Shown: in pieces, positions 1 to 38,362 of the stretch
Layout of the letters: the number at the start of each line of letters is the position of its first letter
How positions within the stretch are numbered: position 1 is the first letter of the stretch
Source: an uncultured Jannaschia sp.
GTDB lineage: Bacteria; Pseudomonadota; Alphaproteobacteria; Rhodobacterales; Rhodobacteraceae
DNA: 38,362 bases
Assembly: GCF_947494025.1 (NCBI RefSeq)
Contig: NZ_CANLTQ010000025.1
Span: 1-38,362, forward strand
Direction of reading: 5' to 3'
Notes under the pieces: model-generated
The model's database searches: none
What the model was told of the DNA's origin: nothing
What the model saw: only the letters and a program-made list of their open reading frames with translations
Translations under genes and position numbers: made by a program

Positions 1-118
1 AGCCTCCGACCGGCGCGTGCGTGATGACGCGCGCGATTTTGAGCTTGACGGTCAAAGCCCCATTACCGAAGCGACATTCGGATCTGGCCCGGGGGCGACA
101 CGAAGAATTGGCCCACCT

Positions 119-917
119 TCAGGTTGATACTATTGCGGGTTCAGGCGCCGCAGCGGGCTTTTGCGAAAGCCCGCTGCGGCGCTTCTCGCGGAGGCGGTAG
201 CTGTCGCCGCGGATGGCGACGACGTGGGAGTGGTGGAGCAGCCGATCGAGGATCGCCGTTGCGACGACGGCATCGCCGAAGACTGTCCCCCATTCACCGA
301 CGGCGCGGTTCGAAGTGATCAGCATCGCGCCTCGCTCGTAGCGTCGGGAGACGAGTTGGAAGAACAGATGCGCGGCGTCGGGCTCGAGCGGCAGGTAGCC
401 CAGTTCGTCCACGATCAGCAGCTTCGGTTTTGCGTAATGCGTCAGCCGCTCTTCGAGGCGGTTCTCGGTCTGCGCCTTTGCCAGGTTCGCCACCAGTTCC
501 ATCGCTCCGGTGAAGAGCACCGTATATCCGGCGACGATCGCCTCGCGGCCGAGCGCGACGGCCAAGTGCGTCTTGCCCCACGCCGGGAGGGCCCAGCAGC
601 AAAAGCGCATCGCCGTTGGCGATGAAGCGCCCCGTCGCAAGGTCCCGGATCTGCGCACGGTCGATCGAGGGTTGGGCGGCGAAGTCGAAGCCCGTGATGT
701 TCCGCACGAACGGAAACTTTGCCAACCCGAAGCTCATGTCGATGCGGCGCTGGTCTTTGCGGGCGATCTCGCGCTCGCATAAAAATGCCAGCGCATCGCG
801 CAGCGTCATCTCCCCTCGCACGGCCTCGTCCAGAAGACTGTCGAGCTGATCGCGCATGGCCGTCAGCTTCAGCCGCGTGAGCATCCGGTCGAGGTCTTCC
901 TGCGTATGTGCGTTCAT
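119..917 (-). pseudogene. istB: IS21-family helper ATPase IstB, frameshifted
   Basis: AAA+ ATPase that assists the IstA transposase of IS21 elements. The N-terminal part (from ATG at 917, MNAHTQEDLDRMLTRLKLTA) carries the IstB helix-rich domain. The reading frame breaks inside the Walker A loop near position 585: one frame reads GPPGVGQD, while the next frame continues with GKTHLAVALG, a Walker B-like LLIVDELGYLPL and SNRAVGEWGTVFGD, down to the stop at 119. A single extra G in the GTGGGGC run explains it. The ATG overlaps the istA stop (ATGA), the usual IS21 arrangement. Either a real pseudogene or a homopolymer sequencing error; family assignment is secure. Confidence 0.9.
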
Positions 918-1393
918 CACCAAGCCCCTCCGGCGACAGCCTCATACTCGGCGAGGGGGCGCAGCAGCGACGGCATCTCGATCGGTGCCTCGATCACGTC
1001 GGTGGGTGTCCTGACGCGACCCGCTGCACCCGCGACCCCGACGAAGTGGGCATGGTCGATAATCCGCCCACGCTGTCCGGCACTGCGCCGATGGCAGGCG
1101 ACCTCCACCCCGGCATGGGTGACGCACACTGCCTCGGCCGTGACCATCACGCGGACCCGCTCGCCGATCAGCCGCCAGGGAACCGAATAGGCATTGGTAT
1201 CCATCTTCACCGCGCAGTCGGGTCCGACGCGCCGGGTCAGTTCGCGCGCTGCCATGAACGAGCCGCAGTGCGGGAGGGGCTTCAGCTTGCCCATCTCGTC
1301 GCGTGCAAAGCGCAGACCCGGTGCCTCGCCGGTCGTGCCATGGACCCGCTGATCGGCGATCTCTCTGGTCCACTGCGCCAGATGCGCCTCCAT
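917..1393 (-). pseudogene. istA: IS21-family transposase IstA, C-terminal fragment
   Basis: About 158 residues matching the end of IstA: an IHGTT-like segment (QRVHGTTGEAP), then a beta-rich C-terminal domain (DTNAYSVPWRLIGERVRV). The DDE catalytic core and N-terminal HTH, normally a further 350 or so residues, are missing. Upstream of about 1400 the sequence no longer looks like istA, so the element is truncated on that side. The stop overlaps the istB start. It cannot encode an active transposase. Confidence 0.85.
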
Positions 1394-1477
1394 CGCCGCT
1401 AAGCTTGGCGTTAGCTGAAGTACCGTCTGGCGGGTGCTGCGGCCACTGCCACCAAGGGTCGGACAACCTTTTGAATG

Positions 1478-1510
1478 TTGAATACACTTCAGATGACGGT
1501 ATATACTGTC
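1478..1510 (+). promoter_or_regulatory. Promoter and candidate autoregulatory operator of the RES toxin-antitoxin pair
   Basis: A -35-like TTGAAT (1478-1483) and -10-like TATACT (1502-1507) are 18 bp apart. A near-perfect 16-bp palindrome, GACGGTATATACTGTC (1495-1510; 14 of 16 positions symmetric), covers the -10 box, as expected for an operator bound by the antitoxin. A GTGAGG ribosome-binding site (1525-1530) precedes the ATG at 1536. Confidence 0.55.
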
Positions 1511-1535
1511 TTTATCTGCGGAATGTGAGGATTTA

Positions 1536-1886
1536 ATGCCCCTTGCCGACTATGCCGACCAAGGTCTCTTCGCTCCGGCCAAGATTGCCGTTGCTTGGCG
1601 CACCACCGGCGCGGAGGTCGCTTCAAGCGCCGGCCTGGGTCGAGACGCGGTGCAGCGGCGTGAGCGTGTTGCCTCTGACCGGGTGCAGAGCCGGCTTAGG
1701 CAAATGGTCGAAATCGTCAACAAGGTCGAGCCGCGCTTCGGCTCGGCGTTGATGGCCTATGCTTGGTACCGCTCCGAGCCGCTGCCGGGCCTCGGCGGGC
1801 GCACGGCGATGCAGATGGTGCGCGAAGGCCGGGCCGACGCGGTGCTCGACCTAATCGACGCGGTGGATGCCGGCATCCACGTGTGA
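1536..1886 (+). CDS. Antitoxin, MbcA/ParS/Xre type (DUF2384-like)
   Basis: 116-residue antitoxin partner of a RES-domain toxin. The N-terminal half looks like the helical DNA-binding region (SSAGLGRDAVQRRERVAS). The C-terminal half carries the toxin-binding pattern: MVEIVNKVEPRFGSALMAYAWYRSEPLPG, then the GGRTAMQMVREG and A-VLDLIDAVDAGIHV segments typical of MbcA/ParS proteins (the first motif is given here only as its span, residues about 56-85). The gene overlaps the toxin start (GTGA), the standard layout for co-translated antitoxin and toxin. It probably represses its own promoter through the palindrome at 1495-1510. Family call from sequence pattern and neighbour. Confidence 0.85.
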   Translation: MPLADYADQGLFAPAKIAVAWRTTGAEVASSAGLGRDAVQRRERVASDRVQSRLRQMVEIVNKVEPRFGSALMAYAWYRSEPLPGLGGRTAMQMVREGRADAVLDLIDAVDAGIHV

Positions 1887-2410
1887 CGTCCCCCACCCTG
1901 CCGCCTGCCGTCGCCTTTGGTGGCCTTCTTTACCGAGCCCTGAACCCCGTCTATGCTCGTGAGCCCCTGTCTGGGGAAGGCGCCCGCCGCCATGGGGGGC
2001 GGTTCAATACGCGTGGCACTCCGGCCCTCTATCTTGCGCTCTCACCCGCCACCGCACTGCGCGAGGCGAACCAAGTCGGCATGCTGCAGCCGACCACGCT
2101 CGTCGCCTACCGTGCCGACCTTGCCGGTCTGCTTGACGGCCGCGATGCCGCGGTGCTCGCATCCCTGGGCACGACGTCCGGCGACCTTGCCGATCCTGAC
2201 TGGCGCCATCGCATGCTGACAGGCGCGCCGGTACCGACGCAGGACCTTGCTCTGCGGCTGACCGCATCGGGCCATGCAGGGCTGATCGTTCCCTCCTACG
2301 CGCGCGGCGCGACTGCGCGGGACGTCAACCTCGTGCTTTGGCGCTGGAACACTGGCCGCGGTGATGCACTCGAAGTGGTGGACGACGAAGGAAGGCTGGG
2401 GTCGCTTTGA
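1883..2410 (+). CDS. RES-domain toxin (NAD+ phosphorylase family)
   Basis: 175 residues from a GTG start at 1883 that overlaps the antitoxin stop. RES toxins of the MbcT/ParT group degrade NAD+ or ADP-ribosylate targets. Seen here: the N-terminal LYRALNPVYA, the family signature region GGRFNTRGTPALYLALSP, then ATALREA, and a C-terminal GHAGLIVPSYARG and NLVLWRWN, which fit the R-E-S domain order. An upstream in-frame start at 1763 would lie inside the antitoxin and is not used. Length is normal for the family and no lesion is visible, so the pair is probably functional. Confidence 0.88.
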   Translation: MTSPTLPPAVAFGGLLYRALNPVYAREPLSGEGARRHGGRFNTRGTPALYLALSPATALREANQVGMLQPTTLVAYRADLAGLLDGRDAAVLASLGTTSGDLADPDWRHRMLTGAPVPTQDLALRLTASGHAGLIVPSYARGATARDVNLVLWRWNTGRGDALEVVDDEGRLGSL

Positions 2411-2500
2411 ACGGTCGGGGCTGGGGCGGACTTGGCGATAGAACGACCGAAGCCTTTTATCAGCAGGCCTCATGACGAAGATTGAGAGAAGGGGGCGCAG

Positions 2501-2616
2501 GGGCGTTGTTGTATAAATACGCTCAACCTAGTGAAATCACTGTGCTATTGCCGATTTAGTCTCGGCAAGAAATTCCATCTTCTTAATAACTTACCTTAGT
2601 TTATGTAACAACGCCC
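2501..2616. repeat. 116-bp AT-rich element with terminal inverted repeats (MITE-like)
   Basis: The ends GGGCGTTGTTGTATAAA (2501-2517) and TTTATGTAACAACGCCC (2600-2616) are inverted repeats matching at 15 of 17 positions. The interior is AT-rich compared with both flanks and contains a small hairpin (GCCGA at 2550-2554 with TCGGC at 2562-2566). No coding capacity. The end sequence resembles the GGCTTTGTTGAATAAA type of end found in the IS903 group of IS5 elements, so a non-autonomous derivative is plausible; no clear target duplication was seen. The rest of 2411-2821 shows nothing recognisable beyond GC-rich leader sequence for mlaE. Confidence 0.55.
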
Positions 2617-2821
2617 ATTCGGGTGGGCTTGGGCGAGGTCGGCCGCTTCCCTCGCAAGAGGCGGCGCAGCGCGGCCGCCGGGGGGAGGAGGGGACGGGCG
2701 CGGTCGTCCCGACCGTCAATCCGTTTCCATTCCGAGTCGCGACGACATACGGAGTCCTTGCCGCGAACGGGAGGGCACGAAGCGCCAAGGCGGAATCGTC
2801 CCGTCAGACGGGGGAGTTGGC

Positions 2822-3934
2822 ATGGCGGATCAGGACCGGGAGGCACGGACGGCGCCTGCCCTAGAGCTGCGCGACGGGTGCGCCGTGCTGTCCGGGGATT
2901 TGCTGATCGGGACGGTCGCGGCCCTCCCGCGCGAGCCGGTGGACGCGCGATCCGTCGACGTATCCGGGGTCGGGCGCCTGGACACCGCCGGGGCGTGGTT
3001 CGTGCTCGACCTGGCTCGTCGGACGGGGGCGGATAGCGGGGCGATCTCGGGTGCCGGCGAGGCGCAGGCCCTGCTGCTCGAGATTGTGCGCAACAGCATG
3101 CCGGATGCCCCGCCCGCGCCCGCCGCCTTGTCCTCGCTCGTCGACCGGCTCGCGGATGTCGGCCGCTGGACGCATGGCGGCTGCCGTGTCGCGGTTGAGA
3201 TGACCGGGTTCCTCGGTCAGGTCGTGGCGGCGCTCGCCGGCCTCTTCGTACGGCCCGGACGGCTGCGCCTGACGTCGCTCGTCCACCACATGCAGGAAGT
3301 GGGCTGGAACGCGATCCCCATCGTCGCGTTGATGGCGTTCCTGATCGGCGTGGTGCTCGCGTTCCAAGGCTCGTCGCAGCTGCGCCAGTTCGGGGCCGAA
3401 GTCTTCGTCGTCGAGCTGATCGCCATCGCCGTGCTGCGCGAGCTCGGCATCCTGCTCACGGCGATCATCGTCGCGGGGCGCTCGGGCTCGGCGTTCACCG
3501 CGGCCATCGGATCGATGAAGATGCGCGAGGAGATCGCGGCCATGCGTACGCTCGGGCTCGATCCCATCCAGCTCCTCGTGGTGCCGCGGGTACTAGCGCT
3601 GATCGTCATGCTGCCGATTTTGGGCTTCATAGCCGACGTCTCGGGCCTCGTCGGGGGGGCGATCATGTCCTGGATCGAGCTCGGGGTCTCGCCGGTCGTG
3701 TTCCAGTCGCGGCTCGTCGCCAATGTCGACCTGTGGCAGTTCGCGGTGGGCATCATCAAGGCGCCGTTCTTCGCGCTTATTATCGGGGTGATCGGCTGCT
3801 ACGAGGGGTTGAAGGTCGGCGGCGACGCGGAATCGCTGGGCCGGCTGACCTCCACCTCGGTCGTGGTGGCGATTTTCATGGTCATCGTCGCGGACGCGCT
3901 ATTCTCGGTCTTCTTCGCACTGGTGGGGATATGA
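2822..3934 (+). CDS. mlaE: MlaE-family ABC transporter permease with N-terminal STAS domain
   Basis: 370-residue inner-membrane permease of an Mce/Mla-type lipid transporter. Residues about 10-85 form a STAS-like domain (VDVSGVGRLDTAGAWFVLDL), as in the fused MlaE proteins of alphaproteobacteria; in E. coli this role is played by separate MlaB. Residues about 130-370 are the permease, with LIGVVLAFQGSSQLRQFGAE, the strongly conserved AGRSGSAFTAAIGSMKMREE and TLGLDPIQLLVVPRVLAL. The stop overlaps the mlaF start (ATGA), and four genes in tandem form the operon. Intact. Confidence 0.93.
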   Translation: MADQDREARTAPALELRDGCAVLSGDLLIGTVAALPREPVDARSVDVSGVGRLDTAGAWFVLDLARRTGADSGAISGAGEAQALLLEIVRNSMPDAPPAPAALSSLVDRLADVGRWTHGGCRVAVEMTGFLGQVVAALAGLFVRPGRLRLTSLVHHMQEVGWNAIPIVALMAFLIGVVLAFQGSSQLRQFGAEVFVVELIAIAVLRELGILLTAIIVAGRSGSAFTAAIGSMKMREEIAAMRTLGLDPIQLLVVPRVLALIVMLPILGFIADVSGLVGGAIMSWIELGVSPVVFQSRLVANVDLWQFAVGIIKAPFFALIIGVIGCYEGLKVGGDAESLGRLTSTSVVVAIFMVIVADALFSVFFALVGI

Positions 3935-4719
3935 CGGCGGGGGCCGGGCCAATCATCCGGGTGCGGGGGCTGGCCAAGTCCTTCGGCAATCATGCCGTGC
4001 ATGAGGGACTCGACCTCGACGTGCGGCGCGGCGAGATCATCGGCATCGTCGGCGGCTCGGGCACTGGCAAGTCGGTCCTGCTGCAGCAGATCGTCGGCCT
4101 CGTGAAGCCCGACGCAGGCCGGATCGAGGTGTTCGACCAGAGCGTGCGCGACACCTCGCAGGCGGACTACCGCGCGCTCCGCCGCCGCTGGGGCGTGATG
4201 TTCCAGGACGGCGCGCTGTTCTCCTCGCTCACCGTGCGCGAGAATGTCGAAGCGCCGATGCGCGAGCAGCTCAACCTGCCCGACGGCCTGCGCGAGACGC
4301 TGGCGGGTATCAAGGTGCGAATGGTAGGCCTGTCCGACAGCGCGCAGGACAAGCATCCCTCCGACCTGTCGGGCGGCATGCGCAAGCGGGCGGGGCTGGC
4401 GCGGGCTATCGCGCTCGACCCCGAGATCGTGTTCCTCGACGAGCCGACGGCCGGGCTCGACCCGATCGGGGCGGCGGCCTTCGACACGCTGATCGGGCGG
4501 CTCCGGACGGCCTTGGGGCTGACGGTGTTCATGGTTACGCACGATTTGGATTCCCTGCACGCGATCTGCGACCGGGTCGCGGTGCTGGCCGAGAAAAAGG
4601 TACTCACGGTGGGGACGATGGCCGAGATGATGGATGTGGATCATCCCTGGGTGCGCGAGTACTTTGACGGGCCCCGCGCCCGCGCCGCGCAAGCCGGGGC
4701 CGGCGGACAGGGGGCCTGA
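3931..4719 (+). CDS. mlaF: MlaF-family ABC transporter ATP-binding protein
   Basis: 262-residue ATPase that drives the Mla/Mce lipid transporter. Walker A is GGSGTGKS (residues about 41-48), the Q-loop is VMFQDGALF, the signature is LSGGMRKRAGLARA, Walker B is IVFLDEPTAGLDP and the switch histidine is in VTHDLDSL. GMRKR in place of GQQQR is typical of MlaF. The start at 3931 overlaps the mlaE stop; a longer upstream reading would overlap mlaE and lacks a ribosome-binding site. The stop overlaps the mlaD start. Confidence 0.94.
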   Translation: MTAGAGPIIRVRGLAKSFGNHAVHEGLDLDVRRGEIIGIVGGSGTGKSVLLQQIVGLVKPDAGRIEVFDQSVRDTSQADYRALRRRWGVMFQDGALFSSLTVRENVEAPMREQLNLPDGLRETLAGIKVRMVGLSDSAQDKHPSDLSGGMRKRAGLARAIALDPEIVFLDEPTAGLDPIGAAAFDTLIGRLRTALGLTVFMVTHDLDSLHAICDRVAVLAEKKVLTVGTMAEMMDVDHPWVREYFDGPRARAAQAGAGGQGA

Positions 4720-6434
4720 TGGAAACGCGCGCGAACTTCGTCCTGATCGGCGCCTTCACGCTGGCGGGGATCCTCGGGGCGATCGGCTTTGCGATCTGGC
4801 TCGCCAATGCCCGGCTCGACCAGGAATACGCCTATTACGGCATCCTGTTCGACGACGTGACAGGCCTCGACGCGTCCGGGGACGTGCGCTTCAATGGTAT
4901 AGGCGTGGGCCAGGTGATCGAGCGCCGCATCTTCGAGCCCGATCCCAGCCAGGTCTTCGTACGCATAGAGATCGACGCTTCGACGCCCGTGCGCAAGAAC
5001 ACCGTAGCCCAGCTCAGCTCTTCGGGCGTGACGGGCGTGTCCTACATCTCGCTGTCGAACTCCCGCGCCGAGGCGCCGCCCCTGACGGCGCCGGCGGGCG
5101 AAATCCCGATCATCCGGTCGCGGGCCTCCACGATCCAGCAGCTCGTTGAGGGCGCTCCCGACCTCGTCGCGGAGGCGACGGCGCTTCTGGAGCAGTTCCG
5201 TAAGATCGCGGGGCCGGAGAATCAGCGCTACATCGCCGGCATCCTTGGCAACCTGGAGGCGGCGTCCGATGGGCTAGAGCAGGCGCTGGCGAACTTCTCC
5301 GGTATCACCGGCACGGTCGCGAACGCGGCGGCGCAGATCGACGGCTTCGCTGAGCGGATCGACGCGATCGGCGAGGCCACGCAGGCCACACTCGCTAACG
5401 CCGACGCGGCGCTTGACGCCGCGACGGGGGCCTTCGACGCGGCGCAGGAGACGCTCGAGGGCTCGGGCGAGGCAATCGACAGCGCTGGCGCGGCCTTCGC
5501 GCAGGCGGAGGCACTGATGACGGGCGAGGTGCCTGCCATCGTGGCGCGGGCCCGCGACACCGCCGCGGCGCTCGACGCCGCCGTGACGGACGTGGCAGCG
5601 CGGACAGGCTCGGCACTCGACGGCTTTGGGCGGACGGCCAACCTGCTCAACGCGCGGCTTGCCGAGCTCGAGGTCACGCTGTCGGAGGCGGAGACAGCCT
5701 TCGCCGCCGTTACGGAAGCCTCCGACAGCTTCGACGCCCTGGTCGACGGCGACGGCACGCTTCTGGTGGCCGAGGCACGGGCCGTGCTGTCGAGCGCCGG
5801 GGACACATTCGCCACAATCGAGGAAATCGTGGATCGCGACGTTCCGGCCGTCGTCGCCGATGTCCGCACCGCCGCCGCTGTCGCCTCGGACGCGGTCGAC
5901 CGGGTCGCGGCGGACGTCAGCGCCGCGACCGGGCGGCTCGATCCGCTGGCGAGCGACGCGCAGGAGGCGCTGCGTTCGGCAGCCGGCCTTTTCGAGCGCG
6001 CGCAGACCACGCTCGACGGGCTCGACGGGACGCTGGCTGCCGCCGACGCGACGCTTCGCTCGGCGGACGGTGCCTTCGGGGCGGCGACCGACATGCTCTC
6101 GACCGATCTCGACCCCCTCCTGACCGATCTGCGCGACGCCTCGCAGCGCATCCGCGTGGCCGCCGAGCAAGTGTCGGACGACTTACCAGCCGTCTCCTCC
6201 GACCTGCGCGGGCTGATCGAACGGGCCGACGCGGTGGTGGCGCAGGTGCAGTCCGTCGTCGGCGAGGCCGCGCCCGGCATCCGGGCGTTCACTGGTAGCG
6301 GCCTCAACGAGCTGACTGGCCTGAGCGCGGAGGCGCGCACGCTGGTCCAGTCGCTCGAACAGCTCATCCGCCGCATCGGCAACGATCCGGCGCGCTTCAT
6401 CCTCGACGACCGCGTCCCTGAATACCGGAGGTGA
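4719..6434 (+). CDS. mlaD: MlaD-family MCE domain protein with long coiled-coil tail
   Basis: 571-residue substrate-binding subunit of the lipid transporter. Residues 7-29 are a membrane anchor; residues about 40-118 are the MCE domain (GLDASGDVRFNGIGVGQVIE; VAQLSSSGVTGVSYISL), which assembles as a hexameric ring in known relatives. From residue 130 on the protein is an Ala/Asp/Thr-rich helical repeat (heptad-like ALDAATGAFDAAQETLEG, many copies) likely to form a tube or coiled coil across the periplasm, as in PqiB or Mce1-like proteins. Far longer than E. coli MlaD (about 180 residues) but normal for this alphaproteobacterial class. Confidence 0.92.
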   Translation: METRANFVLIGAFTLAGILGAIGFAIWLANARLDQEYAYYGILFDDVTGLDASGDVRFNGIGVGQVIERRIFEPDPSQVFVRIEIDASTPVRKNTVAQLSSSGVTGVSYISLSNSRAEAPPLTAPAGEIPIIRSRASTIQQLVEGAPDLVAEATALLEQFRKIAGPENQRYIAGILGNLEAASDGLEQALANFSGITGTVANAAAQIDGFAERIDAIGEATQATLANADAALDAATGAFDAAQETLEGSGEAIDSAGAAFAQAEALMTGEVPAIVARARDTAAALDAAVTDVAARTGSALDGFGRTANLLNARLAELEVTLSEAETAFAAVTEASDSFDALVDGDGTLLVAEARAVLSSAGDTFATIEEIVDRDVPAVVADVRTAAAVASDAVDRVAADVSAATGRLDPLASDAQEALRSAAGLFERAQTTLDGLDGTLAAADATLRSADGAFGAATDMLSTDLDPLLTDLRDASQRIRVAAEQVSDDLPAVSSDLRGLIERADAVVAQVQSVVGEAAPGIRAFTGSGLNELTGLSAEARTLVQSLEQLIRRIGNDPARFILDDRVPEYRR

Positions 6435-6435
6435 C

Positions 6436-7062
6436 ATGACCGACCTCGCCACCCTGACCCGCCGAGCGGCCCTGCTCGGGATCGCTGCCAGCCTGGGCGG
6501 GTGCAGTGCGTTGTCCTCTCTCAACGCCGCAGCGACCCCCTTGGCGACCTTCGACCTGCTCCCTGTGCCCGGCCCCGCATCCGGACCGCAATCCGGACGC
6601 ACGATCCTCGTTGCGCGCCCCGGCACGCCCGCCGCCATCACCACCGACCGCATCGTCATCAAGCCGAACCCGCTAAGCATCGCCTACCTTCCCGAAGGAA
6701 GGTGGCCCGAGGAGCTCCCGTCGGTGCTCCAGTCGCTCCTCGTGCGCTCGATCTCGGGCACTGGACGTGTCGCCTATGTCGGGCCCGTCGAGGGCGGGCC
6801 GGTCCCCGACATCGTGCTCCTGTCGCGGGTCGACGCGTTCCAGGCGGAGACGGCGGCCGCGGGCGTCGAGGTGGTGGTAGATCTGGAGATGACGCTGCTC
6901 AACGACCGCGACCAGCGAGTGATTGCCTCGCGCGGCTTCGGGCGACGCGTACGCGCGTCGGGCGACGTGGCGGCCGCCGTCGTCCCCGCCTTTCAAGCGG
7001 CGCTCGACGCCGTCCTGCCTGAGATCGCCGACTGGGTGGTGGCCGTCACAGTCCGCGGTTGA
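6436..7062 (+). CDS. ABC-type transport auxiliary lipoprotein (PqiC/ABC_trans_aux-like)
   Basis: 208 residues. The N-terminus has twin arginines (TRRAALLG) and a lipobox SLGGC with Cys23 as the probable lipidation site. The body (TFDLLPVPGP, ILVARPGTPAAITTDRIVIK, ARGFGRR-like RVIASRGFGRRV, AFQAALDAVLPEIADWVV) matches the auxiliary lipoproteins that follow mlaEFD-type genes and link the inner-membrane complex to the outer membrane. It starts 1 nt after mlaD and closes the operon. No mlaC or mlaA homologue is present in the window. Confidence 0.85.
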   Translation: MTDLATLTRRAALLGIAASLGGCSALSSLNAAATPLATFDLLPVPGPASGPQSGRTILVARPGTPAAITTDRIVIKPNPLSIAYLPEGRWPEELPSVLQSLLVRSISGTGRVAYVGPVEGGPVPDIVLLSRVDAFQAETAAAGVEVVVDLEMTLLNDRDQRVIASRGFGRRVRASGDVAAAVVPAFQAALDAVLPEIADWVVAVTVRG

Positions 7063-7113
7063 CGGTCACGTCCGTCAAGATGGTGGAAATCGGGAGGTGG
7101 CCTGGTGTCATGA

Positions 7114-7350
7114 TCAGGCGGCTTCGGTTGAGATGCTGAGGATGGGGTCTTGCTCCACGGCGTCGATGCGGGCGAAGGCGTCGACCATCATGTAGCGGTT
7201 CTGGGTTTGCCACTCGTCATTCTGTTCGAGGAGCACGGCGCCGATCAGGCGGGTGATGGAGGCCTCGTTGGGGAAGATGCCCACGACATCCGCGCGCCGC
7301 TTCACTTCCTTGTTCAGCCGCTCGATGGAGTTGGTAACCGGTATGAGGAT
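7114..7350 (-). pseudogene. IS256-family transposase, C-terminal fragment
   Basis: The last 75-80 residues of a Mutator/IS256 transposase: NSIERLNKEVKRRADVVGIF, PNEASITRLIGAVLLEQNDE and WQTQNRYMMVDAF, ending at the stop at 7114. The catalytic part is missing. From about 7350 to 7490 the sequence changes character and could not be assigned; it abuts the adjacent IS3 element. Confidence 0.85.
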
Positions 7351-7520
7351 CTCGGTGCCGATGTTAGGCTGGGTTCTTTGGAACCCGGTATATGCTGCGA
7401 GCATCCGGGACGGAGGCACTGGGAGCACGAAGGCGCGGACAGGCCGATGCACACGATGAGCTGCGAGCTCGTGTTAGTAGCTGGTGTACCGGTCCACGGT
7501 TTTGAGACAGGAAACTGGGC

Positions 7521-8403
7521 TTAAGCGGCCTCTCTGTTGGTCACGGTTTGCTCTTCTCTGATGGCCCCGAGCGGACGGTGACCGTGCCGCTCGATCAGCC
7601 AGCCCTCGTTGTAAGTCCGCTGGAAGACGAGCAGCGCCTGGCGCAGCTCCTCGATCGTCTCGAACCAGCGCACCCGGAGGAGGTTCTTCTTCAGCGTTCG
7701 GCGCAGCCGTTTCCTTCCGGGGCGCGCACGAAAGCCGGGGAGCTCTCGGCTCCGAGGAAGCGGAGTTCGCGCTGGAAGTCGCGGCTCATATACTGGCTAC
7801 CGTGGTCGTGGCGGATCTTGAGGCCCGTCGCGACGTCCTTGCCGAACGCGCCGAAGCTGCGGCGAACGCCCTGCCAGACCGGCTCCAGCGCCTCGTGGCG
7901 AGTGGCGGCGGCGCTGGCGTGGATGCCCATGCACTCCGCCGAGCAGTGGTCGACGGCGATGAATGCGGCGGCCTGGCCTTCGCCGGTAGCAATGCTCGTC
8001 ATATCGGTCCCCACATCTCGTCCACGCGCAGGGTGGTGATGGTGCCGTCATGCGCACGCGGCCCCCTCGGCGATCCCACGCGCTGATGCGCCAGCAGGTG
8101 GTGCTCACGCATCACGCGCAGCACACGGCGCGGACTGGTCCGGACCCCGGCATACCGCAGCCGCGCCCAGACCTTGCGATACCCTTCGCCGTGAAACGGG
8201 CTGTCGGCGAGCAGCGTGCGAATGCGCTCCGCCAGATCGGCGTCGGACATCGCCCCGCGTGGACCTCGGCGCCGACCCGGAGCGTCCGGCCGGTTCGCGG
8301 CGCTCAGATGCCGGTGCAGCGTCGCGCGGCCGACGCGCCAGTACAGGCAGAGCCGGGCCAGACCGTAGCGGCGCTTCACGGAGATCGACCAGGTCTGGCT
8401 CAT
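7521..8403 (-). pseudogene. IS3-family transposase OrfB (DDE integrase), broken
   Basis: The N-terminal part (MSQTWSISVKRRYGLARLCL; HGEGYRKVWARLRYAGVRTS; LRVDEMWG) is in one frame. Near 8010 a one-base loss moves the DDE domain into another frame (GTDMTSIATGEGQ, AAAFIAVDHCSAE, RHDHGSQYMS, PEGNGCAER). Near 7700 a small deletion shifts it again to the C-terminal TLKKNLLRVRWFETIEELR and NEGWLIERHGHRPLGA, ending with TAA at 7521. The ATG overlaps the orfA stop. Not functional without a helper copy. Confidence 0.85.
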
Positions 8404-8783
8404 CGCTTCGATCTCCGCGGCCGAAAAGGGGTACCGGCCTCCAGCCGATCGATCCTGGTCTCGAGCAGTTCGTTGGCCATCGTCATCTCGCCGATCTTTT
8501 CCCGCATCGCCTTCAGGTCTCGATCCCGATCGTCATCGGGCCGGCTCTTCAGCGACGCCGCGCCGCCTTCCAGAAAGCTGCCGCGCCACGCGCTCGGATC
8601 CGCGGCAGTGGTGCCGACCTCGCGGCCGACCACCTCCGGATCCTCGCCGCGCAAGACCCGCAGTACAGCCTCCTGTTTCTTCTTCGCCGACATGCGCCGC
8701 TGACGCGGCGCGGCGGGCGTGGCCCCGCCAGCGTGATGAGCGCGCTCCGGCAAACCCGCCCTGGTGCTCCGATCGTCCGTCAT
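8400..8783 (-). CDS. IS3-family transposase OrfA
   Basis: 127-residue HTH protein of an IS3 element. RRMSAKKKQEAVLRVLRGED is the start of the helix-turn-helix, followed by REVGTTAADPSAWRGSFLEG and a leucine-zipper-like C-terminal segment (KAMREKIGEMTMANELLETR). A GAGGAG ribosome-binding site lies just upstream of the ATG at 8783. The stop overlaps the orfB start (ATGA); the normal IS3 product is a frameshift fusion OrfAB, impossible here because orfB is broken. Confidence 0.85.
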   Translation of the reverse strand: MTDDRSTRAGLPERAHHAGGATPAAPRQRRMSAKKKQEAVLRVLRGEDPEVVGREVGTTAADPSAWRGSFLEGGAASLKSRPDDDRDRDLKAMREKIGEMTMANELLETRIDRLEAGTPFRPRRSKR

Positions 8784-8919
8784 GGCTCCTCCTCGATGGA
8801 GCCGCTTTCACCCAAATCGTCGTCTCGGGAAAACCGTACACCGGGCGATATCCTGCTTCCTGTCCATTCGCCTAACTCCACGGTTGGTTTTGCAACTCCA
8901 TGGAATATCAGAATGGACC

Positions 8920-8949
8920 GCTCCTGCCGGGGCCGGCCCCGGCAGGAGC
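8920..8949. repeat. Perfect 30-bp GC-rich palindrome
   Basis: GCTCCTGCCGGGGCC is followed immediately by its exact reverse complement GGCCCCGGCAGGAGC, giving a loopless 15-bp dyad. No T-run follows on either strand, so it is not a standard intrinsic terminator. It sits in non-coding DNA between the IS3 remnant and the ferredoxin gene. The rest of 8843-9023 holds nothing recognised. Confidence 0.8.
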
Positions 8950-9023
8950 ACGCAGCGCCATCGCCAGATGAATTTCCAGACGTGAGGTTAGTACCGTCGT
9001 AACTGGCGATGCTTCCACGATAC

Positions 9024-9170
9024 CTATCCTATTGAAGCAGTCACTGGCGCATCCGCGGCGACCCGTTGAACCCGCACCGCGACGCGGACGGTAGCGAGCG
9101 TGCCGATGAAGCTCAGCGCGCTGTCCGCAAGGGATGCCCTAATGAGAAAGATGGGTGCGACAAGCAGCAC
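9024..9170 (-). other. Short hydrophobic open frame, possible membrane-protein remnant
   Basis: 48 codons from a GTG at 9170 to TAG at 9024, with a hydrophobic start (VLLVAPIFLIRASLADSALS) and FIGTLATVRVAVRV. The SLADSALSFIGTLA pattern faintly recalls subunit F of Mrp/Mnh cation antiporters, but no flanking mrp genes are present and the match is weak. A GGCAGGAG sequence lies 10-15 nt upstream. Could be chance or a gene end left by rearrangement. Confidence 0.25.
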
Positions 9171-9219
9171 GACGATGCACCACTCCTGCCCGCACAGACG
9201 CCGTTACCAGGCTACAACG

Positions 9220-9573
9220 TCATCTTCCACGCGCCCGCGCGAACCGGCCGGCGACGATGGTGTTGGCAAACGGATTGACGTAGAGCTTGTCGTGACTTTC
9301 GATGCCGACGTCGAAGACGCAGTCCTCGTTCGGGCGGGCGACGCAGAGCAATACGTAGCCCTCTTCGGACTGGCGCCTGTTCAGTGCCGTGCCCCTTGGC
9401 TGGCGGACCGAACCCGAAATCATCCTAGCGGCACATGTGATGCAGCCGCCGTACCGGCAGGCGATCGGCAGGACATGGCCCGCCGCTTCGACCACGTCGA
9501 TGATCGCCTCGTCTTCGCCGACCTCAAAGGACAATCCGCCGCGATTTCGAAGCGTCACCTTGTGCCTGCGCAT
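9220..9573 (-). CDS. [2Fe-2S] ferredoxin
   Basis: 117-residue plant-type ferredoxin, a soluble one-electron carrier. The cluster ligands are CRYGGCITC (C-x4-C-x2-C) and a fourth cysteine in YVLLCVARPNEDC. The beta-grasp core is visible in KVTLRNRGGLSFEVGEDEAI. A GGAAGGAG ribosome-binding site precedes the ATG at 9573. It follows the SBP56 gene by 58 bp on the same strand and is probably co-transcribed. The C-terminal tail (about residues 92-117) is longer than in minimal ferredoxins and resembles the tail of oxygenase-associated ones (DCVFDVGIESHDKLYVNPFA). Confidence 0.88.
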   Translation of the reverse strand: MRRHKVTLRNRGGLSFEVGEDEAIIDVVEAAGHVLPIACRYGGCITCAARMISGSVRQPRGTALNRRQSEEGYVLLCVARPNEDCVFDVGIESHDKLYVNPFANTIVAGRFARARGR

Positions 9574-9631
9574 CTCTTCTCCTTCCGTTTAGCCTCCGGC
9601 CCGGTGGGACCGGGATGCTTGGGGAGAACGG

Positions 9632-10996
9632 TCAGACCCAGATGTCGGACGAACAGTCCCCGCCCGGATAACGCGTTTCATGCGCCCGCGCGGGCCCGTG
9701 CGGTTCCTCGTTGAAATCGACGATAAAATCGTTACGGATCTTCATGCCGCCGTTTTCGTTATCGCAATCCACGATCAGCATGACGCCGCCCTTTTCCTTC
9801 ATCGACGGATAGAACTGGTTGTCCCAGGTCGAGAAGAGCGATGTCGTGACATAGAGCCGTTTCCCGTCGAGCGACAGCTGGATCATTTGGGGCGCGCCAT
9901 CGACGCTCCTGCCGTTCACCTCGTGCGCCTTGCCTAACAATCCGCCGATCCAGACCTGACCGGTCATCCTGGGATTGGCCGGGTCGGAGATGTCGTACTG
10001 ACGCAGATCGCCGTGCAGCCAGTTCGAAAAGTAAAGATACCTGTCATCCATCGACACCAGGATATCGGTGATGAGGCTCGGCAAAGGGACGGGGAAACCT
10101 TCCACATCCGCGGGTGGCACATCGATGACCTTGTTGACCTCAATCTTTCCGTTGTCCTTGTGGTAGTGAAAGATGTTCGAAGCCAAGGCCGCCCCGACAA
10201 AGCCATGGGTGCTGTCTGGATCATGGTGAAAACGGGCTTCCAGTGGGATCATCCCTTCCTCGCCCAAGTCGATGGATTGTTCCACCTTGCGGTTCTCGAA
10301 ATCCCAGAAATGGATGTGCCGGCCGTATTTGCCCCGCGCCACGTCTTCGAGGTCGAACCCCGGCATGAAGGTGTTGGGCGATCCCCATTCGGTCGAGATC
10401 ATCATGTTGTGGCGGGGCTGATACCAGAAGTCGTAGTTGTACCTCATCTCGCCCAGGTCTTTTTCCCAGCGCCCGATGATGTTGAAATCCTTGTCCAGAT
10501 GAAGAAAACCGCCGGGACCGTTGCCATCGGCATCGCCCAGCATCGACACGATGATGTCCGCACCCAGGCAATGCACGGTGTGCGGGGCCGACAGGTTGGT
10601 CTTGGCCTTGATTTCCTTGCCGTCGATGGTCTTGAACAATGTCGGCTTGCGCGGATCGGTGGCGGTATCGACGATGTAGAAATTCGTGGTGCGCACGCCC
10701 GGAATGATCAGGTATTTGCGTTCCATGCTGCCATCGGTGTTACACGACGAACACGCATTCCAACCCATATGATGAAGCTCATCCCCCACGACCGGCATTT
10801 CGGTCCGGTGGATCACCTCTCCATAGCTGGGGCTGCCCTCGTCGACGTCGATGGTGGCTAGATAATCCGGTTTCTCGACTCCGGTGCCGGTATAGATGCA
10901 GATCGTGTAGACAACTTTTTCGCGTGGCGCTTTGATGGCCTCCTGCGGCGAAGCATAGCCCGGGCCTGCGCAGCACTTACCGTTGTTTTCGGTCAT
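9632..10996 (-). CDS. mtoX: SBP56 family protein, probable methanethiol oxidase
   Basis: 454 residues, full length for the selenium-binding protein 56 / MTO family, whose bacterial members oxidise methanethiol to formaldehyde, H2S and H2O2. Seen: CSSC in HMGWNACSSCNTDGS, the His-rich segments SAPHTVHCLGADI and ARFHHDPDSTHGFVG, and conserved FSNWLHGDLRQYDISDP and GGDCSSDIWV at the end. A GAGGAGG ribosome-binding site is 6 nt before the ATG. No Sec/Tat signal is evident at the start (MTENNGKCCAGPGYASPQEA), whereas characterised Hyphomicrobium MtoX is periplasmic. The usual SCO1/MauG partners are absent and a ferredoxin follows instead. Family certain; methanethiol as substrate is inferred. Confidence 0.85.
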   Translation of the reverse strand: MTENNGKCCAGPGYASPQEAIKAPREKVVYTICIYTGTGVEKPDYLATIDVDEGSPSYGEVIHRTEMPVVGDELHHMGWNACSSCNTDGSMERKYLIIPGVRTTNFYIVDTATDPRKPTLFKTIDGKEIKAKTNLSAPHTVHCLGADIIVSMLGDADGNGPGGFLHLDKDFNIIGRWEKDLGEMRYNYDFWYQPRHNMMISTEWGSPNTFMPGFDLEDVARGKYGRHIHFWDFENRKVEQSIDLGEEGMIPLEARFHHDPDSTHGFVGAALASNIFHYHKDNGKIEVNKVIDVPPADVEGFPVPLPSLITDILVSMDDRYLYFSNWLHGDLRQYDISDPANPRMTGQVWIGGLLGKAHEVNGRSVDGAPQMIQLSLDGKRLYVTTSLFSTWDNQFYPSMKEKGGVMLIVDCDNENGGMKIRNDFIVDFNEEPHGPARAHETRYPGGDCSSDIWV

Positions 10997-10999
10997 GTC

Positions 11000-11523
11000 G
11001 TTCCTCCTCTAATGTCGACGTGGTGAACGGGCTCCTTGTTCTCGAATTGGTTTCAGCGGCAAGACATCGATTTTATAGATTCAGGTCATGCTGCAAAGCT
11101 GGATTACAGAGCTGATCTCGACGGCGATCTGTTTTTTGTTCTTCCTCACCGAGCTTGCGATTAGATCGGACCGGACCGCTCAAAGCGTGTTCCAGCCCAT
11201 GCCCCGATGGAGGAGGCGCTTAGCGTGTCCCCGTCGGCGCGGCTCAGGTCGCCTGCGAGCCAAGCATCCTCCGCCTCGGGCTCCCCTCGCCCGCGATGAC
11301 GGGTATCCCTCCGACGTCACGCCGTATGGGCGTGACGCTACATCGGCTTCTGCCCCGGCCACAAGCGCCGCATAGGGCGATCCGGGGCCATCACTACGCG
11401 AACATGATCCAAGCGCAGTAGGCATAACGGCTCCGCCGATATCGCCAACGTTGCGTAACCATTCGTTCCGAAAGTCCAGACATGACCGAGGCCGAGGATC
11501 TGCAAGTCACTGTAAAACTGGGG
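11000..11523. other. Non-coding or degraded stretch upstream of the SBP56 gene
   Basis: No convincing gene. The first 90 bp should contain the SBP56 promoter. A hairpin lies at 11315-11337 (CGTCACGCC, 5-nt loop, GGCGTGACG). The remainder lacks coding-type codon use on both strands and probably represents rearranged DNA next to the recombinase remnant. Confidence 0.5.
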
Positions 11524-11988
11524 CTTCGCGCGGCTCGTCGACCGGTTCGAGGCCCGGGACACGCTGGTGGTCACGAAGATGGACCGGCTCGGGCGCGACG
11601 TGATCGACGTGATGGCGACGATCGCGCGGCTCGCCGGTCCGGGTGAAGAGCCTCGACGTGGGCGACGCTGACCTGACGATGGCCAGAAGCAACTTGGCAA
11701 TGCGCTGCGGGGCGGATGACGACACACATTTTGAACGTGGTCGCGCAGTTCGAGCGGGAATTGCTCGTCGAGCGGACCAAGGCGGGGATCGACCGGGTCA
11801 AGGCTGAAGGCAAGCGCCTCGGCCGACCGCCGGCCCTCGATCCGAAGCGCCGGGCCGAGATCGGGGCCGGACTGGAGAAGGGTGAGACGATCTCCGCCCT
11901 AGCGCGACGGTTCAAGACCAGCCGTCAGACCGTGCAGCGCATCCGCGACGGGCATGGCGTGGTGAACGCACGGTCCGAGGAGGTCTGA
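11524..11988 (+). pseudogene. Serine recombinase (resolvase/invertase family), degraded
   Basis: Three pieces in different frames: RLVDRFEARDTLVVTKMDRL and GRDVIDVMATIARLA; then VKSLDVGDADLT; then an open frame from 11716 with NVVAQFERELLVERTKAGID, RVKAEGKRLGRPPALDP and an HTH (ALARRFKTSRQTVQRIRDG), ending EEV at 11988. The N-terminal catalytic serine region is missing and two frameshifts are present, so it is inactive. The terminal HTH and the GAGGAGG just before its stop also occur at the second copy at 30918-31025. Confidence 0.85.
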
Positions 11989-11991
11989 GCC

Positions 11992-12423
11992 ATCTGCAAT
12001 CTGTACTCCTCGACGAAGGACCAGGCCGCGATCCGCGAGATCGCCGGGGCGATGGCGGACCACACCGGCAACCTGTCCTCCCTGCCCGCGATCTTTCCCG
12101 ACCAAGCCGCTCCGATCGTACTAGAAGGGCAGAACGGCCGCGAGCTGGTGACGATGCGATGGGGAATGCCGTCGCCCGCCTTCGCGCTGGAGACCCGCAA
12201 GACCAATTCCGGCGTCACCAACGTTCGCAACTGTCAGCGCCTCGACTTCGCCGCCGACCATATCGAGAACCACGCGGCTTACATTCAAAGTTGGTTGAAG
12301 GTGCTGAAGTCGGACAGCCGGTTCCTGTTCACCGCTGCCGCCGCCGCCCACGCGCAGCGGATTGTGGATTACCTCGTTGCGGAATTCGAAGCCGGTGCGA
12401 AGGCGGTCCGTAAGGCGGCCTGA
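11992..12423 (+). pseudogene. Chimera: SRAP N-terminus joined in frame to ArdC C-terminus, ATC start
   Basis: From the ATC at 11992 the first 77 residues (ICNLYSSTKDQAAIREIAGA through RWGMPSPAFALETRK and GVTNVRN) match the SOS-response-associated peptidase family, including the cysteine expected at position 2. The next residues (QRLDFAADHIENHAAYIQSW, KVLKSDSRFLFTAA) match the last 65 residues of ArdC; the intact ArdC at 18895-20049 has QRMGFYADHIDNHAAYISSW at this place. The join is in frame. Both domains are incomplete: the SRAP half lacks its catalytic Glu/His part and the ArdC half lacks HELGH. GAGGAGG (11977-11983) is 8 nt before the ATC. Probably a recombination product without enzymatic function. 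Confidence 0.8.
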
Positions 12424-12447
12424 TCGGCTGGAGGCGGAATCGTGTCT

Positions 12448-12502
12448 GCGCCCATCACCCGGGCGCGGGGAACTGCCCCCGTCCCCTGCCGTTGAGACGG
12501 CA
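12448..12502. other. Two small hairpins upstream of the YciE-like gene
   Basis: GCGCCC (12448-12453) pairs with GGGCGC (12461-12466), and GCCGT (12488-12492) pairs with ACGGC (12497-12501). They lie between the chimera stop and the ribosome-binding site AGGAGG (12515-12520). Function unknown; they differ from the nested hairpin family described for the ParB/ArdC island. Confidence 0.4.
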
Positions 12503-12526
12503 ACGGACAATGAAAGGAGGCCTTTG

Positions 12527-13024
12527 ATGGCCATGAACTCGCTCAAGGACGTCTATCTCGACCAGCTTCAGGACATCTACAGCGCCTGCAAGCAGAGCCT
12601 TGCGGTGACCACCGAACTCGGCCGGGCCGCAAAGGACCAGCAGCTTTCCGAGGCGCTGATCGCGGGCGGACAGGGCATCTCCGAGGGTATGGACAAGATC
12701 GCCTCGCTCTGCTCCGATCACGGGATCGACCCGACGGGCGAGCACTGCAAGGGCATGGAGGGGCTGGTCAAAGAAGCCCGCTCCCATGCGCTGGAAGAGG
12801 ATTTCGGCGACGACGATGCGCGCGACGCGATGATCATCACGCAGTACCAGCGCATGTGCCACTACGCGATCGCGGGCTATGGCTGCCTTGTTGCCTTCGC
12901 CAACCGGCTCGAACTCGATGGCGATGCGGCGGTGCTGAAAACCTGCCTCGACCAGAGCTACGAGGGCGATCGCCACATGACAGACATCGCCATCAAGGGC
13001 GGCATCAACGAGGCGGCAGCCTGA
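12527..13024 (+). CDS. YciE/YciF family ferritin-like protein (DUF892)
   Basis: 165 residues with the DUF892 pattern: LKDVYLDQLQDIYSACKQSL at the start, then helices carrying E/H residues (GISEGMDKIASLC, EHCKGMEGLVKEA, MIITQYQRMCHYAIAGYGCL, ANRLELDGDAAVLKTCLDQS). These proteins adopt a four-helix ferritin-like fold with a dinuclear metal site and are linked to stress responses; the in vivo role is unclear. AGGAGG at 12515-12520 sits 6 nt before the ATG at 12527, which fixes the start. It is followed by a good terminator and appears intact. Confidence 0.85.
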   Translation: MAMNSLKDVYLDQLQDIYSACKQSLAVTTELGRAAKDQQLSEALIAGGQGISEGMDKIASLCSDHGIDPTGEHCKGMEGLVKEARSHALEEDFGDDDARDAMIITQYQRMCHYAIAGYGCLVAFANRLELDGDAAVLKTCLDQSYEGDRHMTDIAIKGGINEAAA

Positions 13025-13047
13025 CCCTTCCGGTCGGCGCGAACGAA

Positions 13048-13075
13048 GGGCTGGCGTGGTGCGCCGGCCCCTTTT
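13048..13075 (+). terminator. Intrinsic terminator after the YciE-like gene
   Basis: GGGCTGGCG (13048-13056) pairs with CGCCGGCCC (13062-13070) with one G-U pair, and is followed by CTTTT. It is correctly placed 24 nt after the stop. Confidence 0.7.
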
Positions 13076-13146
13076 CGTGCGCGTCCCGAAACGGCCGGGA
13101 CCACGCGGCAGAGTAACCGCCCCACCCCGCCGTTCGGCTCTGTTGC

Positions 13147-13180
13147 GAAGCCCCCGCTCCGAGAGGAGATCGGGGGCTTC
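13147..13180 (+). repeat. Nested hairpin leader, copy H (plus strand)
   Basis: GAAGCCCCCG pairs with CGGGGGCTTC around an inner CTCC-GAGA-GGAG hairpin with a GNRA-type loop. A TTCTTCTCGTGCG tail follows, then a leader containing AAAAGGATG and the ATG of the broken gene at 13220. This is the only member of the family on the plus strand. Confidence 0.75.
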
Positions 13181-13219
13181 TTCTCGTGCGACCTCGGACC
13201 GAACGAAAAGGATGTCCCC

Positions 13220-13378
13220 ATGTCAGATCGCACCAGACACATCGTCGCCTTCTACGAGATCGGCCTCGAGTATGGCGGATCGGAGGAAGGCTGCTGATGG
13301 TACGATTGCGGCGAGCTGCGCTGCGTCCTGTGGGTCGTACCGACCGCCGATGCGGCCTACGATCTCGCCGCCCGCGCC
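13220..13378 (+). pseudogene. Broken paralogue of the 98-residue island gene at 18062-18358
   Basis: The start MSDRTRHIVAFYEIGLEYGG matches MPDRIRHVVALYEMDRTYGG of the intact gene. After GGSEEGC a TGA interrupts the frame where the intact copy has WW; then WYDCGELRCVLWVVPTADAA and YDLAARA continue in the same frame. Similarity stops at about 13378, where IS66 sequence begins on the other strand. Thus nonsense-interrupted and truncated by insertion or deletion. It keeps its hairpin leader. Confidence 0.85.
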
Positions 13379-13617
13379 ATGTCTGCCGGGAGCTTCTCGG
13401 AACTATTGCCGAACCGCACCCGGCGCAGCTCGGCGATCAAAAGCTCGAGCCGCGCAACGCGCTTGGCCATGTCGGCCCGGTCGCGCTCGGCGCGCAGGCG
13501 GGCCTCACGCTCCGCCCTGGTTGCCGCAGACTGCGCCTCGACCGCCGCCATGACGGGGCCTCGCAGCTCTGGCGGAAGCCGGTCGAGAAGCGCGGGATCG
13601 AGGGCGGGCGGCGACAT
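13357..13617 (-). pseudogene. IS66-family transposase TnpC, N-terminal fragment
   Basis: 86 residues beginning MSPPALDPALLDRLPPELRG, with the coiled-coil region ERDRADMAKRVARLELLIAE and LRRVRFGNSSEKL, the typical N-terminal end of IS66 TnpC. The zinc-finger and DDE domains are absent: the frame runs into the broken paralogue at about 13379. Lies downstream of tnpB on the same strand, the normal IS66 gene order A-B-C. Confidence 0.8.
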
Positions 13618-13682
13618 GCCCGAAGCCTACCCGACAAGCTCGTCGCGCCCAAAAGAATGCAGGCCCTGGGAGCCGGGGTGAT

Positions 13683-14036
13683 TCAACTCGCCGCAGCCGG
13701 CGCCCGCACGCGCCGCGCCATCGGCCGTCGCCAGTCCAGCCCGGAGAACAGTGCCTCGTATTGCGCCCTGCTGATCTGGATCACGCCGTCCGTCACCGCG
13801 GGCCAAGCGAACACGCCCTCGTCGAGCCGCTTGTAGACCATGACCAGGCCGCTGCCGTCCCACACCAGGATCTTCAACCTGTCTCCGCGCTTGGACCGGA
13901 AGACCACCGTCAGCCCTGAATGCGGGTCGAGCCCGAGCTCGTTCTGGACCGTCGCCGCCAATCCATCGTGCCCACGCCGGAAGTCGACGGGCTTCGTCGC
14001 GATCACGATCGGGAGCCGCTGATCCGGGACGATCAC
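13683..14036 (-). CDS. tnpB: IS66-family accessory protein TnpB
   Basis: 117 residues from a GTG at 14036 that overlaps the tnpA stop (GTGA). The sequence IATKPVDFRRGHDGLAATVQ, ELGLDPHSGLTVVFRSKRGD, RLKILVWDGSGLVMVYKRL and GVFAWP is characteristic of IS66 Orf2/TnpB, needed for transposition with unknown biochemical role. Intact in length although the element around it is not. Confidence 0.88.
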   Translation of the reverse strand: MIVPDQRLPIVIATKPVDFRRGHDGLAATVQNELGLDPHSGLTVVFRSKRGDRLKILVWDGSGLVMVYKRLDEGVFAWPAVTDGVIQISRAQYEALFSGLDWRRPMARRVRAPAAAS

Positions 14037-14095
14037 GCGGAAGGCCCGCCGATCGCGTCCCGCAGCCCTCGGACGACCTCCGCCAGACGTGGAAA
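14034..14095 (-). pseudogene. IS66 TnpA, C-terminal stub
   Basis: About 20 residues, FPRLAEVVRGLRDAIGGPSA, ending in TGA over the tnpB GTG start. This is the tail of IS66 Orf1; the HTH part is missing. Upstream sequence (14096-14154) is not IS66-like. Confidence 0.6.
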
Positions 14096-14154
14096 ACACC
14101 CGCTGAAGCGCTGGACGAGCTGCTAAACAAAGAGAAAGACGCCAGCGTTGCGAC

Positions 14155-14327
14155 AACCGGTTGAGACCGCCGTTTCCAAAGCAAGGTCCTCGATCGGACG
14201 CCACCTCGACTTTAACAACGCAACGCGGCCCCATTCATCGCTCGGCGGGCAGACACCCGATCGAGCATATCTCAACCAGCCAACGCCGATTCCGGCGGCG
14301 GCATGGCCAAGGCGGAGATCCACTTAA
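14155..14327 (+). pseudogene. IS3-family transposase OrfB, C-terminal fragment
   Basis: One frame reads GRHLDFNNATRPHSSLGGQT and PDRAYLNQPTPIPAAA, the well-known C-terminal end of IS3 OrfB (family form YNTRRPHSSLGGRTP). Catalytic residues upstream are missing. Together with the IS66 pieces it marks a scarred junction. From 14328 to 14616 no gene or element was recognised. Confidence 0.75.
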
Positions 14328-14616
14328 CGAGAGCCCGAAAGCTGTTCAGACAAACCGAACCGCTTTTGACGAAGACGAAGTTGATTGCGTTGAGGGCTGG
14401 ACGTAGTGCCCTCCTCGGAGCCACGCGAGGTAAGGCGGCAGGTAGCGATACGCCTCGGGCTCGGCCGCCAAGCGCACCGGGAAGCAAGGCTGGCTGCGCG
14501 GGACGAAGAAGAGGCCGACGCGGATGGTGCCTATGCTGACGAAGCCGACGCCGACCAGCCCGGCAAGGTCTGGACAGATGATGTGCCGTTCGACCGACGC
14601 GTGCTGCCCGTGCGCG

Positions 14617-16776
14617 TTAACCCAACGGCGTGCGTGGCCCTAGATTGTCCGGCGCGATCTCGTCGATGCTCTCCGTCTCGTCGGCCTCGTCGGCCTCGTC
14701 GGTCGCGTCTTCGTCGGACAAGTCCTCGCCGTCCACGTCCATGCCCTCGGGATCGGTCTCGTCCTCCGGGTCCGCCTCGTCCGTCGCCATCCCGCGCAGC
14801 CGGTTCTTGCCGAACGCCTCGTAGGGGTTCCGAGGCGCGCCGATCTCCATGCCCGGCGGGCACCACGTCCGGGCGGCCTCGCGCTGCTCGGGGGTGAGCG
14901 TGGCGAAGGGCGCGGCGAACAGGCGCTCGAGAAAGTCGACGATCGCCGTCTTCTTCTCGCTCGCCAACCGCGCCGCCTCCTCGGGCTGGCGCAGGTCGCG
15001 GGCGATGAGGCCGAGAAGCACGCTCTTCTTCAGCCGCCCGAAGAACGCGCCGCCGGTCGGCCGCCAGACCGCGCGCAGGTCCGGCACGAGCTGGCGGGCG
15101 ATATGCGCCATCAGAGTTTCGCCGTAGCCGTAGCCCGTGGGCTTCACCGCGTCGGCCAGCGCCACCGCGACGATGCGGGACTTCATCGCCGGATCGACCG
15201 CGCGGAACGCCTCGAACCGCTCGGGCATGGACTTTCCGTCCGCCCACCAATGCAGGTCGAGACCCTCGAACAGCTCCGCCAGCGTCGCGGCGGCCTGACC
15301 GTCCACCTCGTCGGGCTTGCCGTGGGGCCGGTCCGCCGCGCTCGCCGTCACCCCGAGACTGTAGGACACGTTGCCCGCCCGGCCGAGGAGGTCGGCCACA
15401 ATCTTGAAGAGCAACAGATCGTGCGCGAGGTCCGGGTCGCCTGCAAGCGCGCTGCCGATCACGGCGGCCTGCTCGGTCTTGAGGTCGGCCTTCAGCGAGT
15501 CCGACAGCACCAGCGCATCGCCGTCGTCCTCGCTCCCCTCGGTTCCGCCGGTGGCGCCCGTGGACGTACCGTCGCCGCCGCCGGTTGCGGCGGGCTTGCG
15601 GTCCGTGCGGTCCTCGGGCCGCACCAGACCCTCGATCGTGACGATGCGCCCCTGGTCCCAATAGGCCAGCACGCCGGCGCGGCCGAGATCGGCTTCGGCC
15701 CAGCCCGTCGTCAGGCCCTCGTACTCCTCTTCGAGCGTCGCCAGGTCGGGGCGGTCGTCGGGGTGATCGTCGTTCCCCTCGATGTCGTCCATCGCGGCAT
15801 CGCGCGCCTCGTCGATCTCGGCCAGCCGGTCGGCGATGATGCGGCAGCGCGTGGCGGCCTCGCCCGTGGGCTCGACCGCGCCGGGATAGACCCGGCCGTA
15901 CTCCTGCAGCGCCTTGTAGTCCGCCGCGCGCAGGGCCTCGGCCCACGCGAAGCCCAGCCGCGCCCGCTTGGCCTCGGCATGGGCCGCGAGCTTCTCCAGC
16001 AGCAGTGTCTCGACCAGTGTCTCGTCGGTCAGGATCGAGTCCTCTTCGATGAGATCGGCCGCGATGTCGCCGCCCGCCGCGCGATACGCCTCGGCCACGA
16101 GCCGCGCCACCGCGTCGCCCATCTTCACGCCGCGGTTCCGCAGCTTGTCGCGGATGGCCCACGCAGGGAGGAAGCTCTCGCCGCGCAGCGCCTCGAACAC
16201 GTCGCGCTGGACGGCCTGGTCGGGATGCTCGGCGAACGCCTTCATCGCGTCGAGCGTGATCTCCTTGGCCCGCGCGGCGGCGCGGATGTCGGGATGGACG
16301 CGGCCGAAGCGCAGCCGGTCGATGACGCGGCGCCGCTCGACGCCGAACATCCTGGCGATGCCCTCGGGATCGTGGCCGCCGGTCTCCATCATCCGCGCGA
16401 ACGCCTCGAACTCGTCCAGCGGGTCCATCGCCTTCTGCGTGACGTTCTCGGCCACGGTGATCGCGGTCGCCGCCGCCACGTCTTCGCCCAGCACCCGGCA
16501 GGCCACCCTGGTCCGCTGCGTCCAGCCCTTCGCGTCCTTGTCGTTCACGAGCTGGCGCAGCGCGGCGAGACGGCGGCCGCCGGCGAGAACGCCCCAGACC
16601 TTGCCGGTCTTCTGGACGATCAGCGGATTGAGCAGGCCCAGCGTGTCGATCGAGGCCGCGAGGTTGGCGATGTCGTCGGCCTCGTAGGTCTCGGGCGAGC
16701 CCGCGCGGGCGTTCAGCGCGTGCAGCGCGAGGTCCTTCAGCGCCACGTCCATCGCGGTCAGGTCGGTCGTCGTCAT
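14617..16776 (-). CDS. Large ParB N-terminal domain protein
   Basis: 719 residues. The ParB/Srx fold region has IDTLGLLNPLIVQKTGKVWG and the CTP/phosphate-contact motif AGGRRLAALRQL (residues about 65-76). ENVTQKAMDPLDEFEAFARM follows, then a KorB/ParB-like HTH with IARMFGVERRRVIDRLRFGR. The rest (about residues 230-719) is long, acidic and not recognised, with a low-complexity acidic tail (DEADPEDETDPEGMDVDGED). Twice the size of partition ParB, and no parA is adjacent; proteins like this accompany ardC and DUF3768 genes on alphaproteobacterial plasmids. More likely an accessory nucleoid or anti-defence protein than a true partition protein (inference). AGGAGAG precedes the ATG. Confidence 0.8.
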   Translation of the reverse strand: MTTTDLTAMDVALKDLALHALNARAGSPETYEADDIANLAASIDTLGLLNPLIVQKTGKVWGVLAGGRRLAALRQLVNDKDAKGWTQRTRVACRVLGEDVAAATAITVAENVTQKAMDPLDEFEAFARMMETGGHDPEGIARMFGVERRRVIDRLRFGRVHPDIRAAARAKEITLDAMKAFAEHPDQAVQRDVFEALRGESFLPAWAIRDKLRNRGVKMGDAVARLVAEAYRAAGGDIAADLIEEDSILTDETLVETLLLEKLAAHAEAKRARLGFAWAEALRAADYKALQEYGRVYPGAVEPTGEAATRCRIIADRLAEIDEARDAAMDDIEGNDDHPDDRPDLATLEEEYEGLTTGWAEADLGRAGVLAYWDQGRIVTIEGLVRPEDRTDRKPAATGGGDGTSTGATGGTEGSEDDGDALVLSDSLKADLKTEQAAVIGSALAGDPDLAHDLLLFKIVADLLGRAGNVSYSLGVTASAADRPHGKPDEVDGQAAATLAELFEGLDLHWWADGKSMPERFEAFRAVDPAMKSRIVAVALADAVKPTGYGYGETLMAHIARQLVPDLRAVWRPTGGAFFGRLKKSVLLGLIARDLRQPEEAARLASEKKTAIVDFLERLFAAPFATLTPEQREAARTWCPPGMEIGAPRNPYEAFGKNRLRGMATDEADPEDETDPEGMDVDGEDLSDEDATDEADEADETESIDEIAPDNLGPRTPLG

Positions 16777-16826
16777 GGGGTCTCTCCTGATGTGTCTTTC
16801 CCGGCCTCATGGCCGCACACGAACAA

Positions 16827-16859
16827 AAGCCCCCATTCCTCTTTCGAGGCGGGGGCTTC
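16827..16859 (-). repeat. Nested hairpin leader, copy A (before the ParB-like gene)
   Basis: On the minus strand AAGCCCCC pairs with GGGGGCTT around an inner CCTC-GAAA-GAGG hairpin with a GNRA loop. TTTTGTTCGTG follows, then the leader with AGGAGAGACCCC before the ATG at 16776. May also terminate the upstream DUF3768 gene. Confidence 0.75.
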
Positions 16860-16894
16860 GCAGTCGGGCAGACCGGCCGGAAGGGCGTGCCGTC

Positions 16895-17281
16895 CTACCA
16901 GTCGGAGGGCAGCAGGATCGTCAGCACGCGATAGGTCCGGGCCGGGTCGTCCGGGGCCTCGGAGCCGTATTTCAGGTCCGATCCGTCGTAGAAGTCCAGC
17001 TTGAACCAGACCGTCGTGCCCTCGACCTCGACCGCGCCGAAGTCGTGGAAGCCGTCCGGGTCGTTGTCGGCCGGGAAGTCCGTCACCCGCCCGATGGCGG
17101 CGAGACTGGCCTGGACGAATGGCATCCCTTTCGCATGGATCGCCTGCGTTGCGACGAGTTGACCCATCAGGACCGGATCGCCGGGCGCGTAGGGAATGGC
17201 GAGGCAGGCGTTGCGGCGGAAGGCGTCGTTCTGTTCGGCCACGCGGGCGGGCTCAGTGACGTACTCGGCGGTATCGGTCAT
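16895..17281 (-). CDS. DUF3768 family protein
   Basis: 128 residues; start at 17281 chosen for the GGAGAGAGACC ribosome-binding site directly upstream. The C-terminal half has the DUF3768 pattern: TVWFKLDFYDGSDLKYGSEA followed by DDPARTYRVLTILLPSDW. The first half contains RVAEQNDAFRRNACLAIP. No enzymatic function is known for the family; it recurs with ArdC and ParB-like genes on mobile alphaproteobacterial DNA. Intact. Confidence 0.82.
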   Translation of the reverse strand: MTDTAEYVTEPARVAEQNDAFRRNACLAIPYAPGDPVLMGQLVATQAIHAKGMPFVQASLAAIGRVTDFPADNDPDGFHDFGAVEVEGTTVWFKLDFYDGSDLKYGSEAPDDPARTYRVLTILLPSDW

Positions 17282-17316
17282 GGTCTCTCTCCTATGTCTG
17301 GGGACCACGACGAAAA

Positions 17317-17348
17317 GGCGCCGCCTCCAATCTCTCGAAGACGGCGCT
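17317..17348 (-). repeat. Nested hairpin leader, copy B (before the DUF3768 gene)
   Basis: On the minus strand GCGCCG pairs with CGGCGC around TCTTCGAGAGA. The tail CCTTTTCGTCGTGGTCCCC follows. The 16-bp block 17298-17313 is identical to 17992-18007 in copy C, and both leaders end in GGAGAGAGACC-ATG. Confidence 0.7.
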
Positions 17349-17385
17349 CTCGTCGACGTCGGGCCGGTAAGGCGGCCGGTCTGGC

Positions 17386-17688
17386 TCAACCCATGAGCCT
17401 CTCGTCGTTCCAGTCACCATCGGCATCGACGGCGCGGACCTCGACGTCGGGATGCTTTGTGTCGATCGCGCCGACGTCGATCTCCGCGTGGAGCGGCAGA
17501 TCGCACGTCGTCCCGTCCGTCCAGGTGATGAAACAGGTGTCGTACTTGACCCCAAGGCCCCTGACGTCGGCCCATGTCCGACCTTCGGGCAGGTCGATCA
17601 CGTCGGCGGCGGAGCAGCTGTAGGTCACGGCGATGCCGATGCGGCGGATCGCGGTGCCCGGGGCAGCGGGCATGGCCAGGTCGGTCAT
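17386..17688 (-). CDS. Small island protein of unknown function (100 aa)
   Basis: Start ATG at 17688 overlaps the stop of the upstream gene (ATGA), so the two are translated together. Seen: RRIGIAVTYSCSAADVIDLP, GVKYDTCFITWTDGTTCDLP and an acidic C-terminus (DVEVRAVDADGDWNDERLMG). No family recognised. Soluble, no signal peptide. Stands in the ParB/ArdC gene cluster, so a role in establishment or anti-defence is possible but unproven. Confidence 0.7.
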   Translation of the reverse strand: MTDLAMPAAPGTAIRRIGIAVTYSCSAADVIDLPEGRTWADVRGLGVKYDTCFITWTDGTTCDLPLHAEIDVGAIDTKHPDVEVRAVDADGDWNDERLMG

Positions 17689-17975
17689 GCCGTGCGCTCC
17701 TCGGAAGCGAGGACTTTGTGGAAGGGCGTGACGGCGGCCCATGCCCGGTAGCCGCGCGGCGCCCGGCCCGACATGATCGAGGTCGAGACGGCGGCGGGCA
17801 TCCGGCCTGCGTCGCGCAGGCGGCACATCATCCGGTGGACGGCGTTGCGGATGTCTCCGAGGTCGTTGGTCTCGATGGTCTCGGACGGCATGGCGCAGCC
17901 GCCGAGGGCCAGGACGACTTGGAATCCGCCATGCTCCTCTTTGGCGGCGTAGCTCTCGATCTTGATGACGGGCAT
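17685..17975 (-). CDS. Small island protein of unknown function (96 aa)
   Basis: Starts MPVIKIESYAAKEEHGGFQV after GGAGAGAGACC; contains LALGGCAMPSETIETNDLGD, IRNAVHRMMCRLRDAG and ends ASEERTA. Mixed alpha/beta composition, no signal or membrane segment, no family recognised. First gene of a two-gene unit with 17386-17688 and preceded by hairpin copy C. Confidence 0.7.
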   Translation of the reverse strand: MPVIKIESYAAKEEHGGFQVVLALGGCAMPSETIETNDLGDIRNAVHRMMCRLRDAGRMPAAVSTSIMSGRAPRGYRAWAAVTPFHKVLASEERTA

Positions 17976-18015
17976 GGTCTCTCTCCTTCTGCTGGGGACC
18001 ACGACGAACAAGGCC

Positions 18016-18040
18016 GCCTCTGCCCTTTCGGGCGGGAGGC
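18016..18040 (-). repeat. Nested hairpin leader, copy C
   Basis: Minus strand: GCCTC-CC-GCCC-GAAA-GGGC-A-GAGGC, a GNRA-capped two-step stem, followed by GGCCTTGTTCGTCGTGG and the block shared with copy B. Lies before the 96-residue gene. Confidence 0.75.
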
Positions 18041-18061
18041 TCCGGCAGGCCGGGCGGCGGC

Positions 18062-18358
18062 TTACTCGTAGCGCGGCTGGGTCTCGGGGAAGGCGCGCGG
18101 CGCGGTGTCTTCGAAAACGCAGGCCGAATACCGTCCGCCCGAGTAGATGACGGACCCGACATCGCGCTTGCCCCGTTGGAGCCGGTCCATCAGCCGATTG
18201 GCGCGGGCGGCGAGATCGTAGGCCGCATCCGCGGTCGGCACGACCCGCAGGACGCGGGCGAGCTCGCCGCAATCATACCACCAGCCGCCTTCTTCCGGGC
18301 CGCCATATGTGCGGTCCATCTCGTAGAGGGCGACGACGTGCCGGATGCGGTCTGGCAT
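18062..18358 (-). CDS. Small island protein of unknown function (98 aa), with a broken paralogue at 13220
   Basis: MPDRIRHVVALYEMDRTYGG, then a Trp/Tyr-rich GGWWYDCGELARVLRVVPTA, then DAAYDLAARANRLMDRLQRG and an SVIYSGGRYSACVFED segment. No known domain identified. A second, decayed copy on the opposite strand at 13220-13378 shows that the gene has been duplicated together with its hairpin leader. Intact, preceded by hairpin copy D. Confidence 0.72.
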   Translation of the reverse strand: MPDRIRHVVALYEMDRTYGGPEEGGWWYDCGELARVLRVVPTADAAYDLAARANRLMDRLQRGKRDVGSVIYSGGRYSACVFEDTAPRAFPETQPRYE

Positions 18359-18398
18359 GAGGGGGTATCCTTTCCGGTCAGCTCGGGCCTGAACGAGA

Positions 18399-18432
18399 CG
18401 AAGCCCCCACTCCCTCTCGGGCGGGGGCTTCG
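18399..18432 (-). repeat. Nested hairpin leader, copy D
   Basis: Minus strand: CGAAGCCCCC pairs with GGGGGCTTCG around GCCC-GAGA-GGG (GNRA loop). A TC-TCGTTC tail follows, then GGAAAGGATACCCCCTC before the ATG at 18358. Confidence 0.78.
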
Positions 18433-18449
18433 GGCCGGGGCAGGCCGGT

Positions 18450-18671
18450 CTAGTGGATCGTGACGGTCTCCGCGTAGCTATCGCCGAACACCGCCGTCCA
18501 TTCCTCGGCGGTGATGCCCGTCATCACGAACTCGCGGTCCGCGTCCGACAGATGCGGTGCCGCGTCTTGGATCAGCTCGCCCCCGTCCCATGCCGCGAGC
18601 TGCGCGGGCGTCAGGTCGATCTCGCGGGTATGTTCCACGCCGGTCAGCCTGAAGATGCGGGTGATCTTCAT
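18450..18671 (-). CDS. Small island protein of unknown function (73 aa)
   Basis: MKITRIFRLTGVEHTREIDL, TPAQLAAWDGGELIQDAAPH and LSDADREFVMTGITAEEW. The pattern 'L-T-P-A-Q-L-A-A-W' followed by 'L-S-x-x-x-R-E-F-x-x-T-G-I-T' is found in many small plasmid-borne proteins without assigned function. Acidic and soluble. AAGGA is upstream of the ATG at 18671; stop TAG at 18450. Confidence 0.72.
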   Translation of the reverse strand: MKITRIFRLTGVEHTREIDLTPAQLAAWDGGELIQDAAPHLSDADREFVMTGITAEEWTAVFGDSYAETVTIH

Positions 18672-18710
18672 GGTGTCGTCCTTTCCGTCCGGTCCAAATC
18701 CAAACGAAAG

Positions 18711-18743
18711 GAAGCCCCCTTCACCTCTCGATGCGAGAGCCTC
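18711..18743 (-). repeat. Hairpin leader, copy E (degenerate)
   Basis: Minus strand: GAGGCTCTCG-CAT-CGAGAGGTG, then GGGGGCTTCCTTTCG. The inner stem CTCTCG/CGAGAG is perfect, but the outer GCCCCC arm seen in copies A and D is lost, so only the 3' arm remains. Confidence 0.6.
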
Positions 18744-18772
18744 GCGTCTTGGTCGGGTGGTAGGTGGGGCGG

Positions 18773-18898
18773 TTACTCGGCGGGGCGCCCGCGCCGGTCG
18801 TCGCGCTCGAGTTGTGCCCGCGACCACCGGGCATAGAGTGCGCCCGCAATGCCGAGAGCCAGGCCGCCGCCTACGATGATGATCGTCTCGATGGTCAT
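18773..18898 (-). CDS. Tiny single-span membrane protein (41 aa)
   Basis: Reads MTIETIIIVGGGLALGIAGA, then LYARWSRAQLERDDRRGRPA and E. One N-terminal transmembrane helix followed by a basic cytoplasmic tail. The ATG at 18898 overlaps the stop of the preceding frame (ATGA), so it is translationally coupled to the ArdC/membrane-tail gene. No family recognised. Good codon-position GC bias and the coupling support a real gene. Confidence 0.65.
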   Translation of the reverse strand: MTIETIIIVGGGLALGIAGALYARWSRAQLERDDRRGRPAE

Positions 18899-20049
18899 TT
18901 GTCGATCTCCACTTGGCTGACAATGTAATGGGCAAGGCCGTGCAAGGCCAGCGCGCCGACAAGATAGATCAGGCTGTTCAGGTCCAGGCTGACGGTGGCA
19001 TCGACGATCGGGCGGACGACACCGAGCGCAATGAACGCGAAGCCGATGGCGTTGATGCTGGACCCGAGCAGCTTGACGCGCTCGTTGTGGCCACCGACCG
19101 GATCACGCTGCCTCATGGATCGCCCCTTCGCCTTCGTGCCGGCTTCCGATGCAGCGACGAGAAAGTCTACTGCCCGTTGCGCGTGGGCAGCCGCGGTGAA
19201 CAGGAACCGGGTGTCGGTCTTCAGTACCTTGATCCACGACGAGATGTAGGCCGCGTGATTGTCGATGTGATCGGCATAGAACCCCATGCGCTGACCCATC
19301 AGCGCCTCACTTACGCACACACACAGCTCCTCCTTCGAATAAGCCTCGTTGCCGAAGCTGGAGACGCCGAAGCTGCGATCGAGCCGCTCCTTTGTTTTCG
19401 TCCAGTGGCCAAGCTCATGAAATAGCGTTGAATAATACGATCCGGCGCTCTCGAAGCGTGCCAGCGGCGGCATGTGGATGCGGTCGAGCGAGGGGATGAA
19501 ACAGGCTCGGTCGCCGCCCACGACGACATCCGCGTCGATCGCGTCGAAAAACGCCTGCGCCTCGGGGATCGGCGCGGGACCGTCGCTCGGATCGCCCTCG
19601 GGTTCGGGATGGTACGACGCGTCGAGCCCGTCGATCTGGCTGACGTGGAACACGCGGTAGGACTTCAGGAAGCGGTAGCTGCCGCCACCGTCGCGCCCCT
19701 CGTCGCCATCACCGGCGTCACCACCCGCATCGCTCCCTTCCGCGCCGCGTTTTCTGGCGGTGCCATAGTACACGACAATGGAAGAGCGGCTCCCCTTTTT
19801 GATACTCGCGTCCAGGGCCTTCGCCTGAGCAAACGTCATCCAGTAGGGCGAGCTGTAGCCCATCATCGTCGCGCGCAGGCCCAGCAGGAAGGCGTTGATA
19901 CCCTGGTACCGCTCGCCGTTGTGGCGCAGCGGCACGCCGCCGCCCGCGATCTTCCAGGGCTGCCGCCAGGGCATCGTGCCCTTCTCCAAGAGGGCGATGA
20001 TCTCGTTCGTAATCTCCGTGGCGGGATCGAGTTTCTGCGTCGTGGCCAT
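18895..20049 (-). CDS. ardC: ArdC-type antirestriction zincin with in-frame C-terminal membrane tail
   Basis: 384 residues. Start at 20049 (MATTQKLDPATEITNEIIAL). Residues about 8-130 are the N-terminal ssDNA-binding domain (MPWRQPWKIAGG; YQGINAFLLGLRA; YWMTFAQAKALDASIKKG). The zinc motif HELGH is at residues 211-215, and a candidate third ligand is the Glu in VSEALMG. ArdC proteins protect incoming plasmid ssDNA from restriction enzymes. The normal end would be near residue 311; instead the frame continues through MRQRDPVGGHNERVKLLGSS into two membrane helices ending EIDK. An internal ATG at 19116 with AAGGGG 6 nt upstream could start the 73-residue membrane part separately. A linker rich in Gly/Asp (residues about 101-123) interrupts the N-terminal domain. 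Confidence 0.85.
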   Translation of the reverse strand: MATTQKLDPATEITNEIIALLEKGTMPWRQPWKIAGGGVPLRHNGERYQGINAFLLGLRATMMGYSSPYWMTFAQAKALDASIKKGSRSSIVVYYGTARKRGAEGSDAGGDAGDGDEGRDGGGSYRFLKSYRVFHVSQIDGLDASYHPEPEGDPSDGPAPIPEAQAFFDAIDADVVVGGDRACFIPSLDRIHMPPLARFESAGSYYSTLFHELGHWTKTKERLDRSFGVSSFGNEAYSKEELCVCVSEALMGQRMGFYADHIDNHAAYISSWIKVLKTDTRFLFTAAAHAQRAVDFLVAASEAGTKAKGRSMRQRDPVGGHNERVKLLGSSINAIGFAFIALGVVRPIVDATVSLDLNSLIYLVGALALHGLAHYIVSQVEIDK

Positions 20050-20091
20050 CGGTCCGGGTCCTTTCTCCGGGGTGAAAATCCACCACGAAAA

Positions 20092-20125
20092 AAGGCCCCC
20101 TCGCCCTCTCGGGACCGGGAGCCTT
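20092..20125 (-). repeat. Nested hairpin leader, copy F (before ardC)
   Basis: Minus strand: AAGGCTCCC pairs with GGGGGCCTT around GGTCCC-GAGA-GGGCGA (GNRA loop), followed by TTTTTTCGTGGTGG. The six-T run makes this the most terminator-like member. The leader then carries GGAGAAAGGACC before the ATG at 20049. Confidence 0.75.
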
Positions 20126-20129
20126 CGGA

Positions 20130-20447
20130 TCAGCCGGACGGGGGGAGATTGCCGCCCACGCCCGCCGCGCGCAGCCGTGTCACGCGGTTTGACAGCGCCA
20201 CGATGATCGGCGTCTGCGGAGCCGCGCCTCGCGCGCCCCGGTGGGGCCGCTCGAACCCGGTCGCGTAATGGTGCGGCGGCCCTTTCAGGACTGCGAGGAC
20301 GTGATCGAGGAGTTGCATGTCCATCTCGACGTCGATCTCGTCCACCGGGAAGACCCGCATGTGCCGGGCCTCCGCAGCATATCTCGCCGCAGAAATACGG
20401 CGACGCCGGATCTCGAAGGCCATCGCCAGCCAGTCCGCGATCGTCAT
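20130..20447 (-). CDS. Small island protein of unknown function (105 aa)
   Basis: Start ATG at 20447 overlaps the stop of the upstream gene. MTIADWLAMAFEIRRRRISA, ARYAAEARHMRVFPVDEIDV, then MDMQLLDHVLAVLKGPPHHY. The C-terminal 35 residues are Arg/Gly-rich. Mostly helical; no family identified. Second gene of a two-gene unit. Confidence 0.65.
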   Translation of the reverse strand: MTIADWLAMAFEIRRRRISAARYAAEARHMRVFPVDEIDVEMDMQLLDHVLAVLKGPPHHYATGFERPHRGARGAAPQTPIIVALSNRVTRLRAAGVGGNLPPSG

Positions 20448-20692
20448 GGCAGGGCGGCCGCGCAGGTTTCGGCGGCCTCGATCTGCCAACGGCCGAGATC
20501 GTCGTCGAAACGGATCGTCGCGTCGGCGCCGTGCTGCGCGACGAAGACATGATCCGCCGCCATGCGACGGGACAGGTGCAGGTCGGCGGCGCGATGGCCG
20601 CTCGGTCGTTTGCACCACGCGCCGGCCGTGGCGCGACAATCGCCGCAGGGCACGGCGAGGACAGGGTGCTTGTAGGCTGTGAAGTCGGGCAT
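20444..20692 (-). CDS. Small putative zinc-binding protein (82 aa)
   Basis: MPDFTAYKHPVLAVPCGDCR, ATAGAWCKRPSGHRAADLHL and SRRMAADHVF. The C-x2-C ... C-x-R-P-S-G-H ... H arrangement resembles small zinc-ribbon proteins found in phages and plasmids (pattern 'CP-CGA-x-G-x-C-x-PSGH'). Start at 20692 is preferred over an upstream in-frame ATG because GGAGG lies 5 nt before it. Overlaps the next gene by ATGA. Confidence 0.7.
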   Translation of the reverse strand: MPDFTAYKHPVLAVPCGDCRATAGAWCKRPSGHRAADLHLSRRMAADHVFVAQHGADATIRFDDDLGRWQIEAAETCAAALP

Positions 20693-20741
20693 GAGGGCCT
20701 CCATTCTGCTTGGCGCCGCAGCGCCGGATGCGGTATGGGTG

Positions 20742-20765
20742 CCGCAGCCCCGCGAGGGGCTGCGG
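20742..20765 (-). terminator. Strong hairpin between small island genes
   Basis: CCGCAGCCCC and GGGGCTGCGG are perfectly complementary around a 4-nt loop. It lies between the 39-codon gene and the zinc-ribbon gene. No T-run follows on the minus strand, so the terminator role is uncertain; it differs in sequence from the nested hairpin family. Confidence 0.5.
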
Positions 20766-20777
20766 CGGGGGCTGTCG

Positions 20778-20897
20778 TCAGACGGTCCCGTGCTGGAGGA
20801 GGAAGGCGCGGGCGATCTTGCTGGACAGGCCGCCCTTCCTCAGCAGCGCCCAAGCCTCGGGCCGGCGCGCTGCGATGAAGTCATCGAAGGTCTTCAG
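20778..20897 (-). CDS. 39-residue protein, probable CTG start
   Basis: LKTFDDFIAARRPEAWALLR followed by KGGLSSKIARAFLLQHGTV. Looks like a small helical protein. GGAGG (20906-20910, minus strand) is 8 nt before the CTG at 20897; the only other in-frame candidate, GTG at 20906, overlaps the Shine-Dalgarno sequence itself. No family recognised. Moderate evidence: amphipathic helices, spacing to the ribosome-binding site, and position in a tightly packed minus-strand cluster. Confidence 0.5.
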   Translation of the reverse strand: MKTFDDFIAARRPEAWALLRKGGLSSKIARAFLLQHGTV

Positions 20898-21084
20898 TGT
20901 TCTCACCTCCTTTCCGGTTCGTGGTGGGGTCCCGTCGGGGCGTCTTGATGCGCCCTTGAGCCTGCTCGACAGGCTCGGCCTCGGCCGGGGCTGGGACGCC
21001 GCCCGGCCGGTCCGGTGTGTCGCGGTCGGGATCGTGGATCGGCCTCGCCGTGGCGCACCGTCCCCGTCTCTTCCTCCCGGACAC
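20881..21084 (-). CDS. Proline/charge-rich small protein, uncertain
   Basis: 67 codons from GTG at 21084: SGRKRRGRCATARPIHDPDR, then DTPDRPGGVPAPAEAEPVEQ and AQGRIKTPRRDPTTNRKGG. Disordered composition. It lies right after hairpin copy G, where a gene is expected, but the ATG of the neighbouring frame (MSVREEETG) is closer to the leader and no clear ribosome-binding site distinguishes them. Its end overlaps the start of the 39-codon gene by 17 nt. Confidence 0.35.
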   Translation of the reverse strand: MSGRKRRGRCATARPIHDPDRDTPDRPGGVPAPAEAEPVEQAQGRIKTPRRDPTTNRKGGENTEDLR

Positions 21085-21095
21085 TCATCCCGAAA

Positions 21096-21127
21096 GAAGC
21101 CCTCTTTCCCTCTCTCGCGGGACGGGC
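21096..21127 (-). repeat. Hairpin leader, copy G (first of the minus-strand cluster)
   Basis: Minus strand: GCCCGTCCC-GCGAGA-GAGGGAAAGAGGGC, then TTCTTTCG. Same overall design and tail as the other copies with a larger apical loop. It marks the upstream end of the minus-strand island. Confidence 0.6.
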
Positions 21128-21205
21128 ACAGCCAGGCACACCGCTCGAGGTGAAGACGTGGCGGCACCGCTTGCCCCGGCGGATGTTCTGCTATTGTTCT
21201 CGGCT

Positions 21206-21718
21206 ATGGGCACCCGCCGACCACGCCGCCACGAGTACGCGCCGCATTGCTTCGCCGTGCGTCTCGCGGCCGAGGCCACGGCCTACCGCTACCTGCCGCC
21301 CTATCTCGCACGGCTCCGGGGCGGACATTTCGTCCAGCCCTACAACGCCGTCACCTTCGTCTTCATCGAGGACCTGGCCGATGCCTGCCGGCTGGTTCTG
21401 TCCTGCGTCCAGCTCCGCCTGGTCGGGGTGACGGCCGACGACTTCCCGGCCCCGCCCGCCGACATCGGTGGCGAGCATTATTCGGTCCGGCTGGTGATCG
21501 CGGTGGAGGGCAAGCGCGGCGATCCGGCGAACCGCCGGACCAGCGACTACCTCGCGGGAGTGACGCACCGCTTCGCGCTGTCGAAGGGACGCCTCAGTTC
21601 GGCGGGCGATCCGATTGTGCGGATGCACCTGCCGACGCTGCGCGAGGCCGTCGATCTGGTCCGGGCCTGCCCGCATCTACGGCTCGCCGCGGACAGGTGG
21701 CGGGGGTCGCTCAGGTAG
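21206..21718 (+). CDS. Hypothetical protein (170 aa) divergent from the ParB/ArdC island
   Basis: MGTRRPRRHEYAPHCFAVRL, EATAYRYLPPYLARLRGGHF, VTFVFIEDLADACRLVLSCV, HYSVRLVIAVEGKRGDPANR, THRFALSKGRLSSAGDPIV and MHLPTLREAVDLVRACPHLR. Globular composition with strong third-position GC, which supports coding; no family recognised. ATG at 21206 chosen as the first ATG in frame; no clear ribosome-binding site, so the start could be upstream. The region 21719-21992 downstream holds no recognised feature. Confidence 0.6.
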   Translation: MGTRRPRRHEYAPHCFAVRLAAEATAYRYLPPYLARLRGGHFVQPYNAVTFVFIEDLADACRLVLSCVQLRLVGVTADDFPAPPADIGGEHYSVRLVIAVEGKRGDPANRRTSDYLAGVTHRFALSKGRLSSAGDPIVRMHLPTLREAVDLVRACPHLRLAADRWRGSLR

Positions 21719-21992
21719 CGCGGGGCGGGGGTGCCATGCGAAGCTGCCGTTCGCTGCGTGACGCTGAAAAATCGGCAATGCGGACGAAGGGGCCGTTCAG
21801 AGGTCTGAATTCAACGGCCTCTTCAGATACCGACCTTTCGCTGATTTCTTAAGAATCTAGACAGTAAGTATGGCTCGGGTCTGCGAAGCCGCGGCCAAGC
21901 CTCCCCCATCGTTCGGCATTGTGATCGGCGACGGTTTGCTTCATATCAGCGGTTGCTGATACCTTATTCCTTCCAAGCATTGATGGCAGGCT

Positions 21993-22571
21993 ATGAGTTC
22001 GAAGGATAACCAAGAACAGCGGCGCCGGAGCGGACGGCCGCTCATGATTTTGCCTATTCTTCTGTTTGGGTTGCTGGGCGTAGTCTTCTACTGGGGCCTC
22101 TGGAACAACGACGACCGGTTGCCCTCGACGCTGATCGGAAGACCAATCCCGGAATTCGCGCTCCCGCCCATCGAAGGGCGGCAGGACGGCCTAGCCTCGG
22201 CGAACCTGCTAGACCAGGTTTCTCTCGTCAACGTCTGGGCGTCGTGGTGCGTCCCCTGCCGCACGGAGAACCCGCTTCTCGTCGATCTTGCCGAAGCGGG
22301 CACCGTTCCGATCTACGGTATCAACTACAAGGACAATGCCGAGGAGGCGCTGGGTTTCCTCGAAGAGCTCGGCGATCCCTTCACCCGCATCGGCGCGGAC
22401 CGATCAGGCCGCGTTGCGATAGACTGGGGCGTCTATGGAGTGCCGGAAACATACATAATCGACGCCGAGGGGCGCATTGCATACAAGCATGTCGGCCCCT
22501 TTGATCAGGCCTCGCTTGAGGAGGACATTCTGCCGGTCGTGCGCCGGTTGCAGGCTGAGAGCGACCCGTGA
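21993..22571 (+). CDS. ccmG: Thiol:disulfide interchange protein, CcmG/DsbE family
   Basis: 192-residue membrane-anchored periplasmic thioredoxin that reduces apocytochrome c or other exported thiol proteins. One membrane helix at residues about 17-37, active site WASWCVPCR with Cys86 and Cys89, the GINYKDN region and the cis-Pro loop in VYGVPETYIID, the last being diagnostic for CcmG. Stop overlaps the next start (GTGA). With tlpA and ccdA it makes a complete electron-transfer set; without other ccm genes nearby it may serve a metal- or sulfur-related protein rather than cytochrome maturation. Confidence 0.88.
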   Translation: MSSKDNQEQRRRSGRPLMILPILLFGLLGVVFYWGLWNNDDRLPSTLIGRPIPEFALPPIEGRQDGLASANLLDQVSLVNVWASWCVPCRTENPLLVDLAEAGTVPIYGINYKDNAEEALGFLEELGDPFTRIGADRSGRVAIDWGVYGVPETYIIDAEGRIAYKHVGPFDQASLEEDILPVVRRLQAESDP

Positions 22572-23089
22572 GGCGACGTGACGTCCTTGCCGGAGTCTTG
22601 GCGCTTGCGGCAAGCCCTGCCTCCGCCCGACCACCGATCCCTAATCACGGGACTCCGCGTGATCTCCTGTCGCCGCCTTTCGTGGATGGAGATGGACGGA
22701 ATCTGACGCTGGCGGACTTCGAGGGACGTGTCGTGCTTCTGAACATTTGGGCGACCTGGTGCCCGCCTTGTCGCGAGGAGATGCCGACGCTCGACGCGCT
22801 GCAAGCGCGCCTCGGCGGATCGGATTTTCATGTTCTGCCGCTGTCGATCGATCGGGCCGGTCTCGAACCTGTGCGCCGCTTCTACCGAGAGACCGGCATT
22901 CGCAACCTCGATCTCTATATCGCGGAGGATACGCGCGCGATGCTGGCCTTGGCCGTGGTGGGCCTGCCGACAACGATTCTGATCGACCGCATTGGGCGCG
23001 AGCGCGGGCGCCTCGCAGGCCCGGCCGAATGGAACAGCCCCGAAGCCGTTGCGCAGATAAGCGCTCTTATTGACGAACGTAAGCAATAG
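22568..23089 (+). CDS. tlpA: TlpA-family periplasmic thioredoxin
   Basis: 173 residues from GTG at 22568. Signal peptide with RRRDVLAGVLALAASPASA, cleavage near residue 20. Thioredoxin fold with NIWATWCPPCREE, Cys65 and Cys68, and a cis-Pro segment VGLPTTILIDR. TlpA proteins keep periplasmic cysteines reduced, often for cytochrome oxidase copper sites. Translationally coupled to ccmG. Two CXXC proteins plus CcdA in one unit suggests a dedicated periplasmic reducing pathway. Confidence 0.88.
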   Translation: MRRRDVLAGVLALAASPASARPPIPNHGTPRDLLSPPFVDGDGRNLTLADFEGRVVLLNIWATWCPPCREEMPTLDALQARLGGSDFHVLPLSIDRAGLEPVRRFYRETGIRNLDLYIAEDTRAMLALAVVGLPTTILIDRIGRERGRLAGPAEWNSPEAVAQISALIDERKQ

Positions 23090-23177
23090 GACATGGAAAA
23101 GCACGACGACCGCGCCAGCCGTTCCGCTCCGTGCGCACACGTGGTGGCGGTCTACCGATCAGTTTGGAGATGTGGAT

Positions 23178-23906
23178 TTGATTGAACTTTCCGCTCTTGG
23201 ACTAATGGCGGCATTGCTGGCCGGTGCCGTTTCCTTTCTGTCGCCCTGCGTGCTGCCGCTCGTGCCCGGCTACGTATCCTACGTTGCCGGACGTACGGTC
23301 ACCGGCAGTGCAGCGCCTTCGAAGGGGCGGGCCGTCTGGCTCAGCTTCTGTTTCGTCCTTGGCTTCTCCACGATATTTATCGCGCTTGGGGCCTCTGCCA
23401 CCGCGCTCGGTCAGGCGCTGCTGCAGTGGCGCTACGAACTCAACCTCGTCGGCGGCGCGATCGTGATCCTGTTCGGTCTGTTCATGATCGGGGCAGCGCG
23501 CCTGTCGGCCATGGAGCGCGACCTGCGTTTTCATCTCGACCTGCCGGGCGGGCAACCGGTCGCCTCCTACGTGCTCGGACTCGCCTTCGGTTTCGGCTGG
23601 ACACCGTGCATCGGGCCGATCCTCGGCGCCATCCTAACCGCCAGCGCGACAAGCGCGACGATTGGCGAGGGCGTCGCATTGCTTGCCTTCTACTCGGCCG
23701 GCCTTGGGATCCCGTTTCTGGTCGTCGCGGGGTTCACCGACAGTATTGCCGGCAGGCTGCGCGGCATCGGTCGTTGGGGTCGCCGCCTGCATCAGGCTGC
23801 GGGCGGCGTCATGATCCTGATGGGTTTGGCGATGATGACCGGGCGGTTGAGCGCACTGGCCTACTGGCTGCTGGACACCTTCCCTGTCCTTGCGCGGATC
23901 GGGTGA
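23178..23906 (+). CDS. ccdA: CcdA-family thiol-disulfide electron transporter
   Basis: 242-residue six-helix inner-membrane protein that carries electrons from cytoplasmic thioredoxin to periplasmic CcmG/TlpA. Two key cysteines are seen in SFLSPCVLPLVPGY and FGWTPCIGPILG. TTG at 23178 is chosen as start: GGAG at 23166-23169 is 8 nt upstream and the protein then begins at the usual CcdA N-terminus; GTG at 23172 is an alternative. The 88 nt after tlpA contain no clear separate gene. Confidence 0.87.
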   Translation: MIELSALGLMAALLAGAVSFLSPCVLPLVPGYVSYVAGRTVTGSAAPSKGRAVWLSFCFVLGFSTIFIALGASATALGQALLQWRYELNLVGGAIVILFGLFMIGAARLSAMERDLRFHLDLPGGQPVASYVLGLAFGFGWTPCIGPILGAILTASATSATIGEGVALLAFYSAGLGIPFLVVAGFTDSIAGRLRGIGRWGRRLHQAAGGVMILMGLAMMTGRLSALAYWLLDTFPVLARIG

Positions 23907-23910
23907 ACAG

Positions 23911-24525
23911 ATGCGACTGTACGAGAAACATATCCTCCCTCGGCTGACGCATCTGGCGATGGGCCAGGATCAACTTCTTCCCTACCGGCGCCGCGCCGCC
24001 TCCGGGCTGCATGGACGTGTGCTGGAGATCGGGATCGGCTCGGGCCTGAACCTTGCGCTCTACCCCGAGGCCGTGCGTCAGATCATCGGTGTTGACCCGT
24101 CGCCCGAACTCCTCTCTCGGGCCGCGCAAACCTCCCATGGCCTGATGCCCGCGGCCGAGATGATCGAGGGCGTGGCCGAAGCATTGCCGCTGGAGGATCG
24201 CAGCGTCGACTGCGTCGTCGCCACCTGGGCGCTCTGCAGCGTGTCGGAGCCGGAGAAGGCGCTCGCCGAGATCCGGCGCGTTCTCAAGCCGGACGGCATC
24301 TTCCGCTTCGTCGAGCATGGTTTGGCGCCGGAAGCCCGTGTCCGGCGCTGGCAGCGCTGGCTCACGCCTGCCTGGAAGCGTTGCGCCGGGAACTGTCACC
24401 TTGACCGCCCGACGAACGCCCTTGTCGAGAAGAGCGGGTTTCGGATCGAGCGGCTCGACACCGGCTACGCGACAGGTCCGAGGCCATTCGTATTCATGTA
24501 TGAGGGGCAAGCTCGCCTCTACTAA
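23911..24525 (+). CDS. Class I SAM-dependent methyltransferase
   Basis: 204 residues. SAM-binding motif I is VLEIGIGSGLNLALYP; the acidic motif is IIGVDPSPEL; ALPLEDRSVDCVVATWALCS and EIRRVLKPDGIFRFVEHG fit the UbiE/Methyltransf_11 family. Starts 4 nt after the ccdA stop, so it is probably in the same operon. Substrate unknown. Similar small methyltransferases accompany arsenic and mercury genes, but no arsM-type cysteine pattern is clear. Confidence 0.85.
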   Translation: MRLYEKHILPRLTHLAMGQDQLLPYRRRAASGLHGRVLEIGIGSGLNLALYPEAVRQIIGVDPSPELLSRAAQTSHGLMPAAEMIEGVAEALPLEDRSVDCVVATWALCSVSEPEKALAEIRRVLKPDGIFRFVEHGLAPEARVRRWQRWLTPAWKRCAGNCHLDRPTNALVEKSGFRIERLDTGYATGPRPFVFMYEGQARLY

Positions 24526-24637
24526 GGAAGCTTGGAAAAAGAACAACATCGGCTTTCGATTCGTGGCGCAACACTAATGGCAAGGCAATCAATTCCCGCC
24601 TCGAACTTTTGCTGCAGGCTCCGCATTATGAGGTATT

Positions 24638-25297
24638 ATGAGTAGTCAGAAAGATAACCGGCAGGCCAATCTGACGCGCGGCATCCGCGTCGAGATCGCC
24701 AGCCTCGTCTACAACATCATCGAGGTCGTCGTATCCGTCACCGTGGGACTTCTGACCGGCAGCGCGGCACTGGTAAGCTGGGGTCTCGACAGCACGGTCG
24801 AAGCCACCTCAGCCGCGACGCTGATCTGGCGCTTGAAGGGGGAGAAGGACGGTGCCGGCAAGCGCACGGTCCTGCACCGCAAGAAGGTCGCGCTCTACGT
24901 GGTTGCCTGTGCCTTCTGGATCGTCGTCGCGGCGATCCTCTACGAGGCGGTCTCCGCCTTCATTTCGCAGAAGGCGCCGGGCTTCAACTGGTGGGGTATC
25001 GCGATTCTGGGTGCTTCGCTCGTGGTCAACCCGTTCCTCGCCTGGGGCAAGTATCGCTATGGCAAACGGCTCGATGCGCCCGCCCTGAAGTACGATGCCA
25101 AGGACACCATGATCTGCCAGTATCAGACAATCGTGGTGTTGGCCGGGATCGGTCTGACGCAATGGATGGGCTGGTGGTGGGCCGACCCGGTCGCGGCGCT
25201 TCTGATCGTGCCCTACGTTGCGTGGGAAGCGTTTGAGGCCACCAAGGATGCGCGGTCGGTCGAGCCGGAGGAGGCCGACGCTACTGCCGACGCCTGA
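24638..25297 (+). CDS. Cation transporter (CDF-like inner-membrane protein), intact copy
   Basis: 219 residues, about five membrane helices. GIRVEIASLVYNIIEVVVSV, GSAALVSWGLDSTVEATSAA, LHRKKVALYVVACAFWIVVA, GFNWWGIAILGASLVVNPFL, KYDAKDTMICQYQTIVVLAG and MGWWWADPVAALLIVPYVAW. The A-x-S-W-G-L-D-S and A-K-D-T / W-A-D-P-x-A-A motifs match the cation efflux fold (zinc ligands in D-x3-D pairs). A paralogue interrupted by a stop lies at 35780-36436. Its 3' end overlaps the convergent P450 gene by 17 nt. Confidence 0.8.
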   Translation: MSSQKDNRQANLTRGIRVEIASLVYNIIEVVVSVTVGLLTGSAALVSWGLDSTVEATSAATLIWRLKGEKDGAGKRTVLHRKKVALYVVACAFWIVVAAILYEAVSAFISQKAPGFNWWGIAILGASLVVNPFLAWGKYRYGKRLDAPALKYDAKDTMICQYQTIVVLAGIGLTQWMGWWWADPVAALLIVPYVAWEAFEATKDARSVEPEEADATADA

Positions 25298-26528
25298 CGT
25301 TGCGCATGATGAACCGGGATTTAGGCATGGGCGGCAGTTCTTCGGTTTCCAGATCCAGATCCTGATCTGGCACTTCGTAGTCGATGGCGTTCACGAAGAA
25401 ACTGCAAAACGCCTTCATCTGGCTGATCGCGATCCACTCGCCCGGACAACGGTGGTTCCTGTGGTGATCACCACCGCCCTGCGGAATGAAGTCGTAGGGG
25501 GTGACCTCCCGATCGTGAAACCGCTCGGGCCGGAACTCTTGCGGCGCGTCCCACGAGCGAGCGTCGGTATTTGTGCCGTAGAGGTCGAGCAGAACCCTGT
25601 ACCCTTTGGAAAAGCGATATCCGCGCCACTCGAAATCACTCTTCACCCGTGCCGCGACCGCGGGAAAGAACGGATACAGACGGCGGACCTCTTGCACGAA
25701 AGGTTCGAGCTGTCCCTCGTCGTCCTTCAGCTTTTGCCGCCACTCGGGATGCCGATGCAGGGCATGCGCCGCCTGGGCGATGAACGCAGAGACGGCGACG
25801 ATCGGGCGTACTACGTTCAGAAGCTCCACGGCGGCAACCTTGGAGGTCAGCAGCTCCCCATTCAGATCGCGCCACGTCGCGACGACATGGGCGGCGCTTT
25901 CCTGTCCTGTCTGAAGGCTTCCGTCGCGCAGCCGTTCAATAATCCCGGCTGTCCAACGCTCTGCGCGATGCCGCGCCAGACGCGCACCCCAGTGCTTCCA
26001 GCCGACCGCCCCGGCGTCTTGGAAGAGCGCCGTCATCTGCGCCGTCCGCGTCTCGACCTCCGCTTCGGGAAGCGGCACGCCCGACCAGGCGCAGGCAGCT
26101 CTGGTGAGGATTTCGCGCACTTCGTCGTAGAGAACGACCTTCTCCGCCGCTTGCCAGTCCCGTGCGTAGCGGTCCAACAGGTCCCGCGTCGTGTTTTCGA
26201 GAGCTTCGATCCGCTCCGACGCCATGAGTGACATAAACATCCGCTTCCGATGACGGTGGGCCTCGCCATCGAGCCCCTGGATGCCCTTTTCGCCGAGCAG
26301 GGTTCTCTGGATACGCTTCGGCATCGAGCCTGCGCGCACGAGCCCATCCTCGGAATAGAAGACCTCCGCAGCTGCGGCACCAGTCATGCAGATCGTCTTT
26401 TGAAAGAGGATGCGGGTCTCGAACAGGTCGCCCTCAAGATCGCGGCATGTGTCCGGAATGAACTCATATGGGTTGCGCAGCAGGGCAAGCGTGCTGTCGA
26501 TGCCCTTTGCGGATGGAATGCTGGACAT
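25281..26528 (-). CDS. Cytochrome P450 of the CYP152 (fatty-acid peroxygenase) family
   Basis: 415 residues. CYP152 enzymes use H2O2 to hydroxylate or decarboxylate fatty acids. Seen: heme-ligand region FIPQGGGDHHRNHRCPGEW with Cys361; Arg241-Pro242 in NVVRPIVAV, the substrate carboxylate-binding pair that replaces the acid-alcohol pair of other P450s; and Gln84 in GIQGLDGEAHRHRK, the position that is Gln in the hydroxylase BSbeta and His in the decarboxylase OleT. Hydroxylation is therefore the more likely reaction. ExxR is in EVRRLYP. Starts 3 nt after the lspA stop, in an operon with a metal CDF exporter. Intact. Confidence 0.9.
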   Translation of the reverse strand: MSSIPSAKGIDSTLALLRNPYEFIPDTCRDLEGDLFETRILFQKTICMTGAAAAEVFYSEDGLVRAGSMPKRIQRTLLGEKGIQGLDGEAHRHRKRMFMSLMASERIEALENTTRDLLDRYARDWQAAEKVVLYDEVREILTRAACAWSGVPLPEAEVETRTAQMTALFQDAGAVGWKHWGARLARHRAERWTAGIIERLRDGSLQTGQESAAHVVATWRDLNGELLTSKVAAVELLNVVRPIVAVSAFIAQAAHALHRHPEWRQKLKDDEGQLEPFVQEVRRLYPFFPAVAARVKSDFEWRGYRFSKGYRVLLDLYGTNTDARSWDAPQEFRPERFHDREVTPYDFIPQGGGDHHRNHRCPGEWIAISQMKAFCSFFVNAIDYEVPDQDLDLETEELPPMPKSRFIMRNVRRRQ

Positions 26529-26531
26529 CGA

Positions 26532-27032
26532 TTATTTCCCCGTAACGTTTTCTTCTCGGTGGTTACGTTCGGGCTTGTTCTGCGCCGAGCGGAAGCTGTC
26601 CCAGAACAGCAGGGCCGCACCGCAGAAAATCGCCACATCCGCAAGATTGAAGGACGGCCAGTGGTATGTTCCGTAATGGAAATCCAGAAAATCCGGGACG
26701 GCCTGATAACGCAGCCGGTCGAGGACATTGCCGAGCGCGCCGCCGATGATCAGACCGAGAGCGGCAGCCGTCAGCCTGTCCGGCGCGCGCCACAACCAGA
26801 TCAGCAGCCATGCCACGATCACGCCAGCAAGCGCGATGAGACCCCACCAAGGCACGATCCCGCCCAGCATACCGAAGCTGACTCCATCGTTCAGAACCCG
26901 CACGAGATTGAGAAAGGGTAGAACCTCGACGCCGCGCTCAAGCGCCGGTGTGTTCAGCGCAAGCGCCTTGGTACCCTGATCGAGGCCGAACGCCGCGATC
27001 GCGCAGAGCCCGCCCAGAACGCGGCTGTTCAT
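26532..27032 (-). CDS. lspA: Signal peptidase II (lipoprotein signal peptidase) LspA
   Basis: 166-residue four-helix membrane protease that cleaves prolipoproteins. Catalytic aspartates are in GNVLDRLRYQAVPDFLDFHY and FNLADVAIF; LDQGTKALALNTPAL and NDGVSFGMLGG match the family. ATG at 27032 overlaps the CDF stop (ATGA). An accessory lspA in metal-resistance clusters is known from cadmium/lead loci (pbrBC, cad-type). Intact; the housekeeping copy is probably elsewhere. Confidence 0.9.
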   Translation of the reverse strand: MNSRVLGGLCAIAAFGLDQGTKALALNTPALERGVEVLPFLNLVRVLNDGVSFGMLGGIVPWWGLIALAGVIVAWLLIWLWRAPDRLTAAALGLIIGGALGNVLDRLRYQAVPDFLDFHYGTYHWPSFNLADVAIFCGAALLFWDSFRSAQNKPERNHREENVTGK

Positions 27033-27883
27033 GCCGCTGCCTTCAGATCGGCCCGCGCATCGCGGATGATTGCCCAAGACGAGTGCAGGAACAGTCCGGC
27101 GATGCCGAAGGCGACGATGAGGTCCGGCCAGGCGCTGCCCAGCCACGCCACGAGACCGGCGGCAGCGACAACCGCCGCATTGCCGATGGCGTCGTTGCGC
27201 GAGAATAGCCAGACGGCCCGCATGTTCGCGTCGCCCTTGCGGAACCGCAGCAGCGGCAGAACGGAGATGACGTTGACGACAAGGGCGATCATGCCAAGCA
27301 GGCCCATTAGACCTGCATCCGGCGTCGTCCGTTCGAAGACTCGCACGATGGTCGTGCCGAGGACGCCAAGGCCGAGCAGGCCGAGGAAGATGCCTTGGAT
27401 CAAGGCCGACCGTGCCCGCCAGGCGAGGCTCCAGCCGATGGCCAGCAGGCCAAGGAAGGTGATCGCGCCGTCGCCGATGAAATCGAGCGCATCGGCCTTC
27501 ACGGCCTGTGACCCGGCGATGAACCCGCCGATCATTTCAACGACACCGTAACCCACGTTCAGGATCACGACGATCCAGAGCGCGCGTCGGTAGGCCGGGT
27601 CCTGATGGGCGGGATTCGGCGGAATGTCTCCATCGCCTTCGATCCGGTCGAAGCCGTAGCCGGTCACCGCAACGGCCTTTTCGATGTCCGGCAGGCGCGC
27701 TTCGGGGGCGCTCAGTGTCATGATGTGCGTCGCCGCCGACACCTTCACATCGTCAGCCGCGACTCCGGCCGACTGCGCCGCCCGCTCGATCTGCGCGGCA
27801 TCCTTCGCGCAGTCCATACCGGAAACCCGGTAACGGACGGGCGGAACATCTGCCGTCGGTCCGGCACTTTCGGTGTTGGCCAT
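27029..27883 (-). CDS. CDF metal exporter with N-terminal HMA-like domain, copy 1
   Basis: 284 residues. Residues about 15-85 form a ferredoxin-like HMA domain with GMDCAKDAAQIERAAQ, which has only one cysteine where HMA domains usually have CxxC. Residues about 97-284 are the CDF transmembrane domain: ALWIVVILNVGYGVVEMIGG, KADALDFIGDGAITFLGLLA (metal-binding Asp), LFSRNDAIGNAAVVAAAGLV and DLIVAFGIAGLFLHSSW. Probably exports Cd/Zn/Pb/Co ions. First gene of CDF-lspA-P450, divergent from an ArsR repressor. Paralogue at 33169-34020. Confidence 0.87.
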   Translation of the reverse strand: MANTESAGPTADVPPVRYRVSGMDCAKDAAQIERAAQSAGVAADDVKVSAATHIMTLSAPEARLPDIEKAVAVTGYGFDRIEGDGDIPPNPAHQDPAYRRALWIVVILNVGYGVVEMIGGFIAGSQAVKADALDFIGDGAITFLGLLAIGWSLAWRARSALIQGIFLGLLGLGVLGTTIVRVFERTTPDAGLMGLLGMIALVVNVISVLPLLRFRKGDANMRAVWLFSRNDAIGNAAVVAAAGLVAWLGSAWPDLIVAFGIAGLFLHSSWAIIRDARADLKAAA

Positions 27884-27892
27884 GGTCGCGCT

Positions 27893-27906
27893 ATTCCTGC
27901 TAGAAT
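27893..27906. promoter_or_regulatory. Candidate ArsR operator between CDF and arsR copy 1
   Basis: ATTC-CTGCTA-GAAT is an inverted repeat in the 56-bp divergent intergenic region, overlapping a possible -10 (TAGAAT, 27901-27906) for the arsR gene. Suited for control of both directions by the ArsR-family protein. The dyad is short, so confidence is modest; copy 2 has no equivalent. Confidence 0.4.
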
Positions 27907-27939
27907 GAATTGAAGAACAACGTATCAGCGAGGAGTGAT

Positions 27940-28284
27940 ATGGCCCAAATCGTCGATGACCGCAAGAGCGCGACCATCGAGCGACGGGCGAAGCTGTTCC
28001 GCGGCTTCGCGGACCCGAGCCGCCTGGCCATCCTCGGTGCACTTTGCAACGAGCCATTGGCCGTTCACGAGATCGTCGAGCGGACCGAACTATCGCAACC
28101 CAACGTCTCCAACCATCTGAGGTGCCTGCTGGACTGCGGGCTTGTCGCCAGCGACCGCGAAGGGCGCTTCATCCGTTACCGTATCAGCAACCCGCGCATC
28201 ACGGTCCTTCTGAACGATGTGGACGCACTTCTCGACGTGGTCGCAAAGGGTGTTGAGGCGTGTGACAATTATCGTGAGGCGTGA
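27940..28284 (+). CDS. ArsR/SmtB-family repressor, CmtR-like cysteine pattern, copy 1
   Basis: 114 residues from ATG at 27940 (AGGAG 4 nt upstream). Winged-helix core AKLFRGFADPSRLAILGALC, EIVERTELSQPNVSNHLRCL, LDCGLVASDREGRFIRYRIS. C-x3-C in the recognition-helix region (LRCLLDCGLV) plus a C-terminal cysteine (VEACDNYREA) is the ligand pattern of the Cd/Pb sensor CmtR of mycobacteria. Divergent from the CDF exporter operon, which it probably represses until Cd or Pb binds (inference). A longer start at 27910 is in frame but lacks a ribosome-binding site. Confidence 0.85.
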   Translation: MAQIVDDRKSATIERRAKLFRGFADPSRLAILGALCNEPLAVHEIVERTELSQPNVSNHLRCLLDCGLVASDREGRFIRYRISNPRITVLLNDVDALLDVVAKGVEACDNYREA

Positions 28285-28469
28285 GTCAGAACGGACGGCC
28301 GGTCGACTCGGCGCAGATCGGTTGGAAAGATGTTGTCCGTGTGCAGGGTCCGACCGGAATCCTGCTGAGGTTCGACAAGCTGGCTTCGGAAGAGACACCA
28401 TTCATGTATCACTGCCACATCCTCGAACACGAGGATGCGGGCATGATGGGGCAGTTTACGGTCACATAA
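28281..28469 (+). pseudogene. Multicopper oxidase, C-terminal stub
   Basis: Only the last about 60 residues: QIGWKDVVRVQ, TGILLRFDKLASEETPFMYH, then HCHILEHEDAGMMGQFTV, the type 1/type 2/3 copper-ligand segment at the end of CopA/CueO-type oxidases. The first three cupredoxin domains are missing. The frame overlaps the arsR stop by 4 nt (GTGA), the result of a deletion that fused the loci rather than a true operon. From 28470 to 28714 nothing was recognised. Confidence 0.85.
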
Positions 28470-28714
28470 CAGGACCCCACCCGCTCGACACCGGGCGTCG
28501 TCAAGAGCTTACGTCTTCTTGCAGCGTTCTATCAGGTGCCGGTGTCGCCTTGTTGAAACGCATTACGGAGTATGTCTAGACCCGAACGGAGAACACCTCG
28601 CTAAGCTGCGGGTCCGCCGAAGCGGCCGTCCAGTCGCTCGGCAGCATTCGTCAAAAAGGGCTCGAAGCTGCCGATCGCCGCATCTTTCGCAAACGCCCGC
28701 TCTGAGCTCGCGCC

Positions 28715-29011
28715 CTAGTCGATGGCCTCGAACGCGACGCCGCCTCCGTCGCCGAAGTATTCGACGTAGCGATTGAACACGGTCTGGAACTCGGTCCGCG
28801 CCCGCATGGCCTCATTGTTGAGGCAGTTCAGGTAGTCCTCGGTGCCGTCGATGTAGTCCTGGTACTGCTGGTCGATGAGATCGCGCAGCTCGGGATCGTC
28901 CTCGGGCGGCGCGTAAGCGAAGGGCTCTTCGGGCGGCAGGCATCCGACCTGGGCCGCGGCCAGGGTCGGAGCTGTCGTCATTGCCACCAGCAAGATCGCG
29001 GCGCGGATCAA
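28715..29011 (-). CDS. Small exported protein of unknown function (98 aa), TTG start
   Basis: Signal peptide MIRAAILLVAMTTAPTLAAA with cleavage near AAA-Q. The mature part has two cysteines (VGCLPPEEPF and YLNCLNNEAM) and acidic helices (DDPELRDLIDQQYQDYIDG). The TTG at 29011 overlaps the TGA of the upstream gene (TTGA), so translation is coupled; later ATG codons would destroy the signal peptide. Family unknown; likely works with the TrbM-like protein. Confidence 0.7.
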   Translation of the reverse strand: MIRAAILLVAMTTAPTLAAAQVGCLPPEEPFAYAPPEDDPELRDLIDQQYQDYIDGTEDYLNCLNNEAMRARTEFQTVFNRYVEYFGDGGGVAFEAID

Positions 29012-29598
29012 TCCGTGTAGCGCACGGTCACGGGGACGCCCCGGCCGGTGTCGAACTTCTGCCAGCCTTGCGAGTACGCCTGTGGCGTGTCTGGCTCCAG
29101 CGTCAGGTTGACCCAGAAATCCGCCCGCTGCGGCGCGGTCTTGTTGGTATAGGTCGTGACCGTGGTGGTGCCCACATCGCTATCCCAGCCGGTGCGGGCG
29201 TAGGCGGTGTCGTAGCAGAACGTGTTGACCGTCTGGTGATGGCCGTCGTCGTCCCAGGTCGTACGATGATAGAGATGCTTGCCCTCGGGGCATTCCCAAC
29301 CTGCCGGCGTGGCCGGGCTCTTGAACGCATAGTCCATGTCGTAGGCGTCGTACTCCGCGCCGTTCGACATGGCGCAGAAGCCGATGGGGGATTTGCCGTC
29401 ACGCAGGCGGTCCATCATGTGATCGAAGGCGTCCGAGCACCCGGACGGAAAGCCGCCGGGCAGGCAGAGAAGCAGCTTGCAGTCCATGTCGTAGTCCGCG
29501 GCCGAGGCGGTGGACGGGGCAAAGCTGGCGAAAGCGGCGATCGCTGCCGTGCCGGCGAGCGCGACCGTGGTGGAGCGGGTCCAATCAGATGTCGTCAT
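29008..29598 (-). CDS. Exported TrbM-like protein
   Basis: 196 residues; start at 29598 with GGAG 6-7 nt upstream. Signal peptide TVALAGTAAIAAFASFAPST-ASA. Mature start YDMDCKLLLCLPGGFPSGCS, then DAFDHMMDRLRDGKSPIGFC resembles the TrbM family of conjugation-associated periplasmic proteins (DCK-x-x-LCL-x-GG-x-P-x-GC). The C-terminal half (residues about 85-196) is beta-rich with GTTTVTTYTNKTAPQRADFW. No other tra/trb genes are in the window, so it may be a stray plasmid gene. Confidence 0.65.
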   Translation of the reverse strand: MTTSDWTRSTTVALAGTAAIAAFASFAPSTASAADYDMDCKLLLCLPGGFPSGCSDAFDHMMDRLRDGKSPIGFCAMSNGAEYDAYDMDYAFKSPATPAGWECPEGKHLYHRTTWDDDGHHQTVNTFCYDTAYARTGWDSDVGTTTVTTYTNKTAPQRADFWVNLTLEPDTPQAYSQGWQKFDTGRGVPVTVRYTD

Positions 29599-29761
29599 GT
29601 TGTCTCCAAAGGAGGGTAGGAGAAGGGTGTGGCCAGATCCTACCACGGGGAAACGAACCGTGAATCCTCAATTCTCGCTTGAGACGATGTTTTGCGCGGA
29701 TGTTCCTTTTCCGGTCGCATTGTAGGATGGCCTTGCACGACCGGACGAAAGGATCGCGACC

Positions 29762-30388
29762 ATGATAAACCCCTTGATCGACAGCCTGCTGATCGTTCTT
29801 GCTGTCGCCTTGCTGCTCATCGTGGTCGCAAGAATTATCAGCGGGAAAGGCATCTTTCGGCCGTCGTTCGAGGCACGGCCGATCCTGAACAAATCGGAGC
29901 TGCGCCTCTACCGGATGTTATGCGCCGAGCTTCCCGCCGGCTGGACGGTGATGTGCCAAATGTCCTACGGCGCGTTTCTCCGTAATCGCAGCTTCAAGCG
30001 ATACATGACCGTCAACGCCAAGCGGGCCGATCTCGTCGTCCTCGATCCGTCCCTGACGATCGCGGCGGTAATCGAGTACCAAGGCAGCGGCCACTACGGC
30101 AACTCGAAGGCGAGCCGGGACAAGGCGGCGAAAAGCGATCGGGTGAAGCGCCAGGCGTTGTCCGAAGCCGGGCTTCCGCTTCTGGAGATCCCGGCGAAGT
30201 TCGATCAGGCCCTCGTCCGCGACATCGCCCAGGACCTGTCTGGCTTAGGCGATCCAGAGCCTATGCCCCGTCCCGCCGCTCCCCTTCAGCCACAACTTTC
30301 AGCACGTCGTCCGAAAGCGGCCGTTGCAGCACCTTCGCCTCGTCGAACGGTGCCGTCAGCCATGTCTTCCATTCGTCCGGTTCGGTGA
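29762..30388 (+). CDS. Membrane-anchored DUF2726 protein, 3' end overlaps SRAP gene
   Basis: 208 residues. N-terminal membrane helix (LLIVLAVALLLIVVARI), then DUF2726: ILNKSELRLYRMLCAELPAG, KRADLVVLDPSLTIAAVIEY, QGSGHYGNSKASRDKAAKSD, KRQALSEAGLPLLEIPAKFD. The conserved D, E-Y-Q and K residues fit the nuclease-like fold proposed for the family. The last 43 codons lie antisense to the SRAP gene 3' end and are Pro/Arg/Ala-rich, so the natural stop was probably lost and the frame runs into foreign sequence. Confidence 0.8.
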   Translation: MINPLIDSLLIVLAVALLLIVVARIISGKGIFRPSFEARPILNKSELRLYRMLCAELPAGWTVMCQMSYGAFLRNRSFKRYMTVNAKRADLVVLDPSLTIAAVIEYQGSGHYGNSKASRDKAAKSDRVKRQALSEAGLPLLEIPAKFDQALVRDIAQDLSGLGDPEPMPRPAAPLQPQLSARRPKAAVAAPSPRRTVPSAMSSIRPVR

Positions 30389-30914
30389 GGATCACCGGCA
30401 TGGCCTTCGGGTGGATCGCGCCCACGGTCGCGTTCGCCTCGGTGGTCAGGAAGCCGTAAAGCTCGGCCGTCACCTCACCCTCCTTCACCTTCCGCACGCT
30501 CGTCCACTCCGTCCAGATGCCGGCAAAAAACATCAGCGGTCGGTCCTCGTTCCGCGCGAACCAGACCGGCGTGCGGCTCTTGTCCTTCTCGACGCGGTAT
30601 TCCGAGAAGCTGGTGAACGGGACGAGGCAGCGATGCTCGACGCCGAGCCAACGTCGCCAGTGGGCCGAACCGAGATTGCGGACGTTGGTGACGCCGGGAT
30701 CGGTCTTGCGGTTCTTCAACGCGAACGTCGGCGACGGCATGCCCCACCGCATCATCGCGAGCTCGCGGCCGTCGTCGCCCTGGCGGACCACCGGGGCGGA
30801 CTGGTCAGGGAAGATCGCGGGCAGGGGGGCGAGGTTGCCGGTGTTGTCCGTCATCACGTCGGCGATCTCGCGGATCGCGGCTTGGCCCCGGGTCAAGGAA
30901 TACAGGTTGCAGAT
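30261..30914 (-). CDS. SRAP-family protein (YedK/HMCES-like), ATC start
   Basis: 217 residues from ATC at 30914, reading (M)CNLYSLTRGQAAIREIADV. SRAP proteins use the N-terminal Cys2, exposed by Met removal, to form a thiazolidine crosslink with abasic sites in ssDNA. Seen: Cys2, VTNVRN, EHRCLVPFTSFSEYR (Glu), and AIHPKAMPVILTEPDEWKTW (His). GAGGAGG (30923-30929, minus strand) is 8 nt before the ATC. An in-frame TTG at 30896 lacks a ribosome-binding site and would remove Cys2. Follows a recombinase remnant in the same frame after a TGA. The coding region is otherwise intact. Confidence 0.85.
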   Translation of the reverse strand: MCNLYSLTRGQAAIREIADVMTDNTGNLAPLPAIFPDQSAPVVRQGDDGRELAMMRWGMPSPTFALKNRKTDPGVTNVRNLGSAHWRRWLGVEHRCLVPFTSFSEYRVEKDKSRTPVWFARNEDRPLMFFAGIWTEWTSVRKVKEGEVTAELYGFLTTEANATVGAIHPKAMPVILTEPDEWKTWLTAPFDEAKVLQRPLSDDVLKVVAEGERRDGA

Positions 30915-30917
30915 GGC

Positions 30918-31025
30918 TCACCCCTCCTCGGCTGTGGCGTTCACCTTGCCACGTCCATCGCGGATGCGCTGCACCGTCATTCGGATGATCCCGAACCGCC
31001 GCGCCAGCGGGGAGATCCATGACGG
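30918..31025 (-). pseudogene. Serine recombinase C-terminal HTH remnant, copy 2
   Basis: Reads WISPLARRFGIIRMTVQRIR then DGRGKVNATAEEG and TGA at 30918-30920. It parallels the end of the recombinase at 11524-11988 (TISALARRFKTSRQTVQRIR). All of the catalytic domain is gone. Its last codons supply the GAGGAGG used by the SRAP gene. Confidence 0.75.
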
Positions 31026-31072
31026 CCTCTTTCGCATGATCCACTGGTGGACAGTGTGGACGCTCCCGATCG

Positions 31073-31723
31073 TCACCGAGCATCCCGTAGGGGTTGCCCA
31101 CTGACACTCTCGGCAGCCAACAGCTTCTCTCCTGCCTCCTTCAGCCCTCCGTCCGCCCGGACGTAGTGGTAGAGGGTGGAGGCAGGGATGCCGCCGAGCT
31201 CGGCACAGATCGAGGGGATCGAGCGGGCAGGGTTGGCCATGAGGTGTCGGGCATAGCGCAGCTTCTCCACCGTCATGATGCGAGGACGCCCGCCCTTGCG
31301 GCCCCTGGCCCGCGCGGCCTTCAGCCCCTCACGCACTCGCTGACGGATCACATTGCGCTCCATCTCCGCGAACGCAGCCTGAATCTGCAAGAAAGCCCGC
31401 CCCTGCGGCGTCGTCGTGTCCATTGGCGAGTTCAGTGCCCGGAATGCGACGTCCCGCTCGGCAAGGGCGTCGATCAGGGCGACGAGTTCGGTCGCAAGTC
31501 TGCCCAGGCGATCAAGATCGAGCACGATCAGAACGTCGCCCTTGCGCAGGTAGTCGAGGCACGCGGCAAGACCCGGCCGTTCGGAATTGCCGGCACCCTT
31601 CGCGCCCGACGCCCGGTCTTCGAACACGCGCTCGCATCCCGCCTTGCGCAGAGCGTCCAGTTGGCGATCGAGCACTTGCACGCCCTCGGCGGTCGATACC
31701 CTCGCATAGCCGATCAGTCCCAT
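31073..31723 (-). CDS. Serine recombinase, Tn3-resolvase type
   Basis: 216 residues from ATG at 31723. Catalytic Ser in MGLIGYARVSTAEGVQVLDR; RASGAKGAGNSERPGLAACL; VLDLDRLGRLATELV (catalytic Arg region); FAEMERNVIRQRVREGLKAA (E-helix); C-terminal HTH from about residue 150 (IMTVEKLRYARHLMANPARS, PASTLYHYVRADGG). Complete and probably active. Likely belongs to a lost Tn3-family transposon; upstream sequence has res-like dyads. Confidence 0.9.
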   Translation of the reverse strand: MGLIGYARVSTAEGVQVLDRQLDALRKAGCERVFEDRASGAKGAGNSERPGLAACLDYLRKGDVLIVLDLDRLGRLATELVALIDALAERDVAFRALNSPMDTTTPQGRAFLQIQAAFAEMERNVIRQRVREGLKAARARGRKGGRPRIMTVEKLRYARHLMANPARSIPSICAELGGIPASTLYHYVRADGGLKEAGEKLLAAESVSGQPLRDAR

Positions 31724-31795
31724 CGTCCCTCTCTGCGGTCGATCCGGCATCATCGAGCCAAAGGTCACGACAAACCATAGCTCGCGCAGCGTTAT

Positions 31796-31822
31796 CGAAA
31801 AAAGATATATCTCGGTTTTTCG
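31796..31822. promoter_or_regulatory. Candidate res subsite or resolvase promoter
   Basis: CGAAAAA (31796-31802) and TTTTTCG (31816-31822) flank GATATATC (31804-31811), all in an AT-rich island 75-100 bp upstream of the resolvase. GTCACGA (31764-31770) is repeated inverted as TCGTGAC nearby. Suggests resolvase binding sites but exact subsites are not delimited. Confidence 0.4.
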
Positions 31823-31994
31823 TGACGCTACAGATGACGAGTGATATTGAAAGGTGCCCTCCGGCCACGATCACGATAATCACATGGTTGTCGCGAACGG
31901 CGCGGTGGGACTAAAGCGGTTTGCCCCCATCCTGACTCACCGGATATTCCCACGAGGGTCATTCGTCTGATTCACCTTCGGCAAGAGGTGGAAC

Positions 31995-32177
31995 ATGGGC
32001 AAATTCTACTTGATGGATCTTCGCGAGCGGATCTTCGGCCACATCGCCGCTGGTCATTCGTGTCGAACGGCGGCGCGGGTGTTCGCGGTCAGCGCGAGCA
32101 CAGCGATCCGACTGACGTGCTCGGCTCGGAGGAGGGGATGCGGGAGACCCTCGTTTGTTTGCCTTAGCCAAGCTTAA
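31995..32177 (+). pseudogene. IS630-family transposase, N-terminal fragment
   Basis: MGKFYLMDLRERIFGHIAAG then HSCRTAARVFAVSASTAIRL match the N-terminal HTH of IS630 transposases. Homology stops at about residue 42 and the frame ends at 32177 in unrelated sequence. Upstream GATTCACCTTCGGCAAGAGG is like an IS630 leader. Catalytic DDE region missing. Confidence 0.75.
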
Positions 32178-32278
32178 TCGTTGGGTATCGCTTACGGTGT
32201 TGGCCATTAAACGACTTTGTGGCTTCCCAAGTCTGATAGCCATAAACGCAAAAGACGGCTATATCTTCAAGATGAGCT

Positions 32279-32293
32279 CGTAAGCATATTACG
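32279..32293. promoter_or_regulatory. Palindrome upstream of the AbrB/PIN toxin-antitoxin pair
   Basis: CGTAA-GCATA-TTACG is a perfect 5-bp-arm dyad 26 bp before the antitoxin start. A second inverted repeat, ATAGCC and GGCTAT, flanks ATAAACGCAAAAGAC just upstream (from about 32236 to 32262). Consistent with operators for the AbrB-like antitoxin; promoter boxes are not clear. Confidence 0.5.
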
Positions 32294-32318
32294 AACATTC
32301 TCAATGGAGAGAACAACA

Positions 32319-32621
32319 ATGACCAATGACGCCATGCGGACCTTCGAGGTCCCCGTGCAGGAGAACGGCCGCATGATCCTGCCATTGGACCTGCGGCGAC
32401 GCCTCGGCCTCGACCGAGGCGGACGGCTGGTGATCGAGGCCGGTGAGGTAGGCATCGCGCTGACCACCACGCAGGCGCGGCGGCGGCGGGCACAAGAGAT
32501 CGCCCGCAAGTACGCGTCTGGCGAGGAAGAGTCGGTCGTGGACGAATTCATCGCCGAAAAGCGCGAGGCGGCGCGGCGCGAGGTGGCCGAGGTCGAGGAA
32601 GGGCAGGGGGGCGCCGCGTGA
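32319..32621 (+). CDS. vapB: AbrB/MazE/SpoVT-fold antitoxin
   Basis: 100 residues. Swapped-hairpin AbrB domain: FEVPVQENGRMILPLDLRRR, LGLDRGGRLVIEAGEVGIAL. C-terminal charged helix (YASGEEESVVDEFIAEKREA) is the likely toxin-binding part. ATG at 32319 chosen for GGAG 9 nt upstream; a nearby earlier in-frame ATG at 32304 lies within that region. Stop overlaps the toxin start (GTGA). Confidence 0.85.
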   Translation: MTNDAMRTFEVPVQENGRMILPLDLRRRLGLDRGGRLVIEAGEVGIALTTTQARRRRAQEIARKYASGEEESVVDEFIAEKREAARREVAEVEEGQGGAA

Positions 32622-33010
32622 CTGCCTGTGTGATTGACAGCTCCGCCATCCTCACCTTCGTGTTCGGTGAGGCGGGGTCCGACGCGGTTTCGGACTGGCT
32701 CGACCGCGGCGCGGCTGCCTCCACCGTGATCTTGCAAGAGGTGGCGACGAAGCTGCGCCAGCGGGGGTTCACGCCAGAGGATGCAGCCGAGACGATCGAC
32801 GTGCTCGGGCTGACTGTCGCTGACCATACGCTGCCGCTCGCCTTGGTGGCGGCGGACCTCTACGCCGGCACCCGCGCGCTCGGCCTGAGCCACGGCGACC
32901 GGTCCTGCCTGGCGCTGGCCCAGGCGATGGGGTTGCCGGCGGTCACGGCCGACAAGGCATGGTCCGAGGTGGGCGAAGTCGTCGAAGTGGCAGTGGAGCA
33001 GGTGCGGTAG
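32618..33010 (+). CDS. vapC: PIN-domain toxin (VapC family)
   Basis: 130-residue putative ribonuclease. Four acidic active-site residues are visible: Asp in CVIDSSAILTFVFGE, Glu in TVILQEVATKLRQRG, Asp in LGLSHGDRSCLALAQ and Asp in AVTADKAW. GTG start at 32618 overlaps the antitoxin stop. Intact. VapC enzymes cleave tRNA or rRNA; the target here is unknown. Confidence 0.9.
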   Translation: MTACVIDSSAILTFVFGEAGSDAVSDWLDRGAAASTVILQEVATKLRQRGFTPEDAAETIDVLGLTVADHTLPLALVAADLYAGTRALGLSHGDRSCLALAQAMGLPAVTADKAWSEVGEVVEVAVEQVR

Positions 33011-33168
33011 GCCGCATCACAGTATCGAGCGGCGCGGAAAGCATTCCGGTCGCGTCTGGACCTGCGCTTCGCAGCGTTTCAGAAACCCGCAGCGGACCCG
33101 CATGCAACGCCGAGAACGTTTCATCGGGCCATCCCGTTAGAGTTGCACCCGGTAAAACGCCTAAAAGC

Positions 33169-34020
33169 TTACCCGTCCCGCAGATCCGCTCGCGCATCGT
33201 GAATGATCGACCAGGACGAGTGCAGGAACAGCCCCGCGATGCCGAAGGCGACGATGAGGTCCGGCCACGCGCTGCTCAGCCACCAGACGAGGGCGGCCGC
33301 GACCACCACGGCCGCGTTGCCGATGGCGTCGTTGCGAGAGAAGAGCCAGACGGCGCGCATGTTGGCATCGCCCTGCCGGAAGCGCAGGAGCGGCAGCACG
33401 GCCGCGACGTTCACCGCCAGCGCGATCAGCCCGAAAAGCCCCATCAACCCCGCTTCGGGGGGCACGCCGGCGAAGGCCCGCCAGATCGTCGTGGCAATGA
33501 CGCCCAGGCTGAGGAGGCCAAGGAACACGCCCTGGATCATTGCGGAGCGTGCGCGCCAAGCGAGGCTCCATCCGATGGCGAGCAGGCCGAGGAAGGTGAT
33601 GGCCCCGTCGCCGATGAAGTCCAGCGCGTCGGCCTTTAGCGCCTGCGACCCAGCCCAGAACCCGCCGACCATCTCGATCAGGCCGTAGCCGAGGTTCAGG
33701 ACCACCACGATCCAGAGCGCGCGGCGGTAGGCGGGGTCCTGGTGCGCGGGCGCGGCGTCCTCGCCTTCAACGATCCTCTCGAAGCCGTAGCCGGTCGTCG
33801 CGACGGCGGCCTCGATGGAGGGCAGGTCGGCCTCAAGCGCGTGCAGCGTCATGACATGGGTGGCGGCCGAGACTTTCACGGCGCCCGGCGCGACCCCGGC
33901 CCCTTGGGCTGCCCGCTCGATCTGCGCAGCGTCCTTGGCGCAGTCCATGCCGGACACGCGGTAGCGCCCGGGTGGGAGGGAGGTCGCGCCTGCGGTAGAG
34001 TGGGGAGACGGATCGCTCAT
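33169..34020 (-). CDS. CDF metal exporter with N-terminal HMA-like domain, copy 2
   Basis: 283 residues, close paralogue of copy 1 along its whole length. HMA-like GMDCAKDAAQIERAAQGAG again has one cysteine; CDF part has ALWIVVVLNLGYGLIEMVGG, KADALDFIGDGAITFLGLLA, LFSRNDAIGNAAVVVAAALV and LIVAFGIAGLFLHSSWSI. Divergent from arsR copy 2 with only 26 bp between the starts, so control signals overlap. Unlike copy 1, no lspA or P450 follows; vapC converges from the other side. Confidence 0.87.
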   Translation of the reverse strand: MSDPSPHSTAGATSLPPGRYRVSGMDCAKDAAQIERAAQGAGVAPGAVKVSAATHVMTLHALEADLPSIEAAVATTGYGFERIVEGEDAAPAHQDPAYRRALWIVVVLNLGYGLIEMVGGFWAGSQALKADALDFIGDGAITFLGLLAIGWSLAWRARSAMIQGVFLGLLSLGVIATTIWRAFAGVPPEAGLMGLFGLIALAVNVAAVLPLLRFRQGDANMRAVWLFSRNDAIGNAAVVVAAALVWWLSSAWPDLIVAFGIAGLFLHSSWSIIHDARADLRDG

Positions 34021-34046
34021 GGTCGGGGCTCACGGAGGAAACGGGA

Positions 34047-34436
34047 ATGACGCTCGATGTATCATTGCCCGCTGATGCGTCGGGGGCAACCGCTTCGCCC
34101 GGGACGGATGCCCTGCACCTGCGCGCAAAGCTCTTCCGCGGCCTGGGCGATCCGAACCGCCTCGCGATCCTCGCCGAACTCGATCCCGATCCCCGGACGG
34201 TCGGCGAGATCGTCTCCGCCACGGGCCTGACGCAGCCGAACGCATCGAACCACCTGCGCTGCCTGTCGGAATGTGGCCTCGTCCTGCGCGAGGCGAAGGG
34301 GCGGCACGCGCTCTACCGCCTCGCCGATCCGCGCGTGCCCGGCCTGCTTCGCGATGCGGATGCGCTTCTGGCGGCGGTCGCGACCGGGGTGCCGGGCTGT
34401 TCGCGCTATGCGGAGGGCGGTCCCGAGAAGCGATGA
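34047..34436 (+). CDS. ArsR/SmtB-family repressor, CmtR-like cysteine pattern, copy 2
   Basis: 129 residues. AKLFRGLGDPNRLAILAELD, EIVSATGLTQPNASNHLRCL, SECGLVLREAKGRHALYRLA. C-x3-C in LRCLSECGLV and a C-terminal Cys (VPGCSRYAEGG) repeat the pattern of copy 1, so Cd/Pb-type sensing is likely for both. ATG at 34047; AGGAAACGGGA lies just upstream. The 3' end overlaps a MerR stub on the other strand. Confidence 0.85.
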   Translation: MTLDVSLPADASGATASPGTDALHLRAKLFRGLGDPNRLAILAELDPDPRTVGEIVSATGLTQPNASNHLRCLSECGLVLREAKGRHALYRLADPRVPGLLRDADALLAAVATGVPGCSRYAEGGPEKR

Positions 34437-34584
34437 AGAGCAGCCGTTCCAGCTCCGCGCTTCCGTACCGAGGCTGCCAGCCCTCCATGCGGACGGGGTC
34501 CAGGAGGAGGCCACGCCCCTCGTAGTAGCGGATCACCTTCACGCCCGTGCGCCTCGGCAGCGTATAAATGAGACGCCTCCGCAT
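34420..34584 (-). pseudogene. MerR-family regulator, N-terminal stub
   Basis: From ATG at 34584: TGVKVIRYYEGRGLLLDPVR, then EGWQPRYGSAELERLLFIA. This is the MerR winged HTH (normal form TGVKVPTIRYYE-x-x-GLL), with a short internal deletion before IRYYE and loss of everything after about residue 55. Divergent from czcD. Similar to CadR/PbrR types, but the metal-binding part is gone so specificity cannot be judged. Not functional. Confidence 0.8.
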
Positions 34585-34596
34585 CGCGATCGCCCC

Positions 34597-34627
34597 TTGA
34601 AGCTAGAGCCGCTGTAGATCGTATCCT
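34597..34627 (+). promoter_or_regulatory. MerR-type promoter of czcD with 19-bp spacer
   Basis: -35-like TTGAAG (34597-34602) and -10-like TATCCT (34622-34627) are separated by exactly 19 bp, the overlong spacing that MerR-family activators correct. The spacer carries a CTAGAGCCGCTGTAG dyad like those of CadR/PbrR/CueR sites. It lies between the broken merR start (34584) and czcD (34673). Confidence 0.75.
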
Positions 34628-34672
34628 TTCCTGGCGACGAGACGAACTGACCTCGCCACAGGGACGACCGCC

Positions 34673-35605
34673 ATGGGCTACGATCATTCACACGACCACG
34701 CAGGCCATTCCCACGGGCCGACCCTCTCCGCCGGCGACAGCCCGGAGGCGCGGCGCTCCAAGGAACGCGCCATCCTGATCGCCGCCGTCCTGACCGGCGG
34801 CTTCATGGGGGCGGAGGTTGTGGGCGGGCTCGTGTCGGGCTCGCTCGCACTGCTGGCCGACGCAGGCCACATGCTGACCGACTTCGCCTCGCTGGTGCTG
34901 GCGTGGCTCGCCTTCCGGCTGGCGCGGCGGCCGGCGGACTGGAAGCGGACCTACGGGTTCGACCGCTTCTCGGTGCTGGCAGCCTTCGTCAACGGGCTCA
35001 GCCTCTTCGCCATCACTATCTGGATCCTCCGGGAGGCCGTTGAGCGGCTGCGTGATCCGTCCGAGGTCCTGGGCGATCTGATGCTCTGGGTTGCGGTCGG
35101 CGGACTGGTGGTGAACGTCGTCGCCTTCTGGGTGCTGTCGCGCGCAGAGGGCGACAACCTCAACGTCCGGGCCGCCGCGCTGCACGTGATGGGTGACCTC
35201 CTGGGCTCGGTCGCAGCGATCGTCGCCTCCCTCGTCATCATCTGGACTGGCTGGACCCCCATCGATCCGATCCTGTCAGTGCTGGTCGTCCTGTTGATCC
35301 TGCGCTCGGCCTGGGCCGTCGCGCGCGAGAGCGGGCACATCTTGCTGGAGGGGGCGCCTGCGGGCTTCGACGCCCGCACCGTGGCCACGGATCTGGAGGC
35401 CTGCGTGCCCGGCGTGGCGCGCGCCCACCACGTCCATGCCTGGTCGATCACCCAGGAACGGCCCATGGCCACGCTGGAGGTCGATCTCGCCTCCGGGGCG
35501 GACGCCGATGCGGTGCGTCGCGCCGTGAAGGACCGCGTGCGCGAGACGACGGGCATGGAGCATGTGACGGTGGAGGTATCGACGACCGCAGCTCAGGGCA
35601 GATAG
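34673..35605 (+). CDS. czcD: CzcD-type cation diffusion facilitator
   Basis: 310 residues. His-rich N-terminus (MGYDHSHDHAGHSHG). Six helices with metal-site motifs LLADAGHMLTDFASLVLAW and AALHVMGDLLGSVAAIVAS (HxxxD), then a cytoplasmic metallochaperone-like domain with CVPGVARAHHVHAWSITQER and MEHVTVEVSTTAAQGR. Exports Zn/Co/Cd in known relatives. ATG at 34673 directly follows a MerR-type promoter. Intact, but its regulator is broken. Confidence 0.92.
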   Translation: MGYDHSHDHAGHSHGPTLSAGDSPEARRSKERAILIAAVLTGGFMGAEVVGGLVSGSLALLADAGHMLTDFASLVLAWLAFRLARRPADWKRTYGFDRFSVLAAFVNGLSLFAITIWILREAVERLRDPSEVLGDLMLWVAVGGLVVNVVAFWVLSRAEGDNLNVRAAALHVMGDLLGSVAAIVASLVIIWTGWTPIDPILSVLVVLLILRSAWAVARESGHILLEGAPAGFDARTVATDLEACVPGVARAHHVHAWSITQERPMATLEVDLASGADADAVRRAVKDRVRETTGMEHVTVEVSTTAAQGR

Positions 35606-35779
35606 GACGATCTTTGTCATCCACGATGCGCGAACGGCAAAGCTGCGGGTCGCAAGCGCGCATCGTCCTGTGATGCTGCGTGGCGACTGCCCCGTCGCCG
35701 TCTCGCCAATCGAACACGCTGAACCTGCCGCGCCGCGCCGCGTTATTCTCGCGAGAAAAATGCAAGTCGAGAGGAACCG

Positions 35780-36436
35780 ATGGCCGGAGGCACGCGGGAC
35801 GACCGGCAGGCCGACCTGAAGCGCGGCATCCGCGTCGAGATCGCGAGCCTCGTCTACAACGTCCTGGAGGTCGTGGTGTCGGTGACCGCGGGCCTCATCA
35901 CCGGCAGCGCGGCGCTGGTCAGCTGGGGGCTCGACAGCACCGTCGAGGCCCCCTCGGCGGGCACGCTGATCTGGCGCCTGCGCGGCGAGCAGAAGGGCGC
36001 GGACCGCCGCACGGTCCTGCATCGCAAGAAGGTCGCGCTCTCGGTCGTGGCGGCGGCATTTGGGGTCGTCGTGGCGGCGATCCTCTACGAGGCGGTCTCC
36101 GCCTTCCTCTCGCAGGAGGCGCCGGGCTTCAACTGGTGGGGCATCTCGATCCTGTTCGTCTCGCTCGTGGTCAACCCGTTCCTGGCCTGGGGCAAGCATC
36201 GCTACGGCAAGCGGCTGGACTCGCCCGCCCTGAAGTACGACGCCAAGGACACGCTGATCTGCCAGTACTAGACGGTGGTGGTGCTGACCGGCATCGGCCT
36301 GACGCAGTGGCTGGGCTGGTGGTGGGCCGACCCGGAGGCGGCGCTGCTGATCGTGCCCTACGTTGCCTGGGAAGGGATCGAGGCCACGAAGGACGCCTGG
36401 TCGATCGATCCGGACGAAGCGGGGTCAACTGCATGA
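35780..36436 (+). pseudogene. Cation transporter, paralogue of 24638-25297, interrupted by TAG
   Basis: The frame matches the intact copy throughout: GIRVEIASLVYNVLEVVVSV, GSAALVSWGLDSTVEAPSAG, GFNWWGISILFVSLVVNPFL, KYDAKDTLICQY, then TAG at 36269-36271 where the intact copy has Gln (CQYQTIVV), and downstream TVVVLTGIGLTQWLGWWWAD, PEAALLIVPYVAWEGIEATK up to TGA at 36436. A single C-to-T change of CAG explains it. Everything else is well kept, so the mutation is recent or a sequence error. Confidence 0.85.
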
Positions 36437-36455
36437 AGGCGGCATGCGGCGCGCG

Positions 36456-36773
36456 TCAGGGCGCGCAGAAGGTCTCGTACAGGGCGCGCATCAACGCGGA
36501 CGTCTCGTCGTCGCCCAACCGGTAGTGGATCGTCTGTCCGTCGCGGCGGGTGGCCACCATGCCCGCAGCCCGTAGCCGCGCAAGATGCTGCGACAGCGCC
36601 GATTGGCCGAGGCCCGTGACCGACTGCAGCTCCCCCACGGAAGCCTCGCCGGGCGGACCCGCTTGGTCCAACCGCTTGCCCGCGAGGTGGCATAGGATCA
36701 GCAGCCGCTCGGGGTTGGCCACCTCGGACAGCCGCGCGGCGACGTGCTCGGCCCGCGCCTCAAGCTCCGCCAT
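36456..36773 (-). CDS. bigR: ArsR-family sulfur sensor, BigR/SqrR/YgaV-like
   Basis: 105 residues from ATG at 36773 (MAELEARAEHVAARLSEVAN). Winged-helix core ERLLILCHLAGKRL, SVTGLGQSALSQHLARLRAA, VATRRDGQTIHYRLGDDET. Two cysteines, in LLILCHLA and at the end ETFCAP, match the pair that forms a tetrasulfide or disulfide in BigR/SqrR. The longer in-frame start at 36824 is disfavoured because it lacks a ribosome-binding site and its codons cover a perfect operator-like dyad, while GAGGG is 4 nt before 36773. Divergent from the persulfide dioxygenase and rhodanese genes, its usual targets. Confidence 0.85.
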   Translation of the reverse strand: MAELEARAEHVAARLSEVANPERLLILCHLAGKRLDQAGPPGEASVGELQSVTGLGQSALSQHLARLRAAGMVATRRDGQTIHYRLGDDETSALMRALYETFCAP

Positions 36774-36800
36774 CCTTCCCTCGGATCGCTCCGACGGAAC

Positions 36801-36816
36801 ATTAGACGTTTCTAAT
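36801..36816. promoter_or_regulatory. BigR-type operator
   Basis: ATTAGA-CGTT-TCTAAT is a perfect inverted repeat in an AT-rich patch between the bigR start (36773) and the dioxygenase gene. Its position fits autoregulation and control of the divergent unit. Confidence 0.65.
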
Positions 36817-36851
36817 TTGTTCATGCGGTGAACCTAGTGCGGCGACCGTCG

Positions 36852-37796
36852 GATGACGAGCCCGCCTTACTTCGACGCCGAAGGTCCCATTGCCCGACCA
36901 TCAGCATTTGACCCGTTATTCCCCTCAACCGGCAACGGCAGCCCGGACGTCTGGGGCATCTATGAAGCCGGTACCGGCGCGATCCAGTACGTCGTCGCAT
37001 GCCCCGAACGAAGCAGGCCGTGGTGATCGACGTGGTGCTGAACTTCGACCCCGCCAGCGCCCGGACCTCGACCGAAAGCGCCGAGCGCGTTCTGGCACTG
37101 ATCGAGGAACGCGACCTGACGCTGGAGCGCGTCCTCGACACCCACCCGCATGCCGACCACCTGATGGCGCCGCACTGGCTGCGCGAGCGGGCCGGCGCCC
37201 CCAATGCCATTGGCGAGAAGGTGCAGGACATCGCGGAGCTTTGGCGCGGCTTCTATCATGAGCCGGACGCCTTCCACCCAGACCGCCATTTCGACGCGCT
37301 GCTGGCCGATGGCGACACGTTCGAGGTCGGTAACCTCGCCTTCCGCGTCATGCTCTCGCCCGGCCACACGCTGGGCTCGATCACCTATGTCGCGGGCGAC
37401 GCGGCGTTCGTGCACGATACGCTGATGTATCCCGACATGGGGTCGAGCCGGACCGACTTCCCCGGCGGCAGCGGGGCCGCGCTGTAGGACTCGATCCAAG
37501 CGATCCTGGCCCTGCCCGAGGAGACGCGCTTGTTCGTCGGTCACGACTACGGAACCGAGGACCGCGGCGAGCCGATGCGGGAGGCGACCGTGGCCGAGCA
37601 CCTGGCATCGAACAGGCATGTGAGCCAGGGCACGACGAAGGACACGTTCGTGAAGACTCGCGAGGAGCGCGACGCCACGCTCTCGCTGCCCGACCGGATG
37701 CTGCACGCGCTGCAGGTCAACCTGCGCGGCGGCGCGATGCCCGATGCCGAAGGGGACGGCAACAGCTACTTCAAGATCCCCGCCAACCGGTTCTGA
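36852..37796 (+). pseudogene. blh: Persulfide dioxygenase (ETHE1/Blh-like MBL-fold), disrupted
   Basis: MBL-fold enzyme that oxidises glutathione persulfide to sulfite. Homology runs from the N-terminus through AVVIDVVLNFDPASARTSTE, the metal motif DTHPHADHLMAPHWL, SPGHTLGSITYV, DTLMYPDMGSSRTDFPGG, VGHDYGTEDRGEP and KIPANRF. Before about 37000 the N-terminal part (DPLFPSTGNGSPDVWGIYEA, GTGAIQYVVA) is in a different frame from the rest. A TAG at 37485-37487 also interrupts the frame after GGSGAAL where relatives have Tyr. All metal ligands remain in the coding sequence, so decay is recent, or the sequence has errors here. Confidence 0.85.
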
Positions 37797-37824
37797 ATCG
37801 GGGCGCAAGCGAGAGGACGACGAC

Positions 37825-38199
37825 ATGAGCGTGAGCATGAAGGATCTGGTGGCCGAGGCGCGCGGGCGGATCGCGGCGGTCTCGCCGCACGACGCGCATG
37901 AGGGCGGTGGGCTCGTGCTCGACGTTCGCGAGCCGGACGAGTTGAGCGAGAAGGGCCGGGTGCCGGGCGCTCTGCACATTCCGCGCGGAATGTTGGAGGC
38001 GAACGCCGATCCCGACAGCCCCGTGGCGAACGAGACGCTGACCGCCGAGCGGGACGGCCGGACCGTCGACGTGCTGTGCGCTTCGGGCGCACGCGCCGCG
38101 CTCGCCGCCGCTACCCTCGATCGCATGGGCTACCGCGCCCGCGTGATCGAGGGCGGCCTGGGGGCTTGGTCAAAGGCCGGCCTGCCGGTCGAGGACTGA
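37825..38199 (+). CDS. Rhodanese-domain sulfurtransferase
   Basis: 124-residue single-domain rhodanese. GGGLVLDVREPDELSEKGRV, GALHIPRGMLEA, then active-site loop VDVLCASGARAALAAATL with Cys85, and GYRARVIEGGLGAWSKAGLP. Transfers sulfane sulfur, for example from persulfides. Starts 28 nt after the dioxygenase stop, so it is in the same BigR-controlled unit. A GAGAGGACGACGAC leader precedes the ATG at 37825. Intact. Confidence 0.9.
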   Translation: MSVSMKDLVAEARGRIAAVSPHDAHEGGGLVLDVREPDELSEKGRVPGALHIPRGMLEANADPDSPVANETLTAERDGRTVDVLCASGARAALAAATLDRMGYRARVIEGGLGAWSKAGLPVED

Positions 38200-38245
38200 G
38201 CCCGCCGGTGGGCGAACCGACCGCTGCCCGATGCACCGGAGAGTG

Positions 38246-38362
38246 CTAAAGCCGCACCCCCCTCAGCCGCAGCGCGTTGCCGATGACCGAGACGGAGGAC
38301 AGGCTCATCGCCGCCGCCGCGAAGATGGGCGAGATCAGGAGTCCGAAGAAGGGATACAGCAC
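38246..38362 (-). CDS. P-type metal ATPase, C-terminal end (partial)
   Basis: The last 38 codons of a gene that extends beyond the window: [20 protein letters not shown] then [18 protein letters not shown] and TAG at 38246. The S-P-x-x-A-A-A-A-M-S-x-S-S-V-x-V-x-x-N-A-L-R-L-R motif is the end of copper-type (P1B-1) ATPases such as CopA. Metal-ligand Met and Ser residues of the last helix are present. Consistent with the metal-resistance surroundings. Confidence 0.85.

Follow-up and report, generated by a model that had tools for sequence, protein, structure and literature searches.

The window analysed, the whole 38,362-nt stretch from contig NZ_CANLTQ010000025.1 of an uncultured Jannaschia sp., carries a gene island on its minus strand. 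The genes encode a 719-aa ParB-like protein (14617..16776; HTH_ParB, with ParB_N below its cut-off), a DUF3768 protein (16895..17281), a 100-aa ORF (17386..17688) whose start overlaps the stop of the preceding ORF without a leader between them, ORFs of 96 aa (17685..17975), 98 aa (18062..18358) and 73 aa (18450..18671), and a 384-aa ArdC-type antirestriction protein (18895..20049; ArdcN and MPTase-PolyVal). All but the 100-aa ORF stand directly behind similar leaders. In leader A (16777..16861, minus strand), which precedes the ParB-like gene and scores 60.9 bits with the covariance model R1 (see below), a first hairpin, hp1 (16826-16859), is followed by the tail TTTTGTTCGTG, the Shine-Dalgarno (SD) sequence AGGAGAG and the ATG (16774-16776); a second stem at ~16802-16815 (CGGCC/GGCCG) does not lie at the SD. 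On the same strand, leader B (17282..17352; hp1 17318-17347; 47.5 bits) precedes the DUF3768 gene and has a predicted second hairpin, hp2 (~17279-17309), in which GUGGUC pairs with GACCAU over the start codon. Leader C (17976..18044, minus; hp1 18016-18040; 51.3 bits), before the 96-aa ORF, also has a predicted hp2 over the start codon (~17973-18003), and leader D (18359..18433, minus; hp1 18399-18432; 61.2 bits), before the 98-aa ORF, has a weak one. The predicted hp2 of leader E (18672..18745, minus; hp1 18711-18743; 55.4 bits), which precedes the 73-aa ORF, lies at ~18683-18709 (UUUCGUUUGG/CCGGACGGAA) and extends into the SD. In leader F (20050..20127, minus; hp1 20091-20126; 57.7 bits), before the ArdC gene, an alternative long hp2 is predicted (~20060-20091), with the T-tract pairing with GGAGAAAGG. 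Leader H (13145..13219, plus; hp1 13147-13180; 59.1 bits) precedes a broken copy of the 98-aa ORF.

A first-pass annotation had counted eight copies. Copies A–F and H fold where it placed them, with energies of −15.6 to −27.8 kcal/mol, and stand. Copy G (21096..21127, minus) folds weakly (−12.5 kcal/mol), is absent from the R1 matches in the window (E ≤ 5) and in the whole genome (E ≤ 10), and was not accepted as a member. The 16-bp block said to be common to B and C is indeed identical on reading. A GAGA or GAAA cap had been seen in at least five copies; by inspection, all seven accepted copies have a C-GARA-G tip, which the minimum-energy fold of copy D opens into a 5-nt loop. Among the homologues described below, however, just 35 of 122 distinct leaders have a strict GNRA tetraloop, and we dismissed this loop as a common trait or defining feature.

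R1 was built from 14 hairpins of two islands of the Jannaschia genome; a paralogous island, absent from the first-pass annotation, lies on contig C20. Across the genome (4.39 Mb), R1 gave 22 matches at E ≤ 10. The top 14 (40-63 bits) were its own training copies from both islands, the next (C30:21507, 33.7 bits) was a perfect palindromic terminator, and lower matches followed, three of them at 22-23 bits. Because the 14 best matches are the islands' own, we reject the view that the leader hairpin is a mere generic terminator style. Weak members elsewhere in the genome could be missed, because R1 scoring covered 150 of the 2671 candidates from a first look. Contig C15 (L007) has a 61-bp match and a weak DUF3768 similarity with a 23.4-bit R1 match nearby.

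Building a covariance model from the copies and searching with it, as had been proposed, showed that homologous islands in other Rhodobacterales contain the element too. A search of 289 genomes of the class added one genome, also from this bacterial family, whose DUF3768–ParB gap holds a match (L188); two candidates from other families (L189 and L190) lacked any island gene by tblastn, resemble ordinary terminators and were rejected. A refined model, R2, was run on 80 ParB loci, the best 80 of 267 relatives, and gave 138 matches at E ≤ 0.1 in 77 of them; at least 15 of the 138 sit on contigs that trained R2. All 138, which head a list of 168 matches at E ≤ 1, lie on the ParB strand, a result that holds at the 0.1 cut-off only, because minus-strand matches start at E = 0.26. 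Each also precedes an ORF by a lenient rule (at least 38 codons, a loose SD, 40-175 nt downstream of the match). The hairpin starts 63-127 nt before the ATG in the homologous leaders, with a median of 84 nt from the start of hp1 to the next start codon. The ORFs behind the leaders fall into 13 sequence clusters, among them ArdC, ParB-like, DUF3768 and helicase; seven of the 13 are single ORFs. The leader family is real, and it is larger and built otherwise than first described: as read from sequence, a leader with two predicted hairpins is repeated before unrelated genes, including anti-restriction and ParB-like genes, on marine Rhodobacterales plasmids.

We then considered what hp1 might do. 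Loss of covariation in homologous loci had been named as the finding that would speak against the family; hp1 covaries, and the family came through. Specifically, 47 double-change cells were found versus 14.2 ± 4.8 in shuffles, and the covariation score was 0.376 versus 0.212 shuffled (0/500); two other measures, pairs with a double change (85/500) and pair types (270/500), were not significant. In the 122 distinct leaders, the hp1 stem averages −23.1 kcal/mol compared with −9.5 kcal/mol when shuffled, and 81% have at least five T in 10 nt, compared with 1.6% of coding 10-mers. To judge by these features, hp1 is built like an intrinsic terminator, with a GC-rich stem and a T-tract directly after it. 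The TTCGT tail is no special motif and matches the ordinary TTTTCG-type terminator tail of the host: TCGT lies within 12 nt of the stem in 10 of 89 hairpin-plus-T candidates from 20 genome stretches (396,708 bases), four of which contain weak R1 matches, three having been picked for that, and 7 of the 10 lie in stretches not chosen for such matches. The tail is common to leaders and chromosomal hairpins, though the nested hairpin is not. A simple terminator scan of the window flagged B and H alone among the seven copies, with 5 sites in all versus 3.6 expected by chance.

The strong stem, T-tract and host-type tail thus lend support in form to the proposal of terminators kept between cassettes. 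In its plainest version, which we consider unlikely though well worth weighing, these would be ordinary intrinsic terminators ending separately transcribed genes, alike through cassette duplication alone and with no further role. The host-type tail fits this reading, as do the position of hp1, a median of 33.5 nt past the end of the upstream ORF, and the visible copying of leader plus gene in copy H, whose homology to its paralogue begins within 1 base of the hairpin. However, the leader remains with its downstream gene when the upstream ORF differs: the helicase keeps its leader behind ParB in 13 loci and behind different ORFs in 10, some upstream ORFs in this comparison being spurious. Together with the homology edge of H, this makes it plausible, from the sequences compared, that leader and gene travel as a cassette, as had been suggested. 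Hairpin identity was 0.577 for leaders with the same downstream but different upstream clusters, 0.551 for the same upstream but different downstream clusters and 0.511 for neither, so either cluster is weakly informative about hairpin identity.

Between the tail and the start codon we predict hp2, which the first-pass annotation had overlooked. For several gene families, base-pairing is possible between the tail (UUUUCGUG...) and a stretch entering the SD (...CACGAAAGGA) or the AUG. Across 57 non-ParB leaders, the native hp2 duplex is predicted at −12.3, versus −8.2 with the 5′ arm shuffled and −10.4 or −9.4 with the partner swapped within or between families, respectively; these swap and shuffle statistics, including those by family, ignore kinship among leaders. 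Swapped arms equalled the native duplex in 0/2000 trials for the helicase family (n = 20), 5/2000 for the 132-aa family (n = 9) and 36/2000 for DUF3768 (n = 12). This better fit of native arms in three families argues against terminators with no further role. Support was weak in the 98-aa family (n = 5; 136/2000) and was not found in the arm swaps of ArdC leaders (n = 5; 606/2000), while in the 59 ParB leaders the native duplex was weaker than swapped ones (1967/2000). The ParB leaders rule out hp2 as a universal SD lock, for which ArdC leaders gave no support either. Over all 122 leaders, the native spacers are predicted to leave SD and AUG less accessible than shuffled ones do (p = 0.0014 and 0.0055), with a mixed picture by family: relative to shuffles, openness is higher for the SD in the DUF3768 (0.55/0.48) and 98-aa (0.47/0.41) families, and for the AUG in the ArdC (0.69/0.47), 132-aa (0.58/0.49) and helicase (0.50/0.47) families. 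The suggestion of a shared post-transcriptional RNA element therefore holds in part, for the covarying hp1 and the hp2 of three families, but not for hp2 in ParB or ArdC leaders.

Hairpins between cistrons set the product ratio in the puf operon of Rhodobacter. The leaders could similarly be a processing and stability device, a long transcript being cut between the hairpins so that hp1 guards 3′ ends and hp2 5′ ends, setting the ratio of products. This is rather doubtful. It would suit hairpins in successive gaps with no sigma-70 promoter between them and the lack of the element in the window's three overlapping gene pairs, but the T-tract, unneeded for such a role, is conserved, and the 3′ arm of hp2 enters the SD or AUG, a position better suited to translation control.

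A promoter scan found no sigma-70-type pair at any copy in the window, and −10-like hexamers (at least 4 of 6) occurred in 2.6% of 116 hp1-to-SD spacers versus 28% in shuffles, which were plain letter shuffles that ignore kinship. These scans gave no sign of sigma-70 promoters inside the leaders. Terminators of separately transcribed genes would likewise imply transcription without a visible sigma-70 start, because no promoter-like site lies at the copies and −10 hexamers are rarer than in shuffles. The layout does resemble a plasmid leading region, as had been proposed: the genes are oriented toward the relaxase in all five elements in which one was seen, a count that leaves out the fetched island-bearing plasmid stretches of Jannaschia M317 and Sagittula p4, where no relaxase was seen. 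If transfer runs as in F, the transferred strand would therefore be the template. This layout agrees with the idea that the leaders are Frpo-like single-stranded-DNA promoters, which would fold in the transferred strand and launch early transcription at entry, and transcripts begun past the tail would miss the 5′ arm of hp2. Nevertheless, we judge it very improbable: the idea is left without motif support by the promoter results above, the hp1 stem is short and GC-rich, and the published Frpo elements (PMC11541004) have −35 and −10 boxes folded in the stem.

In our main reading, to which we assign a probability of about 0.48, the leader serves as a double lock on many genes in the leading-region (entry/establishment) operon of a plasmid. 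Here, hp1 would stop transcripts coming from upstream, and hp2, forming solely in transcripts that hold the tail, would impede ribosome binding, so that leaked transcripts would be poorly translated; hp1 stop and hp2 block together would therefore hold the genes low in an established cell. Their expression would require transcription to run through the terminators by processive antitermination or to begin past the tail, most plausibly right after plasmid entry. A more specific proposal, which we regard as improbable, places the operon under processive antitermination by a highly conserved, structured RNA of ~113 nt, located at the head of the Roseobacter-type operons, that would modify RNA polymerase, letting it pass the terminators before successive genes, with the hp2s silencing strays. 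If true, the only productive transcripts would be those begun at the operon head, as after conjugative entry.

Judged by layout, the closest analogue of the double-lock leader is EGeRS1 of the pLS20-family plasmids of Bacillus. According to PMC8708921, EGeRS1 consists of repeated structured sequences just ahead of the RBS of operons with a presumed role in establishment, ardC among their genes; a constitutive promoter was not found, a tested copy blocks read-through from an upstream promoter, and the transferred strand of pLS20 is the non-template strand. Both are repeated regions with inverted repeats just ahead of the RBS of establishment-type genes, here of 13 downstream clusters. However, the pLS20 EGeRS1 copies measure 420-750 bp, one per operon (PMC8708921), whereas our Rhodobacterales leaders measure 63-127 nt, often occur gene by gene, and combine a terminator-shaped hairpin with a tail-SD/AUG hairpin. 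The Frpo/ssi elements of F-like plasmids are also hairpin elements upstream of leading-region anti-defence genes, as described in PMC11541004, but our leaders lack a −35/−10 pair at the copies (window scan, with hp1-to-SD spacers scored). Many intrinsic terminators also lie within the one long conjugation operon of pLS20, which begins with the known conAn antitermination system (PMC8955417); the leaders belong to another operon. In ISPpu9, the RBS is hidden in the 5′-UTR and opened by a small RNA, according to PMC8450116.

The present leaders form an array before unrelated genes on plasmids of Rhodobacterales and are compact. Frpo elements are far longer. In the IS200/IS10 transposases, a terminator hairpin and an RBS-hiding hairpin act on outside transcripts, but before single transposase genes. 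In cluster K mycobacteriophages, start-associated sequences repeat one leader motif before unrelated genes, but in phages of actinobacteria rather than plasmids. The timely switching-on of anti-restriction and other entry genes by conjugative plasmids is understood for few systems, such as F-type single-strand promoters and p576 repressor relief, and is given as unknown for EGeRS1 of pLS20 in PMC8708921. The leader family occurs in many Rhodobacterales loci. When five sequences were compared with Rfam, every match fell short of its gathering score: the window gave one at E ≤ 5, and L109, L054, L006 and L114 gave four at E ≤ 1, of which one is a partial CC2171 match that overlaps leader L109:4456. 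The leader can also serve to mark uncharacterised genes, with short ORFs that lack a Pfam match standing behind the same leader as ArdC.

Hairpin scans of the window and of C20, a contig of the same genome (4.39 Mb, 215 contigs, the window being contig C25), recovered seven of the eight hairpin leaders of the first-pass annotation, A to F on the minus strand and H on the plus strand, each folding as claimed, and added further copies on C20; the eighth, G, folded weakly and was not among the matches to covariance model R1 listed for the window or genome. The leaders belong to an island whose minus strand in the window encodes proteins of the ArdC, DUF3768 and ParB-like types together with small ORFs, the majority of these without a Pfam match. 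C20 holds a second, fuller copy of this island. Beyond it, and running the same way, come matches to a 'strawberry notch' helicase, DUF736, DUF2493, a relaxase and VirD4; virB matches lie on the strand opposite to the island genes. The helicase lies 3' of ParB on C20; none was seen after ParB in the window by reading and island comparison.

R1, built from 14 hairpins of both islands (alignment A1), gave 22 listed matches at E≤10 in its own genome, with 150 of 2671 first-look candidates scored. The top 14 were the training copies (40–63 bits), followed by a perfect palindrome on contig C30 (33.7 bits) and by matches of 23.4 bits and lower. Because the 14 best matches among the scored candidates are the island copies, the nested design as the general terminator style of this genome was ruled out. 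The TTCGT-type tail, listed earlier as part of the design shared by the copies, proved to be the genome's general terminator style: TCGT lay within 12 nt of the stem in 10 of 89 hairpin-plus-T candidates, including clean single-stem terminators, across 20 stretches (396,708 bases), three of them picked for weak R1 matches, and 7 of the 10 lay outside those three. A simple terminator scan found 5 sites (3.6 expected) and, of the seven copies, flagged just B and H.

Covariation in homologous loci, on which the first-pass annotation had staked the family, was found for hairpin 1, the terminator-shaped hairpin with its T-rich tail, on three of five measures (alignment A4, 36 distinct rows, fitted to the model; 500 shuffles). 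Paired cells reached 88.2% versus 78.6% shuffled, cells with both sides changed 47 versus 14.2 ± 4.8 and the covariation score 0.376 versus 0.212 (slid structures ≤0.187), each with 0/500 shuffles as high. Pairs with double change (7 versus 5.5, 85/500) and further pair types (17 versus 16.6, 270/500) were not significant. Among 122 distinct leaders, the stem averaged −23.1 kcal/mol versus −9.5 with letters shuffled, and 81% had five or more T within 10 nt versus 1.6% in a coding control. Comparative analysis thus shows a predicted hairpin that is terminator-shaped, covaries and carries the host's tail.

The same element was found in homologous islands of other contigs. R1 alone (E≤0.0055) detected it in another Jannaschia contig (L040), a Jannaschia M317-type plasmid (L042) and L041, and as a single copy ahead of ParB in each of the Roseobacter-type contigs L039, L044–L046, L055 and L057, whose ParB shows 45–46% identity where aligned. 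The refined model R2 (38 sequences) gave 13 matches at E≤1e-5 over 149 genomes of the family, in 11 genomes besides that of the window, two of which (G020, G028) supplied training copies; all 13 sit between DUF3768 and ParB. Among 289 genomes of the class there was one more match in the DUF3768–ParB gap, plus two resembling ordinary terminators. In the best 80 of 267 loci from a ParB-alignment search, R2 gave 138 matches at E≤0.1, in 77 of the 80, with 15 on training contigs (L109, equated with L040, and L115, equated with L041) and three more on L114 with the same scores as trained copies in L042. All 138 lie on the ParB strand, which is partly expected because most genes in these loci run one way. 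An ORF follows each match at a median of 84 nt (lenient ORF rule), and an upstream ORF end precedes 134 at a median of 33.5 nt. The downstream ORFs form 13 blastp clusters: ParB (77), helicase (23), DUF3768 (12), a 132-aa family (9), a 98-aa family (5), ArdC (5) and seven singletons. The helicase leader follows ParB in 13 loci and other ORFs, some probably spurious, in 10. On L109 (4456, 6921 and 7407), three DUF3768-cluster ORFs (crude ORF calls) each carry their own leader, which suggests cassette duplication. A contig titled 'Candidatus Scalindua' MAG (L174) bears a ParB gene and leader (30.1 bits) and is perhaps a misbinned Rhodobacterales plasmid.

The leaders had also been proposed as possible single-strand promoters of the Frpo type, elements that, in sections of PMC11541004, bear folded −35/−10 boxes. 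A sigma-70-like scan of 9,301 bases found a single site (0.7 expected), which falls within the ORF of 41 codons that precedes leader E; none fell at a leader. Between hairpin 1 and the SD, −10-like hexamers matching at least 4 of 6 positions occurred in 2.6% of 116 spacers versus 28% in shuffles, and those matching at least 5 of 6 in 0/116 versus 4.4%. This paucity in the sequence argues against separate sigma-70 promoters in the leaders and against Frpo-type elements.

When leaders were grouped by downstream gene, the tail after hairpin 1 could pair with a stretch reaching the SD or start codon (hairpin 2). Examples of the arms are GUCCUUUGGA/UCCAAAGGAC and GUCCUGUGA/UCACAAAGGAC (bulge) in helicase leaders of Roseobacter-type loci, UUUGGGA/UCCCGAA or CCGUGGGGA/UCCCGAACGG (bulge) in those of other loci, GUGGUC/GACCAU(G) in DUF3768 leaders, and CGUUCGG/CUGAACG against GUGUGA/UCACAC in 98-aa gene leaders. 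Exchanging 3' arms within a gene family (2000 swaps, related leaders counted as independent) weakened the pairing in helicase leaders (n=20) from −14.14 to −10.94 ± 0.65 (0/2000 swaps as good as native), with 5/2000 for the 132-aa family (n=9), 36/2000 for DUF3768 (n=12) and 136/2000 for 98-aa leaders (n=5). ArdC leaders (n=5) gave 606/2000, and ParB leaders (n=59) ran in the opposite direction (1967/2000). Over 57 non-ParB leaders, pairing was −12.3 natively, −8.2 with the 5' arm shuffled, and −10.4 and −9.4 when swapped within and between families. Predicted accessibility was 0.40 versus 0.46 with shuffled spacers at the SD (p=0.0014) and 0.40 versus 0.48 at the AUG (p=0.0055; 122 leaders in both, related ones counted as independent). 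Families were mixed: the SD was less open than shuffled in helicase (0.19 versus 0.41) and 132-aa leaders (0.26 versus 0.34), as was the ParB AUG (0.32 versus 0.47), whereas the SD of DUF3768 and 98-aa leaders and the AUG of ArdC, 132-aa and helicase leaders were predicted to be more open. In some gene families, these predictions show a second hairpin, which cannot form without the tail and extends to the ribosome start.

The simplest role for the leaders would be to shield the entry genes one by one against read-through, at one level or at two. Parts of PMC8708921 describe EGeRS1 of pLS20, which lies before presumed establishment operons including ardC, showed no promoter and prevents read-through; the leaders in the role suggested here would be close to it, but they are smaller, of their own design and often stand before individual genes. 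Conjugation operons in which an antitermination system carries transcription past many terminators are already known (passages of PMC8955417), and in IncU plasmid RA3 a few terminators and several promoters lie inside a long operon (portions of PMC7414963). A mostly title-level literature search, thin on subscription papers, found no title describing this leader element. A candidate for what would lift this presumed block is a conserved operon-head RNA, a 113-nt block heading the Roseobacter-type operon directly 5' of its first gene (L057:4153-4265, L055:4634-4746, L039:16046-16158 minus, L179:5568-5680). It has an abrupt upstream boundary by eye, a predicted branched fold with its closing helix over the SD, and 84 of its 113 alignment columns do not vary across the 20 loci compared, a figure inflated by their choice through an exact 18-base match within the block. 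At E≤1e-8, 59 loci (some duplicates) match, once each; a DNA search of the window's genome gave no match below E=0.25.

The order island, DUF736, DUF2493, relaxase, VirD4, in one direction, is shared by pTHAF197b_c, the Roseovarius AK1035 plasmid, pDSHI03, pP73B and C20, so the island genes point toward the relaxase and the conserved non-coding stretch before it. Replication genes precede the island in the first three, and other genes intervene in some elements. Two further island-bearing stretches, Jannaschia M317 and Sagittula p4, showed no relaxase and lie outside this count. The non-coding stretch (L057:26860-27412, L055:24851-25447, L185:33517-34077 minus, L186:29806-30367) has a mean column identity of 90% across four plasmids, contains an AT-rich stretch, CGTAAGTATATAATTGACAG...TATATTATCGTAAGG, and is a candidate oriT. 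If the inferred transfer direction holds, the island orientation would be that expected for a leading region with the transferred strand as template. A PLSDB search gave 279 records with partial matches to the island region, none over 80% of it; 162 are typed conjugative. The own genome has two more relaxase-like matches, C29:9519-9842 and C57:3147-3488 (the latter below the cut-off), and may therefore hold more than one mobile element.

The copy of the 98-aa ORF behind leader H in the window is broken and truncated, with an IS66 TnpB gene nearby (13220-13379 and 13683-14234). About 75 nt before hairpin H, after an ORF ending at 13024, stands another hairpin (13048-13070, tail CCTTTTCGTG) that resembles an ordinary terminator. 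The flanks carry Mla-type transport genes (2822-7062), a selenium-binding protein (SBP56; 9632-10996), a cytochrome P450 (25281-26528) and two cation-efflux proteins (33169-35605). A small hydrophobic protein of 41 residues is encoded by an ORF (18773-18898) whose start overlaps the ArdC stop, and similar short ORFs occur upstream of leaders in L106–L109.
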